Origin: a virus
Length of the DNA stretch: 53,854 bases
IMG/VR virus record: IMGVR_UViG_3300021961_000135
Location: 1-53,854 of that record
Strand: one strand, 5' to 3'
Program-made: the position numbers and the translations under genes
The notes under the pieces: model-generated
The model's input: only the letters and a program-made list of their open reading frames with translations
Told to the model about the DNA's origin: nothing
Databases searched by the model: none
In this document: piece by piece, positions 1-53,854 of the stretch
Numbering within the stretch: position 1 is the stretch's first letter
How the letters are laid out: each line of letters begins with the position of its first letter

Positions 1-341
1 TAGACCAGCGGGATGCGTTTACACCACCCGCAGAAGCCATGCGTAAATATTCAATGGAGGAAGTCGATGCAATACTTAGGGCAGACCTTGCTCGCTTTGA
101 GAAAGGCGTGGCTACTTATTGTCCTGTTGCTCTTACTCAAGGACAGTTTGATGCGCTGGTATCATTTTCCTTTAATGTGGGGCTAGGCACATTACAGCGT
201 TCAACACTTCGTCAGAAGGTGCTTCGTGGTGATATGGAAGGCGCGGCAGAAGAACTCTTGAAGTATTGCATGGCGGGGGGTAAAATTCTCAAAGGGCTGC
301 AAAAACGTCGCATCGACGAACGCGCCGTGTTTTTATCCTAG
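1..341 (+). CDS. Phage lysozyme (T4/GH24-type muramidase), 3' part only
   Basis: The frame is open from the left edge (first full codon at base 3) to a TAG at 339-341, so the 5' end of the gene lies outside the window. The visible 112 residues include ALTQGQFDALVSFSFNVG followed by LQRSTLRQKVLRGD and GLQKRRIDERAVFL, which is the C-terminal half of phage lysozymes that cleave peptidoglycan (GH24 family). The catalytic Glu would be upstream, off the window. The internal ATG at 39 is not the real start. The stop is followed 8 bases later by the ATG of the next gene. Its place among the late genes fits a role as endolysin. Confidence 0.85.
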   Translation, partial: DQRDAFTPPAEAMRKYSMEEVDAILRADLARFEKGVATYCPVALTQGQFDALVSFSFNVGLGTLQRSTLRQKVLRGDMEGAAEELLKYCMAGGKILKGLQKRRIDERAVFLS

Positions 342-349
342 GATTGCCC

Positions 350-2212
350 ATGCCATTACAAAAAATCCTGTTTAAGCCCGGTGTAAATCGGGAAAACACA
401 AGATACACCACCGAGGGTGGCTGGTATGACTGCGACAAAGTTCGTTTCCGTCAAGGAACGCCTGAGAAGATTGGTGGGTGGCAACGCATCTCTGCAACGA
501 CTTTTTTGGGTGTGTGCAGGTCATTGTGGAACTGGGTGACGCTGGGTAGCCAGAACCTGCTGGGTGTGGGCACACACCTCAAGTTTTATATTGAAAACGG
601 GGGCGCATACAACGACATCACCCCCATCCGCGCAACCCTTACGTTGGCCAACAACCCCTTCTCCACTACCCTAAATTCAACCACCGTCACGGTGACAGAT
701 GCCGCTGGTGGCTATGCCAATGGTGCTTTTGTAACGTTCAGTGGCGCTACTGCTGTAGGCGGTTTGACACTCAATGGTGAATATCAGATCACAATCCCCG
801 GCACAGCAACCACCACATACGAGATCACGGCGGCATCGGCTGCAACTTCAACGGCTGTGGGCGGTGGAGCCGCAGTCTCAGCGGCATACCAAGTTAATCC
901 CGGCCCTGAATACGCAGTACCCTTGTCTGGTTGGGGCGCTAGCGCTTGGGGGTCTGGTACTTGGGGTATTGGCTCTGCGTCAACCGATGCACTGCGTATT
1001 TGGAACCAAACCAACTTTGGTCAGAACTTGATCTTTGGCCCACGCGGTGAAGGCATTTACTATTGGGATGCCGCTACAAGTTTGACCACACGCGGCGTGC
1101 TTTTGTCTTCTTTGGCAGGCGCATCGGATGTGCCTTTGCACCAGAACTTCTTGCTTGTCTCAGACGCAAGCCGCTTTGTAATCGTGTTTGGCACAAACGA
1201 ACTTGGCGACACCATCCTTGACCCAATGCTGATTCGTTGGTCTGACCAAGAAGACCCCGTGCAGTGGACACCCGCAATTACCAACCAAGCAGGTAGCATC
1301 CGCCTTTCACACGGCTCACGTATTGTGACAGCGCTCCAGTCTCGCCAAGAGATTATTGTTTGGACAGACTCTTCTTTGTATTCGCTTCAATACCTTGGGC
1401 CGCCTTTTGTGTGGAGTTCGCAGCTCCTTGCGGATAACATTTCGCTAGTAGGCCCCAACGCCGCGGCTATTGCTTCTGGCGTGACATACTGGATGGGCGT
1501 AGACAAGTTTTACAAATACGATGGCCGTGTGCAGACCCTGCGCTGTGACCTGCGCGAATTTGTCTTTAGCGACATTAACCAAGCCCAGTACGAGCAGGTG
1601 TTTGCAAGCACCAATGAAGGCTTTAACGAAGTGTGGTTCTTCTACTGCTCTGCGGGTTCATTTACTGTTGATAAGTACGTGGTGTACAACTACGAAGAAG
1701 ACATCTGGTACTACGGCTCGATGGCGCGTACGGCTTGGCTTGACTCGGGCCTACGTAACTACCCACTGGCCGCTACGTACAACTACAACGTGGTGAACCA
1801 TGAACAAGGCGTAGACGACAACGCTACTGGCACTGCTACGGCAATTGAGGCATACATCAGTTCTTCGCAGTTTGACATTGGTGACGGCCACAACTTTGGC
1901 TTTGTCTGGCGTATCCTGCCGGACATCACGTTCCGCGGGTCGACTGCCACAAGCCCACAGGCTACGATGTATTTGCAGCCTTTGCAAAACTCAGGCTCTG
2001 GGTATAACAATCCCATGTCTGTTGCTAGCACCAACAGCGGTACAGTGACGCGCACAGCGATTATTCCCGTGGAAGAGTTCACAGGGCAGATCAACACCCG
2101 TGTGCGTGGCCGTCAGATGGCGTTCAAGATTGACTCCAACGCACTTGGTGTGACGTGGCAGTTAGGCGCCCCCCGTATGGACATCCGGCCTGATGGCCGC
2201 AGGGGTGGTTGA
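350..2212 (+). CDS. Virion protein, probable tail/DNA-stabilisation factor (P22 gp10-like role, inferred)
   Basis: 620 residues starting MPLQKILFKPGVNRENTRYT. I start it at ATG 350 (GGA six bases upstream) rather than the in-frame TTG at 344. The N-terminus, with GGWYDCDKVRFRQGTPEKIGGW, is a strongly conserved hallmark I recognise from podovirus virion proteins. The rest is rich in Gly, Trp, Thr and Tyr with repeated short beta-strand-like stretches, as in beta-propeller tail accessory proteins. Residues about 90-190 look like an inserted Ig-like or adhesion-type beta domain (Thr/Ala/Gly-rich, with TVTVTDAAGGYANGAFVTFSG). The gene shares one base with the next gene (TGATG). The tail-factor role is inferred from size, fold character and the P22-type portal; it could be another structural tail protein. 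Confidence 0.6.
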   Translation: MPLQKILFKPGVNRENTRYTTEGGWYDCDKVRFRQGTPEKIGGWQRISATTFLGVCRSLWNWVTLGSQNLLGVGTHLKFYIENGGAYNDITPIRATLTLANNPFSTTLNSTTVTVTDAAGGYANGAFVTFSGATAVGGLTLNGEYQITIPGTATTTYEITAASAATSTAVGGGAAVSAAYQVNPGPEYAVPLSGWGASAWGSGTWGIGSASTDALRIWNQTNFGQNLIFGPRGEGIYYWDAATSLTTRGVLLSSLAGASDVPLHQNFLLVSDASRFVIVFGTNELGDTILDPMLIRWSDQEDPVQWTPAITNQAGSIRLSHGSRIVTALQSRQEIIVWTDSSLYSLQYLGPPFVWSSQLLADNISLVGPNAAAIASGVTYWMGVDKFYKYDGRVQTLRCDLREFVFSDINQAQYEQVFASTNEGFNEVWFFYCSAGSFTVDKYVVYNYEEDIWYYGSMARTAWLDSGLRNYPLAATYNYNVVNHEQGVDDNATGTATAIEAYISSSQFDIGDGHNFGFVWRILPDITFRGSTATSPQATMYLQPLQNSGSGYNNPMSVASTNSGTVTRTAIIPVEEFTGQINTRVRGRQMAFKIDSNALGVTWQLGAPRMDIRPDGRRGG

Positions 2213-2847
2213 TGACGTTTGCTGTCACTTCCGACTTTGAACTCAATAGGGTTGTTGCGCCGCGCCTGCCCTTTGCCACAAAAGAATACGACCCCCGCTA
2301 TGTTGACCAACTTAACAACATTTTGCGCCTGTACTTTAACCAGCTTGACAACATCATTGGGCAGTTAAAAACTCTATCGGTTCCGTATGGCGCGTTTTCC
2401 AGCGATCAAGACCAAGTAACTACAGCCAATACTGCAACGCTGATGACGCTTAACACCACTGATTTTGCTAATGATGTGTCAATCAGTTCTTCGGAAATTA
2501 CGGTAGCAACGGCTGGCATATACAACCTACAATTTAGTGCTCAATTTGTAAATACAGATACAGCCTTCCAAGATGTGTACATCTGGCTTCGTCAAAACGG
2601 TGTAGATATTCCCGGCTCAACAGGTTTTGTGTCTATCCCAAACAGACACGCAGGTACGGATGGCCATGCAATTGTTGGCTGGAACTACTTTTTAAGTATG
2701 GCGGCAGATGACTATGTTGAGATTTACTGGTCTGTGCCTAACGTTGCTGTGACCATCCAACATCTTGCCGCTTCAGGAACACCTACTAAACCTTCTACGC
2801 AGTCGGTGGTGGCCACAATGTCATTTGTCTCAACGCCGCCGCCATGA
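2212..2847 (+). CDS. Tail-associated protein with C1q/TNF-like jelly-roll character
   Basis: 211 residues. The start at ATG 2212 overlaps the previous stop (TGATG), which indicates translational coupling. Residues 1-60 are helical (YVDQLNNILRLYFNQLDNIIGQL) and look like a trimerising or anchoring segment. From about residue 65 on, the pattern TVATAGIYNLQFSAQF ... VYIWLRQNGVDIPGS ... DYVEIYWSV resembles jelly-roll receptor-binding domains of the C1q/TNF type seen in phage tail spikes and fibres. I infer a tail fibre, tip or decoration role. No catalytic residues are recognisable. Confidence 0.55.
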   Translation: MTFAVTSDFELNRVVAPRLPFATKEYDPRYVDQLNNILRLYFNQLDNIIGQLKTLSVPYGAFSSDQDQVTTANTATLMTLNTTDFANDVSISSSEITVATAGIYNLQFSAQFVNTDTAFQDVYIWLRQNGVDIPGSTGFVSIPNRHAGTDGHAIVGWNYFLSMAADDYVEIYWSVPNVAVTIQHLAASGTPTKPSTQSVVATMSFVSTPPP

Positions 2848-2881
2848 TAAACTCAACTAACCCCCATTTTAAGAGGCAAAT

Positions 2882-5230
2882 ATGAGCCTACACGCCCTCG
2901 CAGATCACATGGCCTCACGCGGTCGCGGCCCAGATACAACGCTGGTTCACATGGCCCCCCAAGAAGTTGCAGGCTTGCAAGCTTTGGCTTTGGCGCATGG
3001 CGGCTCATTAACCATCAACCCAGACACGGGTTTACCAGAAGCGGGCTTCCTTAAGAAGTTGTTGCCGGCAATCGCTGGTTTTGCACTTAATGCGTTTGCC
3101 CCCGGCTTTGGTTCTGCTATTGGTGCGGCTTTGGGCGGTTTGGGCAGCGCGGCGGGTACAGCGATTGGCCTTGGTGGTATTACAGGTTTGGCTACTGGAA
3201 ACTTACAAAAAGGTTTGATGGCTGGCTTGGGTGCTTATGGTGGCGCTAGCCTTGCTGGTGGTGTGATGGGTGCTGGTGTGGGTGCTGCACAACAAGGCGC
3301 TATGGGGGCACTTACCCAAGAACAAATTGCGGCAAAAATGGCCGAGACAGGTTTAACTGAACAAGGCGTGCTTAACCAAGCCGCTGCGGAAGCTTCCAAA
3401 TCAGCTTTGGCTAGCGGTAGCGCTGGGCAAACACTTTCTTCTGGTTTTGGTGCAATCACAAAAGACCCTTCCGCATTTGGTAGCTTTGCCAAACAAAACG
3501 CTGGCGCACTTTTGGGTGTAACTTCCCCGTTGCTGGCTGACCAAGGAGTTGAAACTGTTACAAAACTGGATAACCCCGGCTATATCCGTAACTTTGACTA
3601 CGACCCAATGACACAAACGGCCAGAGCGTTAAACCCTGTCCGTGTTAGAGACTTAGGCTATGCCGGTGGTGGTGAGATTGGCGCACCCAAAACAATTACA
3701 CAAATGCCCGGCACAAGCCCTTATCGGGACTCCCAAGCCGCGTACGAATACTTGATGGGTATTGCACCTAAAGAACCTCAACAAAATACACAGACGCAAA
3801 CACCAACGTCAACTAACCCCGCATCTGAGGGTCGTTACGCGTGGGATTCTGACAAGAAAGCCTACACATTTATCCCTGCAAACGGTGTAACAGAAACTAC
3901 GCCCACCCCTGCCCCTGCTTTAAACTATGAATTTGGTGGTGGTGATAGCGGCTCTGGCGTTGGCGGCGGCTCGGGTGGAGTTGGTACGGCTGGCGCAGGC
4001 GTTGCTGATTCAAATTCAGCCGATTTTGGTGATACCAGCAGTAGCAGTAGCGATAGCAGTAGCGATTCCGGTGACGCCGGTGCATCGGGTGGAGGCGGAG
4101 GTGGCGCGGCTGGTGATGGCGGTACTGGTGCTGGAGATGGTGATGGAGGCGCTTCAGGTGGAGGCGGAGGTGGTGCGGCTGGTGGTGACGGCGAAGCCAA
4201 TGGTGGTTTGATGCGCTTGCACAAAAAGTTTGCCGAAGGCGGTGCTACTAGTGTTCGTGACGGTAGCGCACAAGCTGCGTACAACTATTTGATGGGTTTA
4301 ACAAACTCAACAAGACCAGATGCGCCTGCATACACACCACAGCCCGTTTACATACCACCAACACCAGCAAAAAAAGATGATGATTTACCTACTTTAAATC
4401 CGTTTACTCCAGTTACAGGCGGTGGTGGTGGGGGCGGTATTGGCGGTGGTGGGGGCGGTGGGGGTGGCGCAAGTGTGGGTAATGCCCCTTCAGCTGGAAC
4501 AGACCCATCACCTACATATTCAGGCTTTGTGCCCCAGCCAGCTAACCCCAACATACCTGTTGTAGACCTTACACCTACAACTACGCCAGCATTTCAGGGC
4601 GATCCTTACGATCAGCCATATGTGCCACCTCAAGGCGATCCTTACGATCAGCCATATGTGCCACCTCAAGGCGATCCGTACGATCAGCCGTACGAGCCAT
4701 ACGTGTCTGATCCTTACAACCCTAACCCGGTATATAACGCGCCGTATGTTCCTGAGCCATATGTCCCCGCGCCCTCTGTTCCTGAACCATCTGCAGGCTT
4801 GCCAGACCCGTTTGGTTCATACCCGGGCGACCCAACATACTTTGGTGATGACGACGAGTTAGGCTACTTAAGTGGTAATGCAAATGGCGGTCTGATGGGC
4901 TACGCTAACGGCGGCATGGCCTATGCCATGGGTGGTGGTCTCGGTTCTTTGGGCGGTTACTCTGATGGTGGCCGTCTGCTTCGTGGCCCCGGTGATGGTG
5001 TGTCTGACAGCATCCCTGCCATGATTGGTAAAAGGCAACCCGCACGCCTTGCCGATGGTGAGTTTGTTGTTCCAGCCCGTATCGTGTCAGAATTGGGCAA
5101 CGGCTCTACTGAAGCAGGAGCGCGCAAGCTCTACAAAATGATGGACAGAATTCAGGCCGCACGAGGCAAAACAGTGGGCAAAGGCCGCGTGGCTAAAAAC
5201 TCCCGCGCTGAAAAGCATTTACCTGCATAA
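2882..5230 (+). CDS. Low-complexity Gly-rich virion-module protein with conserved C-terminal domain
   Basis: 782 residues; ribosome site AAGAGG upstream of ATG. Residues 1-60 (MSLHALADHMASRGRGPDTT, then a phrase ending AHGGSLTINPDTGLPEAGF) form a conserved N-terminus I recognise from related phages. Residues 60-140 are Gly/Ala-rich and hydrophobic, possibly membrane-interacting. The middle is poly-Gly and Ser/Asp-rich and includes three tandem GDPYDQPYVPPQ units encoded by a 36-bp repeat. The C-terminal ~90 residues (GPGDGVSDSIPAMIGKRQ, then ARLADGEFVVPARIVSELGN) form a compact conserved domain. It lies between tail genes and the giant protein, so an internal or ejected virion protein is plausible but not shown. 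Confidence 0.6.
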   Translation: MSLHALADHMASRGRGPDTTLVHMAPQEVAGLQALALAHGGSLTINPDTGLPEAGFLKKLLPAIAGFALNAFAPGFGSAIGAALGGLGSAAGTAIGLGGITGLATGNLQKGLMAGLGAYGGASLAGGVMGAGVGAAQQGAMGALTQEQIAAKMAETGLTEQGVLNQAAAEASKSALASGSAGQTLSSGFGAITKDPSAFGSFAKQNAGALLGVTSPLLADQGVETVTKLDNPGYIRNFDYDPMTQTARALNPVRVRDLGYAGGGEIGAPKTITQMPGTSPYRDSQAAYEYLMGIAPKEPQQNTQTQTPTSTNPASEGRYAWDSDKKAYTFIPANGVTETTPTPAPALNYEFGGGDSGSGVGGGSGGVGTAGAGVADSNSADFGDTSSSSSDSSSDSGDAGASGGGGGGAAGDGGTGAGDGDGGASGGGGGGAAGGDGEANGGLMRLHKKFAEGGATSVRDGSAQAAYNYLMGLTNSTRPDAPAYTPQPVYIPPTPAKKDDDLPTLNPFTPVTGGGGGGGIGGGGGGGGGASVGNAPSAGTDPSPTYSGFVPQPANPNIPVVDLTPTTTPAFQGDPYDQPYVPPQGDPYDQPYVPPQGDPYDQPYEPYVSDPYNPNPVYNAPYVPEPYVPAPSVPEPSAGLPDPFGSYPGDPTYFGDDDELGYLSGNANGGLMGYANGGMAYAMGGGLGSLGGYSDGGRLLRGPGDGVSDSIPAMIGKRQPARLADGEFVVPARIVSELGNGSTEAGARKLYKMMDRIQAARGKTVGKGRVAKNSRAEKHLPA
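4598..4698 (+). repeat. 36-bp tandem repeat, about 2.8 copies, coding
   Basis: A unit of 36 bases (GGCGATCCTTACGATCAGCC followed by 16 more) is repeated exactly at 4598-4633 and 4634-4669. A third, diverged partial copy follows from 4670. It encodes GDPYDQPYVPPQ. The exact identity of the first two copies at the DNA level suggests recent duplication and likely copy-number variation between relatives. Confidence 0.9.
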
Positions 5231-5239
5231 GGAAAGAAA

Positions 5240-6931
5240 ATGGCAGAACAAATTGTACGAAATCAAATAGGCTTCGCGCCTGAGATTGCGCCGTTTGCGC
5301 AAAACCTTATGGGTATGGCCGAGGGTACGGCGTTTACATACAAAAAAGACGCTAACGGCCAAGTAATAATTGATCCTGTTACTAAACTACCAATTGTTTC
5401 TGGGTTTCAGCAACAACCCACATACGATCAGTGGGCGCGTCAACAAGGTCTTGCTAACCCCGAACGTGTAGCGCAGTTTACTGATCTGCAAAAGCAGGCG
5501 TTTACAGGCGCAAAAAATCTAGGCTATGACCCGTATTCTCAAGCAGCCGCACAAGGACTGCAAGGGTTGGCTGAAAAGGCTGGCGCGTACAATTACGCCC
5601 CCGAAAGGTTTGGCAACGCATACACAAGTCAACAAGCGTACAACCCATCTCAGTTCAGTGCCCGAGAGGTAAGCGCCCCTCAGTTGCAAAACTACCAGAT
5701 GCAAGGCCCCAAGGATATACAGGCCGAACGAGTTGCCGCTGAACGAGTCAATGCCCCTCAATTGCAGGCTCTTAGCATGCAAGCGGCTAAAGATGTCAAC
5801 ACGCAAAGCTTGACCCAGCCCGGTGCTGTTGACCAGTACATGTCCCCCTACATGCAGAATGTGGTGGGTATTCAACAGCGTGAAGCGCAGCGTGTTGCAG
5901 ACATTGACAGAACACAGCGTAACGCACAAGCAGTTAAAGCCGGTGCGTTTGGCGGTAGCCGCCAAGCCATCATGGACGCAGAAGCGGCTCGTAACTTAGC
6001 CATTCAAAAGGGCGACATCCAAGCCAAGGGTTCACAAGACGCTTTTACTCAAGCACAGGCTCAGTTCAATGCAGAACAGCAAGCGCGTTTGCAAGCCAAC
6101 CTAGCTAACCAAGGCGTTCAGCAACAAGCCAACGTGCAAAACTTAAGTGCGGGTTTACAAACGCAAGGTTTGGGCGCACAGACAGGGCTGCAAGCACAGC
6201 AGTTAAACCAACAGACAGGTCTGCAAGCGTTGTTGGCTAACCAACAAACCGGTCTGCAAGCGAATCAAGCTAACCAGAACATGGGCTACAACGTTGGCAA
6301 CGCAAACCTGCAAGCTAACTTGGCACAGCAACAACTTGGTTCTGGTCAGAACATGCAGGCTCAACTGGCTAACCAGCAGTATGGTTTGAACGCTCAGCAG
6401 ATGCAAGAGCAAGCTCGCCAGTATGGTTACGGCCAGCAGATGAACAACGCGCAGAACCAAGCGCAGTATGGCCAAGCGGCAAACCAACTCAACGCACAGC
6501 AGTCACAGTTTGGCGCAGGTCTGGGCTTGCAGGGGATGCAAGCGGGTATGACTGGCTATCAAAACCTTGGCTCTCAAGGTCAGAACCTGTACAACCAGAA
6601 CATGGGCAATCTGGGCATGCAGAATCAGTTTGGTACACAGCAACAGCAGAATGTGCAGAACATTTTGAGCAATCAGTATCAGGACTATTTGACTGCGCAG
6701 AACAACCCATACAAACAAATGGGCTTCTTGTCTGACATGTATCGCGGTGCACCGCTGTCTCAGCAAGGCAGTACCATGTACACATCACCACCCTCACTGC
6801 TTAACCAAGTGGCGGGTGTAGGCACAGCCGCGTATGGTGCGTACAAAATGTTCGGCAGTAAAAAAGGTGGTGTAATTAAAGAGCGCCCCAACGCCGGTCT
6901 GGCAAAATTACTCCTTCACAAAATGGGTTAA
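5240..6931 (+). CDS. Gln/Asn/Ala-rich virion-module protein
   Basis: 563 residues; GGAAAG lies six bases before the ATG. The N-terminal 110 residues are of ordinary composition (MAEQIVRNQIGFAPEIAPFA). From about 130 to 500 the protein is extremely rich in Gln, Asn, Ala and Gly, with loose repeats of the type QQTGLQA and LANQQ, probably a long helical or disordered rod. The tail has a small hydrophobic stretch (LLNQVAGVGTAAYGAYKMFG) and a basic end (KKGGVIKERPNAGLAKLLLH). It is 9 bp after the preceding gene and 9 bp before the next, so it is in one operon. The function is unknown; a structural or ejected protein is inferred from context. Confidence 0.6.
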   Translation: MAEQIVRNQIGFAPEIAPFAQNLMGMAEGTAFTYKKDANGQVIIDPVTKLPIVSGFQQQPTYDQWARQQGLANPERVAQFTDLQKQAFTGAKNLGYDPYSQAAAQGLQGLAEKAGAYNYAPERFGNAYTSQQAYNPSQFSAREVSAPQLQNYQMQGPKDIQAERVAAERVNAPQLQALSMQAAKDVNTQSLTQPGAVDQYMSPYMQNVVGIQQREAQRVADIDRTQRNAQAVKAGAFGGSRQAIMDAEAARNLAIQKGDIQAKGSQDAFTQAQAQFNAEQQARLQANLANQGVQQQANVQNLSAGLQTQGLGAQTGLQAQQLNQQTGLQALLANQQTGLQANQANQNMGYNVGNANLQANLAQQQLGSGQNMQAQLANQQYGLNAQQMQEQARQYGYGQQMNNAQNQAQYGQAANQLNAQQSQFGAGLGLQGMQAGMTGYQNLGSQGQNLYNQNMGNLGMQNQFGTQQQQNVQNILSNQYQDYLTAQNNPYKQMGFLSDMYRGAPLSQQGSTMYTSPPSLLNQVAGVGTAAYGAYKMFGSKKGGVIKERPNAGLAKLLLHKMG

Positions 6932-6940
6932 GAGGTACAT

Positions 6941-8665
6941 ATGTCTTTAGATAGCATCTATCAAACACGCGGGGACATTACCAACCCAAACCTTAAATCG
7001 GTTTTGGCCAAGCTTGCGGTGATGAACCCCCAACAGCTGCAGGCGTTTGCCGCCGCAAATGAAGACGACCCCATCATGTTGTCTGCCGCACAGGCCGTGC
7101 ACTCAAACCACAAAAAGTTTGCAGAAGCTATGATGGCACAGCAGGGTGGCCAGATGCCCCCTGTTAACCAGCAAGTGGTTCAGAATATGAACCCTGCGCC
7201 CCAAGGCGGTCAGGGTATGCCACCCCAAGGTATGCCACCCCAAGGCGGGCCTTTGCCAGAAGAGCAAGGGATTGCACAGTTGCCTACACCCAACATTCAG
7301 AACATGGCCGGTGGTGGTATCGTAGCGTTTGCCGATGGCGGCTACACCGATGAAGACATGATGAGCAACGGTGAACCTGTAATTCGTATGGCTGATGGCG
7401 GACATGTCCCCCGTTACCAAGGTGTTCCTACCGCTATGGGCGGAGACGGTAGTTTGGTTCGGTTGCCCAACGAAAGTTTTGCTGACTACCGACGCCGTAC
7501 GTTTGAGGCTATTTTACAAGAACAGAGAGATAGAAACACAGCCGAAGAAAAAGCACGTGAATCAGAGCGACAACGCATGTTGGCTGAGCGTGGGGCAGAC
7601 AGTATCGTGCCGCCAAGTCCGTTTTTTGAGCGTACACCTCTGGCCACTAATGCCGCGCCTGCAACTGCTAGTGCAACGCCTGTGACTGAAAAACCCTTAA
7701 TAATTCCTTACGGACAAAGCAAAGCACTTAACGTGTTAGGTGACAAACCACCAGCATCTGCACCTGCACCCGGCACAAAACCTCCTGCACCCGGCACAAA
7801 ACCAGCTGCACCAGTAGCCGACAAAGCGTCCGAAGGACTTGAAGCGCTGACTAGCAGATTTACACGCGAATCAGACCTTGCACAGGGGGCTTTGAGAAAT
7901 CAACGTGCGGGACTTTCTTCATTACTTGAGCAAGAAGCCGCTGACGAGGCCGCAGCCGTTAAGAAACGCGTCAAAGACGAAGGCGACGTGTTTGCTGGCA
8001 AAGAAGAACGCCTTGCAAAACGCGAACAAGGCATAACGGGGATGAAAAATGAAAACCTTGGTTTAGCCTTGTTGCAAGCGGGCGCAGCTATTATGTCAAC
8101 TCCGGGCAATCTTGGCGAGGCTGTTGGCATAGGCGTCCAAGTAGGAAGTAAGAGCTACATTGCTGGTATGGACAAGATCAATGCCGCCCAAGAAAAATTT
8201 GCTGATGCGCGTGAGCGTTTGGAAGATTTGCGCCTAAACCGCAAGGACATGAATGCCAAAGAAATTCAAGCTGCCGATCGTTTCATTCGCACCGCCAGAA
8301 TTCAAGGTCAACAATTGATGTTGGATGGCGCAACAAACGATTTGAAAATTTCTACTGATAATCAAAGAGCAATCTTTACTACTGCGGCTGACGCAATCCA
8401 GACAGATAAGAAAGTCCAAGCACAACTTGAATCTTCGCGTATTACTGCAAACCGACCACCTGAGCAGATTCAGATCGCTACGGCACTGGGGAACGGCAAT
8501 ATTGAGGCTGGTTTGCGTAAAATTGCAGAGATTCAAGCAGGTAAGTTTAGCGTTACTAACTCTTACGCTGATTACTTAAAGGCTTTTGCAGGCAAGGAGA
8601 CCTTAACCCCGCCGCTTACTTTTGCTAATTACGCGGCGCAATTTGGGGCTACCCTACCGCGTTAA
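6941..8665 (+). CDS. Virion-module protein with GGGIVAFADGG motif
   Basis: 574 residues, with ribosome site AGAGG before the ATG. The first 65 residues (MSLDSIYQTRGDITNPNLKS) are a helical conserved region. They are followed by a Gln/Pro/Met-rich linker with repeated GMPPQ and then MAGGGIVAFADGG, a short motif also echoed (FAEGG, YANGG, MADGG) in this protein and the gene at 2882. Residues 230-290 are Pro/Ala-rich with two PAPGTKP units. Residues 295-570 are predicted helical, with a hydrophobic patch NENLGLALLQAGAAIMSTPG. It directly precedes the giant polyvalent gene. The function is not known; an internal virion or ejected protein is inferred. Confidence 0.55.
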   Translation: MSLDSIYQTRGDITNPNLKSVLAKLAVMNPQQLQAFAAANEDDPIMLSAAQAVHSNHKKFAEAMMAQQGGQMPPVNQQVVQNMNPAPQGGQGMPPQGMPPQGGPLPEEQGIAQLPTPNIQNMAGGGIVAFADGGYTDEDMMSNGEPVIRMADGGHVPRYQGVPTAMGGDGSLVRLPNESFADYRRRTFEAILQEQRDRNTAEEKARESERQRMLAERGADSIVPPSPFFERTPLATNAAPATASATPVTEKPLIIPYGQSKALNVLGDKPPASAPAPGTKPPAPGTKPAAPVADKASEGLEALTSRFTRESDLAQGALRNQRAGLSSLLEQEAADEAAAVKKRVKDEGDVFAGKEERLAKREQGITGMKNENLGLALLQAGAAIMSTPGNLGEAVGIGVQVGSKSYIAGMDKINAAQEKFADARERLEDLRLNRKDMNAKEIQAADRFIRTARIQGQQLMLDGATNDLKISTDNQRAIFTTAADAIQTDKKVQAQLESSRITANRPPEQIQIATALGNGNIEAGLRKIAEIQAGKFSVTNSYADYLKAFAGKETLTPPLTFANYAAQFGATLPR

Positions 8666-8734
8666 TTTTTGCCATAATAGGCTGGCGCTCAAACATTCGG
8701 GGTCGCGCCACCCGATCACAATTTAAGAACTGCC
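8666..8734 (+). other. Spacer with GGCGC/GCGCC inverted repeat before the giant gene
   Basis: This 69-bp gap holds an inverted repeat GGCGC ... GCGCC with a loop of about 16 bases and no U-tract after it, so it is not a convincing terminator. No good Shine-Dalgarno sequence precedes the ATG at 8735 (only TTAAGAAC). The leader may be structured, or the gene may be translated weakly. Confidence 0.35.
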
Positions 8735-11700
8735 ATGGCTGACAAAATCCAACTCCCTAACGGTGCTTTCTTTCCAGTCAAAGAAGGCGAGAGCAAGGAA
8801 CAAACGTTGGCTGTGGCCAGACAGATGTACCCCGACGCTTTTGCCGCCCCCGTTGAGGCGGGCCCTAAGCAAGACACTACGGGTTTTAAAGCTGCCGCAT
8901 CTGCCGGTGCTACCCGCCTTGGCGGGGAGTTTGAATTGCTCAAAGGTAAGCTTGGGTTTAAAGACGAAGCTGAAGCGCAAAAAGAGTTTGAAGCCGCGCA
9001 GAAACGCGCACAAGCACGCTTTACCCCTACGGAAGAAGGCTGGACTGAGGCCCCGTTTCAGAAGTTTAAAGAGACGCTGGGGGGCTCGTTGCCGTACATG
9101 GCCGCTCCAGCCGCCGCAGGCCTTGCGGCTTTGGCTGCTCCTGTGTCTGCTCCCGTTGCGGCAGGTCTTGGTTTGTTGGGAGCAGGCGCTGTCTCTACCG
9201 GTCAGTTTACAGGCTCCAACCTTGCGCGTCAGATGGGGACAGACAAGTCGTTGGAAGAAACAAGCCTAGGTAAAGCCGTAGGCGCAGCTATTCCTCAAGC
9301 ACTATTGGACACAGCCGCCATGGCGCTGTTGCCCGGTGTGGGCAAATTGTTTGGCTCTGTTGGTTCTAAGCTGACAACAGACCAAGCCAAAGCTATTGCT
9401 TCCCAGACACTTACTCGCACTATTGCAGACTACACTGCAAAAACGGGTCTGGCTATGGGGCGTGAGGGCGTTACAGAAGCCACGCAACAAGTCCTTGAAC
9501 GGCTACAAGCTGGCCTAGCAATCACAGATGAAGAAGCGCGTAAAGAGTATATTGACAGCTTTATTGGCGGTGCGGTACTTGGCGGTGCAATTGCACCTAT
9601 TGGCCGGGCGTTTGAGCGTTCTGGAGCAAAACGGCAAGTAGCGGAGTTGGAGAAAACAGAAACACAGCAACGCCGTGCGGAAGAACTGCAAGCACAAAAA
9701 GCCGAAAAACAAGCCGCTATAGAAGCCGAAGAAGCTAAAAAAAGCACTTCCCAATACGCACTTGATGTTGACAGCCGCTTAGAAGCCGTTAAAGCCCAGA
9801 TCAAAGAATTAGATATTGCCAGTAAAGCCACGTTTGAAGAGGGTGATATTGCCGCTGAAACAGCTAAAAAAGAAGCACAGAAAGCCAAAAAAGCTTTACG
9901 CAATTCTGACGAAACTAAAGAGTTAATTAAAGAGTGGAACGAACTCAAACAAGCTGGACGCATTGACGCCGCTAAAGAAGAGCAACGCGTGGCCGGCATG
10001 TCGCCCGAAGAGTACGCGCTGTACCAAGCTGAGCAACAAAAACAAATCTCAGGCAAGCAAAAGATTAAACCTACAGAAGTGGGTATTGCCGATCCGTTTG
10101 CATCTGTGCCACCAGCGCCAGCACTTACAACTCAGTACGCCCAAGAGCGAATTAACTTAGCTAAACAGCAAGTGCCTGAGCAAGTGGCTTTGGCTATGCA
10201 AAAAGGGCCAGAGCAAGATTTTAATGTCTATGTAGATTACTTGATGGCCGACCCCTACATGGCGTCGCAATTAGTAAAAACACGTACGCCCCTACCGCTT
10301 TTAGTTGAGCCTCAAAAGAACCAAGAAAAACAAGCGCGGGATCAGAAAAAAGCAGAAGAAACTGTGTATGGCGGTTTGAATCTTCAACTAAAAGAACTAC
10401 GCCTACAAAAAGCCGCTGAAGCCGCGCGACCTAATGAAGCACGTTTAAAAAGTGTTGAAGATGAAGAGCAAGCCGCCATCCAAGCTAGCCGTGCGGCTGA
10501 AGCCCAAGCCGTTGAAAAAGCTGCTTTGCTTGAGCGCATGGCGCCTGAGATGCAGGCGCTTCAGCGCATTAAAAACGCGCCTTCTCCAATCACACAGAAC
10601 ATGGAGATGTTTAAGGGCGAAACCGCGCCCCCATCAGTGTCCCCTGCGTTTAGCCAACTACAGCAACGCTTACAGGGTATACCCTTAGAAAAAGGCACAC
10701 TGCCAACAGCCGAAGAGATTGTGCCGCCAGAAGAAGTTAAACGTGTTGTTACACGCGGTGAAGGCAAAGAGTTTAATCTTCGCCCCATTTCTGAGGTCAC
10801 TAAAGCCCCAATCACGGCAGAAAACTTACAAGGCCGTGTTAACCGCGCTTTGTCTGTCTTTGACTTGTCTCCAGAAGCCGAGACTTTCTTGCGCCGCGCT
10901 GAGCAGGTAATTCCGCAAGCAGACATGACGCTTAAGCAGGCCACATCAGGAGCAACAGATCAGGGCACGCGCCAAAACATTTCTGAGTCGCAGGGCTTCC
11001 TTACACTACTTGACAGACAGTTAGCCAAGATTGAAAGCGGTGAAGAGGGTATCCCACGCAAGGGTGCTGGTCGCCCCCAGATGTTGCAAACATTCCCTCC
11101 GACAAAACAGACGCAAGCACAGGTCAGCGCTACAACGCCAACAGAAGCGTTTAAGAAAGATGTTGATAGTATTACCGGAGCCGTTCCCGGACAAGCGCGG
11201 TCTGTGCCTCAGATGGAGATGTATGCCCAACGCGAGCGTTTAGAGCGTACAGGCAAGCCCGGCAAGTTGCCCGGCTTTGTGGCGCAGCCAGAAGAAGATC
11301 AACGCACACAAGGTGTGCCCGGTCGTGCCGTTGTTGAAAAACGTGCACAAGATATCAACCCCCCTGTTTACCGCACAGACCCTGTTACCGGCAAACGCGA
11401 AATGGTGTCTGGCACTATTCGCGGCAAGGGCGTGGAAGCAGTGCCACTGTCTTTGCAACGTGAGTTGGAGCCTTTGGTTCGTTTATCCGAGACAGTGCGC
11501 GATGAGCAAGCTGGACAATTGCCTTTGTTTGGTGCAGCCGATGAACGTAGCCGTGTACAGAAAGCAGAACGCCGTGGTATTGAAGCTGGCCCAAGCCTAG
11601 ATATTGGTGCAAGGCCAGACGTAGAGTCGTTCCAACGCTTTATGAACAGCCCATACGTTCGCAAGCTCAAGCAAGACATGCAGCAGTCTGAGAAAGACTT

Positions 11701-14700
11701 AGCCCCTGTCCGTGCGTTCTTAAACAGAGCGTTGCCGCGCCTGAAGCAGATGCTGCAAGACAGCAAAGCTACAACTGCCCGTATGAGCAAGATCAAGAAC
11801 TGGACTAAGTTCTTGAAAGAAAACCAAGAATTGACTGCGTTTCAGACCAACACTGAGAACATGGCGCTGAAGATGAACAATCTGAAGCTAAGTGTCAGTG
11901 ATCTGAACGCCCGTATTAAGTCGTACGAACAGGCTAAAGAAGAACTAATTAACGAAGCCAACCGCTCCGGCATACGCGCCAGAGGCGGCGCAGCAGAGAC
12001 TGCGATGCTCAAAGAGTTGGACGATCTGATTGCGTTGCACGAAGAAGCCAAGGCCGAGTACACCCAGACTAAAGGTGCGTTGGACTTGGTGCGTACACAG
12101 ATCAAAGTGTTGGTGGGCGAACAGCGCTTGGCTGAACTCAAGGCAACAGTTGATCCGTTGGAAAAGTCCAACGAATCTGCAAAAGCGGAAATTGAACGCC
12201 TGAAAGAAACAATCCGCACAGCACAAGCCGAGGTTGGAGAAGCCGAGACTAAAGAACGCCAAGCCGCCGCAGACAAAGCCCAAGCTGTACAAGGCGCTAA
12301 AGCTGGTTCTGTTGCCGCTTTGGAAAAACAAATCTCTGACGAGCGTGCACGTCGTTGGAACACAGCATTGTCTGGATTCCCCCAAGGTGTACAAGTACGT
12401 GCCCTAGGCCCTGCTGAACGGGATGCCCGTGAGCGTGGGTTGACTGCTGATGCATCGGAAGCCGTTAAATACAAAAACGAGTTGTACAACAAGCCGTTGA
12501 TATCTTTGATATTAGAGCTTGGTAATATAGACAAGCAGTTGGCTGAAGCAACAGCCAAAGTTACTGCCGCCCGTAAAAAGTCCGGCTCGTATGTGGGCGG
12601 TGAGCAAAACGTCATGGCGTTTAAAGGCTTAGGCTCTGCCATTCGTTTGCAAAGCCGTTTGTCTGTACGCAAAGAATCGGTTGAAAACGTAATTAATTTT
12701 ATGCGCGCGCGTAATGTGCCGCTTAGAAAAACACTTGGCGCACAACCTGAAGCTCGTTCAGCTAGCATTGAAGAACAGGACACACTTGACCAGTACATAG
12801 ATCAGGTGCAAGAGTTGGGCAAGGCAACAGACCGTCTTGCCGATCTTACTGTTCAACGTGATGATGCCATCAGGGACGGGAACACCAAAACTGTTGCACG
12901 CTTAAACGAACAGATTGACAAGGTCAACACTGAAATATCTGTTGGTACAGAAGGTAAGGCTAAACTGGCTGTTGCCCTACAAGGCCGTGTATCGGCTGGC
13001 GCCCGTCAAACTACCAGCGCTCCGGGCAAGTTCCGCACAGGTTCGGAAGAATCCAAACGCACTACCGGCTCCGTCAAACAGCCGTTGGTTGAGCAGCGAA
13101 CAATCAAGTCGCCTACAGTCAAACAGGCGGTGGCAGAAGCCAACGCATATGCAGAAAAGATCCGTGCTGGTCAGAAAGAATTGACCGCGGCACAGGAAGC
13201 GGCGATTGAAGCTGAGCGCCAAGCTGAGTTCCAGTACATACTTGAGAAACGTGAAGCGGATCTCACAACCAAGTTGGAAGAATCACAACGAGAGCTTGAG
13301 CGTCTGAGAGCTATTGACGCAAGGCCATACAGAGAAAACTTGGTTCGCCCTACTGAACAAGAAAAAACCGATCTTCAGAACGAGATCACCAGCTTTAGTA
13401 AAGAATTGGCAGCTGTCAAGCGTGAGTTGACAGAGCAGATGCGCAAGATGTATCGCAGTGACACATCTATCGTGGAAGAAGACATCGAAGCCGCAGAATC
13501 CAAGCCTCGCGGTCGCCCACGTAAACTGACTGAAGAAGATGTGTATGGCGAAGACACCCGCAAAGCTGCCGCTATGGAAGACGTCTATAGCCAACGAGAT
13601 GATGAAAGCTACGCCCGCGGTGTTGAATCTACTAGCCCAGACCTGACAGCCGCACAAGTGCGTGCGCTGGAAAAAAACGATCTACGCGCCGCTTTCACCG
13701 ATATGGCCAAAGACCCTGCCACATCGCAGGTCAACCGTGCCGTGGCACAACGCCTAGCCGACATGCTAGACGACACCAGTGTATCAATCCAAGACCGCGT
13801 ATTGGATGAGAACGGCAAAGCCGTGCTGGGTTCCGCTACTAGCCGCCGTATTAATCTGAGTCGTAATGGCGGGTTGTCACAAGAGATTTTGTTGCACGAA
13901 GGTACACACGCCGCAGTTGAGCGCGTGTTGCAGTTGCCTGAAGGCAAGCTGACTCAGCAACAAGTTGTTGCCAAACGTGAACTGCAAGCGCTGTACAACG
14001 CAATTAAGAGCGATCCAAAGATTACCAGCGCATCTGCCAAGGGCAGCATCTCTGAATTTGCCGCTGAAGTCATGTCCAACCAAACCTTACAGCGTCAGTT
14101 GCAAGGCAAGAAGTGGCGTCTGTCTGACGCGTGGGCTGGCTTCAAGAGCATCATCATGCGCTTGTTGGGCGTTCAGCGTCCAGAGACAATGTTTGGTGCA
14201 GCGCTTCAGTCTGTTGATGCGTTGATGATTCCATCTAGTGTGCGCACCAAGGGCGTTGAGCGGGTGGTGTCACGCAAACTGGCACAGAAAGACATTGCCG
14301 CGCTACATACCGGCAGTAACTCCATGAAGCAGTTTGCCGAACAGTTTGGCCCAGAGATCAAGCAGAAAGATCGCACAGCAGAAGACGCCAATCGCATTGG
14401 TGAGGACACGCTTGAGAAAATGTACAATTTTCCCAGCGATTACATTGCCAAACCTGACCCAGACAAGCTGGCTAAAAATGCCAAAGTTATTATGTCTGAC
14501 GGCAAACCGTACGACGAGAACAACCCCCTGCACTATGTGGAAGCTGATGCGCAAACGTTCATTAACTTGGAGCTACAAAAAAATAACCGCGTAATGCAGG
14601 ACTACGCGCAAAGCATTTACAGAAAAAGGCAACAAGATTTACGCCAGCTTGTATCGGATTTTTTAGATACTTCAGAGTACACGCGTGTTGAACAAGCGCT

Positions 14701-17700
14701 GGTGGCTAAAGCTGCGTCTAAGTACGCAGTGTTGTCAGATAAAGACGGGCGTTTAAAGCTGGCTGAAATGGGCAAAGACAACACGCACCATTTAGCGTTT
14801 GTCAGCAGTAAAGACGCAGGCGAAGTTATTCGCAAGTTGCGCGAAGGTTTGCCTTTGAAGCAAGCCTTCCTTGAAGGCATGCAAGAAGTTGCTGACCGCA
14901 ACGCAGAACAAAATGCACAGAAAAACGGCTGGCAAAAGTTTGAACAGAGCACTATTGTCAAACGTCCAGCAATACGGATTATGATGTACGCGCCAAACGG
15001 CGATGTAACTTTTGATACGATTGAACCACGCAACATGGTGCCTGCTGTTCCTGTAGGTGGTGCAGCCCGTGTAGCGGAGCCAATGTCGCTTGCAGAAAAT
15101 TTACGCCGCACGGCTCACGCAGCGTTAATTCGCCGTATTGAACCCGGCGCTTTAACAGAAGAACGTGAGCGTGAGCTTCCTTTTGAGGTGCCTTATTTTG
15201 CCTCACCAAGACCGCAAAGACTTGTGTTTGTAGACAACGATAAAAACGTCAAAGTATTGTCGTTGACGGTTGCACAACACGCATTATTGGAACACGAAAA
15301 CGCGCGCCTTGACGCAGAAGGCCAACCACGGTTGGGCACTGTTGATGAGGTCGCAGAGTTTTTACAAACTTACTACGACGAAATTTACTCCAAAGTAAAA
15401 CCTGTTGAGGAATCTGCTGCCGAACTTAATGCTGGCGCGGCTGGAACATCATGGTGTACTGGCGCTTCTGTGCAGACCGCTAGAAGTCAGATTGAGCAAG
15501 GCGACTTTTACATCTACTACAAGAACGGCAAACCTGAAGTGGCCGTTCGCATGGACGGTACAACAACTATTGGCGAAATCCGTGGCAACACGGAATCCCA
15601 AGGGCTTACAAGCGAACAAGAACTGATTGCCAAAGACTTTTTGTCCAGCACTAATTTTGCAGGTTCACAAAGCTACATCACTGCGCTAGAACGTAAACAA
15701 GCGTTGCTCAAAATATTAAAAGGTGATATTGATCCACGCTTCCTGATGACGCTTGGCCCGTACATATCTAGTTACGGAGCTAACGACACAACGGTAGAAA
15801 TGTTGCTGGACTACAGCGCAATTGATGGTGAGATGTTTGTGCGTCGCCCTGACCCATCAAGAAAGTTGATTGAAGCAGTCGGCGGCAAGCTTGAGGAAGC
15901 TACCGAAAAAGTGATGGAGCAAGGGTATTTCCCCGGAATGATTGCATGGATTGGGCTTAATGACGAACGGGGCTCCGATCAAATGTACCACGTCGTGCTT
16001 TCATATAAAGGCAACAGGGTAACTCGTCCTTTGGACGGCGTTGTTGCCGCGGGCAAGTTGTGCTTTGTTGGGGGCACTTACGAGTTACCTAACTTGAAAG
16101 ACGTTAACGCCGTATTCTTTGATGAGGAATCCGATGTTAGCCTGCCGCAAATAGATACAGTTGGTCTTGTTGAATTTGGCGGCGACAAACATGTTCATGT
16201 GTTGCGCCTAGCTGACAACGCCGTTGTTAACACGGTGGCCGTAGCGCCAATGGGCAGCTTTCGCACAAAACAAGAGCACACAAGAGTTCGCGGTATTATT
16301 AAAAACGCAACCGTAATCAGCAACATTGAAGTTAATAATGGCACCGCATCGATGGAATTATTGTTGCCAGACGCTTTGTACGCGCCTGTGCCCAATGAAA
16401 ACAACACGCAACAAGATGTTGCCGACAACAATTCGCGTCAACTACTGCGCTTTTTTAGAAAGCTTAACGACAAGCATGACTTCTATTCAATAGAGTATAA
16501 GACTGACGACCCTATGACGGTCAAAATGCGCAACGCCACACGAGAAGCGTTTGGTGAAGATGCCGTGACGTATGCGGACGATCTCACGTACGAGTCTACA
16601 AGTTTGCGTTCATGGCTTGAAGAATCTGTCATGGAGTATTTTGATTCACAGCAAGCTAAGTCAGACACTGACATTTTTAAACTTGCCAAAAAAATAAATA
16701 AAGCTTTTGACATTGCAAAAGAAGACGTAGAAAGAGTGTTGACCGATGACAGAAATCAGATTGGGAAGATTTTTGCGCCCAAGCAAATAGCTGACGCACC
16801 GCCAGTACTGCAGCTTATTGAGCCAGAAGAGACGCCACGTTACGCAAGGGCTGCGGACTATGGCACGGACAATGCGCTGGTTGACTTGGCCAAAGATGTC
16901 ATGGCCAAGAAGAAAACTTTTAAAGAAAAACTGGGCACAACCCCGTTCCTCGAAGCCGAGATGCAGTTGATCGACATGCGCGCTGGTTTGCGTGAGGCTT
17001 TGAAAGCTGGTGCTAAAGAAATTGGCGACGACAGGCTGTTCACACAGGCTATGTCTCATGTAATTATGGCTGACCAGAAAATGGCAATGACAAATGCCAC
17101 GCTTCAAAAGGGGCCAATGGAGTTGTACACCGACGAGAAAGGGTTCTACGGCGTAAGGTCTACTGGCAAAGACAGTGCTGTTGACGTGTTTAAGTCTGTT
17201 GCAGACATACCGCAAGGCAATTCAGAAGCAAAAGCTAACATAGCTACCATATACATGATTGCTCAGCGTGCACTGAATAAGGGCGTGGCTAAGCTAGACC
17301 TAGGTGCTTTGGGCGTTACAGAAGCAAAACTGAAAGCTGCGCTTGCTGCAGCCGATGCCGATCCAAAACTGAAATTGGCGCTGGAGAACACTCGTTCTGC
17401 GTACAACGCGTACAACGAAGGCCAGATTAAGTTCTTGGCATCGACTGGCGCTATTACCAAGAAGGAAGCCGACAGGCTTTTGAAAGAAGGCGACTTCGTA
17501 CCGTTCTATCGTGTTAACGAAAACGGCATGGCACAGTTGGTGTTCAGCGATGAAGTCACTGTGACCATCGGCGACGTGCGTCGTCAGCCATACTTGCAAG
17601 AACTCAAAGGCGGCGAGACCCGCATCTTGCCAATCACTGAGACAATACAACGCAACACCTTGCTTATCACGGACAAGGCGCTGACTAACTTGGCTACCAA

Positions 17701-19516
17701 GAACATAGCGTATGCGTTCCAAGCAATTGGTGAAGGCAAAGGGCCAGCAGGCAAGGACGGCAAGCCGACCAACGCCATGCCTATTCACATGGGCACAGGC
17801 CCCGCGTCTCCAGACGTTATCCGGTTTAACCAAGAACCTGACCCGAACAAACCAAACGACACGGGCGAGCGTTGGCAACGTGTGAAAACAGACGACACGC
17901 TCATGGGTGGTATCCCTGCGCAGTTAATCGTGAAGAGTTTGGAAGGCGCTCACTTGACGCTTCCAGCGTTCTTGAAAGCTGGTGGTTACGCCGCTGACAT
18001 CTTGCGCTCTGGCGTAACTCGTATGCCAATCTACTTGGCTCGTCAGTTGGTTCGTGACCCAATGGCTGCAGCGTTTACGGGCGGTTTGGACTACAACCCC
18101 CTGACAGCGGTGGTTAAAGCAGGCCGTGAGTTCATTGCTTCTAGCCGTGGACAGAGCGCAACCAACGAAGAAATGCTTAAGAAAGGTTTGATCCAGAGCG
18201 GTATCTTTACTGGCGACCCAGACGACATGGCTAAGATAGCACTTCAGTTGGCGGGCGGTAAAGACCAAGGCGTTCTTGACAAAGTGTTTGCCGCAGCGGA
18301 CAGAGCCGCGATGCGTGCCGATGCTGCTACTCGTGCGCTGGTGTATGAAAATGCACGCCGTCAAGGACTGTCTGAAGTTGAAGCGGACATGGCTGTTCGT
18401 GAGTCAATGAACTTTTACAAGCGCGGCTTGTCGCCCACAGTGCAATACGCTAGCCGTTTGATTCCGTTCTTTAACGCGCAGATTCAGGGCTTGAACGTGT
18501 TGTATAAAGCAGCCCGTGGCCAGACTACGCTAGAAGACCAGCGTTTTATTCAGCAGAAGTTCTTTAACAACGCCCTGTTGCTTGTCGGCACGGGTATTGT
18601 TTACGCCATGGCGATGGATGACGATCCATACTTCCGCAACGCCAAGCCAAGGGACAAGTACAGTAACTTCTTCTTGCCGTTGCCGGGTGTTGATGAGCCG
18701 TTGAAGCTGCCTATTCCTTACGAGGCTGGTTGGTTCTTCTCAATGGCTGTTGCCGCAGTTGACGCTATGAAAGAGGAGACTGATGGCGTCCAGCAATGGC
18801 AAGCTCTGCGCGACATGTTCTTGCAGTCCGTGCCGGGTTACTCGTCTAAGTTCATGCCCCAGATTGTCAAGCCAGCGTTTGAAGTGTGGACTAACAAGAA
18901 CTTCTTTAACAACACATCCATTGAGTCTGCAAGAATGGAGAGGCTGTCGCCCGAACAGCGCTTCTCGGAGACAACAACGGAAGCCGCCAAAGCTATGGGT
19001 AAAGCAGTTCCAATACTGTCTCCAATACAGATTGAGCACATTGCTACAGGCTACTTTGGTCAGTTGCCGCTGATTATCGCGGGCGCTGCAAACAGCTTGT
19101 TCCGTACCGAGACTCGTGGTGAAGCGCCTGAAAAGCGTGTGACTGACTTGCCCTTTATTGGCAGTTCGTTCCAGAAGAAGTATGGCGGTGCAGACACCGA
19201 TGTGATGTACCGCTTGTCAACCGAAGCTGTGCAGGCTAAGTCTACCTTTGACAGCCTGCGCAAAAAGGGGCAGGTGACGGAAGCCAAAGATTACTTGGAA
19301 GACAACCGCGTATTGATTGCATCAGCACCCATAGCGCGTAACTACCAGAACATCATGGGTAAACTTCGCTCTGATGCGGAACGCATTAACAGCATGGAAA
19401 ATTTGAGCGGTGCTGAAAAACGTGCGCGGTTGGATAGGATTGACGCGGCACGACAGGATGTGGCTGACAAGTTTGAGAAAGCTATGAAGCGGCTACGAGA
19501 CGGCGATAGAACATAA
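8735..19516 (+). CDS. Giant polyvalent protein (3593 aa): zincin, PcfJ-like and LPD38-like regions
   Basis: The largest gene in the window, 20% of its length. Residues 120-155 and 275-290 are hydrophobic Ala/Gly-rich stretches, possibly membrane-active. Residues ~295-430 and ~990-1560 are long charged coiled coils. LLHEGTHAAVERV places a zinc-protease HExxH motif at 1721-1725, with a possible third ligand Glu in SEFAAEVMSN near 1774. A region around 2239-2285 has SWCTG ... GDFYIYYKNGKPEVAVRM ... IGEIRGN, resembling PcfJ-type domains. The C-terminal ~350 residues (RLIPFFNAQIQGLNVLYKA, then a hydrophobic helix and a YEAGWFFS region) resemble LPD38. Such polyvalent proteins are known to be delivered with phage or plasmid DNA to act on host defences or targets. 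Delivery is inferred here. Confidence 0.7.
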   Translation: MADKIQLPNGAFFPVKEGESKEQTLAVARQMYPDAFAAPVEAGPKQDTTGFKAAASAGATRLGGEFELLKGKLGFKDEAEAQKEFEAAQKRAQARFTPTEEGWTEAPFQKFKETLGGSLPYMAAPAAAGLAALAAPVSAPVAAGLGLLGAGAVSTGQFTGSNLARQMGTDKSLEETSLGKAVGAAIPQALLDTAAMALLPGVGKLFGSVGSKLTTDQAKAIASQTLTRTIADYTAKTGLAMGREGVTEATQQVLERLQAGLAITDEEARKEYIDSFIGGAVLGGAIAPIGRAFERSGAKRQVAELEKTETQQRRAEELQAQKAEKQAAIEAEEAKKSTSQYALDVDSRLEAVKAQIKELDIASKATFEEGDIAAETAKKEAQKAKKALRNSDETKELIKEWNELKQAGRIDAAKEEQRVAGMSPEEYALYQAEQQKQISGKQKIKPTEVGIADPFASVPPAPALTTQYAQERINLAKQQVPEQVALAMQKGPEQDFNVYVDYLMADPYMASQLVKTRTPLPLLVEPQKNQEKQARDQKKAEETVYGGLNLQLKELRLQKAAEAARPNEARLKSVEDEEQAAIQASRAAEAQAVEKAALLERMAPEMQALQRIKNAPSPITQNMEMFKGETAPPSVSPAFSQLQQRLQGIPLEKGTLPTAEEIVPPEEVKRVVTRGEGKEFNLRPISEVTKAPITAENLQGRVNRALSVFDLSPEAETFLRRAEQVIPQADMTLKQATSGATDQGTRQNISESQGFLTLLDRQLAKIESGEEGIPRKGAGRPQMLQTFPPTKQTQAQVSATTPTEAFKKDVDSITGAVPGQARSVPQMEMYAQRERLERTGKPGKLPGFVAQPEEDQRTQGVPGRAVVEKRAQDINPPVYRTDPVTGKREMVSGTIRGKGVEAVPLSLQRELEPLVRLSETVRDEQAGQLPLFGAADERSRVQKAERRGIEAGPSLDIGARPDVESFQRFMNSPYVRKLKQDMQQSEKDLAPVRAFLNRALPRLKQMLQDSKATTARMSKIKNWTKFLKENQELTAFQTNTENMALKMNNLKLSVSDLNARIKSYEQAKEELINEANRSGIRARGGAAETAMLKELDDLIALHEEAKAEYTQTKGALDLVRTQIKVLVGEQRLAELKATVDPLEKSNESAKAEIERLKETIRTAQAEVGEAETKERQAAADKAQAVQGAKAGSVAALEKQISDERARRWNTALSGFPQGVQVRALGPAERDARERGLTADASEAVKYKNELYNKPLISLILELGNIDKQLAEATAKVTAARKKSGSYVGGEQNVMAFKGLGSAIRLQSRLSVRKESVENVINFMRARNVPLRKTLGAQPEARSASIEEQDTLDQYIDQVQELGKATDRLADLTVQRDDAIRDGNTKTVARLNEQIDKVNTEISVGTEGKAKLAVALQGRVSAGARQTTSAPGKFRTGSEESKRTTGSVKQPLVEQRTIKSPTVKQAVAEANAYAEKIRAGQKELTAAQEAAIEAERQAEFQYILEKREADLTTKLEESQRELERLRAIDARPYRENLVRPTEQEKTDLQNEITSFSKELAAVKRELTEQMRKMYRSDTSIVEEDIEAAESKPRGRPRKLTEEDVYGEDTRKAAAMEDVYSQRDDESYARGVESTSPDLTAAQVRALEKNDLRAAFTDMAKDPATSQVNRAVAQRLADMLDDTSVSIQDRVLDENGKAVLGSATSRRINLSRNGGLSQEILLHEGTHAAVERVLQLPEGKLTQQQVVAKRELQALYNAIKSDPKITSASAKGSISEFAAEVMSNQTLQRQLQGKKWRLSDAWAGFKSIIMRLLGVQRPETMFGAALQSVDALMIPSSVRTKGVERVVSRKLAQKDIAALHTGSNSMKQFAEQFGPEIKQKDRTAEDANRIGEDTLEKMYNFPSDYIAKPDPDKLAKNAKVIMSDGKPYDENNPLHYVEADAQTFINLELQKNNRVMQDYAQSIYRKRQQDLRQLVSDFLDTSEYTRVEQALVAKAASKYAVLSDKDGRLKLAEMGKDNTHHLAFVSSKDAGEVIRKLREGLPLKQAFLEGMQEVADRNAEQNAQKNGWQKFEQSTIVKRPAIRIMMYAPNGDVTFDTIEPRNMVPAVPVGGAARVAEPMSLAENLRRTAHAALIRRIEPGALTEERERELPFEVPYFASPRPQRLVFVDNDKNVKVLSLTVAQHALLEHENARLDAEGQPRLGTVDEVAEFLQTYYDEIYSKVKPVEESAAELNAGAAGTSWCTGASVQTARSQIEQGDFYIYYKNGKPEVAVRMDGTTTIGEIRGNTESQGLTSEQELIAKDFLSSTNFAGSQSYITALERKQALLKILKGDIDPRFLMTLGPYISSYGANDTTVEMLLDYSAIDGEMFVRRPDPSRKLIEAVGGKLEEATEKVMEQGYFPGMIAWIGLNDERGSDQMYHVVLSYKGNRVTRPLDGVVAAGKLCFVGGTYELPNLKDVNAVFFDEESDVSLPQIDTVGLVEFGGDKHVHVLRLADNAVVNTVAVAPMGSFRTKQEHTRVRGIIKNATVISNIEVNNGTASMELLLPDALYAPVPNENNTQQDVADNNSRQLLRFFRKLNDKHDFYSIEYKTDDPMTVKMRNATREAFGEDAVTYADDLTYESTSLRSWLEESVMEYFDSQQAKSDTDIFKLAKKINKAFDIAKEDVERVLTDDRNQIGKIFAPKQIADAPPVLQLIEPEETPRYARAADYGTDNALVDLAKDVMAKKKTFKEKLGTTPFLEAEMQLIDMRAGLREALKAGAKEIGDDRLFTQAMSHVIMADQKMAMTNATLQKGPMELYTDEKGFYGVRSTGKDSAVDVFKSVADIPQGNSEAKANIATIYMIAQRALNKGVAKLDLGALGVTEAKLKAALAAADADPKLKLALENTRSAYNAYNEGQIKFLASTGAITKKEADRLLKEGDFVPFYRVNENGMAQLVFSDEVTVTIGDVRRQPYLQELKGGETRILPITETIQRNTLLITDKALTNLATKNIAYAFQAIGEGKGPAGKDGKPTNAMPIHMGTGPASPDVIRFNQEPDPNKPNDTGERWQRVKTDDTLMGGIPAQLIVKSLEGAHLTLPAFLKAGGYAADILRSGVTRMPIYLARQLVRDPMAAAFTGGLDYNPLTAVVKAGREFIASSRGQSATNEEMLKKGLIQSGIFTGDPDDMAKIALQLAGGKDQGVLDKVFAAADRAAMRADAATRALVYENARRQGLSEVEADMAVRESMNFYKRGLSPTVQYASRLIPFFNAQIQGLNVLYKAARGQTTLEDQRFIQQKFFNNALLLVGTGIVYAMAMDDDPYFRNAKPRDKYSNFFLPLPGVDEPLKLPIPYEAGWFFSMAVAAVDAMKEETDGVQQWQALRDMFLQSVPGYSSKFMPQIVKPAFEVWTNKNFFNNTSIESARMERLSPEQRFSETTTEAAKAMGKAVPILSPIQIEHIATGYFGQLPLIIAGAANSLFRTETRGEAPEKRVTDLPFIGSSFQKKYGGADTDVMYRLSTEAVQAKSTFDSLRKKGQVTEAKDYLEDNRVLIASAPIARNYQNIMGKLRSDAERINSMENLSGAEKRARLDRIDAARQDVADKFEKAMKRLRDGDRT

Positions 19517-19688
19517 CGCCAAGCTTGCCGTCAAGGATGCCCACGCTAGCGTGGGCATCTAGTATCCGCTGGAAGAACGCTTGTTTTAAGCCCCACTCAC
19601 GCATGGCTTCGGTGTCAAGGCAGGGGATAAAGAACCCCTGCCCTTTCTCAAGTTTCTCCCACGGAAGGCGCAGTAAGGAGTACTTCAT
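19482..19688 (-). CDS. Small conserved phage protein (68 aa), unknown function
   Basis: Translation from ATG 19688 gives MKYSLLRLPWEKLEKGQGFF, then IPCLDTEAMREWGLKQAFF and a GKLGVMFYRR end. It resembles a family of short phage proteins of the pattern FFxPC...R..L...LGVLFYR. Its start lies inside the 3' end of the primase-helicase gene (overlap 41 bp) with no clear ribosome site, suggesting coupling. Its 3' end overlaps the end of the convergent giant gene by 35 bp. The final part of the gene contains a 24-bp perfect palindrome. The function is not recognised; the protein-like composition and family resemblance argue for a real gene. Confidence 0.6.
   Translation of the reverse strand: MKYSLLRLPWEKLEKGQGFFIPCLDTEAMREWGLKQAFFQRILDAHASVGILDGKLGVMFYRRLVAAS
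19536..19559. terminator. 24-bp perfect palindrome at the convergent gene junction
   Basis: A perfect two-fold palindrome (left half GATGCCCACGCT, right half its complement, centre CTAG) sits 20 bp after the stop of the giant plus-strand gene and inside the last codons of the convergent minus-strand gene. It would form an 10-11 bp hairpin in RNA of either strand. No T-run follows on either side, so intrinsic termination would be weak. Its position suggests a bidirectional stop or 3'-end stabiliser. Confidence 0.5.
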
Positions 19689-22542
19689 CGGCTTCAATAA
19701 TCTCGCGTCTGATTTTCATAACTGTTACCCGCATCTGTGGCCCCTTGGTTTTGGCCATCATGTCTTTCTTAAGATACTCCACGTTGTACAGTTGTTCAAG
19801 CTGGCGCTTGAGTGTCGAGTACCCGAAGCTCATGGTAGCGCAGTACGCCTTGAGTAGTTGCTCCTCGATGAAGTAGTCGATGTGGTTGGGGATTGGCTCA
19901 TGCTCCACCCGACCGAACACCTTGTTGCGTGTGATGGAGATGTCAATCTCTTTGCCGCTACCAAGCTCAGCCATCAAGCCACCCTTGCTTGGCTTAATCA
20001 CAACAAAGCTGCCGTAGTTGTCACGGGTGTAGGCGTTCAGCACATCCACAGCGGTGCGCACGCTGTTCTTCATACTGGCACGCATGTATTCCACAGCCTT
20101 CTTGTACGAGTTCAGAATGGGCCGAAACGGTATCTCAGCCACGCCCAACTCTTTAAACGCTCTGAGTGCGCATACTGAAGCGCCAATACCAGCCATCCAA
20201 AAGCGCTCATCGTTGGTTGCTTTGAACTCAGTGTACATACCCGCAACAGCTTCGCCCACCATGACAGGGAACTTGTCCACGTTGTCGGCTAAGTACTGAG
20301 ACAGGGCGTATCCTGCCAAGCCGTAGTTCTGTTGCAAGGACTTGATGATCTCAATCTCATGGGGCTCCCACTTCAACTCATCCTCAAGCACGAACTCCAG
20401 TAAGCGGCGCAGTTCACCTTCCGATGAGTGGGTGCGGCCTCCAGTCAGGTAGTCCACGATGTGGGTGTTAGACGACATCAAGGCGTTGGTCATCCATGTG
20501 GACAAGTTCAGGCGCTCTTTGTTGGAGCCAGACTCCATACGCTCCTTGCCGCGGCCTTCGGTCATGTCTAGCAGGAACTCAGGCAACCACTCAAAGTCGT
20601 CTCGGTTCTTGGATGTGATCTCGTCCGTGATGAGTGGGTGGCTGTTGAGCAGACCCAAGCGCTGTTGCATGGCCACAGGAGATGTGCTCTTGCCTGTGCG
20701 GTAGTGGGTGGGGTGTCCCCATACAGAAGCTGCGGCCTCCAGAGCCAGCGTCTTGCCCGTACCTGACTCGGTACTGGCACAGTGGTACGTCATGCCGTAG
20801 ATGCCCGTGAAGCGCATGAAGGGTGCGCCAGCACCGGCAAGCAAAACGGCTAAGTGATCCCACATCTTCTTGGCGATCAACATGTTGATGAAGGCGCGCC
20901 AGTTCTCGATAGTGCCTCGTGGCTCTGTGTTCTTGGTGATGTTCTCCAAGCCCGGCATCGGGACTTTGACTGGGGGTTTACCCTTAGTAAAGATACGACC
21001 CGCAAATACATACGAGTTGTCGGCTTGCCAACCATAGCTGTCGGGTACTTTGATTGGTGTTTTGTTGGTGCTAGAGTCTTCCACGCATGCCCTCACATAT
21101 TCAAAAAGGTTTTTATCGTTGCCGTGGCCAAAAGCGGCCACGATGTTTTGACTAGCCAGTGCTTTGACTGTCTCGTCCTTGCTGACCACAGCCTTCTGCG
21201 GCATCGTCACGTTCAGCGCTCCTTCGGGTCTAAGCGCAATCATGTGCACAGTGTGGTCGTTGTTGCTGTTGAGGATGTCCACAACAAACAACTCGTACGG
21301 CAAAAGCATCACTTGCTTCTTGGTCTTAGCCCCATCATCGTCCTCGACCATGCGCTCCATGAAGATACCGCCATTGGTACCATAGGCATAACCACGAGGC
21401 GGTGTTGGGCGCATGACCTTGAGCGTCTCATTGGCTGTGGCAGTGCTGTCGCCTGAGAGTTTTACTTCGATCTCTTTCTCTTCAACCTCGACCCCAATCT
21501 CACGACCAAGGATCAGTGGGTTGGTGATCTTGCCCCAGTGCTGACAGCTTGGGCAGATGCCGGGGTTCTCGCTGTCCATCTTGATGCATGGGTATGGGCC
21601 TTTGATGCCTTGCAGCTTCTGGTTCATGCGCTCCGATGTGTACGGGTGCATCTTACTGAGCCACACAGCCGCCTTGTTGCCGTCCTCACAGACCTTAGTC
21701 CATGACAGGAGACCACGCCATATCGGCTCCATGCCTTCTTCTTTGGCATGCTCAACGTAGTTGGCTAACTGGCCGCAACCTCTGTCGTTCTGCGTAGCCA
21801 GCCAGATCGGTTTGAACTTGGTCACGCTGTTCTCGTACAGCTTGACTGTCGTAGCCGATGGTGTTGCTTTAGCTGGGCGCTGTCCGGGCAAGTCAAGGGT
21901 GGGCACAGCCACAGGCTCATACACTGAGCCAGCCAGTTTCTCCCTGATAAGGGTGGCGATACCTTCGAAGCTGAACACATCGCCTTCAGTCAGTATGCGC
22001 ACGGGGCGCGGCGTTGCGTACTTCTTCTTGAAGTTGGTTGTGCCCGGCACACGCAAGACACGGGCGGCATCAGCCGTCACAGTCATGTCGATCGCCAAGC
22101 TCTCCTGTTTGCACAGGCGCTTGAAGTTCTCGGCAACAGGCTTCCATGCTTCAATAGGAACGGCAGTAAGTAGTGGCCAGTAGCAGTGCAAGCCACCACC
22201 AGAGGCAATCACATAGGGCGTACCCAAGGCATCGAGGCCAGTCTTTTCTAAGAACGCGTTGAGCGCAAGAGCAGCATCTTTCTTTGATGCGTACCCATCC
22301 ATGTCGATGAACATGGATTTCACATACCTTGCGTTTGCCGCAGTACGGTTGTCTTCTGCACCAAAGGTAGCCAAGGCAAAGTAAACGTCACACTTGTCTT
22401 CGTGCCAACGGGCAGTTGGCTCTGATGTTTGATCGAGCGAGTCCACAAAGACATGCTCTTTCTTCTTTGTAAGTTCTGCTACGCAGTACCGACCAAATTC
22501 TGGCGGCGGCAGAACAACCGCTAAAAACTCAAGCGGAGTCAT
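19648..22542 (-). CDS. Replicative primase-helicase (AEP-type primase + DUF927/SF3-like ATPase)
   Basis: 964 residues. The N-terminal part has archaeo-eukaryotic primase features: SMFIDMDGY (metal-binding D80 and D82), SGGGLHCYWPL at 114-124, and ADAARVLRVPGTTNFK. A CxxxxxxxxxCPSCQH cluster in the middle may bind zinc. The C-terminal part has Walker A ASTESGTGKT near residue 592 and a Walker B-like PLITDEIT, in the context typical of DUF927-type phage helicases. It would prime and unwind DNA at the phage fork. It is the most downstream large gene of the minus-strand replication block. The order primase then helicase in one chain is common in phages and plasmids. Confidence 0.85.
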   Translation of the reverse strand: MTPLEFLAVVLPPPEFGRYCVAELTKKKEHVFVDSLDQTSEPTARWHEDKCDVYFALATFGAEDNRTAANARYVKSMFIDMDGYASKKDAALALNAFLEKTGLDALGTPYVIASGGGLHCYWPLLTAVPIEAWKPVAENFKRLCKQESLAIDMTVTADAARVLRVPGTTNFKKKYATPRPVRILTEGDVFSFEGIATLIREKLAGSVYEPVAVPTLDLPGQRPAKATPSATTVKLYENSVTKFKPIWLATQNDRGCGQLANYVEHAKEEGMEPIWRGLLSWTKVCEDGNKAAVWLSKMHPYTSERMNQKLQGIKGPYPCIKMDSENPGICPSCQHWGKITNPLILGREIGVEVEEKEIEVKLSGDSTATANETLKVMRPTPPRGYAYGTNGGIFMERMVEDDDGAKTKKQVMLLPYELFVVDILNSNNDHTVHMIALRPEGALNVTMPQKAVVSKDETVKALASQNIVAAFGHGNDKNLFEYVRACVEDSSTNKTPIKVPDSYGWQADNSYVFAGRIFTKGKPPVKVPMPGLENITKNTEPRGTIENWRAFINMLIAKKMWDHLAVLLAGAGAPFMRFTGIYGMTYHCASTESGTGKTLALEAAASVWGHPTHYRTGKSTSPVAMQQRLGLLNSHPLITDEITSKNRDDFEWLPEFLLDMTEGRGKERMESGSNKERLNLSTWMTNALMSSNTHIVDYLTGGRTHSSEGELRRLLEFVLEDELKWEPHEIEIIKSLQQNYGLAGYALSQYLADNVDKFPVMVGEAVAGMYTEFKATNDERFWMAGIGASVCALRAFKELGVAEIPFRPILNSYKKAVEYMRASMKNSVRTAVDVLNAYTRDNYGSFVVIKPSKGGLMAELGSGKEIDISITRNKVFGRVEHEPIPNHIDYFIEEQLLKAYCATMSFGYSTLKRQLEQLYNVEYLKKDMMAKTKGPQMRVTVMKIRREIIEADEVLLTAPSVGET

Positions 22543-22559
22543 TGAAGTCCTTGGTTGGG

Positions 22560-22745
22560 TTACAGGAACAGGTCAAGCTGTCTAGCGTCTGCAATCTGCG
22601 CCCCGTCAGGCGGAGCCATGACAGTCAGGCGGCGCAGGACTTCGTGTTGCCATTCTTTGGGCATCCCTGCGGGCAGTTCCATCAGTTCAGCGCTGAAGCG
22701 AATCAACTCCTGTGTGGTCAGGGATCGAGGTTGTATTCCGTACAT
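22560..22745 (-). CDS. Small protein (61 aa), unknown
   Basis: Translation from ATG 22745 (GGAG six bases upstream; an ATG also exists at 22757) gives MYGIQPRSLTTQELIRFSAE, ending IADARQLDLFL. It overlaps the 3' end of the HTH gene by 28 bp and ends 17 bp before the primase-helicase. The C-terminal QLDLFL is reminiscent of short clamp- or partner-binding tails (a QLxLF-like peptide, as in beta-clamp binders). That reading is inference only. No domain is recognised. Confidence 0.5.
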   Translation of the reverse strand: MYGIQPRSLTTQELIRFSAELMELPAGMPKEWQHEVLRRLTVMAPPDGAQIADARQLDLFL

Positions 22746-22996
22746 ATTTTTCTCCATGCCTCGTCTGCTGTGCGAGAGGTCTGCATTATTTTGGTTAAGA
22801 ATTCGACGCGGTTACGATAGGCCACAAACACTTCCGTGCCCGTGAACCAGTTGTAAACGGTCTGCCGTGAGACGCCAAGCGCATAGGCAATCTTCGTGAC
22901 GGGGAAGTCAAGATGGATTGCCCAACGCCCAAGCTGGTTGCCCAGAGACTTGGGTGTCTTCGCTACGTCGTCAATGATTTTCTGTGAGTACGCCAT
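22718..22996 (-). CDS. Small helix-turn-helix DNA-binding protein
   Basis: 92 residues. FPVTKIAYALGVSRQTVYNWFTGTEVF (residues ~31-57) is a classic Cro/Xre-type HTH: the recognition helix SRQTVYNW follows the GVS turn. The flanks are helical. It is a candidate phage transcription regulator, located at the junction between replication genes and a gene block with TGTCYA palindromes. A repressor or activator role for those sites is possible but unproven. It lies 1 bp after the stop of the upstream gene (22998), so it is in an operon. Confidence 0.75.
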   Translation of the reverse strand: MAYSQKIIDDVAKTPKSLGNQLGRWAIHLDFPVTKIAYALGVSRQTVYNWFTGTEVFVAYRNRVEFLTKIMQTSRTADEAWRKICTEYNLDP

Positions 22997-22997
22997 G

Positions 22998-23477
22998 TTA
23001 CTTGGCCATTGCCTTCATCACTTTTTCCAACATGCCTGATGCTTCTAGTGCGGCTAGGCGCTCCAGACTGTTGACAAGAGACTCAGCTTGCTTGGCTGTT
23101 TCGGCAAAGTTGGTGTTGCCTGCCACCTTGTTGAACCGCTCAATCGCAACACCGAGCTTCTCAGCCCCGTCACGCATCTTGCCGTTCACATCATTAAGAT
23201 GTTTGTTAGATTCCTTCGCTTGCTCAACCAGAGCGTTGGTGCTCTTGAGAAGAGCGTCTGTCAACGCATCAGCGTCTTCTTTAGTTTTTTCTAGTGCAGA
23301 CATAAGTTTTCCTAGTGGTTCGCGTTCATTAAGGTATATGCCGCCATCAGCAGCCATAGTAGACAGATGATGGAAATCGTGCCACCCACCCGAAGCAGTG
23401 GTGTAGCCCTGTTGTTTAATCTGACGCAAAGCGCCAGCAGTCAGGCCTCTCGTGTTTGCAGGAAAAATAATTGCCAT
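22998..23477 (-). CDS. Coiled-coil protein, unknown function
   Basis: From ATG 23477 the frame gives 159 residues beginning MAIIFPANTRGLTAGALRQI. A better ribosome site (GGAAAA, three bases upstream) precedes a later ATG at 23303 (MSALEKTKEDADALTDALLK, 101 residues), which may be the true or a second start. The 23303 form is nearly all amphipathic helix with heptads (LVEQAKESNKHLNDVNGKM ... LVNSLERLAALEASGMLEKV). The long form begins 11 bp after the tRNA-like element. The function is unknown; start choice is the main uncertainty. Confidence 0.55.
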   Translation of the reverse strand: MAIIFPANTRGLTAGALRQIKQQGYTTASGGWHDFHHLSTMAADGGIYLNEREPLGKLMSALEKTKEDADALTDALLKSTNALVEQAKESNKHLNDVNGKMRDGAEKLGVAIERFNKVAGNTNFAETAKQAESLVNSLERLAALEASGMLEKVMKAMAK

Positions 23478-23487
23478 AGTGTTAGGT

Positions 23488-23561
23488 GGGGGTTGGGTGG
23501 GGATCGAACCCACCACTCCACAGTGCGTGCCGGAATCGAACCGGCCCTTTTACCAACCCCC
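23488..23561 (-). ncRNA. tRNA-like 74-nt element: 9-bp acceptor, no D-arm, two T-arm-type hairpins
   Basis: Read on the minus strand from 23561, bases GGGGGTTGG (23553-23561) pair with CCAACCCCC (23488-23496). Inside are a 5-bp stem GCCGG/CCGGC (23529-23545) with 7-base loop TTCGATT, a small CACT/AGTG arm, and a 5-bp stem GTGGG/CCCAC (23497-23513) with loop TTCGATC directly abutting the acceptor stem, as in real tRNAs. The length matches a tRNA. The D-arm is replaced by seven bases (TAAAAGG). If the first hairpin is the anticodon arm, the anticodon would be CGA (Ser). It lies 7 bp after the stop of the putative ssDNA-binding gene. It may be a remnant, a mimic or a processing signal. Confidence 0.5.
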
Positions 23562-23568
23562 GATTCAA

Positions 23569-24534
23569 TTACTCATCGTCCCAATCAGCAACGATGTCGG
23601 CCAGCTTGTTCTTCTTAGCTGGGGCGGCTTCCACCTTGGCAGGAGCCTTGCGCACTTCGGGCTCTTCCTCGGCTTCAACTTCAACAGCCTTGGCTTTCTT
23701 AGCCTTGGGTGCTGGCGCTTCTTCCTCATCCATCAACTCACCCATAGGTCTTGTCGCAGGACGCTTGCCCTCGATAGCCAAAGGCGCGGGAGTAGTAACG
23801 CCATCCACAGCGGCAGGGGTAGAAGCCACGGCCTTCTCAGCATCCTTGGATGTGCTCTGCGTCTGAACGATCTCATACTCATCATCAGTCAACCAACGCA
23901 CAGGCGAGAAGATCAGCTTGGGTGATTCAGCCTTGGTATCAAACTTCATACGGGTCACGATGGAGTCCAAGTTAACAGGAGGAGTCTGAGCCGCCATAGC
24001 ACGGGCGTATGCCTGCAAGGGGCGCTTGTCGCCTTCTTCTTTGCCGAAGATGGATGTGGCGGGCAAGGTGACCTGCAAGACATCGCCTTCGGGGTTGTTG
24101 GCCAACACCACAGCCAAGCGCTGTTGGTAGCGGCAAGCACGGCTTTGACCGTTGCCAGACCCAGCGATGTTCTGTGGGCATGTGGCACAGCTTGAAGACT
24201 GCTTGTTCTTCACACCGGCATCAGGCTTCTCACCATCACCAGAGGTGCAATCAGGGGCGGCTGCAGCCGCGTCTTTGTCATACGATCCTGCGTAGAAGAT
24301 ACGGCTGACCTTGGGGGCGGCTTTGACCACGATTACATCCAAGAAGCGCTCATCGATAGCGGCAATCTCTTTGCCACCGGCAAGCAGACGGAACACGCCA
24401 CCCTTGATGGAGACGCGCTTCATGCCGGCACTGGTGTTGACACCGCCGGCCAAGGCCAAAGTAGTTGCAGACAGAGCCGCATTCTTAGCGAAGGCTGGCA
24501 CATTTGAGGGGTTGAACATTGCGATGTTGCTCAT
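23569..24534 (-). CDS. Putative single-stranded DNA-binding protein (inferred)
   Basis: 321 residues from ATG 24534 (GGA upstream; an in-frame TTG at 24546 is less likely). Cysteines are spaced C-x(~22)-CATC-x(~14)-C around residues 105-145, suggesting a zinc site. The C-terminal 90 residues are Glu/Lys/Ala/Pro-rich and disordered and end LADIVADWDDE, an acidic tip with aromatic residue like the partner-binding tails of ssDNA-binding proteins. It sits among replication genes upstream of the primase-helicase. I infer ssDNA binding from tail, size and context; no OB-fold signature is certain. Confidence 0.45.
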   Translation of the reverse strand: MSNIAMFNPSNVPAFAKNAALSATTLALAGGVNTSAGMKRVSIKGGVFRLLAGGKEIAAIDERFLDVIVVKAAPKVSRIFYAGSYDKDAAAAAPDCTSGDGEKPDAGVKNKQSSSCATCPQNIAGSGNGQSRACRYQQRLAVVLANNPEGDVLQVTLPATSIFGKEEGDKRPLQAYARAMAAQTPPVNLDSIVTRMKFDTKAESPKLIFSPVRWLTDDEYEIVQTQSTSKDAEKAVASTPAAVDGVTTPAPLAIEGKRPATRPMGELMDEEEAPAPKAKKAKAVEVEAEEEPEVRKAPAKVEAAPAKKNKLADIVADWDDE

Positions 24535-24546
24535 TTTGATTTCCAA

Positions 24547-24948
24547 TTAAGAAGGTTTGCGTACAGAGATGTCGTACTCAGATGCTGAGTTCAGGCCGGG
24601 CGGTACGACCCCGGGGTTTTCGTCCAAGAATTGCTTCATGTTGGTCTGGGCGATGCGTTTCTCCAGAAGCTCAAGAGCTTCATGGGCTATGACGAACTTC
24701 TTGAATTCGTCCCAGTCTTGTGTTGAGTAACGCGTCTTCACAGACAGCACCACTGTGCCTTCTGGAGTTCGTACAGATGTCACGCCAAGCGCTTTCATCT
24801 GGTCTTTCATTGCGTTCTTGATCTCTTCCTGTTGCGCCTTGAGTATCTCCACTTGCGTGTCGTACTCTTGGGTCAGGTCGGCAATCTTGCTACGCAGTTT
24901 GCGGTAGATTTTTGCTAGTTTGTCTAGCGGTACTGAGTCTTCTGACAT
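24547..24948 (-). CDS. Conserved phage protein with N-terminal coiled coil
   Basis: 133 residues, start ATG 24948 with GGAGAAGCAA before it. Residues 10-50 form a coiled coil (LAKIYRKLRSKIADLTQEYD), followed by a small mixed domain. The C-terminal phrases YSTQDWDEFKKFV and PGVVPPGLNSASEYDISVRK occur in a conserved but uncharacterised phage family. It directly precedes the putative ssDNA-binding gene (12 bp to its ATG). A role in replication or recombination is inferred from position only. Confidence 0.6.
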   Translation of the reverse strand: MSEDSVPLDKLAKIYRKLRSKIADLTQEYDTQVEILKAQQEEIKNAMKDQMKALGVTSVRTPEGTVVLSVKTRYSTQDWDEFKKFVIAHEALELLEKRIAQTNMKQFLDENPGVVPPGLNSASEYDISVRKPS

Positions 24949-24969
24949 TTGCTTCTCCGGTTTAATTAT

Positions 24970-24985
24970 TGTCTAAGGTTGGACA
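24970..24985. promoter_or_regulatory. Palindromic operator-like site TGTCTAAGGTTGGACA
   Basis: A 16-bp near-palindrome (TGTCYA-N4-TGGACA) lies 22 bp upstream of the gene starting at 24948. Closely related 16-mers occur at 35557-35572 and 43255-43270. On the minus strand a TTGCAA ... TAAACT pair with 16-bp spacing precedes it, a possible weak promoter whose start would be covered by the site. A repressor or activator site is inferred. Confidence 0.45.
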
Positions 24986-25019
24986 GTTTACATGTATTTT
25001 TGATCGTTGCAATACCCTT

Positions 25020-26579
25020 TCATGATTTAATTTCAGTCTCGAACATGTCGGTCAGTAGTAAGTTATCGCTAACTTTCCCTGCCAACGCCCTAAACATCTT
25101 CTGCTCGATGGCGCTACTCTGAATGTGAATCACAGTAACTTTGTCTGAGTCCTGCCCCTTGCGGTCAGCACGGGCACAGCATTGGATGTACTGCTCAACG
25201 CTCATGAGTGGCCCGTAGAACACCACAGTATCAGCGGCAGTCAGCGTAATGCCGTGCGCAGAAGCCGCAGGCTGCATCACCAGTACACGCGGGTCTTCCT
25301 CAGTCTGGAAGCGATTGATCGTCTGGCCACGCTTGCTTGGTGTGATGTCCCCGTGGATGCACTCATTGACAATACCCTTCTTGGTGAGGTAGTTGCTGAT
25401 GGTGTCGATGGTGCTACGAAACAGAGCGAAGATGATGACCTTGCGGTTGGTCTCCTCAAGTATCTCCTCCAGTACAGCCAAGCGCGGTGCTGAGTCGAAC
25501 TCAACCACTTCCTTGTCATCGGTGTATGCCGCACCACAACTGATCTGCAAGAGCTTGGATACACCAGCGGCGGCGTTGACTGCCGTGATGGTCTCGCCTG
25601 CGGCTTGCACCAGCATGCGGTCTTTAAGCATCTCGTAGTACTTCCTCTGCTGTGGTGTCATCGGCACTTCACGGGTCATCGTAACTACTGGCGGCAAGTC
25701 AAGGCACTGCGCTTTGGTAAAGCGTATGGCTGGTTGCAACGCTTCGTGCACTTTGTCCTTGGCATCAATCTTCGGAGCCCACTTGAACATCGTCACCTTG
25801 TTCATCACCTGATCGCGCCATGCTGTGAAGAACTTGGGCACACCCTCGGGATTGACTAGCTTAGCCAAACCATACGCATCGACAGGCGACTGCGATGCAG
25901 GAGTACCAGTCATCATCCACAGGTACGTGTTGGGGTTAAGGATTGAGTTCAGCGCTTTCCAGCGTTTGGTTGTGGGTGTCTTGTACGCGTTGGCTTCGTC
26001 AACAATCACAAGGTCAAAGCGCCCATCGTTACGCACCTCATCAGCGATGAGGTTAAGCCCCTCGTAGTTGGCAATCACAATCTCGTAGTCACGCTGGATC
26101 ATCTCGATGCGCCGACTAGCTTGAGGATGGTGCGCGATAACGGCTGAGCGATGTATGACGCTGTTGTTGATGTCGCCCATCCATGCGCTGTGCATGATCG
26201 ACAAGGGGCACAGAATGAGAACCCTGCGCACTTTGCGTAGCTTCATCAAGTAGTCAGCCGCCCACAATGCAGACAGCGTCTTACCCGTGCCGGGCTCAGA
26301 GAACACGAAGGCTCTCCTGTACATCGTCAAGAACGCTGCCGTCTCGATCTGGTGAGCCATGGGTTTGTAACGCCCCGGCCAGTCATAGCGCCTAGTGATA
26401 GGCGATGGTACGTCTTTAACGCCTAGGTTACGCAACACCCGCGCTTCGTCCAAGCCCCAATACACAGCGACATCGTAGCCTCCGTCTGCACGGGGCATTG
26501 CCTTGCTCTTGGGAATGATGGAGTATTTGTGCGGGTTCCTTGTGCGTAAGATAAGTGCTCTGTCTTCAATTATCTCCAC
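25020..26579 (-). CDS. SNF2-like superfamily 2 DNA helicase/translocase
   Basis: 519 residues. Motifs in order: MAHQIETA (Q-like, ~74), SEPGTGKT (motif I, 94-101), LILCPLSIMHSAW (Ia, ~121), VDEAN (motif II, 193-197), MTGTP (motif III, 223-227), and in the second RecA-like half KVIIFALFRSTIDT, HGDITPSKR and QYIQCCARADRKGQ (motif VI). This is the Swi2/Snf2-type layout used by phage recombination and replication translocases. It would use ATP to move on duplex DNA. It overlaps the upstream small gene by 14 bp. It is the full length expected for compact phage members. Confidence 0.85.
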   Translation of the reverse strand: MEIIEDRALILRTRNPHKYSIIPKSKAMPRADGGYDVAVYWGLDEARVLRNLGVKDVPSPITRRYDWPGRYKPMAHQIETAAFLTMYRRAFVFSEPGTGKTLSALWAADYLMKLRKVRRVLILCPLSIMHSAWMGDINNSVIHRSAVIAHHPQASRRIEMIQRDYEIVIANYEGLNLIADEVRNDGRFDLVIVDEANAYKTPTTKRWKALNSILNPNTYLWMMTGTPASQSPVDAYGLAKLVNPEGVPKFFTAWRDQVMNKVTMFKWAPKIDAKDKVHEALQPAIRFTKAQCLDLPPVVTMTREVPMTPQQRKYYEMLKDRMLVQAAGETITAVNAAAGVSKLLQISCGAAYTDDKEVVEFDSAPRLAVLEEILEETNRKVIIFALFRSTIDTISNYLTKKGIVNECIHGDITPSKRGQTINRFQTEEDPRVLVMQPAASAHGITLTAADTVVFYGPLMSVEQYIQCCARADRKGQDSDKVTVIHIQSSAIEQKMFRALAGKVSDNLLLTDMFETEIKS

Positions 26580-26997
26580 AAAGTTTCTCCTCGAAGTAGG
26601 TGTCGTTTTCCCACGTTTCTTTTGTTTTTTTGTACGCTACCATAAAACCTTCAACCGTCATTGGCGGTATGCGGTCTTGGCCAAGTTCCAATTCCTCGTA
26701 GTGTGCCAACGTCAAGTGCACATACTCTTTTTCCAAACCAAAAGCTTCCGCTACTGCGTGCCACACACCATCAGCTGCTTGCGCAGCAACGCCCGAAATA
26801 AGCGCATCTAACGGAGAATCCTCCTCTAGTTCCATACCAAACATTAGTTCGTATACGTGCTGCGCTTCATTCGCAACTTCACACCAATGGCGCAGTTGCG
26901 TGGCTTCAAAGTATCTGTGCATCAGATTGTTTGTATCGTCAGCTTTTTCATCTGCCCAGTTTTTAACTTCTTCTTTGAGCGAGGCCAAGTCTTCCAT
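26566..26997 (-). CDS. Small acidic helical protein, unknown
   Basis: 143 residues from ATG 26997, chosen because AAGGAG lies seven bases upstream; an upstream extension to 27075 has no ribosome site. It is acidic and helical (MEDLASLKEEVKNWADEKAD) with GVAAQAADGVWHAVAEAFG in the middle. No domain is recognised. Its stop overlaps the start of the SNF2-like helicase gene, so it is probably co-translated with it. Confidence 0.55.
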   Translation of the reverse strand: MEDLASLKEEVKNWADEKADDTNNLMHRYFEATQLRHWCEVANEAQHVYELMFGMELEEDSPLDALISGVAAQAADGVWHAVAEAFGLEKEYVHLTLAHYEELELGQDRIPPMTVEGFMVAYKKTKETWENDTYFEEKLCGDN

Positions 26998-27007
26998 TGC
27001 TTTCTCC

Positions 27008-27241
27008 TTATTTATTGTCTGCTCTGTTGGCAGATTTGCTACGCATACGCAAGTTACCTTTGGCTGATGTGCCACCTGAGCGCATGGGCTTGATGTGATC
27101 TACATCTTTGCCGTCACCCTTGGTGGCCGCTCCCGTCTTCTCCATCATGCGCCGAGCTTTAACACGCTCTGCACGCTTCTTGATCTGATCGGGCTTGCCT
27201 TGGTAGTTAGCGTACTCTGACGAATAGTTTCTTGTGGCCAT
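27008..27241 (-). CDS. Small HNH-like protein (77 aa)
   Basis: The sequence has DVDHIKPMRSGGTSAKGNLR followed by MRSKSANRADNK. This matches the core of HNH nucleases (DHI-P-GG-N-LR...NR), but the usual zinc cysteines are absent and the protein is very basic and short. It may be a minimal HNH nuclease (such proteins can aid terminase or nick DNA) or a DNA-binding derivative. It lies between a RecB/Cas4-like nuclease and a small helical gene, 8 bp upstream of ATG-coupled neighbours. Confidence 0.55.
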   Translation of the reverse strand: MATRNYSSEYANYQGKPDQIKKRAERVKARRMMEKTGAATKGDGKDVDHIKPMRSGGTSAKGNLRMRSKSANRADNK

Positions 27242-27249
27242 GATTGTTC

Positions 27250-27915
27250 CTAATGCTTAGGGTTGAACTCACAGCCAGTGACCTGACACCAGCCGCATAG
27301 TGGGGTTTGATTTGGGTTCCAGACATCGTTCTCAAAGCATGCCTCGAGCCGAGCAGTACGCTCACGATACTTCCACCAAAAGTTTTCGGCTTGGTCTCGT
27401 GTCATCTGCATCTTGACCATATCATTTTTGACGATGAACAGCAACGCAGAGTTGACCTTACGGATGTGGGGGAAGTGTTGGAACACCATGAGCGACATAA
27501 GCACAAGCTGATCCCTGTCAGGGTACTTGTTGTTGCCAGTCTTCCAGTCTCCCACCCACGCCGTAAGGTTCTCGTCGTCAACGATCAGAATGTCAGCGAT
27601 GCCCCGCACCCAAACATCAGGCGCTTTCCAGTTAGTAGGCGTAAGGTCAGCGCGTAGCGCCATCTCGTACTCTGCTAGCTTTCTTCCGGGCTTCTTGAGC
27701 ATGGCGTCCACCACAGGCTGGAACTGTGCGTACTCAGGCGGTATAGGCGTTTGATCCCTGATGTAGTTCTCAATCGCCTCATGCACCTGATTGCCATACC
27801 GCGTGGCTTCGGTCTCTTGGAAGGGGTACTTCTTCAAGACCTTGACCTCGTGATACCTGCGCTGACAGCCTTCAAAATCCTTGAGACTGCTGTGTGACCA
27901 TGCTGGTTTTTTCAT
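27250..27915 (-). CDS. PD-(D/E)XK nuclease, Cas4/RecB-like
   Basis: 221 residues. WSHSSLKDFEGCQRRYHEVK is the usual N-terminus. GNQVHEAIENY gives the H of the RecB-type nuclease. RGIADILIVDD ... GDWKTG carries the catalytic D and DxK (motifs II and III). The C-terminal CGWCQVTGC with the N-terminal Cys (QRRY phrase) could hold an iron-sulfur cluster as in Cas4. It would act as an exonuclease in recombination-dependent replication. It overlaps the zincin gene by 4 bp (ATGA). Confidence 0.85.
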   Translation of the reverse strand: MKKPAWSHSSLKDFEGCQRRYHEVKVLKKYPFQETEATRYGNQVHEAIENYIRDQTPIPPEYAQFQPVVDAMLKKPGRKLAEYEMALRADLTPTNWKAPDVWVRGIADILIVDDENLTAWVGDWKTGNNKYPDRDQLVLMSLMVFQHFPHIRKVNSALLFIVKNDMVKMQMTRDQAENFWWKYRERTARLEACFENDVWNPNQTPLCGWCQVTGCEFNPKH

Positions 27916-28211
27916 TCGAACTTCGCTGTGTTAATGGCTTTGTTAAGCCGTGTTGCAAATGCTGATACAAAACGCTCGTCACGATACAGAGGGCTGTCCA
28001 TGTCATGCAAGATTGCATGCGTAAGCTCATGCCAAAAGGTGTCACCTACCTCGTGCTTTGTGAACGGCTTGCCTGTGTGGTTGCGTGTACCGATACGAAT
28101 GTGTTGCGCGTCATAGTGCACACGCCCCATGTAGTTCTTATCGATCATCGCCTCGATGACTTCCACGCTGTACCAGCGCCTACCGACTCTTATTTTTGTT
28201 GGTAATTTCAA
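27912..28211 (-). CDS. Small HExxH metalloprotease-like protein (99 aa)
   Basis: FWHELTHAILHDMDSP carries HELTH, a gluzincin-type zinc site, in a compact domain resembling short phage or conjugative-element peptidases. The start is TTG at 28211, overlapping the previous stop (TTGA), with GGAG eight bases upstream. The RDERFVSAFATRLN phrase downstream may supply the third ligand (Glu/Asp). It lies between nuclease and polymerase genes. It could be a protease or a zinc-dependent structural protein; the substrate is unknown. Confidence 0.65.
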   Translation of the reverse strand: MKLPTKIRVGRRWYSVEVIEAMIDKNYMGRVHYDAQHIRIGTRNHTGKPFTKHEVGDTFWHELTHAILHDMDSPLYRDERFVSAFATRLNKAINTAKFE

Positions 28212-28444
28212 TATTGCTTCTCCTCTATTTTTTCGTATGTCATCTCAAAGATGTCCGGCTTGCACGGGTAGTGCTCACCCTTTACGCCTGTGATGATCCA
28301 GTCGCCGGGCCTCACCAAATGCGCTCCTTCAAGCGTTTCAATTTGTGGCGCACCAGTTTTTTTCCCAATAAACACGGCTGGATGGTCGCCATCTTTGAAC
28401 CACTGCGTGGCTTCAATAACCACGGGTTTTTTTCTGTACTTCAT
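28208..28444 (-). CDS. Small conserved phage protein (78 aa)
   Basis: The protein MKYRKKPVVIEATQWFKDGD has the phrase PGDWIITGVKGEHYPCKPDIFEMTYEKI, a pattern very widespread in phage proteins of unknown function. AAGGAGAAGCA precedes the ATG. It ends in a TTGA overlap with the zincin gene and starts 9 bp after the DNA polymerase stop. It is a member of the replication operon. Confidence 0.65.
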   Translation of the reverse strand: MKYRKKPVVIEATQWFKDGDHPAVFIGKKTGAPQIETLEGAHLVRPGDWIITGVKGEHYPCKPDIFEMTYEKIEEKQY

Positions 28445-28453
28445 TGCTTCTCC

Positions 28454-30439
28454 TTAGTTTTTTGCTAACCCATAACGACGGTGTGCGCCACCGTCAGCGT
28501 CCAATGGAATGCCCGGCATATAAGGCGGCTCCATAGTCATCTGCGCCAAGACCCAAGTCTTAGCTTCTGCAACTTCAGCGTCAGGAACCACAACGATCTG
28601 TTCGTCATGTACTGTTCCCGCCACGAAGTATCTCTTCGCAGTACGCACCATCCCATCAGTCATCACGCATCTCGCTACGCCCTGCGTGACATTGTTGGTT
28701 ATTTTTCCTGCGTATATCTTAGTACGATCTGGCCCGTATGTCCACTCCAGTTGATCTTTATTTGTTTTCTCGTCTTTGTAGCGCCTGATGCTGAGGTCAG
28801 GATACAACAGCTTCATGCCGGACGGCAGTTCAATCTCCCCCTTGCGGTAGATCAGGCACTTGTGCTTGTACTCACGCCCCTTGTACAGGCACTCACCGAT
28901 AAGCTGGGTGTTCAAATCCCAGAAGTCCACCACAGGCGTAGCTGTAGCCCTGTACTTGTCGATGATGGCCTTGGCCGCAAGGCAGTGGATGACTAGCTCC
29001 TTGGTCGTACAGGTGTGCGGTATGGCTTGGAGCTTCTCAGCGTTGACTTCCCATTCCAAGAACTTTACTGCGGCTTGTTGCGTGACCCCCAGTTTCTTTG
29101 CAAAGGCAAGGTCGTACCGCTGAGGCGGCGCCCCAAGGAACCCTGTAAGTAGTTGCGACGCAAAGGCAGCCCAACCGAGTCCATAGCCGCACCCAAGCAA
29201 CGCGCTCTTTGCCGACTGCCTGAGATCAGGATGGGACTCTTTGGTGAGATTGGGGATGTTGAACATCTGCGCACCGAACGCGGCATAAGGGTCACCCCCA
29301 GCCCTGAAGATGTCAAGCATATCTGTATAGTCAGCCAGCCACGCAAGGACTCGCGGCTCAATCTGTGACAGATCGCCCACGACGAGTTGGTGGCCAGCGG
29401 GAGCCATAATTGCTTTGCGTAAGAACGAACCCCGCTTGAGGTTTTGCATGTTGATGGCCGAGCCTTTGCTTGCTGTCCAACGACCCGTCTGCGCACCGTA
29501 GTAAGAAAGCGGAACAGGGAGCGCACCTCTCTGGCTGATCTCAAGGAATCGCTGTGCGCGGGTTCTCTCTGTAGTAGATTTAACCCGAAGACGCGCTTCA
29601 CAAAGAAGGGCAACGTCCTCACGTTCACCGTTGAGTAACGCTTGAAATAGGGCATCGTTTTTAGCGAGTGCAAGTGTTTCTTTCCCAGTCGTCTTACTGG
29701 TCTTGGTTGGCGGAACCACATTGAGTTTCGTAAGTAGTGCAGCAAACTGCTGATTCGACGCCAGTGCAGTCTCTTCCACGCCGAGCTTCTGTAATAGGGC
29801 TTCACGTTTTTCCTTTTCATCTAGTATGGCATCGGTCAGCATGTTGGGGTCAAGCTCAAGGCATGCACGGGTGTACATCTTGAGGGTCATGTCTATAAGC
29901 CGTAGTTCTTTCGCAGGGTATCCTTTGACCAAGCGATCAAAGATTCTTTCGCATAGATATACGTCGTGTTTGCAATAGTCCGATAGCTCAGATTCCATGA
30001 CCTCGTCCAACTCGGCCACACCATTGGTGCTGTATACGGCTGTCCCTTTGGCGGGAAGATTAAAATCGATTGCAAGTTTGGCGAGACTGTTGCCAACCTC
30101 AACGCCTCTGAGAGCTCTCGCCATTGATAATGTGTCGAAGATGAAGCAGGGTGATACACCGTAGCGCCACTCCATAATGGATACATCGAACTGTGCGTTG
30201 TGCGCAAGCACTGCGGTTCGTCCCCAGTCGATTCCAGAAAAGTATTCACGTAGTCCATCTCCTCTAACCCACGTAGTTGGGCTGTCAGATCCGAACTCAT
30301 GAACGCAGCATCCAAACGCGTGAAATAAGTCATGGCGTATGTACTCCTCAGTTGTCATTTTTGTTAGTGTGTAACCTATCTTGGTGTCCCAATAGGTCTC
30401 GAAGTCGATCGTCAAGATCGTGTCGTATGGTTTACTCAT
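28454..30439 (-). CDS. DNA polymerase, family A with 3'-5' exonuclease domain
   Basis: 661 residues. Exonuclease motifs are LTIDFETYW (D12, E14), HNAQFD (80-85) and YCKHDVYL (D159). The polymerase domain has motif A VVGDLSQIEPRV (D355), the O-helix-like RQSAKSALLGCGYGLG (K410, Y418) and motif C TVHDEQIVVV (about 611-613). The segment after the O-helix is longer than in Pol I. This is the replicative polymerase of the phage; with the primase-helicase, nuclease and SNF2 translocase it makes a self-contained replication set. Confidence 0.92.
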   Translation of the reverse strand: MSKPYDTILTIDFETYWDTKIGYTLTKMTTEEYIRHDLFHAFGCCVHEFGSDSPTTWVRGDGLREYFSGIDWGRTAVLAHNAQFDVSIMEWRYGVSPCFIFDTLSMARALRGVEVGNSLAKLAIDFNLPAKGTAVYSTNGVAELDEVMESELSDYCKHDVYLCERIFDRLVKGYPAKELRLIDMTLKMYTRACLELDPNMLTDAILDEKEKREALLQKLGVEETALASNQQFAALLTKLNVVPPTKTSKTTGKETLALAKNDALFQALLNGEREDVALLCEARLRVKSTTERTRAQRFLEISQRGALPVPLSYYGAQTGRWTASKGSAINMQNLKRGSFLRKAIMAPAGHQLVVGDLSQIEPRVLAWLADYTDMLDIFRAGGDPYAAFGAQMFNIPNLTKESHPDLRQSAKSALLGCGYGLGWAAFASQLLTGFLGAPPQRYDLAFAKKLGVTQQAAVKFLEWEVNAEKLQAIPHTCTTKELVIHCLAAKAIIDKYRATATPVVDFWDLNTQLIGECLYKGREYKHKCLIYRKGEIELPSGMKLLYPDLSIRRYKDEKTNKDQLEWTYGPDRTKIYAGKITNNVTQGVARCVMTDGMVRTAKRYFVAGTVHDEQIVVVPDAEVAEAKTWVLAQMTMEPPYMPGIPLDADGGAHRRYGLAKN

Positions 30440-30659
30440 TCTTCTCCTTAAGTTTTGCTTCTACTGCTCGGGCAAGTTCCATGTTGTTTGCCCACCCGAC
30501 TCGATAGATTTCACCGATCTCTTCGTTGGTCAGGTTGACCCACCCACGCTTCTCAAAATGATACGGCTGTCCCATGTCACGCAGGATCTGCTTGCCAAGA
30601 TTAGATTGCTTCTCAACCATGTTGAAAGCTTCGTCTTCTTCAGGTGTCCAGTCTGTCAT
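30432..30659 (-). CDS. Small protein (75 aa), phage-typical C-terminus
   Basis: It starts MTDWTPEEDEAFNMVEKQSN and ends with LTNEEIGEIYRVGWANNMEL, then ARAVEAKLKEKNE. The second half (L-T-x-EEI ... ARAVEAKL) closely resembles the C-terminus of the gene at 31262, so the two may be paralogous or share a module. Overlaps: 8 bp with the polymerase gene and 4 bp with the upstream gene. Confidence 0.55.
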   Translation of the reverse strand: MTDWTPEEDEAFNMVEKQSNLGKQILRDMGQPYHFEKRGWVNLTNEEIGEIYRVGWANNMELARAVEAKLKEKNE

Positions 30660-30862
30660 GTGTTCTTCTCCTTGTTTGTTGGCAGGTGCTCAAGATGGTT
30701 TTGTACTTTCCAACCCATCGCATCAGCGTAGCCGCGCTCGTACTCTTTGCGTAGTAGTTCTTCTGGTTCCCACGGAAGTGGTGTACCCGCGTGTTTGTAT
30801 GCCTCATTGCGCCACATAGAAGCGCTGATTTTGTATCGTTCGCAGTTTGGGCAGTCAGTCAT
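30656..30862 (-). CDS. Small protein (68 aa), CxxC N-terminus, unknown
   Basis: MTDCPNCERYKISASMWRNE has one CxxC at the N-terminus, followed by charged helices ending HLPTNKEKNT. It is joined to both neighbours by short ATGA-type overlaps. The function is unknown. Confidence 0.5.
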   Translation of the reverse strand: MTDCPNCERYKISASMWRNEAYKHAGTPLPWEPEELLRKEYERGYADAMGWKVQNHLEHLPTNKEKNT

Positions 30863-31047
30863 TTCTTCTCCTTTAATTTATCCCAGTGCTCGCCATAAAT
30901 TTCTTCGCACTGAACCCAAGTGAACAAGTATTGCCACATGGAAAGTTTGTTGCCAAGGTCATGGTGTGTTTCAGCCATATCCAAACAAGTTGCCTTCATG
31001 CGGTCAACGTAGCTTTCGCGGGTGTCGTTGTTGTACGGGACACTCAT
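30859..31047 (-). CDS. Small protein (62 aa), unknown
   Basis: MSVPYNNDTRESYVDRMKAT continues with helix-prone sequence (THHDLGNKLSMWQYLFTWVQ) and a basic end. Four-base overlaps to both neighbours and in-frame retention support a real gene. No recognisable domain. Confidence 0.45.
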   Translation of the reverse strand: MSVPYNNDTRESYVDRMKATCLDMAETHHDLGNKLSMWQYLFTWVQCEEIYGEHWDKLKEKK

Positions 31048-31265
31048 GCGTACCCATTTACAAGTATGTGATTTTTTGCTTCTTCCAAAGCGCCAACCAG
31101 TTCAAGTCGGTTTTCAATCTTGGAGCATTTGATCTTAAATTGCCCAGTCCCACGATGGAACAACAACACGATTACTGCATCCGGCTCGGCGTCAATGGCC
31201 TCGGTAAGGGTTTCTGTAGCCGCCACTTTGTACTCATCAAATGTCAGTGATTTAAGTTTGCTCAT
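31044..31265 (-). CDS. Small protein (73 aa), unknown
   Basis: MSKLKSLTFDEYKVAATETL, a mixed alpha/beta pattern (DAVIVLLFHRGTGQFKIKCS) and a helical end. It is joined to neighbours by 4-bp overlaps. No recognised domain. Confidence 0.45.
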   Translation of the reverse strand: MSKLKSLTFDEYKVAATETLTEAIDAEPDAVIVLLFHRGTGQFKIKCSKIENRLELVGALEEAKNHILVNGYA

Positions 31266-31642
31266 GTGTTTTTGCTCCTTAATTTGGCTTCAATGGCTCG
31301 GGCAAATTCATTCAAAGGTAGGTATGTCTCGCCTTCAGTGTCTGCCAATGATTGTGACCACAAACGAGAAATCTCCTCATCCGTCAGCGGCTTGCGCTGT
31401 GGTGGGGTGGTGTAGAGGGGCACTTCGTAACGGATCGGATAGTCAGGCCGATCTTTACCCCAAGACACATGGGCGTAACTGCCGAGCATCGTGGCCCACG
31501 CCACAGGCTCCTGCTCTGGCTGTGCCAAGGCTTCTTTGATGGCGGTTACAGCAGGGTCAAGATAAACACAACCATGCTCATGGTGTGTCAAATGCAATTC
31601 CAACGCCTCCAGCGCCAGCTTCAATGCTTCTCGTTCAGTCAT
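31262..31642 (-). CDS. Modular small phage protein (126 aa)
   Basis: The first half LKLALEALELHLTHHEHGCV and AVTAIKEALAQPEQEPVAW, then RYEVPLYTTPPQRKPLTDEE, are segments common to short proteins of proteobacterial phages. The C-terminal LTDEEISRLWSQ ... FARAIEAKLRSKNT resembles the gene at 30432. The architecture (helical pair, Trp-rich beta segment, LTDEEI helix) suggests shuffled modules. The function is unknown. Confidence 0.55.
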   Translation of the reverse strand: MTEREALKLALEALELHLTHHEHGCVYLDPAVTAIKEALAQPEQEPVAWATMLGSYAHVSWGKDRPDYPIRYEVPLYTTPPQRKPLTDEEISRLWSQSLADTEGETYLPLNEFARAIEAKLRSKNT

Positions 31643-31869
31643 GCTTGTCCCCTTGCTCGGATGGCTTTCAAAACCCGATCACTTAGTGCTTTATCTGCGC
31701 CAAGTAATGCAAGACCAGCCGTATTGGCACACGCCTCACGCTCCTCGGCAACGACCCGCTCAACAAGGGTCATCAGGTGCTGAGTACTACAGTGCCACGA
31801 CTTGTACTCACGATTTTGATCTATGGCCTCATGCAACATAAAGGCTACTTGTTCTGCGTTGTATTTCAT
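31639..31869 (-). CDS. Small protein (76 aa), phage-typical ERVVAEEREAC motif
   Basis: VERVVAEEREACANTAGLAL is a phrase frequent in short phage proteins. The beginning MKYNAEQVAFMLHEAIDQNR is helical. Overlaps of 4 bp with both neighbours indicate one polycistronic unit. Unknown function. Confidence 0.55.
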   Translation of the reverse strand: MKYNAEQVAFMLHEAIDQNREYKSWHCSTQHLMTLVERVVAEEREACANTAGLALLGADKALSDRVLKAIRARGQA

Positions 31870-32213
31870 GACTGCCCCCTTAACTTCAAGCCGCGCTCAT
31901 TTAAACGCTCAATGATTTCTCTTAAGCTTTTGCGTCCTAAATTTGGAGTCTTAAGCAGGCGTTGCTCGGTGCACCCAAGTAACTGCGTGATGGTGTAAAT
32001 TTCTTCTGCTTTCAAGCAATGCTCAGACCTAACAGTCAGCCCAAGGGCTTCAATCCCATCAAATACAACAGCCTCAGCCATTGCCCATTTATTCAGGATT
32101 TCCTGTCTGCGCTCTATCATGTCTTCCGCAACACGGTAAGCATCACGGGCTGATTGCGGGGAAACCCTCAATACCTCAAGCGCTAAATGGTCAAGTAATT
32201 CTTCTTTAGTCAT
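31866..32213 (-). CDS. RNA polymerase alpha C-terminal-domain-like protein (115 aa)
   Basis: I start it at ATG 32213 (AAGGA upstream; ATGA overlap with the previous stop), not the in-frame ATG at 32228. Residues ~58-111 read GLTVRSEHCLKAEEIYTITQ, then QRLLKTPNLGRKSLREIIER and LNERGLKL, aligning without gaps to bacterial RpoA alpha-CTD. Known E. coli DNA-contact residues R265, C269, G296, K298, S299 and E302 are kept (R62, C66, G93, K95, S96, E99); N268 is replaced by H65. Residues 1-55 are an unrelated helical region. It could bind UP-element-like DNA or host regulators. The amino-terminal assembly domain of alpha is absent. Confidence 0.85.
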   Translation of the reverse strand: MTKEELLDHLALEVLRVSPQSARDAYRVAEDMIERRQEILNKWAMAEAVVFDGIEALGLTVRSEHCLKAEEIYTITQLLGCTEQRLLKTPNLGRKSLREIIERLNERGLKLRGQS

Positions 32214-32473
32214 TGGTAGTCCTTGCATGAATGGTGTTTAGCATCTTCACGGTCTGTCCATGTACCTGTGCAACCTGTACACTTAAACTTGCCTGCGGTG
32301 ATTGAAAACTTACCCGTCAACCTTGGCTCAGGCAGTTCAAGTTGTTCTGCATAAATGCGCTCACGCTCGGCAGAAGCGACAAGGGCGGCAAAGCGTCTTA
32401 GCGCTCCATGATCTCCATCCATGCCAACAAACCCTGCCTCTTGTGCCATGCGAGTGATGTCTTCTCTGTTCAT
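32210..32473 (-). CDS. Small protein with possible zinc site (87 aa)
   Basis: MNREDITRMAQEAGFVGMDG begins a phrase shared by many short phage proteins, followed by RRFAALVASAERERI. The C-terminal half has KFKCTGCTGTWTDREDAKHH with CxxC and His pairs, a possible small zinc knuckle. It overlaps the alpha-CTD-like gene by 4 bp. Unknown function. Confidence 0.55.
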   Translation of the reverse strand: MNREDITRMAQEAGFVGMDGDHGALRRFAALVASAERERIYAEQLELPEPRLTGKFSITAGKFKCTGCTGTWTDREDAKHHSCKDYQ

Positions 32474-32691
32474 GGTTTCTCCTTCTTTGTCATCTCATGC
32501 AATGCTTCCTCAATGAAGCCCATGTGATTGCCTGACCACATGTCCCATGCACCTGTGCGCTTTTGGTTGATGGTCAGATCACCGTTGGGGCTGTGCCGTA
32601 ACAACTCACCCATGTCTTTACAACTGGCGGTGAATTGTTTGGGCGCCTCTTGGTCGGGGCAGATTGTGTACGTGTATGGTAGTTTTGCCAT
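32470..32691 (-). CDS. Small protein (73 aa), unknown
   Basis: MAKLPYTYTICPDQEAPKQF and a mixed composition ending EALHEMTKKEKP. AAGGAGAAGCA precedes the ATG at 32691. A short overlap joins it to the next gene. No domain recognised. Confidence 0.45.
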   Translation of the reverse strand: MAKLPYTYTICPDQEAPKQFTASCKDMGELLRHSPNGDLTINQKRTGAWDMWSGNHMGFIEEALHEMTKKEKP

Positions 32692-32701
32692 TGCTTCTCC
32701 T

Positions 32702-32992
32702 TCAGTTAAAGTTTTCTTTTGGTGGTGCGTCTAACAGGTTTAGAAAGCCGAAAAAATCGTTTGCCGCCAACATGAGTTGCGACGCCTCCATCTCGTTACA
32801 GTTTAGGGTAACGACTCCTGCCATTGAATCTTCAGCGCGGCCAATGATGACCACGCCTTGTGCCTTGCCTTCTCCGTAGCACATCACCAGTTTGTGGATC
32901 AGTAGCTTGAAGTGGGCTTGCTCTTCGTCTGACATGGCGTGTACTCTGCGCTCAAGTTCAGCTTCGGTCATTGAGAAATCAGCTTCTAGCAT
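32702..32992 (-). CDS. Small acidic protein (96 aa), unknown
   Basis: MLEADFSMTEAELERRVHAM is followed by a beta/alpha region (AQGVVIIGRAEDSMAGVVTL) and a helical end. An alternative start is ATG 32971 (MTEAELERRV). It overlaps the VRR-NUC gene by 14 bp. No family recognised. Confidence 0.5.
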   Translation of the reverse strand: MLEADFSMTEAELERRVHAMSDEEQAHFKLLIHKLVMCYGEGKAQGVVIIGRAEDSMAGVVTLNCNEMEASQLMLAANDFFGFLNLLDAPPKENFN

Positions 32993-33284
32993 CGCGTAGC
33001 TCCGTGAGTAACAGCTTCAGGTCGTCAAGGTTGTGCTCACGGGCAATGAACACAGTCCCGCCATGGTTGAGGATGGCGTTGAGTTCCCTGTCTTGAAGAG
33101 CTGTGGTTGTGCCCTTGCCGGCCTTGCACTCGATGGCGATGAAGTGTCCGTCCATGCAGCCAATGATGTCAGGTATACCCGCTCGGCCAAAGCCATTAGC
33201 GGGGGGCATGAAGTGGTAGATGTTGAGTGTGTCAAGTAGTTTCCTTACATTCGCTTTTACTTTTGATTCAGGTGTCGAAGCCAT
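32979..33284 (-). CDS. VRR-NUC domain nuclease (101 aa)
   Basis: I start it at ATG 33284, preceded by GGAG six bases upstream; earlier in-frame ATGs at 33308 and beyond have poorer sites. GFGRAGIPDIIGCMDGHF followed by IAIECKAGKG matches the VRR-NUC fold: GxPD (metal-binding Asp), then ExK. NAILNHGGTVFIAREHNLDD completes the domain. Such short phage enzymes act as Holliday-junction or structure-specific endonucleases, or in DNA debranching. It overlaps the upstream gene by 17 bp. Confidence 0.85.
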   Translation of the reverse strand: MASTPESKVKANVRKLLDTLNIYHFMPPANGFGRAGIPDIIGCMDGHFIAIECKAGKGTTTALQDRELNAILNHGGTVFIAREHNLDDLKLLLTELRDARS

Positions 33285-33519
33285 GGCGGTCTCCATTTGG
33301 TTCGACATACCTTGTGAGATTGACTTCGGGGTTGGCAAATGTTTTGCCGTCATTGGCAAGCTCTCTGTTGAGCAAGCCGAACGCAAACAGCATATTCCTG
33401 TACCCGTAGTAATCTATAGTTTTTGCCACATCAGGCAACACAGCCGCGCTTGGGTCAGACGCCAGTATGAGGTACAGGAGCCGCAAGGTCATCCAGTCTT
33501 GTCGTTTAAGTTTTTTCAT
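33268..33519 (-). CDS. Small protein (83 aa), unknown
   Basis: From ATG 33519 (or 33531) it reads MKKLKRQDWMTLRLLYLILA, a helical protein of ordinary composition ending NLTRYVEPNGDRHGFDT. It is inside the VRR-NUC operon and overlaps neighbours on both sides. No domain recognised; start choice is uncertain by four codons. Confidence 0.5.
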   Translation of the reverse strand: MKKLKRQDWMTLRLLYLILASDPSAAVLPDVAKTIDYYGYRNMLFAFGLLNRELANDGKTFANPEVNLTRYVEPNGDRHGFDT

Positions 33520-33739
33520 TGTTTTTCCCATGCATTTCGTAAAGGGTTGCAATGTAGGCGAGCATCCTGTCAAGCGGATAGCCGTTGTGGTACGCAAGCG
33601 TACACATGTAGCTCATGAGCGCAGATATGCCGATGTCTACTTTCTGCTTGCCCATGGCGGACTTAAGAATTTCTACTGCGGCTTCTACTTGCGCTCTCTT
33701 GTTGTTGAGTTCGCGTGTTTCTTCAATGTCTTTGGTCAT
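33506..33739 (-). CDS. Small helical protein (77 aa), unknown
   Basis: MTKDIEETRELNNKRAQVEA, a helical N-half, then GISALMSYMCTLAYHNGYPL. AGGAG precedes the ATG at 33739. It is in the small-gene operon. Unknown function. Confidence 0.5.
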   Translation of the reverse strand: MTKDIEETRELNNKRAQVEAAVEILKSAMGKQKVDIGISALMSYMCTLAYHNGYPLDRMLAYIATLYEMHGKNNEKT

Positions 33740-33740
33740 G

Positions 33741-34022
33741 TCACTTCTCCTGTGTTTCTATTAGTTTGTCTAAGTAGTGCCGTGCCTTGCGTAGGTCATC
33801 AACACCGCCCTTGTCTTTCCAGCGGGACACATACTTTACGATGTTTCCTTCAAGGTAGCCAAGGTTATTTCCAACAATGTAGTCCCATGGCTGTATGGCT
33901 TTGCTCTTGTAGTGAGTGCCCGCTATCTGCACATCGTTGGCTGTAAGCGTTTGTACATGCTTGCGCGTGGTCTCATGGAACAGATCAAGCTGGTCGCTTG
34001 TCGGTATGGGTGGCTTAGTCAT
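33741..34022 (-). CDS. DUF3310 family protein (93 aa)
   Basis: VQIAGTHYKSKAIQPWDYIV, then GNNLGYLEGNIVKYVSRWKD and GGVDDLRKARHYLDKLIE, is the full DUF3310 signature found in many phages (sometimes annotated as a nucleotide kinase without proof). The protein is complete. It overlaps the neighbour gene at 34015 by 8 bp. Confidence 0.85.
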   Translation of the reverse strand: MTKPPIPTSDQLDLFHETTRKHVQTLTANDVQIAGTHYKSKAIQPWDYIVGNNLGYLEGNIVKYVSRWKDKGGVDDLRKARHYLDKLIETQEK

Positions 34023-34236
34023 TCTCGTCTCTCCTTCTGTTTAAAAAGGCGGCATCGGCTGGGTTGCGTATCCGCTCGATCTCATTGTCGTAGTACTTCT
34101 TGGGCATAGGCGCGTTCTTGTCTAAGAGCACGCGCAACCAATCAGCACCGCCAAGCTGTTTGAATATCATCCACTGCCTGTCAGACATTCTTAAAAATCT
34201 GTGCTTGAGTGGCTCAGGTGGTTTAGCTCTAGGCAT
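34015..34236 (-). CDS. Small phage protein (73 aa)
   Basis: MPRAKPPEPLKHRFLRMSDR with QWMIFKQLGGADWLRVLL is a pattern recurring in phage small proteins (KPPEPL ... sDRQw ... LGG ... WLR). Basic, helical; possibly DNA-binding. Overlaps its neighbours by 8 bp. Confidence 0.6.
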   Translation of the reverse strand: MPRAKPPEPLKHRFLRMSDRQWMIFKQLGGADWLRVLLDKNAPMPKKYYDNEIERIRNPADAAFLNRRRDEND

Positions 34237-34411
34237 CGCGCTTCATACTCCTAACAAAGACTGCAAAGCTGGCGCTCGTGTCGCCAAATGGCATTTTCTC
34301 AAACTCACGCGCCACTTCTTCAAGCGTTTCGTTACGCACGATCTGACGGAATTGTCGAGCAAATGCCGCGCCTGTGGCGCTGACATAGTCTTGTGTATCA
34401 TCGTCGTCCAT
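34229..34411 (-). CDS. Small protein (60 aa)
   Basis: MDDDDTQDYVSATGAAFARQ starts an acidic N-terminus and helical body, then FEKMPFGDTSASFAVFVRSM. GGGGAG precedes the ATG and the start overlaps the upstream stop (TAATG). Conserved look but no assigned function. Confidence 0.55.
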   Translation of the reverse strand: MDDDDTQDYVSATGAAFARQFRQIVRNETLEEVAREFEKMPFGDTSASFAVFVRSMKRDA

Positions 34412-34644
34412 TATTCTCCCCTCGCTTTCAGCATAGCGTCTGCCGTTGAGTAACTACACTTGGCTAAGCGTTCTATTCCCGCTTCACTCCAACCTGTGCA
34501 AGCCGCAAGCATCCCTTGCATAGCCTTAGCCGCAAAGTAATCGCGCAGGGTCATGCCTTCATTGACGATTGTGTCTGGCGCTTTATCGTCGTAGTTGTAT
34601 ACGAGTGCGCTCATGGGAAACGCTGGTGTATTTTTATCCTGCAT
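34411..34644 (-). CDS. Small phage protein (77 aa) with GMTLRDYFAAKAM motif
   Basis: Start ATG 34644 preceded by GGAGGT; the annotated-looking extension to 34656 begins with TTG and is rejected. The phrase GMTLRDYFAAKAMQGMLAAC is common in small phage proteins of proteobacterial hosts. Ends in a TAATG overlap. Function unknown. Confidence 0.65.
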   Translation of the reverse strand: MQDKNTPAFPMSALVYNYDDKAPDTIVNEGMTLRDYFAAKAMQGMLAACTGWSEAGIERLAKCSYSTADAMLKARGE

Positions 34645-34645
34645 C

Positions 34646-35320
34646 TTAACCTCCAAACATCTGCTTCAAGTGCACATACAACTCATGCGCTTGGTACACA
34701 GTCATGTCTTGGAGAATGTCGTGCGGTGTCTTCGTACGCACAAGGGACACGAACGCTTTACGCTGTGTTGTATGCAACAACGGCTCAGACGCGGTAACCC
34801 CACTCATTGCATACGCGGCGGCATCCATTGCGTCTTGGCTAGGCGCAGGCATAAGCGGGTTTTCCAGCTTGGCTTTCAACAGCGCACCGATGCCTGTCGT
34901 GGCTTTCTTCTCGGGCTTTGGCTTCTCTTTCTTCTTGTAGTTAGGGTTCTTGATGGGCTCGTACTCTTTCACATCTGCGTACCACAGGCCGTTGGTGTCG
35001 TGGATCATTTTGCTTCTGCGCATCTGTGCAAGCAAAGACGAGATTGACCCCTTGCCAAAGCCTTGATGCCCAAGCTCTCTGATGATCTCTTGACGCGTAG
35101 AGCCGGGGTTGTCCTTGACATAGTTGAAGGTGACACGGGAGACATTGTTGGTGATTTTGTGTTGATTAAGCATGATTGGTCTTTGAGAAGGTGCGGATAC
35201 AGAGTTGTTGATAGTAGTGCTGATAGTAGAAGAGGTCTGGGGAGATTCCTCCCCGTCATCATCCCACTCGCGCAGAGTGGTACTAAGAGCAGCTTTGAGA
35301 GCAGTTTGAATGTCAGGCAT
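34646..35320 (-). CDS. Winged-helix-like DNA-binding protein (224 aa)
   Basis: Translation from ATG 35320 (GGAGG eight bases upstream) gives MPDIQTALKAALSTTLREWD. Residues ~50-115 (NNVSRVTFNYVKDNPGSTRQ, then IIRELGHQGFGKGSISSLLA, MRRSKMIHDTNGLWY) have the helix-turn-helix plus wing pattern of MarR/PadR-like domains. A basic linker (KKKEKPKPEKKATTG) connects to a C-terminal helical region. It is a candidate regulator of the minus-strand genes. Its start overlaps the 3' end of the small membrane-protein gene by 8 bp. Confidence 0.65.
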   Translation of the reverse strand: MPDIQTALKAALSTTLREWDDDGEESPQTSSTISTTINNSVSAPSQRPIMLNQHKITNNVSRVTFNYVKDNPGSTRQEIIRELGHQGFGKGSISSLLAQMRRSKMIHDTNGLWYADVKEYEPIKNPNYKKKEKPKPEKKATTGIGALLKAKLENPLMPAPSQDAMDAAAYAMSGVTASEPLLHTTQRKAFVSLVRTKTPHDILQDMTVYQAHELYVHLKQMFGG

Positions 35321-35531
35321 TTGAGGTTCCTCCAGTAAGTAGCATGACGATGGCGATGAAAGCAATGAGTCCGATGGACTGTATTGTGGTGAGAGTAAGC
35401 TCATCCATACCCTGCCTGTCACCAAGCAGCAAGCCCTGCACCCAAGTTTCCTCGGGCGTAGGTAGTGGGGATGGGGGTGTATAGAGCAAGCCAATCTTGA
35501 CCTTGCCCGTGTCGTAAGGTGTGTTTTTCAT
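35313..35531 (-). CDS. Small membrane protein (72 aa)
   Basis: ATG 35531 with AAGGAG seven bases upstream is chosen (the in-frame GTG at 35573 lies inside an operator-like palindrome and is rejected). It reads MKNTPYDTGKVKIGLLYTPP, then a Pro-rich segment and, at the C-terminus, the transmembrane helix IQSIGLIAFIAIVMLLTGG. It resembles short phage inner-membrane proteins of unknown role. A membrane-targeting or superinfection-type function is possible but unsupported. Confidence 0.7.
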   Translation of the reverse strand: MKNTPYDTGKVKIGLLYTPPSPLPTPEETWVQGLLLGDRQGMDELTLTTIQSIGLIAFIAIVMLLTGGTSNA

Positions 35532-35556
35532 TATTTCTCCTTGAGGGTTATATTTT

Positions 35557-35572
35557 TGTCCAAGGCTGGACA
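35557..35572. promoter_or_regulatory. Perfect-arm palindrome TGTCCAAGGCTGGACA
   Basis: A perfect 6-bp inverted repeat TGTCCA/TGGACA with four-base centre lies 26 bp upstream of the start at 35531. A TTGACT lies just upstream on the minus strand, so an activator or repressor could act on the promoter. The same 16-bp architecture recurs at 24970 and 43255. Confidence 0.55.
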
Positions 35573-35576
35573 CAAG

Positions 35577-35669
35577 TCAATAGGGTCGCCAATAAAAAAG
35601 ATCGAGCATAAGTACAATTACGGATAACAAAAGTACTACCCGCTCAAGTTTTTCCCATTTAGTCAGCAT
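35577..35669 (-). CDS. 30-residue membrane microprotein
   Basis: An ATG at 35669 with the strong site AGGAGG four bases... upstream (GGAGGATGGCA) opens a 30-codon frame ending at TGA 35577-35579. The residues are MLTKWEKLERVVLLLSVIVL then MLDLFYWRPY: a basic start, an 18-residue hydrophobic span and a short tail, as in one-pass membrane peptides. It overlaps the end of the upstream gene by 11 bp. The strong ribosome site and the transmembrane pattern support it; size makes it less certain. Confidence 0.5.
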   Translation of the reverse strand: MLTKWEKLERVVLLLSVIVLMLDLFYWRPY

Positions 35670-35832
35670 TTGCCATCCTCCTGTTGTCCATGTAATCCAT
35701 TGATGCGAACCAAGCCGCACGCCATACCTCGTACATACGCCCCTTGAGGGGGAAGTCCTGTACCTTGTAATCGGGGAAGGTTTGCTTGCACCATTGGCGG
35801 TATGCGTTGTTGATGCGTGTGTCTAGTTTCAT
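35659..35832 (-). CDS. 57-residue protein, unknown
   Basis: The ATG at 35832 overlaps the stop of the upstream gene (ATGA) and the frame runs to TAA 35659-35661. It reads MKLDTRINNAYRQWCKQTFP, then FPLKGRMYEVWRAAWFASMD and a short tail. The composition is protein-like and the coupling overlaps on both sides support a real gene. AAGGAGG lies within 10 bases upstream. No family assigned. Confidence 0.6.
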   Translation of the reverse strand: MKLDTRINNAYRQWCKQTFPDYKVQDFPLKGRMYEVWRAAWFASMDYMDNRRMANAD

Positions 35833-36008
35833 TGCTCGCCCTCCTTGCGCAGGGGCTCGATGTTCAAGTCCTTCAGTACACGCGACACAAGCGTGTAGAC
35901 ATCCTCGATGTATGTGATGCGGTACTCAGCGGGGTCGTTGACATAGTCACGCAAGTCCGCCTCGATGAATTGCAGATCACGCATGATCTCTTGTGTTACT
36001 ACTTTCAT
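35829..36008 (-). CDS. 59-residue helical protein, unknown
   Basis: The ATG at 36008 overlaps the end of the upstream gene by 4 bp (start in GGAGAGTAAATG). The frame reads MKVVTQEIMRDLQFIEADLR, then ITYIEDVYTLVSRVLKDLNI and a basic end. It ends in an ATGA overlap with the next gene. Amphipathic helices dominate. Unknown function. Confidence 0.6.
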   Translation of the reverse strand: MKVVTQEIMRDLQFIEADLRDYVNDPAEYRITYIEDVYTLVSRVLKDLNIEPLRKEGEQ

Positions 36009-36367
36009 TTACTCTCTCCTTTGATTAACACACGGGGCAGATCAATCATCCATTCGTAGTTGTCCATGCCCGTAACTGGATCAACCTTGTACACATTGAC
36101 ATTGAACCAATCATCGTTGTCAGGCGAGTGGATGTTGAACGAGTACTCATCTGTGCCATGCCACCAGTCGCCATCTCTGACGATCTCGTGTTTGTACTTG
36201 GCGATGAGGTCATCGGCAATTATTTGCAGTTGTGCGTCTGTCATTTGCTTTCTCCTTTGGTTGGTTTTTAAAACATAGAGAGCGTCAGGTCTGCTTGCAA
36301 ACCATTGGCTCAGTTGGGGGTTATCGTCTTGCATCAGTAGTGGCGGAGGCCACCCCGTCTTAGTCAT
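36005..36367 (-). CDS. Protein with a nested second start (120 or 79 aa)
   Basis: From ATG 36367, preceded by AGGAGG four bases upstream, it reads MTKTGWPPPLLMQDDNPQLS. A second in-frame ATG at 36244 is preceded by AAGGAG seven bases upstream and would give a 79-residue form beginning MTDAQLQIIADDLIAKYKHE. Both sites look genuine, so two products are possible. The shared body is Trp/Asp-rich (DWWHGTDEYSFNIHSPDNDD). No domain recognised. Start lies 18 bp after a terminator hairpin. Confidence 0.6.
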   Translation of the reverse strand: MTKTGWPPPLLMQDDNPQLSQWFASRPDALYVLKTNQRRKQMTDAQLQIIADDLIAKYKHEIVRDGDWWHGTDEYSFNIHSPDNDDWFNVNVYKVDPVTGMDNYEWMIDLPRVLIKGESK

Positions 36368-36378
36368 ACATCCTCCTA

Positions 36379-36403
36379 TAAAAATGTGGGGGCAAGCCCC
36401 CAC
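36379..36403 (-). terminator. Rho-independent terminator after the glutamine amidotransferase gene
   Basis: On the minus strand an 8-bp stem GTGGGGG/CCCCCAC (36386-36403) with a short loop is followed by ATTTTTAT. It lies 7 bp after the stop at 36410 and only 18 bp before the next start at 36367, so it may also act as a hairpin leader for that gene. Confidence 0.75.
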
Positions 36404-36409
36404 TACGAA

Positions 36410-37528
36410 TCAAGTCAACAGCGCAGGTAGTACTGGCTTGAAGACTGCAGGCTTGCGTACATCCCATTGCAGGTAGTAGCAGATGACCTCAGCGATAGCT
36501 GTGACTGTATGGAACGACTTGGTCGCGGCACTGATAAGACCAGACGCATCGCCCTCCACCAGCATATCGTATATGCCTTGCTCGGCAAAGCACAGGTCAT
36601 CACGATGCGAGTAGCTAAGCGCAGACGCTTGGAAGCAGTGCAGTAGCGTAGTCAGCGTGTACGCAGGCATCTGGTCAAGCCAGACCTCGATGCTGTCCAC
36701 ATCAGCCTCCAGCACCGCATTGGCAATCTCATCAGCTTCAGGGCGCACAAAGCCATCCTCATCAGCATCGGCATCTGGGAACTCGTAAGACGCCTCGTCG
36801 TAGTTGGCGCTGTGTGCGCTAGCCTTGCGTGGATAGATGCCAAAGCTTGCGTTGTAGTCGTACATCTCGTCGTACTCGTCATCCATGTAGTTGCCGTAGC
36901 CACTCGTGTACTTGTACGACTTGAGCGCAGTCGTGCTTTTGTAGCTGGGTATAAGACGCGATGGAGTCCAAGCGTAGGTATTGCTGAACCACATATCGTC
37001 ATGCTCGATACCTTGATCGAAGTTGACATGCTGCATACGACCCTCGCCGTTCATGAACACGAAGCGATTGTTGCCGATGAACTCCTCCATCATAGACACG
37101 AAGCCCTTGTCGTACACAAGGTCAGGGGCAGAGGACACAGCGCTGTGCAAGTAGTCCTTGATGAAGTGCCATGTATCTGACTTGGACTTGTCAGCGGCAT
37201 TGCCCGTGTGCAGTACGCCGTTGTGCATCATGGCGATGAAGCCAGGAATCACATCATAGGGATGGCAGTTGAGCATATCGGTCTTGCCGTGTGTAGTCCA
37301 GCGGAAGTGAATAGCGATCTCACGCTCGTCTTGAGGCAGGCGCTGAATGAATGCAGTAGCATCGCCAAGATTCTTGGGCAAGGTCTTGGTGACCTTGAGC
37401 CCCTTGGCTGTGCCATACATGAACCCAATGCCGTCAGGGTTGGAGGTGAAGATGTCGCTGAGTAAACCGTGCGTGTCGAGCAGGGTTGAACGAACTTTGG
37501 AAGACTTGCCAGTAATAATGAGACACAT
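36410..37528 (-). CDS. Class II glutamine amidotransferase (Ntn-type)
   Basis: 372 residues. It starts MCLIITGKS, leaving Cys2 as the likely N-terminal nucleophile after Met removal. It continues with the GAT-II pattern: NPDGIGFMYG (~30-39), AIHFRWTTHGKT (~72-83) and GFIAMMHNGVLHTG (~95-108). These form the Gln-binding and active-site motifs. The middle and C-terminal 190 residues are Tyr/Asp-rich and of unknown function, unlike the compact GAT-II of PurF. GAT-II releases ammonia from glutamine for a partner. The next gene upstream (37586) is an amidoligase, the known genomic partner of such proteins. Confidence 0.85.
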   Translation of the reverse strand: MCLIITGKSSKVRSTLLDTHGLLSDIFTSNPDGIGFMYGTAKGLKVTKTLPKNLGDATAFIQRLPQDEREIAIHFRWTTHGKTDMLNCHPYDVIPGFIAMMHNGVLHTGNAADKSKSDTWHFIKDYLHSAVSSAPDLVYDKGFVSMMEEFIGNNRFVFMNGEGRMQHVNFDQGIEHDDMWFSNTYAWTPSRLIPSYKSTTALKSYKYTSGYGNYMDDEYDEMYDYNASFGIYPRKASAHSANYDEASYEFPDADADEDGFVRPEADEIANAVLEADVDSIEVWLDQMPAYTLTTLLHCFQASALSYSHRDDLCFAEQGIYDMLVEGDASGLISAATKSFHTVTAIAEVICYYLQWDVRKPAVFKPVLPALLT

Positions 37529-37552
37529 AATAAACTCCTTGAGAAAAAGAAT

Positions 37553-37568
37553 GGGGGGGTTTCTCCCC
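37553..37568 (-). terminator. Hairpin between amidoligase and amidotransferase genes
   Basis: On the minus strand GGGGAGAAACCCCCC (a variant of the dispersed hairpin) is followed by CATTCTTTTTCTC, a U-rich tract, and then the ribosome site AAGGAG of the next gene. It lies 17 bp past the amidoligase stop. A weak terminator or attenuator is likely; there is no room for a promoter. Confidence 0.45.
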
Positions 37569-37585
37569 GCTTGGTTGTTGTTGAA

Positions 37586-39667
37586 TTAAACAGGTTGATC
37601 GGCAGACACTTCGTACGAGCACTGCGCCATAGTTGCCGCGAATGACTCGTTCATAAGAACCCACAACTCATTGACACGCATATACACGACATCGCCAGCA
37701 GCGATGGTGTCCATGTCGCCGTACGGGAAGAACGCATACTCAGAGCCTGCGTATGTAGCGAAGCGGAAGTACAGGTTGTTGCGCTCTACCCATGTCCTGA
37801 TGGTCTCAGCCTCGCTGTCGTAGGGTATGTGCATGGGGTAGTCATGGTTGTGCCTGTGCTCTGTGTACTGAGGTTGCCACGGGGCAGGGGGCACAGCGTC
37901 AGCGCAGGTCTCTGAAGCAGGTGCGATGACTGTTGGCGTAGAGGTATGTATCTGACGCACGCCATACCACTTGGTCAGCGCAGGGTACTGGCCGACAACA
38001 GTACGAAGCCACTTGATGAACGATGCACCATTGAGATCACGCCACGATGCGACACGGCAGAACATGACAGCGGCATGAGTGAACTCGATCTGTGCAAGGA
38101 GGCGTTCTTTCTTGAGTGATGCACGGAAGATGCGAAGCTCGACAGTGTTGTACTTGCCGTTGTAGCTGTTGTCCATGCTAAGACCAAGACGCAGAGCCTC
38201 ACGCTTGCCAAGGTTCATCATGTTGACCATGCGATAGCGCTCACCAGACTTATTCTTGACAGCCTGCTTGGGGTTGACAAGTATGGACTGATGCTCAGCG
38301 GCGCAGTAGCTACGGGCTTGGTCATCGACAGATGGATGGCGACCAGCAATCTTACGAATGAAGTCGACATTGCCGTTGCTGTTGATGAACATGAGGAACT
38401 TGCCAAGCGTCAACTGCGTGAAGGCACGAGAGTCAATGTGGATGTGCATACCGCACTTGCCCGTGTTCCATGCACGATAGGCAGGGTCAATGTCCCAAGC
38501 CTTGAATGTCTCGATGTGCTTGGTCAAGCCGTGTGGCATGGTCACAACCTCGAAGCCGTTGTGCGGTAGAGAGCCGTCACTCTTGATGATGCAGTATGAG
38601 GAACCGAGACGGCTACGCACAGACTCAGCGGCTGGGTGAGTATCGCTGTCACCCGAAGTCATCTCAAGCTCGATGCCCATCGTGAACTCCCCGAAGTGAG
38701 AAGACCTGATGCCTGAGTCGGAGTCAAGCACATTGAGCACATTGGTAGAGTACGACATGATTGGCTGATCTCTATCGTCGTCATCGCTGTCTTCATCATC
38801 GTCGCTGTCGTCACGATCATAGGTGTAGTAGCAGTCGTCACGATCACTGTAGTACGCATCGTCACGAGGCCAGTACTCATCGTTGTCCTCGCAGTACACA
38901 GCGTCATCCTCGAAGCATGAGTCACACCAAGTATCACGGCGCACATCGTGCGTGTTGTTCTCGTCTTCGTAGTGACCGCAGTCGCAGTGCACGATGCCCA
39001 TGTCCATGTCATTGATGGCATTGAACGCGCTGTCCAAGTGACTGTTGAAGTCGCCGTAGCGGTTGGATAAGTCAAAGAACGAGGTGCGTATCTCATCATT
39101 GCTGATGGACTCATCGCCTGCCTTGGCACGAGCAACGAGATGCCCGAAGTTCTTGAACGAACTGCGTATGAGGTTGTACCCATCATTGCTGAAGTGATGA
39201 CCGCCCTTGAACACAGCGTGTGGGTTATCAGTGTGACCAGCATACGCAACAGGATCATGCTTGCGTGCATAAGCCTCAACGACCTGATCGATACGCACAG
39301 ACAGCCTACTGCGAGCAAGTCGTGGCATATCATCCATGAGTTTAGGTGTCAGCAGTCTACGCATCATCTGATGCATATCGTAGCGATCACGGCTCTCATC
39401 ACTAGCCTCCTTGTATGTGATGGCACGAGGTGCATGAGCAAGATCACCTCTGACACGATAGCGTGAGACGCGAGTCCACAGCGCAAGGTTGTCGTTGGTA
39501 AGCAGATCAAGCGGTGACTTGAAGTTTGCTGACATAGAGTCACTGACAGTCAAGCGCCTACGAGATGCGTTGTACACCATGTAGCGGTTGTTGAGTGACA
39601 CGACAAACATGATGGCGTTGGAAGAGTCAATGAAGTCTTCCATAACAAAGCGAGTGAATTGAAACAT
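37586..39667 (-). CDS. Amidoligase-family (ATP-dependent amide-forming) enzyme with zinc-ribbon-like insert
   Basis: 693 residues. The C-terminal half holds the amidoligase signature: TMGIELEMTSG (331-336, acidic metal/substrate pocket), IIKSDGSLP (361-368), GFEVVTMPHG (371-380), GMHIHIDSRAF (406-415) and NTVELRIFRASL (~513). These match the COOH-NH2 ligase fold (related to glutamate-cysteine ligases). Residues 228-259 carry CxC...CxxC plus another Cys, a zinc-binding insert, followed by a highly acidic stretch (~260-300). Residues 1-220 are unfamiliar. It would join a carboxylate to an amine using ATP, with ammonia from the neighbouring GAT-II. The substrate is unknown. Confidence 0.75.
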   Translation of the reverse strand: MFQFTRFVMEDFIDSSNAIMFVVSLNNRYMVYNASRRRLTVSDSMSANFKSPLDLLTNDNLALWTRVSRYRVRGDLAHAPRAITYKEASDESRDRYDMHQMMRRLLTPKLMDDMPRLARSRLSVRIDQVVEAYARKHDPVAYAGHTDNPHAVFKGGHHFSNDGYNLIRSSFKNFGHLVARAKAGDESISNDEIRTSFFDLSNRYGDFNSHLDSAFNAINDMDMGIVHCDCGHYEDENNTHDVRRDTWCDSCFEDDAVYCEDNDEYWPRDDAYYSDRDDCYYTYDRDDSDDDEDSDDDDRDQPIMSYSTNVLNVLDSDSGIRSSHFGEFTMGIELEMTSGDSDTHPAAESVRSRLGSSYCIIKSDGSLPHNGFEVVTMPHGLTKHIETFKAWDIDPAYRAWNTGKCGMHIHIDSRAFTQLTLGKFLMFINSNGNVDFIRKIAGRHPSVDDQARSYCAAEHQSILVNPKQAVKNKSGERYRMVNMMNLGKREALRLGLSMDNSYNGKYNTVELRIFRASLKKERLLAQIEFTHAAVMFCRVASWRDLNGASFIKWLRTVVGQYPALTKWYGVRQIHTSTPTVIAPASETCADAVPPAPWQPQYTEHRHNHDYPMHIPYDSEAETIRTWVERNNLYFRFATYAGSEYAFFPYGDMDTIAAGDVVYMRVNELWVLMNESFAATMAQCSYEVSADQPV

Positions 39668-39696
39668 ATGTTTCTCCTTGAGTTATATAAAAAGAT

Positions 39697-39713
39697 GGGG
39701 AGAAAGTCTCCCC
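39697..39713 (-). terminator. Hairpin copy 1 of the 17-bp family (GGGGAGAAAGTCTCCCC)
   Basis: A 7-bp stem with a three-base loop. On the minus strand it is followed by ATCTTTTTATA, so it has intrinsic-terminator form. It lies 22 bp past the stop at 39735 and 30 bp before the start at 39667. It also serves as a boundary between the small-gene cluster and the amidoligase gene. Confidence 0.7.
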
Positions 39714-39734
39714 GACTAACACACGAACACGATC

Positions 39735-39977
39735 TCAACAGACCGCAGGCACCTCCATTTCTTCTAGTACATCGTATGAGTGGATCTCGAATGTGTTGTG
39801 CTCACCCACGATTGGATCGCCTGAACTTATGACATACGAGATGTCATCGTATAAGCGCAGGATGTCGTCACACATTGAGTCGGACAACTCGGTTGGCATA
39901 ACCAAACAGCGAGCGCTGAACGCATTGCTGAATGGTGGACGGGCTATGCCGTGGACTTGCAATAGAACTACTTTCAT
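39735..39977 (-). CDS. Small protein (80 aa), unknown
   Basis: MKVVLLQVHGIARPPFSNAF and an acidic middle (DSMCDDILRLYDDISYVISS), ending EEMEVPAVC. GGAG precedes the ATG at 39977. Overlaps the upstream gene by 4 bp. It lies directly upstream of the amidoligase gene, so it may be part of that module, but no signature is seen. Confidence 0.5.
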   Translation of the reverse strand: MKVVLLQVHGIARPPFSNAFSARCLVMPTELSDSMCDDILRLYDDISYVISSGDPIVGEHNTFEIHSYDVLEEMEVPAVC

Positions 39978-40180
39978 TTGGCTTCTCCTTTTCTTACTAA
40001 TTCAACTTCATCATCTGAAAGACACAGGTGTGCCCAACTCATCCAGTCCCCATCATTGGGGTTAAAGATGTATCCGTTCAACCCCTCTGAATGTCCCGAA
40101 TCGCCCATGCGTATCCAATCTACTGAGTTGATACGCACAATAGACCCTGCTGGTAGGTCTTTAATTTCTTCTGCTCTCAT
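39974..40180 (-). CDS. Small protein (68 aa), unknown
   Basis: MRAEEIKDLPAGSIVRINSV, then WIRMGDSGHSEGLNGYIFNP and a helical acidic end. Pattern suggests a small beta-barrel-like fold (PAGSIVRINS...W). Function not recognised. Overlaps neighbours by a few bases. Confidence 0.5.
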   Translation of the reverse strand: MRAEEIKDLPAGSIVRINSVDWIRMGDSGHSEGLNGYIFNPNDGDWMSWAHLCLSDDEVELVRKGEAK

Positions 40181-40407
40181 TATTTGCTCCTGTTGTTGAT
40201 TGCTTCCAATGCCTCGTCAGCACACGCACGCCATGCGGCTTCGCTGATGAATGTGTTATCCGTTGACCAAGGCGGTGAGACTTTGGTTTGTTCTGAGTAC
40301 TTGGCGATAGCCTCGATGAGGAACGCCTGCATGAGTACGCCTTGCTTGCTGTAGGACATAAGCCCGTTGATAAGCTCGGCGTTGGTTTGGTGTTTAGCTT
40401 TCTTCAT
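40180..40407 (-). CDS. Small protein (75 aa), conserved phage type
   Basis: The ATG at 40407 is chosen (GGAG seven bases upstream; the upstream extension has none). It reads MKKAKHQTNAELINGLMSYS, then KQGVLMQAFLIEAIAKYSEQ, a pattern recurrent in small phage proteins. Ends at the next gene's start. No assigned function. Confidence 0.6.
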   Translation of the reverse strand: MKKAKHQTNAELINGLMSYSKQGVLMQAFLIEAIAKYSEQTKVSPPWSTDNTFISEAAWRACADEALEAINNRSK

Positions 40408-40585
40408 TTTGATTCTCCTCTTTGATTTGCAATACATACTGTTGGTTTAAGTGGTCGGGCTTGTATGTGCTGAACCCGCCATTGGCGAAGAACTGCACTA
40501 CATCGTTTAGCTTGTCAGGGTTCTCGATAGCAAACACAAGCTCGTTCTTGGTCAGCGCCAAGATCATTTCTTTTCTTGTCGTCAT
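40394..40585 (-). CDS. Small helical protein (63 aa)
   Basis: The ATG at 40585 (GGAG seven bases upstream) is preferred over the extension to 40648. It reads MTTRKEMILALTKNELVFAI, then LNDVVQFFANGGFSTYKPDH. Overlaps the next gene by 14 bp. Unknown function. Confidence 0.55.
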   Translation of the reverse strand: MTTRKEMILALTKNELVFAIENPDKLNDVVQFFANGGFSTYKPDHLNQQYVLQIKEENQNEES

Positions 40586-40661
40586 TTTGTTTCTCCTTGA
40601 AATAGGCAGGTTGCGGATGGTGTGCGGCATTGCCCAAGCGCCACGCACAGGGAATTCCCTT

Positions 40662-40678
40662 GGGGAGAAAGTCTCCCC
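40662..40678. repeat. Dispersed hairpin copy 2 (GGGGAGAAAGTCTCCCC)
   Basis: Exact 17-bp copy located between the genes starting at 40585 and ending at 40709. No U-tract follows on the minus strand, so it is not a classical terminator. The surrounding 123-bp gap holds no gene that I can support. Confidence 0.9.
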
Positions 40679-40708
40679 AAAAGAAATGTTGATAGTTGAT
40701 GATAGTAG

Positions 40709-41413
40709 TCAGTCCTCCCCTAAAGAGAGTTTTGTCCATGTGGCAGGCACAGCTTCGTTCTTATCAAGCGCTTCAATAATCTTGATGGCTTGCTTGATTC
40801 GCCTGAGTTTGGCTGTGCGTTGGTCTGTGGCGTTGATGGCTATCTGCCGTTCTAGCGTTTCCATCTCTTTCCTTGTCTTGGTCAATAATCTCACCTTGGC
40901 TGTCTCGTGCTGATGGGGCAGCATGGTGCGTTGGAATGGCGTCTTGCGTTTGCCCCTTGGGGTTACTGGAACTTCGTTGAAGAGTAGAGTCACCTTGTCC
41001 TTGACCCTTGCAGGTATCCAGTCAGTCCAATGCTCGCCATCGTTGGGCAGTCCCTTGTCACGGGCTATCTGTATGGGCGTGTGATCTAACGCTTTGTATG
41101 GTGCGTCTAGCATGGCTACAAGTTTTTCCATGATGCGGATGTATTCACCGAACGCTAGCGTTCTTTCTGGGGAGACTTTCTCCCCGCCGTATCTCATGCC
41201 GACCTTGGCATTATTGATTTCGTAGCGCAGGGGTTGCAGTACTTTGTCCCACTCTGCCTTGCGCTGGGTGCGTGTGATACGGGAGACTCGAAGCGTTTCT
41301 TTGAGGTCAGCGACCTCTTGTTTGATGCGCTCGATCTCTGCGGGGTGTAGTTTGCGCTCAGTCAGGCGGTTGTGAAGGGCGTTGGGTGTGAGTTTGAGGT
41401 ATGTTTCGTACAT
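40709..41413 (-). CDS. Charged coiled-coil protein (234 aa), unknown
   Basis: From ATG 41413 (GGAG about 11 bases upstream; the in-frame start at 41458 lies in the inverted repeat) it reads MYETYLKLTPNALHNRLTER. It is almost wholly helical, with a coiled coil near residues 24-58 and a basic C-terminal helical half (KVRLLTKTRKEMETLERQIA). A copy of the dispersed hairpin lies inside the gene and encodes GEKVSP. It is the first gene downstream of the symmetric non-coding region. Function not recognised. Confidence 0.55.
   Translation of the reverse strand: MYETYLKLTPNALHNRLTERKLHPAEIERIKQEVADLKETLRVSRITRTQRKAEWDKVLQPLRYEINNAKVGMRYGGEKVSPERTLAFGEYIRIMEKLVAMLDAPYKALDHTPIQIARDKGLPNDGEHWTDWIPARVKDKVTLLFNEVPVTPRGKRKTPFQRTMLPHQHETAKVRLLTKTRKEMETLERQIAINATDQRTAKLRRIKQAIKIIEALDKNEAVPATWTKLSLGED
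41169..41185. repeat. Dispersed hairpin copy 3, inverted orientation, inside a gene
   Basis: Exact copy read as GGGGAGACTTTCTCCCC on the plus strand. It encodes GEKVSP in the gene at 40709-41413, so it is tolerated in coding DNA. Confidence 0.85.
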
Positions 41414-41440
41414 GAGATTATTGACTCCGAAATTGAGAGG

Positions 41441-41747
41441 CGGCCAAATGTCCAACACTACAGGGCGTAGACTAAGTTTGGTGTAGGCTCTGAAGCCGCA
41501 CCAATGCTAGCTTAGCACGAAAACTGTCCGATGTATCTATGTAATTTCTGGGAAGCTAACGCCAACCAAAAAAAGAAAGTCTTTGAGAAAGCGGAAATGC
41601 TCACCCCCTGATACATACATCTCTATATATATTTATATATATTATAGATAGATAGATAGGACAGTTTTTGCGGAACGCTAGTGTTCATGCGGGTTGCGGG
41701 GTTACACCAAACTTAGTTCGGGGGTTGTAGTGTTGGACATTTGGCCG
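41441..41747. other. 307-bp non-coding region with long-range dyad symmetry (candidate origin or control region)
   Basis: Two 45-bp arms, 41441-41485 and 41703-41747, are inverted copies: 22 of 22 outer bases and 15 of 15 inner bases match, with eight mismatched bases between. Inner pair AAAACTGTCC (41520-41529) and GGACAGTTTT (41659-41668) is exact and shares the same centre, base 41594. Shorter matches (CTAGC, TATCTAT) also mirror about that centre. The middle (about 41620-41660) is a run of A/T with GATA repeats that could melt easily. No gene over 20 codons with a ribosome site is seen. TGTCC half-sites occur four times. A replication origin or a control region is inferred. Confidence 0.7.
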
Positions 41748-41777
41748 TGACTGGTTTTTTGACTCAATAATCTCGCA

Positions 41778-42017
41778 CTATAGTGCAGATGGGGAGACTT
41801 TCTCCCCAAAAGGCAGGTCGAGTTGGTGCATACCATTCTTCCATTGGTCATACGCTTGCTGCGTTTCGAACACAAGACCACGCAGATGTAGCGCACCTTT
41901 GACGAACACATGAACCTGATGGTTCGTGCCATAGATGATTGTCTGCATATGGTAGTCACGCCCTCTGATGGTGACGATGCCGACTTCTTTTGTGACGGGC
42001 TGAATGAGGTTACGCAT
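41778..42017 (-). CDS. Small protein (79 aa), unknown
   Basis: MRNLIQPVTKEVGIVTIRGR, with beta-rich middle (HVFVKGALHLRGLVFETQQA) and DLPFGEKVSPSAL end. The leader AAGGAGATCATC-ATG is shared with three neighbours. The last codons include a copy of the dispersed hairpin. Function unknown. Confidence 0.5.
   Translation of the reverse strand: MRNLIQPVTKEVGIVTIRGRDYHMQTIIYGTNHQVHVFVKGALHLRGLVFETQQAYDQWKNGMHQLDLPFGEKVSPSAL
41791..41807. repeat. Dispersed hairpin copy 4, inverted orientation, inside a gene
   Basis: Exact copy read as GGGGAGACTTTCTCCCC on the plus strand, encoding GEKVSP at the end of the gene at 41778-42017. Confidence 0.85.
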
Positions 42018-42027
42018 GATGATCTCC

Positions 42028-42222
42028 TTAGTTGCTGTGGTGAAGACGGGCGTAACGGCTCATGGCTTTGAGCATTACCTTTTGTGGGATGCGGTAGTCA
42101 TTAGCCAATGCCTTGGCAAGTGTGGGCAACAGGTGTGCTTGTACACAACGGATGGCGTTGTGTAACTCGTGAAGGATTCGCTTGGCATCCCGTGTGTCGA
42201 GGGTGTGTTGTTTGAGGGACAT
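42028..42222 (-). CDS. Small protein (64 aa), unknown
   Basis: MSLKQHTLDTRDAKRILHEL, helical, His- and Arg-containing, then TLAKALANDYRIPQKVMLKA. Leader AAGGAGATCATC-ATG, identical to its neighbours. Function unknown; possible nucleic-acid-binding by charge. Confidence 0.5.
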   Translation of the reverse strand: MSLKQHTLDTRDAKRILHELHNAIRCVQAHLLPTLAKALANDYRIPQKVMLKAMSRYARLHHSN

Positions 42223-42232
42223 GATGATCTCC

Positions 42233-42391
42233 TTAAGTGTTGTCGTGCTTGGTGATGAGTGTTGCGCCTTGCCACAGTTCTACGACTGTGAAGTGCTTTG
42301 ACAAAGTGCTGAAAAGAACTAAGGCGTCAATGTAGTTGTCTGCCTTGTATGTGCGGTCAAAACCGCTGTCGCGAAGGATTACTGAGTGCAT
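42233..42391 (-). CDS. Small protein (52 aa), unknown
   Basis: ATG 42391 follows the shared leader AAGGAGATCATC; the longer in-frame reading to 42490 has no ribosome site and would cross a hairpin. It reads MHSVILRDSGFDRTYKADNY, then LVLFSTLSKHFTVVELWQGA and a basic end. Mixed alpha/beta. No family recognised. Confidence 0.6.
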   Translation of the reverse strand: MHSVILRDSGFDRTYKADNYIDALVLFSTLSKHFTVVELWQGATLITKHDNT

Positions 42392-42431
42392 GATGATCTC
42401 CTTGAGATTATTGATTGGACAAAGAATGAAA

Positions 42432-42458
42432 CACCGCAAGGGCTTGGCTCTTGCGGTG
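42432..42458 (-). terminator. 9-bp stem hairpin, possible terminator
   Basis: CACCGCAAG and CTTGCGGTG (9-bp stem, nine-base loop) lie between the gene ending at 42493 and the gene starting at 42391. On the minus strand it is followed by TTTCATTCTTTGTCC, only a loose U-rich tail. An intrinsic terminator, attenuator or mRNA-processing hairpin is likely. Confidence 0.5.
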
Positions 42459-42471
42459 ATCTGACAGAAAC

Positions 42472-42488
42472 GGGGAGAAAGTCTCCCC
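42472..42488. repeat. Dispersed hairpin copy 5 (GGGGAGAAAGTCTCCCC)
   Basis: Exact 17-bp copy four bases beyond the stop of the gene at 42493-42960 and 13 bp from another hairpin, giving a two-hairpin spacer. Confidence 0.9.
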
Positions 42489-42492
42489 AAGA

Positions 42493-42960
42493 TTATTGAA
42501 AGGACACAGAGTCACGCAACTGAGCAAGCAAGGCATCGAACTGTGCCTTGGTCAAGCCTGCGTCAATAATCTCGCTGACGATGTTGCTCACCAGTTGCTT
42601 GGGTACAGCGACTGTAGGTTTCTTGCCGTCTGATTTCTCAGGGCGACTGATGTGGTAGCGGAACTTCGCCTTGCCTGCATTGACGGCAAGCTCCTCAGTT
42701 CTGGTGCGCTCTGTGCGTTTCTTGCCGTAGGCTTTGGTTGCCTGAGCAAGCGTCATGGGCTTGATCTCTTTGCGAACGGCTGTGTAGCCAACCATGTAGT
42801 GCGTCACATAGCGTTGCTCCCAATCTGCTTTGTGCTCTGCTTCGAGTGCCACATACTGTGTGTGATATGTGTCGCTTGCATTTAGCACAGACGCATCGTT
42901 CTTACCGCAACCCTCCGCAAACTGTTCGTAGGTGTAGGTTGTTGCTTTTGCTTTAGTCAT
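42493..42960 (-). CDS. Protein (155 aa), first gene of the minus-strand block
   Basis: MTKAKATTYTYEQFAEGCGK starts a hydrophilic protein with RTRTEELAVNAGKAKFRYHI in the middle and a helical end (LVSNIVSEIIDAGLTKAQFD, LLAQLRDS). Leader AAGGAGATCATC-ATG as in the next three genes. It may be an early gene product. No domain recognised. Confidence 0.55.
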   Translation of the reverse strand: MTKAKATTYTYEQFAEGCGKNDASVLNASDTYHTQYVALEAEHKADWEQRYVTHYMVGYTAVRKEIKPMTLAQATKAYGKKRTERTRTEELAVNAGKAKFRYHISRPEKSDGKKPTVAVPKQLVSNIVSEIIDAGLTKAQFDALLAQLRDSVSFQ

Positions 42961-42994
42961 GATGATCTCCTTGAGTTGACTAAGTTGTAATGTC

Positions 42995-43011
42995 GGGGAG
43001 AAAGTCTCCCC
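42995..43011. repeat. Dispersed hairpin copy 6 (GGGGAGAAAGTCTCCCC)
   Basis: Exact 17-bp copy, 35 bp upstream of the first minus-strand gene and directly within its probable leader RNA. Confidence 0.9.
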
Positions 43012-43254
43012 GAATCGGCAGGGCTTGTCCCAACCGATGCCTCAATATTACCAAATGGGTACTTTATTCTGCTTTCAGGGCTACAAATGCGAACGAAAGA
43101 ACCCCACCCTACCCCCATGCCCCCTAAAAAGGGTGTAGGCGTTTACGTCTATAAACACTGTTTCTCACCCGCAAATCCAATTTTTCAAAACCTCATTTTC
43201 CCCCAACGCCAAAACGCCACCCCCCACCCCACTATAAAAATTTTCAAAGACTCT
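43012..43254. other. Non-coding region between the divergent early and late blocks
   Basis: About 240 bp with no gene I can support. It contains a possible minus-strand extended -10 element (TGGTAATAT, plus-strand bases 43045-43053) that could start transcription of the small-gene block. A C-rich, A-rich stretch follows (about 43100-43245), with no clear plus-strand sigma70 promoter. Confidence 0.35.
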
Positions 43255-43270
43255 TGTCCAAGGTTTGACA
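43255..43270. promoter_or_regulatory. Operator-like site TGTCCAAGGTTTGACA
   Basis: Third copy of the TGTCYA-N4-TKGACA motif (one arm imperfect). It ends at the A of the ATG at 43270 and lies near the head of the terminase gene cluster, so it could control late expression. Confidence 0.5.
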
Positions 43271-43395
43271 TGCCCAATAAAAAAGAGCCCCGAACCTTTC
43301 GATCCGGGGCGCAAGGAGGTTTCCCTCAAGGAGAAGCAACTGAACAATTCAACAAAAGAAGACTTGCACTGTTGCCGAAAAGAAGTGTACACTAA
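43270..43395 (+). CDS. Possible 41-residue leader peptide before terminase
   Basis: ATG 43270 with AAGG six bases before it opens a 41-codon frame: MPNKKEPRTFRSGAQGGFPQ, then a basic end. The start region (CAAGGTTTGACATGCC) is identical in 16 bases to that of the gene at 53095, suggesting genuine translation. A longer frame to 43087 has no ribosome site. Its stop is 43 bp before the likely terminase small-subunit start. Moderate to low confidence. Confidence 0.3.
   Translation: MPNKKEPRTFRSGAQGGFPQGEATEQFNKRRLALLPKRSVH
43279..43310 (-). terminator. Minus-strand intrinsic terminator
   Basis: On the minus strand a 6-bp GCCCCG/CGGGGC stem (43287-43310) with a 12-base loop is followed by TCTTTTTT. 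It would stop antisense transcription coming from the terminase region before the minus-strand early block. Confidence 0.65.
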
Positions 43396-43438
43396 CACCA
43401 ACGAGGCCACAAGCACCCGCCAGTGCCGACCCTACGCA

Positions 43439-44029
43439 ATGCTAGAACATCTTATTCACGGCGAATTTCACCCAGACGTGGTCGACATGACTGCGGCTAC
43501 GCTTTTGCCGCTTGATAAGGCCGAGCCTGCAACCATCATTGACGCACAAGTCAAGACAGCAGAGTGGCTCAAGGACTTGGAACTAGACGACGAAGCGGCA
43601 GAGTCCAAGGCAGACGCCCAAGCAGCGCGTCAATCGTTTGCTTCTCTTGTCACAGGCCAGCCACCACAGAATACACAGCAAGCACTTGCTAACATTAAAG
43701 CGCCAGCGGCAGTCCAGCACCTAGTGGGGATGCTCACAGCCTACGACTGGGCGTTTGTGGAGCAGGCTAAAGAACTGCGCGGGTTTGCCGTGGCTAAGAT
43801 CCTTGAGGAAGTAGACCATCCCGACGCCCGCATCCGGCTCAAGGCGCTAGACATGCTAGGTAAGGTTACGGAAGTGGCGCTGTTCACTGAGCGTGTTGAG
43901 GTCAAGAAGACTGAGATGTCGGACATAGAGCTTGAAAACCGCATTAAGGACAAGCTCAATAGGTTCATGGGCGTGATTGATGTGGTAGATGTGTCTGAAG
44001 AAGCCGTGAAAGATGCAGATGAAGACTGA
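43439..44029 (+). CDS. Terminase small subunit (inferred)
   Basis: 196 residues from ATG 43439. Residues after ~70 (LTAYDWAFVEQAKELRGFAV, then AKILEEVDHPDARIRLKALD and LGKVTEVALFTERVEVKKTE) form a helical oligomerising domain seen in many small terminases, with ELENRIKDKL at the end. No obvious ribosome site precedes 43439; an alternative non-ATG start (CTG 43340, 6 bases after AAGGAG) would add 33 residues. It overlaps the large subunit gene by 17 bp, the usual arrangement. Role: DNA recognition and packaging start. Confidence 0.65.
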   Translation: MLEHLIHGEFHPDVVDMTAATLLPLDKAEPATIIDAQVKTAEWLKDLELDDEAAESKADAQAARQSFASLVTGQPPQNTQQALANIKAPAAVQHLVGMLTAYDWAFVEQAKELRGFAVAKILEEVDHPDARIRLKALDMLGKVTEVALFTERVEVKKTEMSDIELENRIKDKLNRFMGVIDVVDVSEEAVKDADED

Positions 44030-45560
44030 GAAGTTCACAACGCTCAGCAAACTGGAGCTCGAGGCCATGGCCAAGGCGCTTCCGCACATGACACTGCAGG
44101 AAAAGATGGAGCTCTTCCAAGATTTGGAGATGCGAGAAGCCCGCGCCAGTTTGCAAGCGGCCAAAACAAACATGCTGGGGTTTGCTCAAAGCGTCTATCC
44201 GGGCTTTAAGATTGGGCCGCACCACAGGAAACTGGCCAAAATATTCACAGATGTGGTCGAGGGTAAGAAAAAGCGCGTGATTATCAACATTGCGCCGCGT
44301 ATGGGTAAGTCTGAGTTCTCCTCATACCTGTTCCCTGCATACTTTTTGGGCAAGTACCCAAATAAGAAGATCATCATGGGCACCCACACCGCTGGTCTGT
44401 CTGAGGACTTTGGCCGTAGGGTGCGTAATCTGATTGAGTCGGAGGAGTACCGTGAAGTTTTTCCTCAAACAATGGTGGCTGACGACCAAAAAGCTGCCGG
44501 TAAATGGTCTACATCAGCTGGCGGTCAGTATTATGCTGCTGGTGTGGGTGGTGCACTGGCCGGTCGTGGTGCTGATCTGTTCGTTATTGATGACCCACAC
44601 TCTGAACAAGATGTAAAAGCCAACAGCCGCCTTGCGTTTGACACTGCGTGGTCTTGGTTCCAGACTGGCCCTTTGCAGCGCTTGATGCCGGGGGGTGCGA
44701 TCATTGTGATTATGACCAGATGGTCGTTGTTAGACCTCACTGGGCGCTTGATTGACTACCAAGCACGCAACCCAGAAGCCATTCCATGGGAAATCGTGGA
44801 GCTTCCGGCCATATTGCACGAAGACACCGAGGACGAGAAGTCGTTGTGGCCAGAGCAATGGCCACTGACTGCGCTTAAAGCTACAAAAGCGTCCATTGAG
44901 CCTAGGTATTGGAACGCGCAGTACATGCAGCAGCCAACTTCTGAGAATTCAGCCATCGTTGGGCGCAAGATGTGGCGGATATGGGAGCACGAAGACCCGC
45001 CGCAGTGCGACTACGTCATTCAGTCATGGGATACGGCGTTTGAGACCAAGAACAACTCAGACTATTCAGCCTGCACCACATGGGGCGTGTTCTTCAACGA
45101 AGAAGAGAAGGACGCGGCGCAGATTATTCTCTTGGATGCGTTCAAAGACCGCATGACGTTCCCCGACCTGAAGGCCACAGCGCTTAAGCACTACAAGGAG
45201 TGGGAGCCAGACGCGTTTATCGTGGAGAAGAAGGCCGCTGGTGCGCCGCTGATCCAAGAGTTGCGGGCTATGGACATCCCTGTGCAGGAAACAAACCCTA
45301 GCCGTGGCAACGACAAGATGGTACGATTAAACGCAGTGGCTGATTTGTTTGCCTCTGGCATGGTCTGGGCACCAGACACACGATGGGCACGAGAAGTGAT
45401 CGAAGAGATGGCGGCTTTCCCAGTTGGGGAGCACGATGACTTCGTGGACACGACCACACAGGCGCTGCTACGCTTTAGGCAAGGCGGCTTTATCACTTTG
45501 AACACGGATGCGAAGGATGACCCTGACCTCTTCCGCCGCAAGTCGTACGCATACTATTAG
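44013..45560 (+). CDS. Terminase large subunit
   Basis: 515 residues. ATPase: INIAPRMGKSEFSS (Walker A, ~91-104; APRMGKSE deviates from GxxGxGKS but fits large terminases), IIMGTHTAGL, ADLFVIDDPH (Walker B, D193/D194). Nuclease: QSWDTAFETKNNSDYSAC (D340), FIVEKKAAGAPLI (E405) and EHDDFVDTTTQ (D475-D479). It cuts and packages DNA into the procapsid. Full length for the family. It is followed 9 bp later by the portal gene. Confidence 0.93.
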   Translation: MQMKTEKFTTLSKLELEAMAKALPHMTLQEKMELFQDLEMREARASLQAAKTNMLGFAQSVYPGFKIGPHHRKLAKIFTDVVEGKKKRVIINIAPRMGKSEFSSYLFPAYFLGKYPNKKIIMGTHTAGLSEDFGRRVRNLIESEEYREVFPQTMVADDQKAAGKWSTSAGGQYYAAGVGGALAGRGADLFVIDDPHSEQDVKANSRLAFDTAWSWFQTGPLQRLMPGGAIIVIMTRWSLLDLTGRLIDYQARNPEAIPWEIVELPAILHEDTEDEKSLWPEQWPLTALKATKASIEPRYWNAQYMQQPTSENSAIVGRKMWRIWEHEDPPQCDYVIQSWDTAFETKNNSDYSACTTWGVFFNEEEKDAAQIILLDAFKDRMTFPDLKATALKHYKEWEPDAFIVEKKAAGAPLIQELRAMDIPVQETNPSRGNDKMVRLNAVADLFASGMVWAPDTRWAREVIEEMAAFPVGEHDDFVDTTTQALLRFRQGGFITLNTDAKDDPDLFRRKSYAYY

Positions 45561-45568
45561 GAACACAC

Positions 45569-48148
45569 ATGGCAACGAACATTGACAAAGCGCTGTACCA
45601 ACAGCCAAAAGGACTTGAAGAACTGGCGCAGGACGAGTCTGCCATTGAGATTGAGATCGTTGATCCTGAAGCTGTCAAGATTGGTATAGACGGCATGGAG
45701 ATTGAGATTGAGCCGGGTGAGCCCTCTGCTGAAGACTTTGACGTTAACCTTGCTGAGTACATGGACGAGAGCGCCTTGGCAACGCTGGCCAGTGACTTGG
45801 CGGGGGACATTGACCAAGACAAGAACTCCCGCAAGGATTGGGAGAAAGCATACACCGAAGGTTTGAAGCTTTTGGGTTTGCAGATGGAAGAAAGAACAGA
45901 GCCTTGGAACGGCGCGTCTGGCGTGTTTCACCCGATGATTACAGAAGCCGTTGTGCGCTTCCAGTCTGAGACCATCACCGAGACATTCCCAGCGCAAGGC
46001 CCTGTGCGTACCAAAATCCTTGGTAAAGAGACACCGCAGAAACAAGAAGCTGCTGTTCGCGTAGAAGCTGATATGAACTACCAGTTGACCGAGAAGATGG
46101 TGGAGTTCCGTCCTGAGCATGAGCGCATGTTGTGGTCACTGCCTGCTACCGGCTCTGCGTTCAAGAAGGTGTACTACGACCCCTCTTTGGGCCGTCAAGT
46201 GTCTATTTTTATTCCAGCAGAAGACATGATCTTGCCCTACGGCACATCAGACATTCAGACTTGCTACCGCGTCACGCACGTCATGCGCAAGACCAAGAAT
46301 GAGATTTTGAAACTCCAGCAAGCGGGCTTTTACTGCGAAGTTGATCTGGGTGAGCCAGACAAGGTTGTGGGTGACATTCAGAAAGCCAAGGACAAAGAAA
46401 CAGGCTTTAGTGATCTGAACGATGACCGCTTCACTTTGCTTGAGTGCCATGTGGACTTGGACATCAAAGGCTTTGAGGATGAGGAAGACGGAGAACCTAC
46501 AGGCATTGCACTGCCGTATGTGGTGACCATCATCCGCGGCACAAACGATGTTTTGGCCATTCGCCGTAACTGGGAAGAAGATGACCCACTTAAACTCAAG
46601 CGCCAGCACTTCGTGCACTACCAATATATTCCGGGTTTTGGAGCTTATGGCTTCGGGCTGTTCCATCTTATCGGGGGCTTTGCTAAATCCGCTACCAGCA
46701 TCATGCGCCAGCTCATCGATGCAGGCACGCTGTCCAACTTGCCCGGTGGTCTTAAATCCAGAGGCTTGCGCATCAAGGGAGACGACACCCCGATCGCACC
46801 GGGAGAGTTCCGTGACGTAGACATTGGCTCTGGCACGATCCGTGACAGCATCCTGCCCCTGCCGTACAAAGAGCCGTCTGCCGTGTTGGCCAGCTTGCTC
46901 GATAAGATCGTAGACGAAGGCCGCAGGTTTGCCGCAACTGCAGACATGAAAGTGTCTGACATGTCTGCGCAAGCTCCCGTGGGCACAACTCTAGCCCTCC
47001 TTGAGCGCCAGCTTAAAGTGATGACGGCGGTTCAAGCCCGTGTGCACTACGCGTTGAAGCAAGAGTTGCAACTGCTTCGTGACATCATCCGTGACTACAC
47101 AGATGACTCGTACACATACGAGCCAGAAGGCGACGACGGCCCCAAAGCCAAGAAAGCTGACTACGCACTCGTAGCAGTTATTCCTGTGTCTGATCCCAAT
47201 GCGGCCACCATGAGCCAGCGTGTGGTGCAGTACCAAGCTGTCATCCAGATGGCGCAGATGGCTCCAGACATTTACGACTTACCGCAGTTGCACCGCAACA
47301 TGCTTGAGGTGCTTGGCATCAAAAACGCAGACAAGCTTGTGCCTTTGCCAGACGATCAGAAACCCAAAGACCCCGTGGCAGAGAACATGGCTGTGCTCAA
47401 GAGCGAGCCAATCCAAGCGTTTGTGGAGCAAGACCACACAGCGCACATTGCTGTTCACACCAGCATGATGCAAGACCCAACAGTCATGCAGTTGATTGGC
47501 CAGAACCCCAAGGCTCCTCAGATTCAAGCGGCGCTGACTGCACACATCGCAGAGCACGTTGGGTTCCAGTACAAGTTGCAGTTGGAAAAACAACTTGGCA
47601 TGTCGATTCCAAAAGAAGACGAGCAGCTGCCAACAGAGATTGCCAACGCAATGGCCGGCATGATGGCGCAGGCCGCACAGCAGATGTTGCAACAGAACCA
47701 AGCACAAGCGGCACAACAGCAAGCACAACAGCAAGCGCAAGACCCGCTCATCCAGATGCAGCAAGCCGAGTTGCAACTCAAGCAACAGGAAATTCAAGCC
47801 AAGATTCAAATGGATCAACAACGCTTGCAAATGGAAACGCAGAAGATGCAGCAAGACTTCCAACTTAAACAGCAAGCCGCACAGCTTGATGCCCAGAAGA
47901 TGGTGGCTGACATCACGGCTAAGTCTGACAAGCTGGAGTTGGACACGGAGAAGATGCGCAGTGACAAAGAACTTGAAGGTATGCGCATCGGTGCGCAGAT
48001 CAACGAGAGCAAGGCCAAACAACAGTTTGACCAAGAGTTTGCAGGCGTGAAGCTAGGCTCTGAAATTTCTAAGCGTCAGAAAGAACTGGATTTGCAAGCC
48101 CGCACAACTGCTTTGCAAAGCACATCCAATAACAAGGAACCCAAATGA
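45569..48148 (+). CDS. Portal protein, P22-like
   Basis: 859 residues. Conserved blocks: EERTEPWNGASGVFHPMITE, FQSETITETFPAQGPVRTKI, SLPATGSAFKKVYYDPSLGR, and later GFGLFHLIGGFAKSATSIMR then LPGGLKSRGLRIKGDDTPIA. The ~300-residue C-terminal tail is Gln-rich and alpha-helical (QQAQAAQQQAQQQAQDPLIQ), like the long helical barrel of P22-type portals. It forms the dodecameric DNA gateway. It overlaps the next gene by 4 bp (ATGA). Confidence 0.9.
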   Translation: MATNIDKALYQQPKGLEELAQDESAIEIEIVDPEAVKIGIDGMEIEIEPGEPSAEDFDVNLAEYMDESALATLASDLAGDIDQDKNSRKDWEKAYTEGLKLLGLQMEERTEPWNGASGVFHPMITEAVVRFQSETITETFPAQGPVRTKILGKETPQKQEAAVRVEADMNYQLTEKMVEFRPEHERMLWSLPATGSAFKKVYYDPSLGRQVSIFIPAEDMILPYGTSDIQTCYRVTHVMRKTKNEILKLQQAGFYCEVDLGEPDKVVGDIQKAKDKETGFSDLNDDRFTLLECHVDLDIKGFEDEEDGEPTGIALPYVVTIIRGTNDVLAIRRNWEEDDPLKLKRQHFVHYQYIPGFGAYGFGLFHLIGGFAKSATSIMRQLIDAGTLSNLPGGLKSRGLRIKGDDTPIAPGEFRDVDIGSGTIRDSILPLPYKEPSAVLASLLDKIVDEGRRFAATADMKVSDMSAQAPVGTTLALLERQLKVMTAVQARVHYALKQELQLLRDIIRDYTDDSYTYEPEGDDGPKAKKADYALVAVIPVSDPNAATMSQRVVQYQAVIQMAQMAPDIYDLPQLHRNMLEVLGIKNADKLVPLPDDQKPKDPVAENMAVLKSEPIQAFVEQDHTAHIAVHTSMMQDPTVMQLIGQNPKAPQIQAALTAHIAEHVGFQYKLQLEKQLGMSIPKEDEQLPTEIANAMAGMMAQAAQQMLQQNQAQAAQQQAQQQAQDPLIQMQQAELQLKQQEIQAKIQMDQQRLQMETQKMQQDFQLKQQAAQLDAQKMVADITAKSDKLELDTEKMRSDKELEGMRIGAQINESKAKQQFDQEFAGVKLGSEISKRQKELDLQARTTALQSTSNNKEPK

Positions 48149-48339
48149 TTCAAGAATTCGCATCCGTATTGCGCGACAAAATACGCACTGACATGAACAA
48201 CTATGCAGATGACTTGGCTGCAGGATCATGTCGATCATTTGATGATTACCAAAAACTCTGCGGGATTATTTCGGGTCTAGCCCTTGCAGAGCGTTATCTC
48301 CTTGACCTGCTACAGAAAGTTGAACAATCAGATGAGTGA
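48145..48339 (+). CDS. Small protein after the portal gene (64 aa)
   Basis: MIQEFASVLRDKIRTDMNNY, helical, then FDDYQKLCGIISGLALAERY. Its start overlaps the portal stop (ATGA) and its end overlaps the GroES-like start by 8 bp, a conserved tight packing of virion genes. The function is unknown; a small head factor is possible. Confidence 0.6.
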   Translation: MIQEFASVLRDKIRTDMNNYADDLAAGSCRSFDDYQKLCGIISGLALAERYLLDLLQKVEQSDE

Positions 48340-48766
48340 ACTCATTTTGCCACCGGGCATTGTCTTGCCTAAAAGTATCCAACCCGTTGAGATGCCAGAA
48401 GAAGACGATACCGAGGAAACCAAAGCAGGTGCACTGCCAACCCCCACAGGTTGGAAGTTGCTTTGCGTAGTGCCTGAAGTTGAAGCAAAGATTGCAGGTA
48501 CATCCCTTGATCTCGTGAGAGATACAGTCACTATGCGTCAAGAAGAACACGCCACCACGGTGCTGTTTGTATTGCGTGTAGGCCCCGATGCGTACAAAGA
48601 CACCGCCAAGTTCCCCACAGGTGCATGGTGTAAAGAAGGCGACTTTGTGTTAGTGCGTACTTACTCCGGCACAAGATTCAAAATCTTTGGCAAGGAGTTC
48701 CGTCTCATCAATGATGACCAAATTGATGCTGTTGTGCAAGACCCCCGCGGTTTAACCCGCGCTTGA
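48332..48766 (+). CDS. GroES-like co-chaperonin domain protein
   Basis: 144 residues from ATG 48332. PTPTGWKLLCVVPEVEAKIA, a mobile-loop-like HATTVLFVLRVGPDAYKDTA, KFPTGAWCKEGDFVLVRTYS and GKEFRLINDDQIDAVVQDP follow the Cpn10 beta-barrel order (GP-AY-D, CKxGD-V, IN-DD-I). The N-terminal 50 residues are acidic. Phage GroES-like proteins adapt host GroEL for capsid folding (as with T4 gp31). Position directly before scaffold and capsid fits that. It is not an obvious virion component. Confidence 0.75.
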   Translation: MSELILPPGIVLPKSIQPVEMPEEDDTEETKAGALPTPTGWKLLCVVPEVEAKIAGTSLDLVRDTVTMRQEEHATTVLFVLRVGPDAYKDTAKFPTGAWCKEGDFVLVRTYSGTRFKIFGKEFRLINDDQIDAVVQDPRGLTRA

Positions 48767-48776
48767 AAGGAAGAAA

Positions 48777-49721
48777 ATGGCTGAACAATACAAGTTCCCC
48801 GACGAAATTGAGGACAACCCCGCACCCGCGGAAGAGTCTGAAGCTGATGTCGAAATAGAGATCGTAGACGACACACCCGAACGTGACCGTGGCCGCAAGC
48901 CACTGGATCGTGAAGTTGCCGATCCAACCGATGACGAAATTGAGAATTACTCTGAGGGCGTTAAAAAGCGCATCAAGGAACTCACTCATGCCCGTCACGA
49001 TGAGCGCCGTATCAAAGAAGCTACGATGCGCGAAAAGCAAGAGCTTGAAAGAATGGCCCAACACCTGTTGGCCGAGAACAACAAGCTCAAGCAATACGTG
49101 AACAATGGTGAGCAGCAGTACGCTGTCACGATTCAAAGTGCAACCGAAGCAGAGCTAAACATGGCTCGTAAAAAGCTCAAGGAAGCACACGAAGCGTTTG
49201 ACACCGATGCAATCATTGCTGCTCAAGAAGAGTTGGCCGATGCAAAGATGCGTGCAACAGCCGCAAAAAATTTCAAGCCAACCCCTTTACAAATCGATTC
49301 TGATGTTGTACAAACTAGTCAACAAGTACCCGAACAAGTCCAACCGGATGACAAAACACTGCGCTGGCAGGCAAGAAACCAGTGGTTTGGATCACCCGGG
49401 TACGAGGAACTCACCAGCTTTTCACTAGGGCTGCATCAAAAACTAGTGAACTCGGGAATAGACCCCCGCTCTGACGAATATTTCGAGCGCATTGATGCTC
49501 GCATGAAAGCTACGTTCCCTGATGTTTTTGGTGGACAAAGCAGGCCGAAGTCCGGCGATGGCTCCAGAAAGCCTTCCACGGTTGTTGCCTCTGCGACTCG
49601 TTCGACAGGCGCAAAAAGAGTCCAACTAAGCCCAACGCAAGTTTCGTTGGCAAAAAAGTTTGGCTTAACCCCGCAGCAATATGCTGCTGAATTGGTAAAA
49701 ATGGAGAAATCGAATGGCTGA
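48777..49721 (+). CDS. Head scaffolding protein
   Basis: 314 residues. An acidic N-terminus (EDNPAPAEESEADVEIEIVD), a long helical coiled-coil middle (RRIKEATMREKQELERMAQH) and a basic C-terminal domain (KKFGLTPQQYAAELVKM) are typical for scaffolds. It is placed between portal and capsid, as in many tailed phages. GGAAGAAA precedes the ATG. Its end overlaps the next gene by 8 bp. Confidence 0.8.
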   Translation: MAEQYKFPDEIEDNPAPAEESEADVEIEIVDDTPERDRGRKPLDREVADPTDDEIENYSEGVKKRIKELTHARHDERRIKEATMREKQELERMAQHLLAENNKLKQYVNNGEQQYAVTIQSATEAELNMARKKLKEAHEAFDTDAIIAAQEELADAKMRATAAKNFKPTPLQIDSDVVQTSQQVPEQVQPDDKTLRWQARNQWFGSPGYEELTSFSLGLHQKLVNSGIDPRSDEYFERIDARMKATFPDVFGGQSRPKSGDGSRKPSTVVASATRSTGAKRVQLSPTQVSLAKKFGLTPQQYAAELVKMEKSNG

Positions 49722-50163
49722 AAACCGTACAAATCGTGACTTGGTGTCACGCGAAAAATCTGCTCGTGCTGTATACGTACCGCCGACAAACTTGCCTGAT
49801 CCAACGCCTGAACCGGGCTACGTGTATCGCTGGGTAGCGACTCATGTGCTGGGACAGTCGGAAGTGACCAATGTATCACGCAGAATGCGTGAAGGTTGGG
49901 AGCCGGTGAAGGCAGCTGACCATCCGGAATTGATGATGATGGGTAATGAAAAATCTGGGAACGTGGAAATCGGTGGCCTCATGCTTTGCAAGATAGCCAG
50001 AGAAAAAGCGGAAGCCCGAGATGAGTACTATAACCAGCAAGCTCAAAACCAGATGGAGTCAGTAGACAATAGCTTCATGCGACAAAATGACTCACGCATG
50101 CCGTTGTTTGCCGAACGCAAGTCGTCTTCAACGCGTGGTGGGTTTGGTTCTGGTTCTAAATAA
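49714..50163 (+). CDS. Conserved virion-module protein (149 aa)
   Basis: MAENRTNRDLVSREKSARAV, then YRWVATHVLGQSEVTNVSRR and GGLMLCKIAREKAEARDEYY, followed by a Gln/Ser-rich tail. Placed after the scaffold and before a decoration-like protein. The specific role is unknown; a minor head protein is likely. Confidence 0.6.
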   Translation: MAENRTNRDLVSREKSARAVYVPPTNLPDPTPEPGYVYRWVATHVLGQSEVTNVSRRMREGWEPVKAADHPELMMMGNEKSGNVEIGGLMLCKIAREKAEARDEYYNQQAQNQMESVDNSFMRQNDSRMPLFAERKSSSTRGGFGSGSK

Positions 50164-50178
50164 CTTAGGAGTCCTTAA

Positions 50179-50796
50179 ATGGCATCTACCGCTTCTCCCT
50201 ACGGGCTTCGCCCCGTAAACCGCGTTGATGGCATGCCCTACGCAGGTGCAACTCAGACTTTTCTGATTGATCCTGCTGGCGAAGCCACCAACATTTTCTA
50301 CGGTCAAGTAGTCATCATTGGTTCGGACGGCTATCTAGCCATCTCTACCGCCACTGGTGCCGACATTACGACTAACAACCTTGGCGGCAACGGCGTAGGT
50401 GCAATCGGCGTTTTCGTCGGCTGCGAATATGTCAATGCACAAGGTCAAGTGATTAACTCTCAGTACTATCCTTCCGGCACAACCGGTGTAGTAACAGCCA
50501 AGGTCATCACTGACCCGTTTGTTACCTTCCAAGCACAGCTTGACGGTTCTGCCGCTCAATCTGCTTTGGGCACTAACACCTTCTTTGCCGCTGTACAGAG
50601 CACTTCAACTGGGTCGACTACCACAGGCAACTCAACCAGCGCTTTGGAATCAACCGTGGTAACCACTGCCGCGGCTTTCCGTATTGTTGGTTTTGTTGAA
50701 CTGGAAGGCTTCTCAGAAATTGGCGATGCGTATACTGATGTGTTTGTTAAATTCAATCCCAGTGCCCATTCGTACTTAAACAACGTTGGCCTGTAA
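50179..50796 (+). CDS. Putative head decoration or stabilising protein (205 aa)
   Basis: MASTASPYGLRPVNRVDGMP and later FLIDPAGEATNIFYGQVVII, with Gly/Thr/Ser-rich beta-strand sequence throughout. The gene directly precedes the capsid gene (14 bp), the usual place for decoration proteins. AGGAG precedes the ATG. Role inferred. Confidence 0.6.
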   Translation: MASTASPYGLRPVNRVDGMPYAGATQTFLIDPAGEATNIFYGQVVIIGSDGYLAISTATGADITTNNLGGNGVGAIGVFVGCEYVNAQGQVINSQYYPSGTTGVVTAKVITDPFVTFQAQLDGSAAQSALGTNTFFAAVQSTSTGSTTTGNSTSALESTVVTTAAAFRIVGFVELEGFSEIGDAYTDVFVKFNPSAHSYLNNVGL

Positions 50797-50809
50797 GGAG
50801 TAAACTACC

Positions 50810-51739
50810 ATGGCAATTTCACGCGCACAACTACTTAAAGAGTTGCTCCCCGGCCTGAACGCTTTGTTCGGCATGGAATACGCACGCTACGGCGAAGAGC
50901 ACAAAGAAATCTACGAAACAGAGAAATCTGAGCGTAGCTTCGAAGAAGAGACAAAGCTGGCTGGCTTTGGTTCTGCTCCCGTCAAGAACGAGGGTTCTTC
51001 AATTGCGTATGACAACGCACAGGAAGCCTTCACCGCACGTTACAACCACGAGACTATCGCTCTGGGCTTCAGTATCACTGAAGAAGCTGTGGAAGATAAC
51101 TTGTATGACTCCTTGTCTGCACGTTACACCAAGGCTTTGGCCCGTGCCATGTCTTACACCAAGCAAGTTAAAGCTGCTTCCGTTATCAACAACGGTTTCA
51201 GCGGCAGCTACCTTGGCGGTGACGGCGTATCCTTGTTCGGTGTGAACTCTTCTAGCGCTCGCGTTGGTCACCCACTCGTTAACGGTGGTGTGAACTTCAA
51301 CAGCCCAACTACTGGTGTTGACTTGAACGAAACCTCTTTGGAAAATGCTGTGATTCAAATCGCCGCATGGACTGATGAGCGCGGTCTGTTGATCGCCGCC
51401 AAGCCCCGTAAGATGGTGATTCCTCCAGCACTGATGTTCGTTGCCAAGCGTTTGCTTGACACTGAACTGCGTGTTTCTACTGCTGACAACGACATCAACG
51501 CGTTGAAGCAGATGGGCGCAATCCCAGAAGGTTACACCGTTAACCACTTCTTGACCGACAGCAACGGCTGGTATTTGATTACCGACGTGCCAAACGGCAT
51601 GAAGCACTTTGAGCGTATGCCTTTGGCTAACTCAATGGACGGTGATTTCGACACTGGAAACGTTCGTTACAAGGCTCGTGAGCGTTATAGCTTCGGCTGG
51701 TCTGATCCCCTCGGTATGTGGGGTTCTGCAGGCGCTTAA
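50810..51739 (+). CDS. Major capsid protein
   Basis: 309 residues, GGAG before ATG. MAISRAQLLKELLPGLNALF, the N-arm FEEETKLAGFGSAPVKNEGS, then FSITEEAVEDNLYDSLSARY (E-loop and spine-helix-like), ARVGHPLVNGG, and KMVIPPALMFVAKRLLDTEL with MKHFERMPLANSMDGDFDTG show a HK97-fold coat of the Mu gpT-like type. It follows the scaffold and decoration genes and is followed by a strong terminator, as expected for the most expressed gene. Confidence 0.9.
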   Translation: MAISRAQLLKELLPGLNALFGMEYARYGEEHKEIYETEKSERSFEEETKLAGFGSAPVKNEGSSIAYDNAQEAFTARYNHETIALGFSITEEAVEDNLYDSLSARYTKALARAMSYTKQVKAASVINNGFSGSYLGGDGVSLFGVNSSSARVGHPLVNGGVNFNSPTTGVDLNETSLENAVIQIAAWTDERGLLIAAKPRKMVIPPALMFVAKRLLDTELRVSTADNDINALKQMGAIPEGYTVNHFLTDSNGWYLITDVPNGMKHFERMPLANSMDGDFDTGNVRYKARERYSFGWSDPLGMWGSAGA

Positions 51740-51779
51740 TGCGTTTGTAAAAGGGTTGGGGGTTCCTAGCCGTAGAAAA

Positions 51780-51801
51780 GCCACCTTCGGGTGGCTTTTT
51801 T
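51780..51801 (+). terminator. Strong rho-independent terminator after the capsid gene
   Basis: GCCACC-TTCG-GGTGGC followed by TTTTTT; a 6-bp stem with UUCG tetraloop plus U-run. It ends the capsid transcript or sets the level of downstream genes. Confidence 0.95.
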
Positions 51802-51806
51802 ATTTG

Positions 51807-51835
51807 TTGCATCTGTTTTTTATTTGGTGTATATT
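51807..51835 (+). promoter_or_regulatory. Sigma70-type promoter between capsid and downstream genes
   Basis: TTGCAT (51807-51812), 17-bp spacer, TATATT (51830-51835). It lies just after the terminator, so downstream late genes probably restart here. Good -10, moderate -35. Confidence 0.65.
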
Positions 51836-51841
51836 GCTTTT

Positions 51842-51912
51842 AATCCGGGCTTATCCGGTGTTCTGACAGTCCCGGCTGACGACATGCAGACAGAGCACCC
51901 CCACTTGCATGT
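51842..51912 (+). promoter_or_regulatory. Structured 5' leader of the next late unit
   Basis: Two inverted repeats in the leader, CCGGG ... CCCGG (51845-51875) and ACATGCA ... TGCATGT (51882-51912), precede the site AAGG and the ATG at 51924. They could stabilise the mRNA or control translation. Confidence 0.5.
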
Positions 51913-51923
51913 AAGGAAAAATC

Positions 51924-52325
51924 ATGGCAAATACCACGTTTAACGGCCCAGTTCGCTCGCAGAACGGCTTTCAATCAGTCACTGTAAACAGCACCACCGG
52001 CGCTGTCACTGTCAATTCTTCTTTTGGTACTGACGTTGTTCTAGGCGTTCAGTCTTTGTCTGGCGCTGGCGCAGTCAACATTACTAGCGCTTTCACTGCT
52101 TTGACAACCACAGGCGCGGCACAAGCTTTGACTTTGGCTAACGGCACTGCTGGCGAAATCAAGATCATTACCCACGTTGTAGATGGCGGCTCTGCTGTTT
52201 TGACCCCTACAACTAAGATTGGTTTCTCGACCATTACTTTTACTGGCGTTGGTGAGTCTGCCATGCTGATCTACACCGCTGCTGGTTGGGCTATTGTTGC
52301 TCTGAATGGCGCTGTTTCCGCTTAA
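51924..52325 (+). CDS. Beta-rich virion-module protein (133 aa)
   Basis: MANTTFNGPVRSQNGFQSVT then alternating strands (AVNITSAFTALTTTGAAQAL, GFSTITFTGVGESAMLIYTA). AAGG precedes the ATG. The pattern suggests a small decoration or tail-associated protein. It has its own promoter and terminator. Confidence 0.6.
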   Translation: MANTTFNGPVRSQNGFQSVTVNSTTGAVTVNSSFGTDVVLGVQSLSGAGAVNITSAFTALTTTGAAQALTLANGTAGEIKIITHVVDGGSAVLTPTTKIGFSTITFTGVGESAMLIYTAAGWAIVALNGAVSA

Positions 52326-52334
52326 TCAACCCAT

Positions 52335-52354
52335 GGGGCTCCGGCCCCGTTTTT
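52335..52354 (+). terminator. Rho-independent terminator
   Basis: GGGGC-TCCG-GCCCC stem-loop then GTTTTT, 10 bp after the stop at 52325. Confidence 0.9.
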
Positions 52355-52368
52355 AAAGGAGCTTGATT

Positions 52369-52656
52369 ATGACAATGCAGTATGACGTAAAGAGTGCATA
52401 CACAGCGGCAGATGCAGCCTTGGTTGCATACCCTGTCCGTCTCAAGGGTGCGTACGTGTCTGTGGGTACGGGCGGTGCAACCCCTGTTACTTTCTATGAC
52501 AACGCATCTGCCGCTTCTGGCACAGTCTTACTTAGAGTGGGCGTAACCGCCGCTGGTGCACACACCGTTGTGATTCCGGCTGAAGGTATCCGCGCAGTAA
52601 ACGGTATTTATTGTGATACAGGCAACGCTGACGCGGTGACAATTTTTTATGGCTAA
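52369..52656 (+). CDS. Small beta-rich protein (95 aa)
   Basis: ATG 52369 is chosen (AAAGGAG six bases before; the TTG at 52363 is less likely). MTMQYDVKSAYTAADAALVA, then VRLKGAYVSVGTGGATPVTF and TVVIPAEGIRAVNGIYCDTG indicate a small beta-sandwich. The TVLLRVGVTAAGAHTVVIP segment is reminiscent of head-tail or decoration proteins. Overlaps the next gene by 8 bp. Unknown role. Confidence 0.6.
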   Translation: MTMQYDVKSAYTAADAALVAYPVRLKGAYVSVGTGGATPVTFYDNASAASGTVLLRVGVTAAGAHTVVIPAEGIRAVNGIYCDTGNADAVTIFYG

Positions 52657-52903
52657 ATCTCCAGCATGGCAACGCAAAGAGGGGAAGTCCGAGAAGGGCG
52701 GCTTGAACGCCAAGGGACGGGCCTCGTACAACAAGGCAAACCCCGGCAAGCCGGGCCTGAAGGCTCCACAGCCCGAGGGCGGCAAACGCCGCGACTCTTT
52801 TTGCGCCCGCATGGAAGGCATGAAGAAGAAGCTGACCGGAGAGAAGGCCAAGAAAGACCCGAACTCCAGAATCAACAAAAGCCTTCGGGCTTGGAATTGC
52901 TGA
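52649..52903 (+). CDS. Conserved basic protein (84 aa), DUF6321-like
   Basis: AWQRKEGKSEKGGLNAKGRA, then GKPGLKAPQPEGGKRRDSFC, ARMEGMKKKL and DPNSRINKSLRAWNC form a very conserved phage protein. Basic; probably binds nucleic acid or is a head-completion or packaging factor. Complete. Confidence 0.75.
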   Translation: MAKSPAWQRKEGKSEKGGLNAKGRASYNKANPGKPGLKAPQPEGGKRRDSFCARMEGMKKKLTGEKAKKDPNSRINKSLRAWNC

Positions 52904-52904
52904 T

Positions 52905-53093
52905 ATGACTGACATTACACTGACCGAACGCGAAGAAGCTATTGCTAAAGCAGCGGCAAAAATGGCCATTGAAGAAATGTCTGGCGAGTTCTACAAAATG
53001 GTTGGTAAAACCGTTGTAGAAAAAGCACTGATTTGGATTGGCCTGATTGTTGTCGGTTTTGTGTTTGGCAAGGGCTGGATCATCAAGGTTTGA
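52905..53093 (+). CDS. Small membrane protein, possible holin-like (62 aa)
   Basis: A helical N-terminus (EREEAIAKAAAKMAIEEMSG) is followed by one transmembrane segment ALIWIGLIVVGFVFGKGW near the C-terminus. One-pass phage membrane proteins at this position occur near lysis genes, which would be downstream after crossing the junction (lysozyme at the left edge). A holin role is possible but the single transmembrane helix does not prove it. Confidence 0.55.
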   Translation: MTDITLTEREEAIAKAAAKMAIEEMSGEFYKMVGKTVVEKALIWIGLIVVGFVFGKGWIIKV

Positions 53094-53094
53094 C

Positions 53095-53439
53095 ATGCCT
53101 AGCACAAGCAAAAAACAGCACAATTTCATGGCTGCGGTGGCAAACAGTCCAGCGTTTGCTAAGAAAGTAGGAGTCCCACAATCTGTGGGTAAAGATTTTA
53201 CAACTGCGGACAAGGGCCGCAAATTTTCTAAAGGTGGAGATATCATGGCTAAAAGTTCAGGCAACGGCATCACTACTGCCAAAATGGGTTCAGTGCGTAC
53301 AGCGGCTCCTAGCCGTGACGGTATTGCTTCTAAAGGCAAGACCAAAGGCACTATGGTTTCCATGAAGGGCAGCACTCCTTTGGGCATGAAAAAAGGTGGC
53401 ATGACCAAGAAGATGGCTTACGGCGGTAAAGCCTGCTAA
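53095..53439 (+). CDS. Conserved phage protein (114 aa)
   Basis: From ATG 53095 (AAGG six bases before) it reads MPSTSKKQHNFMAAVANSPA then FAKKVGVPQSVGKDFTTADK and a basic Gly/Met/Lys-rich tail (MKKGGMTKKMAYGGKAC). The first 45 residues are a conserved phage domain. The tail resembles the GG-rich motifs of other virion proteins here. An overlapping upstream ATG at 53047 is less likely. Function unknown. Confidence 0.65.
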   Translation: MPSTSKKQHNFMAAVANSPAFAKKVGVPQSVGKDFTTADKGRKFSKGGDIMAKSSGNGITTAKMGSVRTAAPSRDGIASKGKTKGTMVSMKGSTPLGMKKGGMTKKMAYGGKAC

Positions 53440-53443
53440 AACC

Positions 53444-53719
53444 ATGATGGCCAGCCGCGGGATGGGAGCTATGGCTCCCTCTAAAATGCCTACCGGTAAG
53501 CGTAAAGCTCGCCGTGATGACACTGACTTTACCCAGTACAAAGACGGTGGTAAAGTTAATGAAGCAGGCAATTACACCAAGCCCAGTCTTCGCAAGAAGA
53601 TTGTGTCTCAGGTAAAAGCCGCGGCTACGCAGGGCACTGGCGCAGGTCAATGGTCAGCACGTAAAGCACAACTTGTTGCCAAGAAGTACAAGGCGGCAGG
53701 TGGGGGCTACCGAGATTGA
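53444..53719 (+). CDS. Conserved basic phage protein (91 aa)
   Basis: KDGGKVNEAGNYTKPSLRKK, then AATQGTGAGQWSARKAQLVA and KYKAAGGGYRD is a well-conserved C-terminal domain of small phage proteins. Starts at ATG 53444 or 53447. Very basic. Ends in an overlap with the next gene (TTGA). Unknown role, possibly DNA packaging or head-related. Confidence 0.7.
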   Translation: MMASRGMGAMAPSKMPTGKRKARRDDTDFTQYKDGGKVNEAGNYTKPSLRKKIVSQVKAAATQGTGAGQWSARKAQLVAKKYKAAGGGYRD

Positions 53720-53854
53720 AAGCGCCTCAAAAATCATTGAAGGATTGGGGCGACCAAAAATGGAGAACCAAAAGTGGTAAAAAATCTTCTGACACGGGCG
53801 AGCGATACCTTCCTAGTGCTGCGATTAAAAGTCTCAGCCCTGCTGAGTACGCTG
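53716..53854 (+). CDS. Small conserved protein, cut by the right edge
   Basis: The TTG at 53716 overlaps the previous stop (TTGA). Translation LKAPQKSLKDWGDQKWRTKS then GKKSSDTGERYLPSAAIKSL and SPAEYA matches a widely conserved short phage protein (usual length about 75-90 residues). It is still open at the edge. Together with the lysozyme open at the left edge, it suggests the map continues across the join. Confidence 0.75.
   Translation, partial: MKAPQKSLKDWGDQKWRTKSGKKSSDTGERYLPSAAIKSLSPAEYA

Follow-up and report, generated by a model that had tools for sequence, protein, structure and literature searches.

A phage amidoligase and class II glutamine amidotransferase held as a fixed gene pair: a candidate split amidotransferase

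Two adjacent minus-strand genes in a viral DNA of 53,854 nucleotides (IMG/VR record IMGVR_UViG_3300021961_000135; the whole stretch analysed, here called the window) encode an Amidoligase_2 protein and a class II glutamine amidotransferase (GAT-II). Both proteins have the folds and catalytic residues of their families, both are under purifying selection, and the genes are neighbours in every locus that has both; two further enzymes of known phage cassettes are absent. The pair probably amidates some host or phage molecule. The chance is about even that the two proteins are produced early in infection and form a split glutamine-dependent amidotransferase that works like MurT/GatD but has other folds.

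The two open reading frames lie exactly where the initial annotation had placed them, bounded by the hairpins that it described. Each is preceded by AAGGAG, a Shine-Dalgarno-like sequence. The features are:

39697..39713, minus strand: 17-bp palindrome GGGGAGA-CTT-TCTCCCC, 5' of the ligase gene, then a T-rich stretch and the Shine-Dalgarno
37586..39667, minus strand: Amidoligase_2 gene (693 aa; ATG start, stop included)
38993..39667, minus strand: ligase N-terminal region, residues 1-225; a predicted alpha/beta part, then a helical part; fast evolving
38816..38992, minus strand: putative zinc-binding module, residues 226-284 (C230-x-H232 ... C248-x2-C251)
38759..38815, minus strand: acidic linker, residues 285-303, Asp/Glu-rich in all relatives shown
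38048..38695, minus strand: ligase core of GS/GCL fold, residues 325-540, containing all catalytic motifs
37589..37882, minus strand: ligase C-terminal tail, residues 596-693; variable, absent in far relatives
37552..37569, minus strand: degenerate palindrome copy between the two genes
36410..37528, minus strand: GAT-II gene (372 aa; ATG, stop included), beginning MCLII
36941..37528, minus strand: GAT-II catalytic domain, residues 1-196 (Cys2, Arg76, Asn103, Gly104, Asp118)
36413..36742, minus strand: GAT C-terminal helical region, residues 263-372, after a disordered linker (about 197-262)
36386..36403, minus strand: terminator-like hairpin GTGGGGGCTTGCCCCCAC + ATTTTTATAG after the GAT gene, with a T-run

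A Pfam profile search places PF12224 on ligase residues 369-532 (26.9 bits; cut-off 22), and the protein also matches PHROG amidoligase families. A sequence search of PDB chains picked up nothing beyond chance matches to antibodies, and a profile search nothing at all; it took structure prediction to recognise the fold. The AlphaFold model (pLDDT 81, pTM 0.47) has a glutamine-synthetase (GS)/GCL-like fold: the top 22 PDB matches in Foldseek are all GS, GmaS, 1tt4, Dop, or PafA. These include ATP-dependent amide-forming enzymes of the GS fold (GS 5dm3; gamma-glutamylmethylamide synthetase 9qur; 1tt4; Dop; PafA), and phage amidoligases are matched as well. The motifs quoted in the initial annotation are all present and conserved: GIELEM (residues 331-336), SDGSL, GFEVVTMP, GMHIHID, and VELRIFR. 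Across 26 sequences of about 23-78% identity, the invariant residues are G331, E333, E335, D364, G365, S366, G371, E373, G406, H408, H410, R443, N482, E510, R512, and F514; GxExE, DGS, the E of FE[VI]V, H-x-H, and E-x-R do not vary in this set or in one of 49. Purifying selection is evident (dN/dS 0.23-0.41).

The GAT starts with Met-Cys, without exception in sets of 28 and 44 sequences, and residues C2, R76, T79, G81, H102-N103-G104, D118, and T119 are invariant in the 28. This gene too is under purifying selection (dN/dS 0.04-0.21; region dN 0.004-0.04 for the catalytic domain). Foldseek supports the Ntn GAT-II fold from an AlphaFold model of moderate confidence, with matches to the GlmS glutaminase (best, E=8e-7), EgtC (E=1e-5; 4zfj, 1.3e-5), and PurF (9e-4); NCBIfam GlmS matches residues 70-107 (3.4e-6). 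The window protein scores below the Pfam cut-offs for GATase_4 (11.3 against 23 bits) and GATase_6 (12.3 against 27 bits). Its sequence is divergent; fold and residues carry the assignment, and passing a Pfam threshold is not what defines the fold class. Among 44 relatives, 30 match GATase_4, the Pfam family most strongly matched (best 1.3e-5). In sequence, the GAT is equally close to EgtC/YafJ-type GATase_4 hydrolases and to synthase-linked glutaminases.

That sub-threshold score, together with low query TM-scores to PDB structures (0.14-0.4, owing to the extra regions), might suggest that the motifs match by chance and that these are not truly an amidoligase and a GAT-II. This is very hard to credit: sequence, profile, structure, and synteny evidence agree independently; the catalytic residues are invariant down to about 25% identity; and both families match LUZ24, phiEco32, and RIO-1 proteins profile-to-profile (95% and 84% probability).

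Both proteins carry the extra domains that had been noted, although the GAT C-terminus is only partly predicted to fold (helical at about 265-352); it evolves faster. Ligase residues 1-225 are mostly predicted folded (pLDDT blocks about 55-94, mostly 80-94, with a dip near 140-160), and their mean identity to the window protein is about 50% in close relatives and 12-17% in far ones. The core, by comparison, retains 89% and 63%, and the C-terminal tail 41% in close relatives, with 8% coverage in far ones. Substrate recognition is probably the task of the variable N-terminal region. Between it and the core lies the zinc-type insert with acidic tail of the initial annotation: C230, H232, C248, and C251 are unchanged in 49/49 sequences, consistent with a putative zinc-type site, and the conserved acidic linker is modelled with low confidence (pLDDT <50 over residues 287-297).

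The ligase and GAT genes are adjacent, in the same order and on the same strand, in 194/194 loci that have both (90 distinct pairs). This bears out the co-occurrence claimed at the outset. Together with the GS/GCL-like fold and the retained catalytic residues, it means that none of the three refuting observations named in the initial annotation was made. The pair is found in 19/19 Marvinvirus records and in unrelated phages (a Manatee Spring podovirus, Methylophilales MEP401/402, Acinetobacter 313, and a gut phage); the sole bacterial-genome match, at 37% identity, is a Burkholderiaceae MAG contig, which also has the pair. The phage of the window is of freshwater type. Lone amidoligases with space for a partner occur only in two distant phages, C. 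difficile phage AR1086-1 and a Microcoleus phage, so the ligase fold does not need a GAT. Most other pairs also have Cys-rich clusters, in either the ligase or the GAT; neither lone ligase clearly has one, and some pairs, those of StenR_269, Christensenellales, and gut phages, lack a zinc-type cluster.

The upstream palindrome is not peculiar to the pair but one of seven that form a series in the early region; changes in its arms are compensatory in relatives, and the intergenic copy is intact there. These hairpins are a separate, genome-specific palindrome family. As simple terminators they do not convince: only one of the seven has a clear T-run after it. The 3-nt palindrome centres and a 3593-aa open reading frame in the window brought to mind N4-type hairpin promoters with a virion RNA polymerase. 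This was rejected because no N4 RNA polymerase match was found in PDB sequences and the 3593-aa frame carries an LPD38 "large polyvalent protein" domain. An Rfam scan of the window found no known RNA.

Within the window, the pair sits among early and replication genes rather than virion genes, and no cell-wall gene was recognised among the genes scanned. Both observations would suit a pair whose product or target is a small molecule or a nucleic-acid or translation component, rather than cell wall or protein, in metabolic takeover or counter-defence. The isolated amidoligase of AR1086-1, beside RlaP and near KptA RNA-repair genes, points the same way, but that protein is distant and has no GAT. 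Moreover, the neighbours of the pair in LUZ24, phiEco32, RIO-1, and StenR_269 include genes for ATP-grasp, COOH-NH2 ligase, and gamma-glutamyl cyclotransferase enzymes, and chemistry on peptides or the cell wall has been proposed for these (PMC5498523). We consider this alternative unlikely.

The window and nine relatives contain no match to PF06094 or PF14395 (gamma-glutamyl cyclotransferase and COOH-NH2 ligase), although the controls were detected (LUZ24 and phiEco32 for both, RIO-1 for the cyclotransferase). This argues that the pair acts without these two enzymes. The ATP-grasp search is less telling: the RimK profile had no match in the window and the scanned window genes showed no ATP-grasp match, but on the controls the profile was only weak or missed them too.

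A split amidotransferase would operate as follows. The GAT-II protein would hydrolyse glutamine, with Cys2 as N-terminal nucleophile; the ammonia would pass to the amidoligase; and the amidoligase, with ATP, would activate a substrate carboxylate as an acyl phosphate and release a primary amide. By analogy with MurT/GatD, the two proteins may dock. The substrate would most likely be a cytoplasmic cell-wall precursor or another host molecule, and its amidation may benefit the infecting phage, for instance by countering superinfection; a role of this kind has been suggested for phiEco32 and RIO-1-like phages. This scheme draws on the above-threshold Amidoligase_2 match and the ATP-dependent GS-fold neighbours of the ligase; the GlmS and PurF matches and complete GAT-II catalytic set of its partner; the unbroken linkage, unrelated phages included; the lack of PF06094 and PF14395 genes, so that the pair acts without those two enzymes; and the zinc-type site, with its MurT precedent. 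Against it stand the equal nearness of the GAT to hydrolases, the lone amidoligases, the missing zinc-type clusters of some pairs, and the capacity such amidoligases could have for amines other than ammonia. GATs 99% identical also adjoin ligases with differing C-terminal regions, hardly a sign of close co-evolution at an interface there. A bolder version, in which phages invented a two-subunit amidotransferase convergent with MurT/GatD, held together by the zinc module and amidating a peptidoglycan precursor (or other host macromolecule) soon after infection to change susceptibility to competing phages, is unlikely as a whole.

Phage amidoligase and GAT-II genes have been predicted for more than 10 years to modify host cell wall or proteins, yet the literature found names no product. 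The initial proposal, that some component of host or virion, or the cell wall, is modified, is a reasonable inference with published precedent; the pair would fit at least two chemistries, of which a peptide or amide "tag" is just one. With only the two core genes, strongly conserved active sites, and about 90 natural variants, this lineage is a simpler system in which to find the reaction than the seven-gene cassette. Should a new amide be found, it would account for a widespread class of early phage genes, and perhaps for a mechanism of superinfection exclusion.

Cellular systems offer two comparisons. In ergothioneine synthesis, the gamma-glutamyl-cysteine ligase EgtA pairs with EgtC, an amidohydrolase of GAT-II fold (PMC9103826), and the window folds are compatible with such a pairing. 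By this precedent, the amidoligase would attach glutamate or a different amino acid by a gamma- or iso-peptide bond and the GAT-II protein would take gamma-glutamyl groups off; the result would be a tag that can be reversed, or a processed intermediate. Structures of EgtC rank among the best GAT matches, GATase_4 leads among its relatives, the ligase resembles GCL-like 1tt4 and the tag-handling PafA/Dop pair, and the RIO1-like phage GAT has been classed with peptidoglycan-degrading functions (PMC5498523). Glutaminase and hydrolase are not separable from sequence; however, the best GAT match in Foldseek is GlmS, which NCBIfam also gives, and just two genes are inherited together, so that a gene for an intermediate step between glutamyl addition and removal is not obvious. 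No ergothioneine partner gene was recognisable among the window genes scanned. This is the main alternative, but it is less likely than the split amidotransferase.

The other comparison is MurT/GatD, the two-protein glutamine-dependent lipid II amidotransferase of Gram-positive bacteria (PMC3266927, PMC6085368). A Cys-rich, zinc-ribbon-like insertion in MurT contributes to docking (PMC6085368), and the window ligase likewise has a Cys-rich insertion. The analogy is functional only: MurT is built on the Mur-ligase fold and GatD belongs to the class I glutaminases, whereas the phage pair combines a GS/GCL fold with a class II (Ntn) GAT.

Among phages, the pair is already known from phiEco32, LUZ24, RIO-1, Marvin, and OM43 phages, and cell-wall modification has been proposed for it in several groups (PMC10580990, PMC5498523, PMC3890496). 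The cassettes of phiEco32, LUZ24, UFV-P2, and RIO-1-like podoviruses (Iyer et al. 2009, as cited in PMC10580990; PMC5498523; PMC3890496) share with the window an Amidoligase_2 gene near a GAT-II with a C-terminal extension, among early or replication genes. These cassettes add the cyclotransferase, COOH-NH2 ligase, and ATP-grasp ligase, and carry the Cys-rich module in the GAT C-terminus rather than in the ligase. Two-gene pairs also occur in Marvinvirus mycobacteriophages (both genes annotated as glutamine amidotransferase), Methylophilales (OM43) MEP401/402, and Manatee Spring podovirus ctgrD200: these two enzymes only, in the same order and on the same strand, mostly with a Cys-rich segment N-terminal to the ligase. 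They differ in their low identity (about 23-30%), shorter proteins, and other N-terminal regions. The window lineage is a two-gene form of a known phage gene set.

The window, a 53,854-bp IMG/VR virus record, carries a real, well-conserved member of a gene pair already known from phages; the question of what chemistry it performs, and on what target, had been raised before. Two minus-strand ORFs coincide exactly with the positions proposed in the initial annotation:

37586-39667, minus strand, amidoligase (ligase) gene, near the upstream end of the minus-strand block
36410-37528, minus strand, class II glutamine amidotransferase (GAT) gene, near the upstream end of the minus-strand block

The genes lie 57 bp apart, each preceded by an AAGGAG Shine-Dalgarno sequence. 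The minus strand encodes DNA polymerase, an SNF2-type helicase, a DUF927-type primase/helicase, and nucleases; the plus strand encodes terminase, capsid, and other late functions. Location within the minus-strand block suggests that the pair is expressed early.

Three other window genes deserve mention. A 120-aa protein (31866-32228, minus strand) contains an RNA polymerase alpha C-terminal domain (Pfam E=3.5e-19); comparable matches are few among annotated phage records, and the protein possibly hijacks host transcription activation. A 3593-aa ORF (8735-19516, plus strand) matches PHROGs of unknown function; close to its C-terminus lies an LPD38 "large polyvalent protein" domain. Finally, a 160-aa protein (48284-48766, plus strand), its gene flanked by terminase/portal-size genes on one side and the capsid gene on the other, has a C-terminal chaperonin-10 (GroES)-like match, weak and slightly under the Pfam cut-off.

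The 693-aa ligase exceeds the Pfam cut-off for Amidoligase_2 and also matches PHROG families labelled amidoligase. Its AlphaFold model (49 window and IMG/VR sequences; pLDDT 81, pTM 0.47) retrieved with Foldseek the solved structures of glutamine synthetases, gamma-glutamylmethylamide synthetase, 1tt4, and the PafA/Dop pair, and, from a viral structure library, phage amidoligases (those of Tesla, tf, and CW02 among them). These matches bear out a glutamine-synthetase/GCL-like fold; large extra regions in the query and uncertain domain packing account for their low TM-scores. Conservation centers on the catalytic core (residues 325-540; mean identity 89% in close and 63% in far relatives), and the N-terminal 225 and C-terminal 100 residues change rapidly. 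The previously noted zinc-binding insert with acidic tail holds up as a putative site, C230-x-H232...C248-x2-C251, invariant in 49/49 sequences and followed by an acidic linker.

The 372-aa GAT retains Met-Cys plus the HFRWTTHG, HNG, and SDT motifs. The sequence is too divergent to reach the Pfam cut-off; nevertheless, 30 of 44 relatives match GATase_4, an NCBIfam search detected the GlmS motif region, and the predicted structure (pLDDT 71.7) matches GlmS, EgtC, and PurF. The "extra 190 residues" assigned to its C-terminus are only partly a domain, since a disordered stretch (residues 198-260) precedes a helical one (about 265-352). Catalytic residues were found to persist in relatives of both enzymes: all expected positions are invariant in the ligase (26 aligned relatives, about 23% to 78% identity), as are the GAT-II residues across all aligned relatives. 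Purifying selection acts on both genes, and most strongly on the GAT core.

Linkage of the two genes, likewise anticipated, is pervasive. Hmmsearch of all fetched loci found both in 194 (90 distinct sequence pairs), always adjacent, in ligase-GAT order, and on the same strand; an automatic adjacency rule passed 192, the other two (L105 and L171) failing solely through overlapping stop-to-stop ORFs. Because most loci are close relatives, independent evidence comes from unrelated phages, namely a Manatee Spring podovirus, Methylophilales MEP401/402, Marvinvirus (19/19 records), Acinetobacter phage 313, gut and Christensenellales phages, LUZ24, phiEco32, and RIO-1, and from a Burkholderiaceae MAG contig. 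In one locus, L159, a 179-aa endonuclease-like ORF separates the genes with linkage kept, resembling the HNH gene between the pair in UFV-P2 (PMC3890496). No fetched locus had a GAT with upstream room but without a ligase; the only ligases with downstream room but without a GAT belong to two distant phages, Clostridioides phage AR1086-1 and one of Microcoleus.

Several loci have individual features. The AR1086-1 amidoligase (locus L109, 5668-7857) has an RlaP RNA-repair protein gene immediately downstream and a KptA RNA 2'-phosphotransferase gene nearby, a differing context for a phage amidoligase. In locus L053 (3-1768), a GAT 99% identical to that of the window adjoins a ligase with just 71% identity in its C-terminal part, a sequence pattern suggesting recombination between the genes. 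The Burkholderiaceae contig (JAIRRE010000169.1; locus L237, 960-4116) carries the pair, flanked on both sides by a repeated stretch, along with a TrbC/VirB2 pilin gene (Pfam 1.4e-16); either a conjugative element or a chimeric contig would fit. The Marvinvirus amidoligase (locus L108, 5764-7125, and 18 other records) is mostly annotated "glutamine amidotransferase domain protein", the label of the adjoining GAT.

The hairpins described as bounding the pair are real, but belong to a separate family of seven GGGGAG...CTCCCC-type palindromes within 35.2-43.0 kb:

35239, 39697, 40662, 41169, 41791, 42472, and 42995, window starts of the palindromes

These 15-17-bp elements, of form GGGG-xyz-spacer-z'y'x'-CCCC, also occur in the corresponding region of 42 related loci. 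Inner arms are common to one genome (95% modal, versus 48%, maximum 55%, in shuffles; 42 distinct related loci) and vary between genomes with compensating changes on both arms. This combination points to a binding protein particular to each phage, or else to strong homogenization; possibly, the palindromes are operators of a co-evolving regulator. Cluster O mycobacteriophages have 17-bp dyads of identical 7-3-7 layout, for which a role as binding sites of dimeric DNA-binding proteins has been suggested (PMC4351075). The region also contains a conserved 130-nt imperfect inverted repeat (41414-41543 and 41645-41774; 74% complementary, AT-rich center), which lies mostly outside coding sequence, keeps 86-89% identity in many relatives, and has a single-strand DNA fold z-score of -9.2; it is possibly a replication origin or structured RNA.

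What might the pair do? Both enzymes are intact with complete active sites, and always stand together in fetched loci having both. Given the glutamine-synthetase-like fold of the ligase, and a glutaminase-type enzyme as its sole constant companion, the two would most simply act together in glutamine-dependent amidation of a carboxylate. The main alternative is a ligase plus hydrolase, as in EgtA/EgtC (PMC9103826). For glutamine-dependent amidation, MurT/GatD provides the functional precedent; there, a Cys-rich zinc-ribbon-like insertion helps docking (PMC6085368), and the window ligase likewise has a Cys-rich putative zinc module. Among 14 pairs surveyed, a small sample with a loose pattern, most have Cys-rich clusters in the ligase or GAT C-terminus; by the same survey, the two lone ligases have no clear cluster.

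Cell-wall modification and superinfection prevention by the pair are predictions in the literature (PMC10580990). In published phages with the larger cassette, genes for gamma-glutamyl cyclotransferase, COOH-NH2 ligase, and an ATP-grasp enzyme accompany the pair (PMC5498523, PMC3890496). Profiles for the first two, which detect the LUZ24 and phiEco32 genes as controls, gave no match either in the window or in nine long relatives. For ATP-grasp, a RimK profile likewise gave no window match, but as a weak test, since it picked up the control genes faintly or missed them. Thus, whereas LUZ24 and phiEco32 have both the cyclotransferase and the COOH-NH2 ligase, the window lineage lacks these two and represents the two-gene form, shared with Marvin and MEP401/402.

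Follow-up and report, generated by a model that had tools for sequence, protein, structure and literature searches.

A conserved mirrored dyad as the probable replication origin of a lineage of uncultured tailed phages

The phage lambda origin lies inside gene O, where iterons bind the O protein and the initiator sites stand beside an AT-rich part. In the SaPI origin, oppositely oriented repeats lie on both sides of an AT-rich stretch. SaPI Rep initiates replication as a self-loading protein and uses its C-terminus to recognise the repeats of the origin, SaPI origins are located directly downstream of the helicase gene, and the DUF927 protein Cch is related to SaPIbov1 Rep (PMC7581432). The herpes simplex OriS consists of inverted initiator boxes around an AT-rich spacer, which is distorted by two initiator dimers (PMC12543377), and the PLE satellite of the Vibrio ICP1 system has a noncoding origin with a repeat-bound initiator of the RepA_N family (PMC7145576). 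Origins in which inverted sites enclose AT-rich DNA are already known, from herpes OriS (PMC12543377) as well as from SaPI and satellite elements (PMC7581432, PMC7145576). Cluster O mycobacteriophages carry dispersed 17-bp palindromes of 7+3+7 form in many copies, some of them in genes (PMC4351075). The replication origin of an uncultured phage is hardly ever pinpointed. Comparison of related genomes around a 360-base non-coding stretch of one such phage points here to an origin, its likely initiator and the DNA words involved. We believe that this stretch, a large dyad, is probably the phage replication origin, with mirrored initiator arrays and an AT tract that would open, most likely through the action of a DUF927 primase-helicase.

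The sequence studied, called the window below, is the whole 53,854-bp virus record IMGVR_UViG_3300021961_000135. Its late genes are transcribed rightward and its early genes leftward. The late block includes a terS-like gene (43265-44029), terL (44013-45560), portal (45569-48148) and capsid (50810-51739) genes, and also, on the plus strand, a 3593-aa ORF at 8735-19516. The early block includes genes for PolA (28454-30439), an SNF2-type helicase (25020-26579) and an exonuclease (27250-27915). The DUF927 primase-helicase proposed as initiator is encoded on the minus strand at 19648-22542. On the same strand, 36410-39667 encodes an amidoligase-like 693-aa protein (PF12224) and an adjoining 372-aa protein with weak similarity to a glutamine amidotransferase (GlmS); the two are possibly a peptide or cell-wall modification pair. 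The dyad is flanked on one side by a minus-strand gene for a 234-aa protein (40709-41413), directly downstream of it, and on the other by a 79-aa gene (41778-42017).

Computation showed that the dyad is made of two 130-nt arms, the left at 41414-41543 (plus strand) and the right at 41645-41774 (minus strand), which are complementary without gaps at 96/130 positions (74%) about a common centre at base 41594. Dinucleotide shuffling of the stretch, repeated 300 times, gave at best 58/130 (mean 50.1, sd 2.1), and the second-best dyad anywhere in the window reached 59/130. The opposite-strand self-comparison and shuffling thus bore out the mirrored arms that the original prediction had centred on this base. 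One arm boundary coincides with the ATG of the 234-aa gene and the other falls just past the stop of the upstream gene. The predicted 45-bp outer pair (41441-41485 and 41703-41747) is present, with 38 matches where 37 had been counted, and the true arms proved to be longer; the inner 10-bp pair AAAACTGTCC (41520-41529 and 41659-41668) is an exact match, as described. The description of the region as the only sizeable non-coding stretch of the early block also stood, as the largest early-block stretch lacking a minus-strand ORF of at least 45 aa is 243 bp long and lies at the dyad, the next being 71 bp. The middle of the dyad had been misread. The 100 bp between the arms (spacer 41544-41644) has no symmetry, with 10/50 matches about the centre, and the A/T and GATA run that had been placed at the centre actually spans ~41619-41660, 25-65 bp to the right of it, and extends into the right arm.

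A search with the 234-aa protein recovered 67 viral loci at first and then at least 120. The dyad occupies the matching position in almost every one of the 60-odd related viral loci studied, and the retention of arms and spacing in more than 60 loci answered the call for conservation in relatives that had accompanied the prediction. In group 1, where the 234-aa protein is 78-88% identical, the dyad is in place with zero indels within the arms across 30 distinct sequences, and in group 2 (52-57% identity) it occupies the same place. Two homologues at 28-30% identity have weaker dyads (40/60 and 36/60, with background near 33). A protein-independent scan with the DNA pattern ACTAGYRTTCATGCGG gave 75 viral stretches. 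Those encoding the 234-aa protein had dyads of 37-50/60 unless the contig was cut there, and they included a third group (36-38% identity) with both gene and dyad. Stretches without the 234-aa gene scored 29-33/60 and served as a built-in negative control. The exceptions were L152, with a strong dyad on a contig that stops before the gene, and L151, with the gene on a contig cut within the dyad.

The lineage is widespread in the environment, and no cultured member was found; neither similar DNA nor the 234-aa protein was detected in named phages. In the named terL relatives 023Pt_psg01, DSL-LC04, MinM2 and HTVC023P, dyads reached at most 39/60 (60-bp arms, first 50 kb of each), which is at or near background, so these phages have no clear counterpart. 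Marginal intergenic dyads, again near background, were seen close to annotated terS genes at L072:20663 (37/60, DSL-LC04) and L071:13750 (38/60, 023Pt_psg01).

The arms are composed of several motifs, among them TGTCC half-sites, a CTAG..TTCATGCGG core and GATA runs. As originally noted, TGTCC/GGACA occurs four times (0.56 expected per 307 bp): the outer and inner left half-sites are at 41449-41453 and 41525-41529 on the plus strand, and the inner and outer right half-sites at 41659-41663 and 41735-41739 on the minus strand, where the plus strand reads GGACA. Their spacings are 76, 134 and 76 bp, and the 76-bp step from the outer left site is kept in relatives. In the L049-L063 clade TGGC replaces TGTCC in both arms with the 76-bp spacing unchanged, which is the trace expected from a specificity change in a trans-acting protein. 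The core motif is found as CTAGTGTTCATGCGG at 41678-41692 (plus strand) in one arm and as CTAGCATTGGTGCGG at 41496-41510 (minus strand) in the other. A 16-bp form of it occurs in viral contigs, and in every one that has the 234-aa gene this form precedes the ATG by 99-101 bp.

Each end of the dyad carries a 10-bp box, AGATTATTGA, at 41415-41424 (plus) and 41764-41773 (minus). Eight copies exist in the window, seven of them within 40773-42573; besides the terminal pair, these are two minus-strand copies within the 234-aa gene (40773-40782 and 40882-40891) and three copies at 42405-42414 (plus), 42490-42499 (plus) and 42563-42572 (minus). In five genomes the box is nearly restricted to the ~2 kb surrounding the dyad, and in the relatives the cluster comprises the dyad ends together with in-gene copies at +522/+631 or +45 of the 234-aa gene. 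The in-gene copy at 40773-40782 is present in most relatives of groups 1 and 2. The copy at 40882-40891 is read as the codons AGA TTA TTG, which account for 10%, 6% and 21% of their respective codon families, and this rare-codon box is conserved as DNA in most group 1-2a loci. In the third group the box is GCGAAAATCA (core GCGAAAAT), found at the dyad ends and within the 234-aa gene and nowhere else in the loci read, so that the switch from AGATTATTGA spans the whole box cluster. All listed 10-mers with at least four copies per 2 kb of the window are located at 40.6-43.0 kb. The eighth copy lies at the 3' end of the primase-helicase gene (19694-19703), and G002 and G003 have one at the matching place; it encodes EIIE and may be a coding coincidence or a second site. 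No iteron-like array was found, tandem repeats elsewhere in the window all being inside genes.

A 17-bp palindrome, GGGGAGACTTTCTCCCC, is situated just beyond the right dyad end (41791-41807). It is a member of a dispersed set of the form GGGGAGANNNTCTCCCC, with copies at 39697, 40662, 41169, 41791, 42472 and 42995. The arm word differs per related phage (GGGGAAC, GGGGAAA, GGGGACA, CGGGTCA and others) and is identical between the dyad-side copy and the copy in the 234-aa gene in 28/28 loci. This sharing alters the sequence of the 234-aa protein itself (GGEKVSP vs GGELVPQ).

Nearest-neighbour energies singled out one part of the dyad. The AT-rich tract at 41619-41658, a candidate DNA unwinding element, has the lowest stability of any 40 bp in the window, at -34.9 kcal/mol compared to -43.2 for the next candidate and a window mean of -56.0 (sd 3.4). 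The tract is also the stability minimum in the four near-complete relatives; over the five genomes its energy is -33 to -35 kcal/mol and that of the next candidates -40 to -43, a gap of 5-8 kcal/mol.

The relatives are mosaics. G005 (IMGVR_UViG_3300011335_000321) is 99.6% identical to the window in terL and 97% in PolA, and yet it has another dyad type and a 234-aa protein 57% identical to that of the window. Several structural genes of G005 are 96-100% identical to those of the window, and its helicase C-terminus, like its dyad and 234-aa gene, is of another type. Over nine genomes, dyad DNA identity correlated with identity of the 234-aa protein (r 0.97) and of the DUF927 helicase C-terminus (r 0.94), less closely with the SNF2-type helicase, an SF2 helicase (r 0.66), and hardly with TerS (r 0.24) or PolA (r -0.04). 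The correlation with the helicase C-terminus persisted (partial r 0.81) given the helicase core, SNF2, PolA and TerS; Mantel tests including the 234-aa protein were also run. PolA maps between the helicase gene and the dyad, so the correlation is not due to simple block linkage. When 25 rows (genes and thirds of the helicase) were compared across the four near-complete relatives, the strong followers of dyad type were the 234-aa gene, the helicase C-terminus and one 99-aa gene (27912-28211, minus strand). The last was dropped as a partner, since its allele departs from the dyad type in G020, and the match was taken as chance. That such a pattern held in four genomes and was broken in a fifth serves as a warning that there are few independent switches. 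The 99-aa product is a HELTH zinc-metallopeptidase-like protein with weak SprT/WLM similarity and two alleles among relatives (92-98% or 56-67% identity).

The part of the primase-helicase that co-varies with dyad type is its C-terminal 204 aa (19651-20262). The protein has a DUF927 match (PF06048, E 5.8e-22) and matches SaPIbov1 Rep by sequence (PDB 8tch, E 6.5e-4). A low-confidence model of the C-terminal part (pLDDT 63) was closest to Cch (Z 7.5) and SaPIbov1 Rep (Z 6.3), followed by winged-helix DNA-binding proteins, with Z values within the range of common arrangements. The 234-aa protein is predicted to be all-helical and belongs to no known family. Its model had no Foldseek match in the PDB below E 1, and the best VIA-align hit (Z 6.9) covered short helical stretches only. 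A PHROG match to a tail assembly chaperone (E 4.7e-5, residues 160-227) was set aside, because a tail protein would not be expected from the early block.

A structured RNA or DNA cruciform in which the two arms base-pair together would agree with the folding of the single strand, which is far better than that of shuffles (RNA z -13.8, DNA z -12.6), but good folding is common to any inverted repeat and these scores do not discriminate. The arms matched each other hardly better within a genome (91.1/130) than between genomes (90.3/130). Of the 69 column pairs invariant in both arms, 61 are symmetric and eight are always mismatched, and among sense-transcript mismatches G-U is rarer than A-C (96 vs 343). 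Rfam had no match for the dyad. We regard arm pairing as highly improbable. Conserved columns that are the symmetric ones, with little covariation of the arms, are the pattern expected for mirrored protein sites, and since base-by-base covariation is lacking the arms look like mirrored arrays of such sites, in line with the original view of symmetry kept at key motifs and not of a simple hairpin. Protein sites might instead serve transcription, as mirrored divergent promoters or operators through which a phage activator or repressor switches on the leftward replication operon. Such control would suit the place of the dyad immediately ahead of the long early operon that runs leftward, the fixed distance of the core motif from the ATG and the operator-like switching of half-sites. 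However, the region has no sigma-70-type promoter match (one in 4 kb, outside the dyad, vs 4.1 expected), transcription from the left arm would run antisense into the upstream genes, and the boxes and core motif are not reused upstream of other operons. The dyad type, moreover, tracks a helicase domain and not a recognisable regulator. A search for a T7-type RNA polymerase gave no match, but as the control search was equally silent it carries little weight. Overall, a control region seems to us unlikely.

A pac site, where the small terminase subunit would bind the boxes and dyad to start headful packaging, strikes us as comparably doubtful. Contigs of near-complete relatives do not all begin at one distance from the dyad, as would suit genomes that are circularly permuted and require a pac site, and the dyad is only ~1.5-2.5 kb from terS. 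Against this, the dyad type does not follow terS among the mosaic relatives, as the low TerS correlation indicates, and terS is without any copy of the box. The 234-aa protein has no similarity to the annotated TerS of related phages, and it is the 254-aa protein of the window that matches that TerS family. The symmetric multi-motif arms around a core also resemble, in outline, attP regions and centromeres, and the original prediction had mentioned a partition-like role. A partition centromere or the attP region of a temperate or plasmid-like phage nevertheless has almost no credence with us. ParB_N (PF02195) was absent from the window and the four near-complete relatives, so that the partition proposal is unsupported, and neither tyrosine integrase (PF00589) nor serine recombinase (PF00239) was found in five records, with positive controls in both searches, although the window may lack a few kb. 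The 234-aa gene has no relative among 84,980 cellular genomes.

The replication origin, also among the roles first predicted, has the strongest support of the functions considered, from the melting minimum, the local box cluster and the co-variation with the DUF927 C-terminus. The cumulative GC skew proposed as a check was of no help: the dyad was not singled out, local minima lay 0-10 kb to its left, and the lowest point was elsewhere in some genomes. This counts against an origin, as does the lack of DnaA boxes (TTATNCACA) in the window expected of a DnaA-dependent origin. The dyad at 41.6 kb is also 19 kb from the helicase gene (19.6-22.5 kb), unlike in SaPIs, and dyad type has switched independently only a few times among the 9-12 genomes behind the co-variation. 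We infer that initiator binding, melting, helicase loading and priming take place at the dyad. The mirrored arrays of TGTCC half-sites, CTAG..TTCATGCGG core, GATA runs and terminal AGATTATTGA boxes would load the initiator, most likely the DUF927 primase-helicase acting via its putative C-terminal DNA-binding domain, and the 234-aa protein possibly assists. The initiator complex would then melt the AT tract, two helicases would be loaded in opposite directions, and the helicase's own primase part together with the phage PolA would start bidirectional synthesis. Because whole words are exchanged while the geometry stays fixed, the specificity of the initiator is open to direct tests.

A broader and more tentative idea is that the dyad, boxes and dispersed palindromes form a replicon-identity system, in which lineage-specific cis words switch wholesale with their trans partners, the helicase C-terminus and the 234-aa protein; we hold this to be possible, though less likely than not to be correct in full. 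If true, near-identical phages with 99.6% identical terminases bear non-interchangeable origins, the phage equivalent of incompatibility or immunity groups in plasmids.

We found no report of this proposed origin in the open-access papers searched. What is new here is the long composite arms, the remote gene of the proposed initiator, and the wholesale switching of words among close relatives. The dispersed GGGGAGANNNTCTCCCC set beside the dyad is similar in shape to the cluster O repeats, but each phage has its own arm word and only 5-8 copies, which are concentrated around the dyad. With lambda ori the phage shares sites within a coding gene, whereas its boxes span 1.8 kb on both sides of the dyad. 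The PLE origin is likewise that of a phage-world replicon, noncoding and with a repeat-bound initiator, but it uses the RepA_N family and direct-repeat iterons, and no RepA_N gene was recognised in the phage. Compared to herpes OriS, the dyad is non-homologous, with much longer arms, an off-centre AT tract and another initiator family; it would work like OriS without being a member of its class. The helicase that binds a herpesvirus-type origin is an SF2 enzyme of UL9 type, and the SF2 helicase of the phage, the SNF2-type one, tracks dyad type less closely than the DUF927 C-terminus does. The closest likeness is to the SaPIbov1 Rep and SCCmec Cch replicons, in the DUF927 helicase with a C-terminal part structurally nearest, in a low-confidence model, to Cch and SaPIbov1 Rep, and in an origin of repeated sites, here mirrored half-sites and boxes, with an AT-rich part. 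The differences are that the phage dyad adjoins an unrelated 234-aa gene at 19 kb from the helicase gene, that its arms are rigidly spaced 130-bp multi-motif composites and not simple iterons, and that the host element is a tailed phage and not a chromosomal island. Since it is not directly downstream of the helicase gene, we consider that the dyad works like a DUF927 replicon and do not file it as a member; if this reading is true, DUF927 self-loading initiators extend from staphylococcal islands to large tailed phages.
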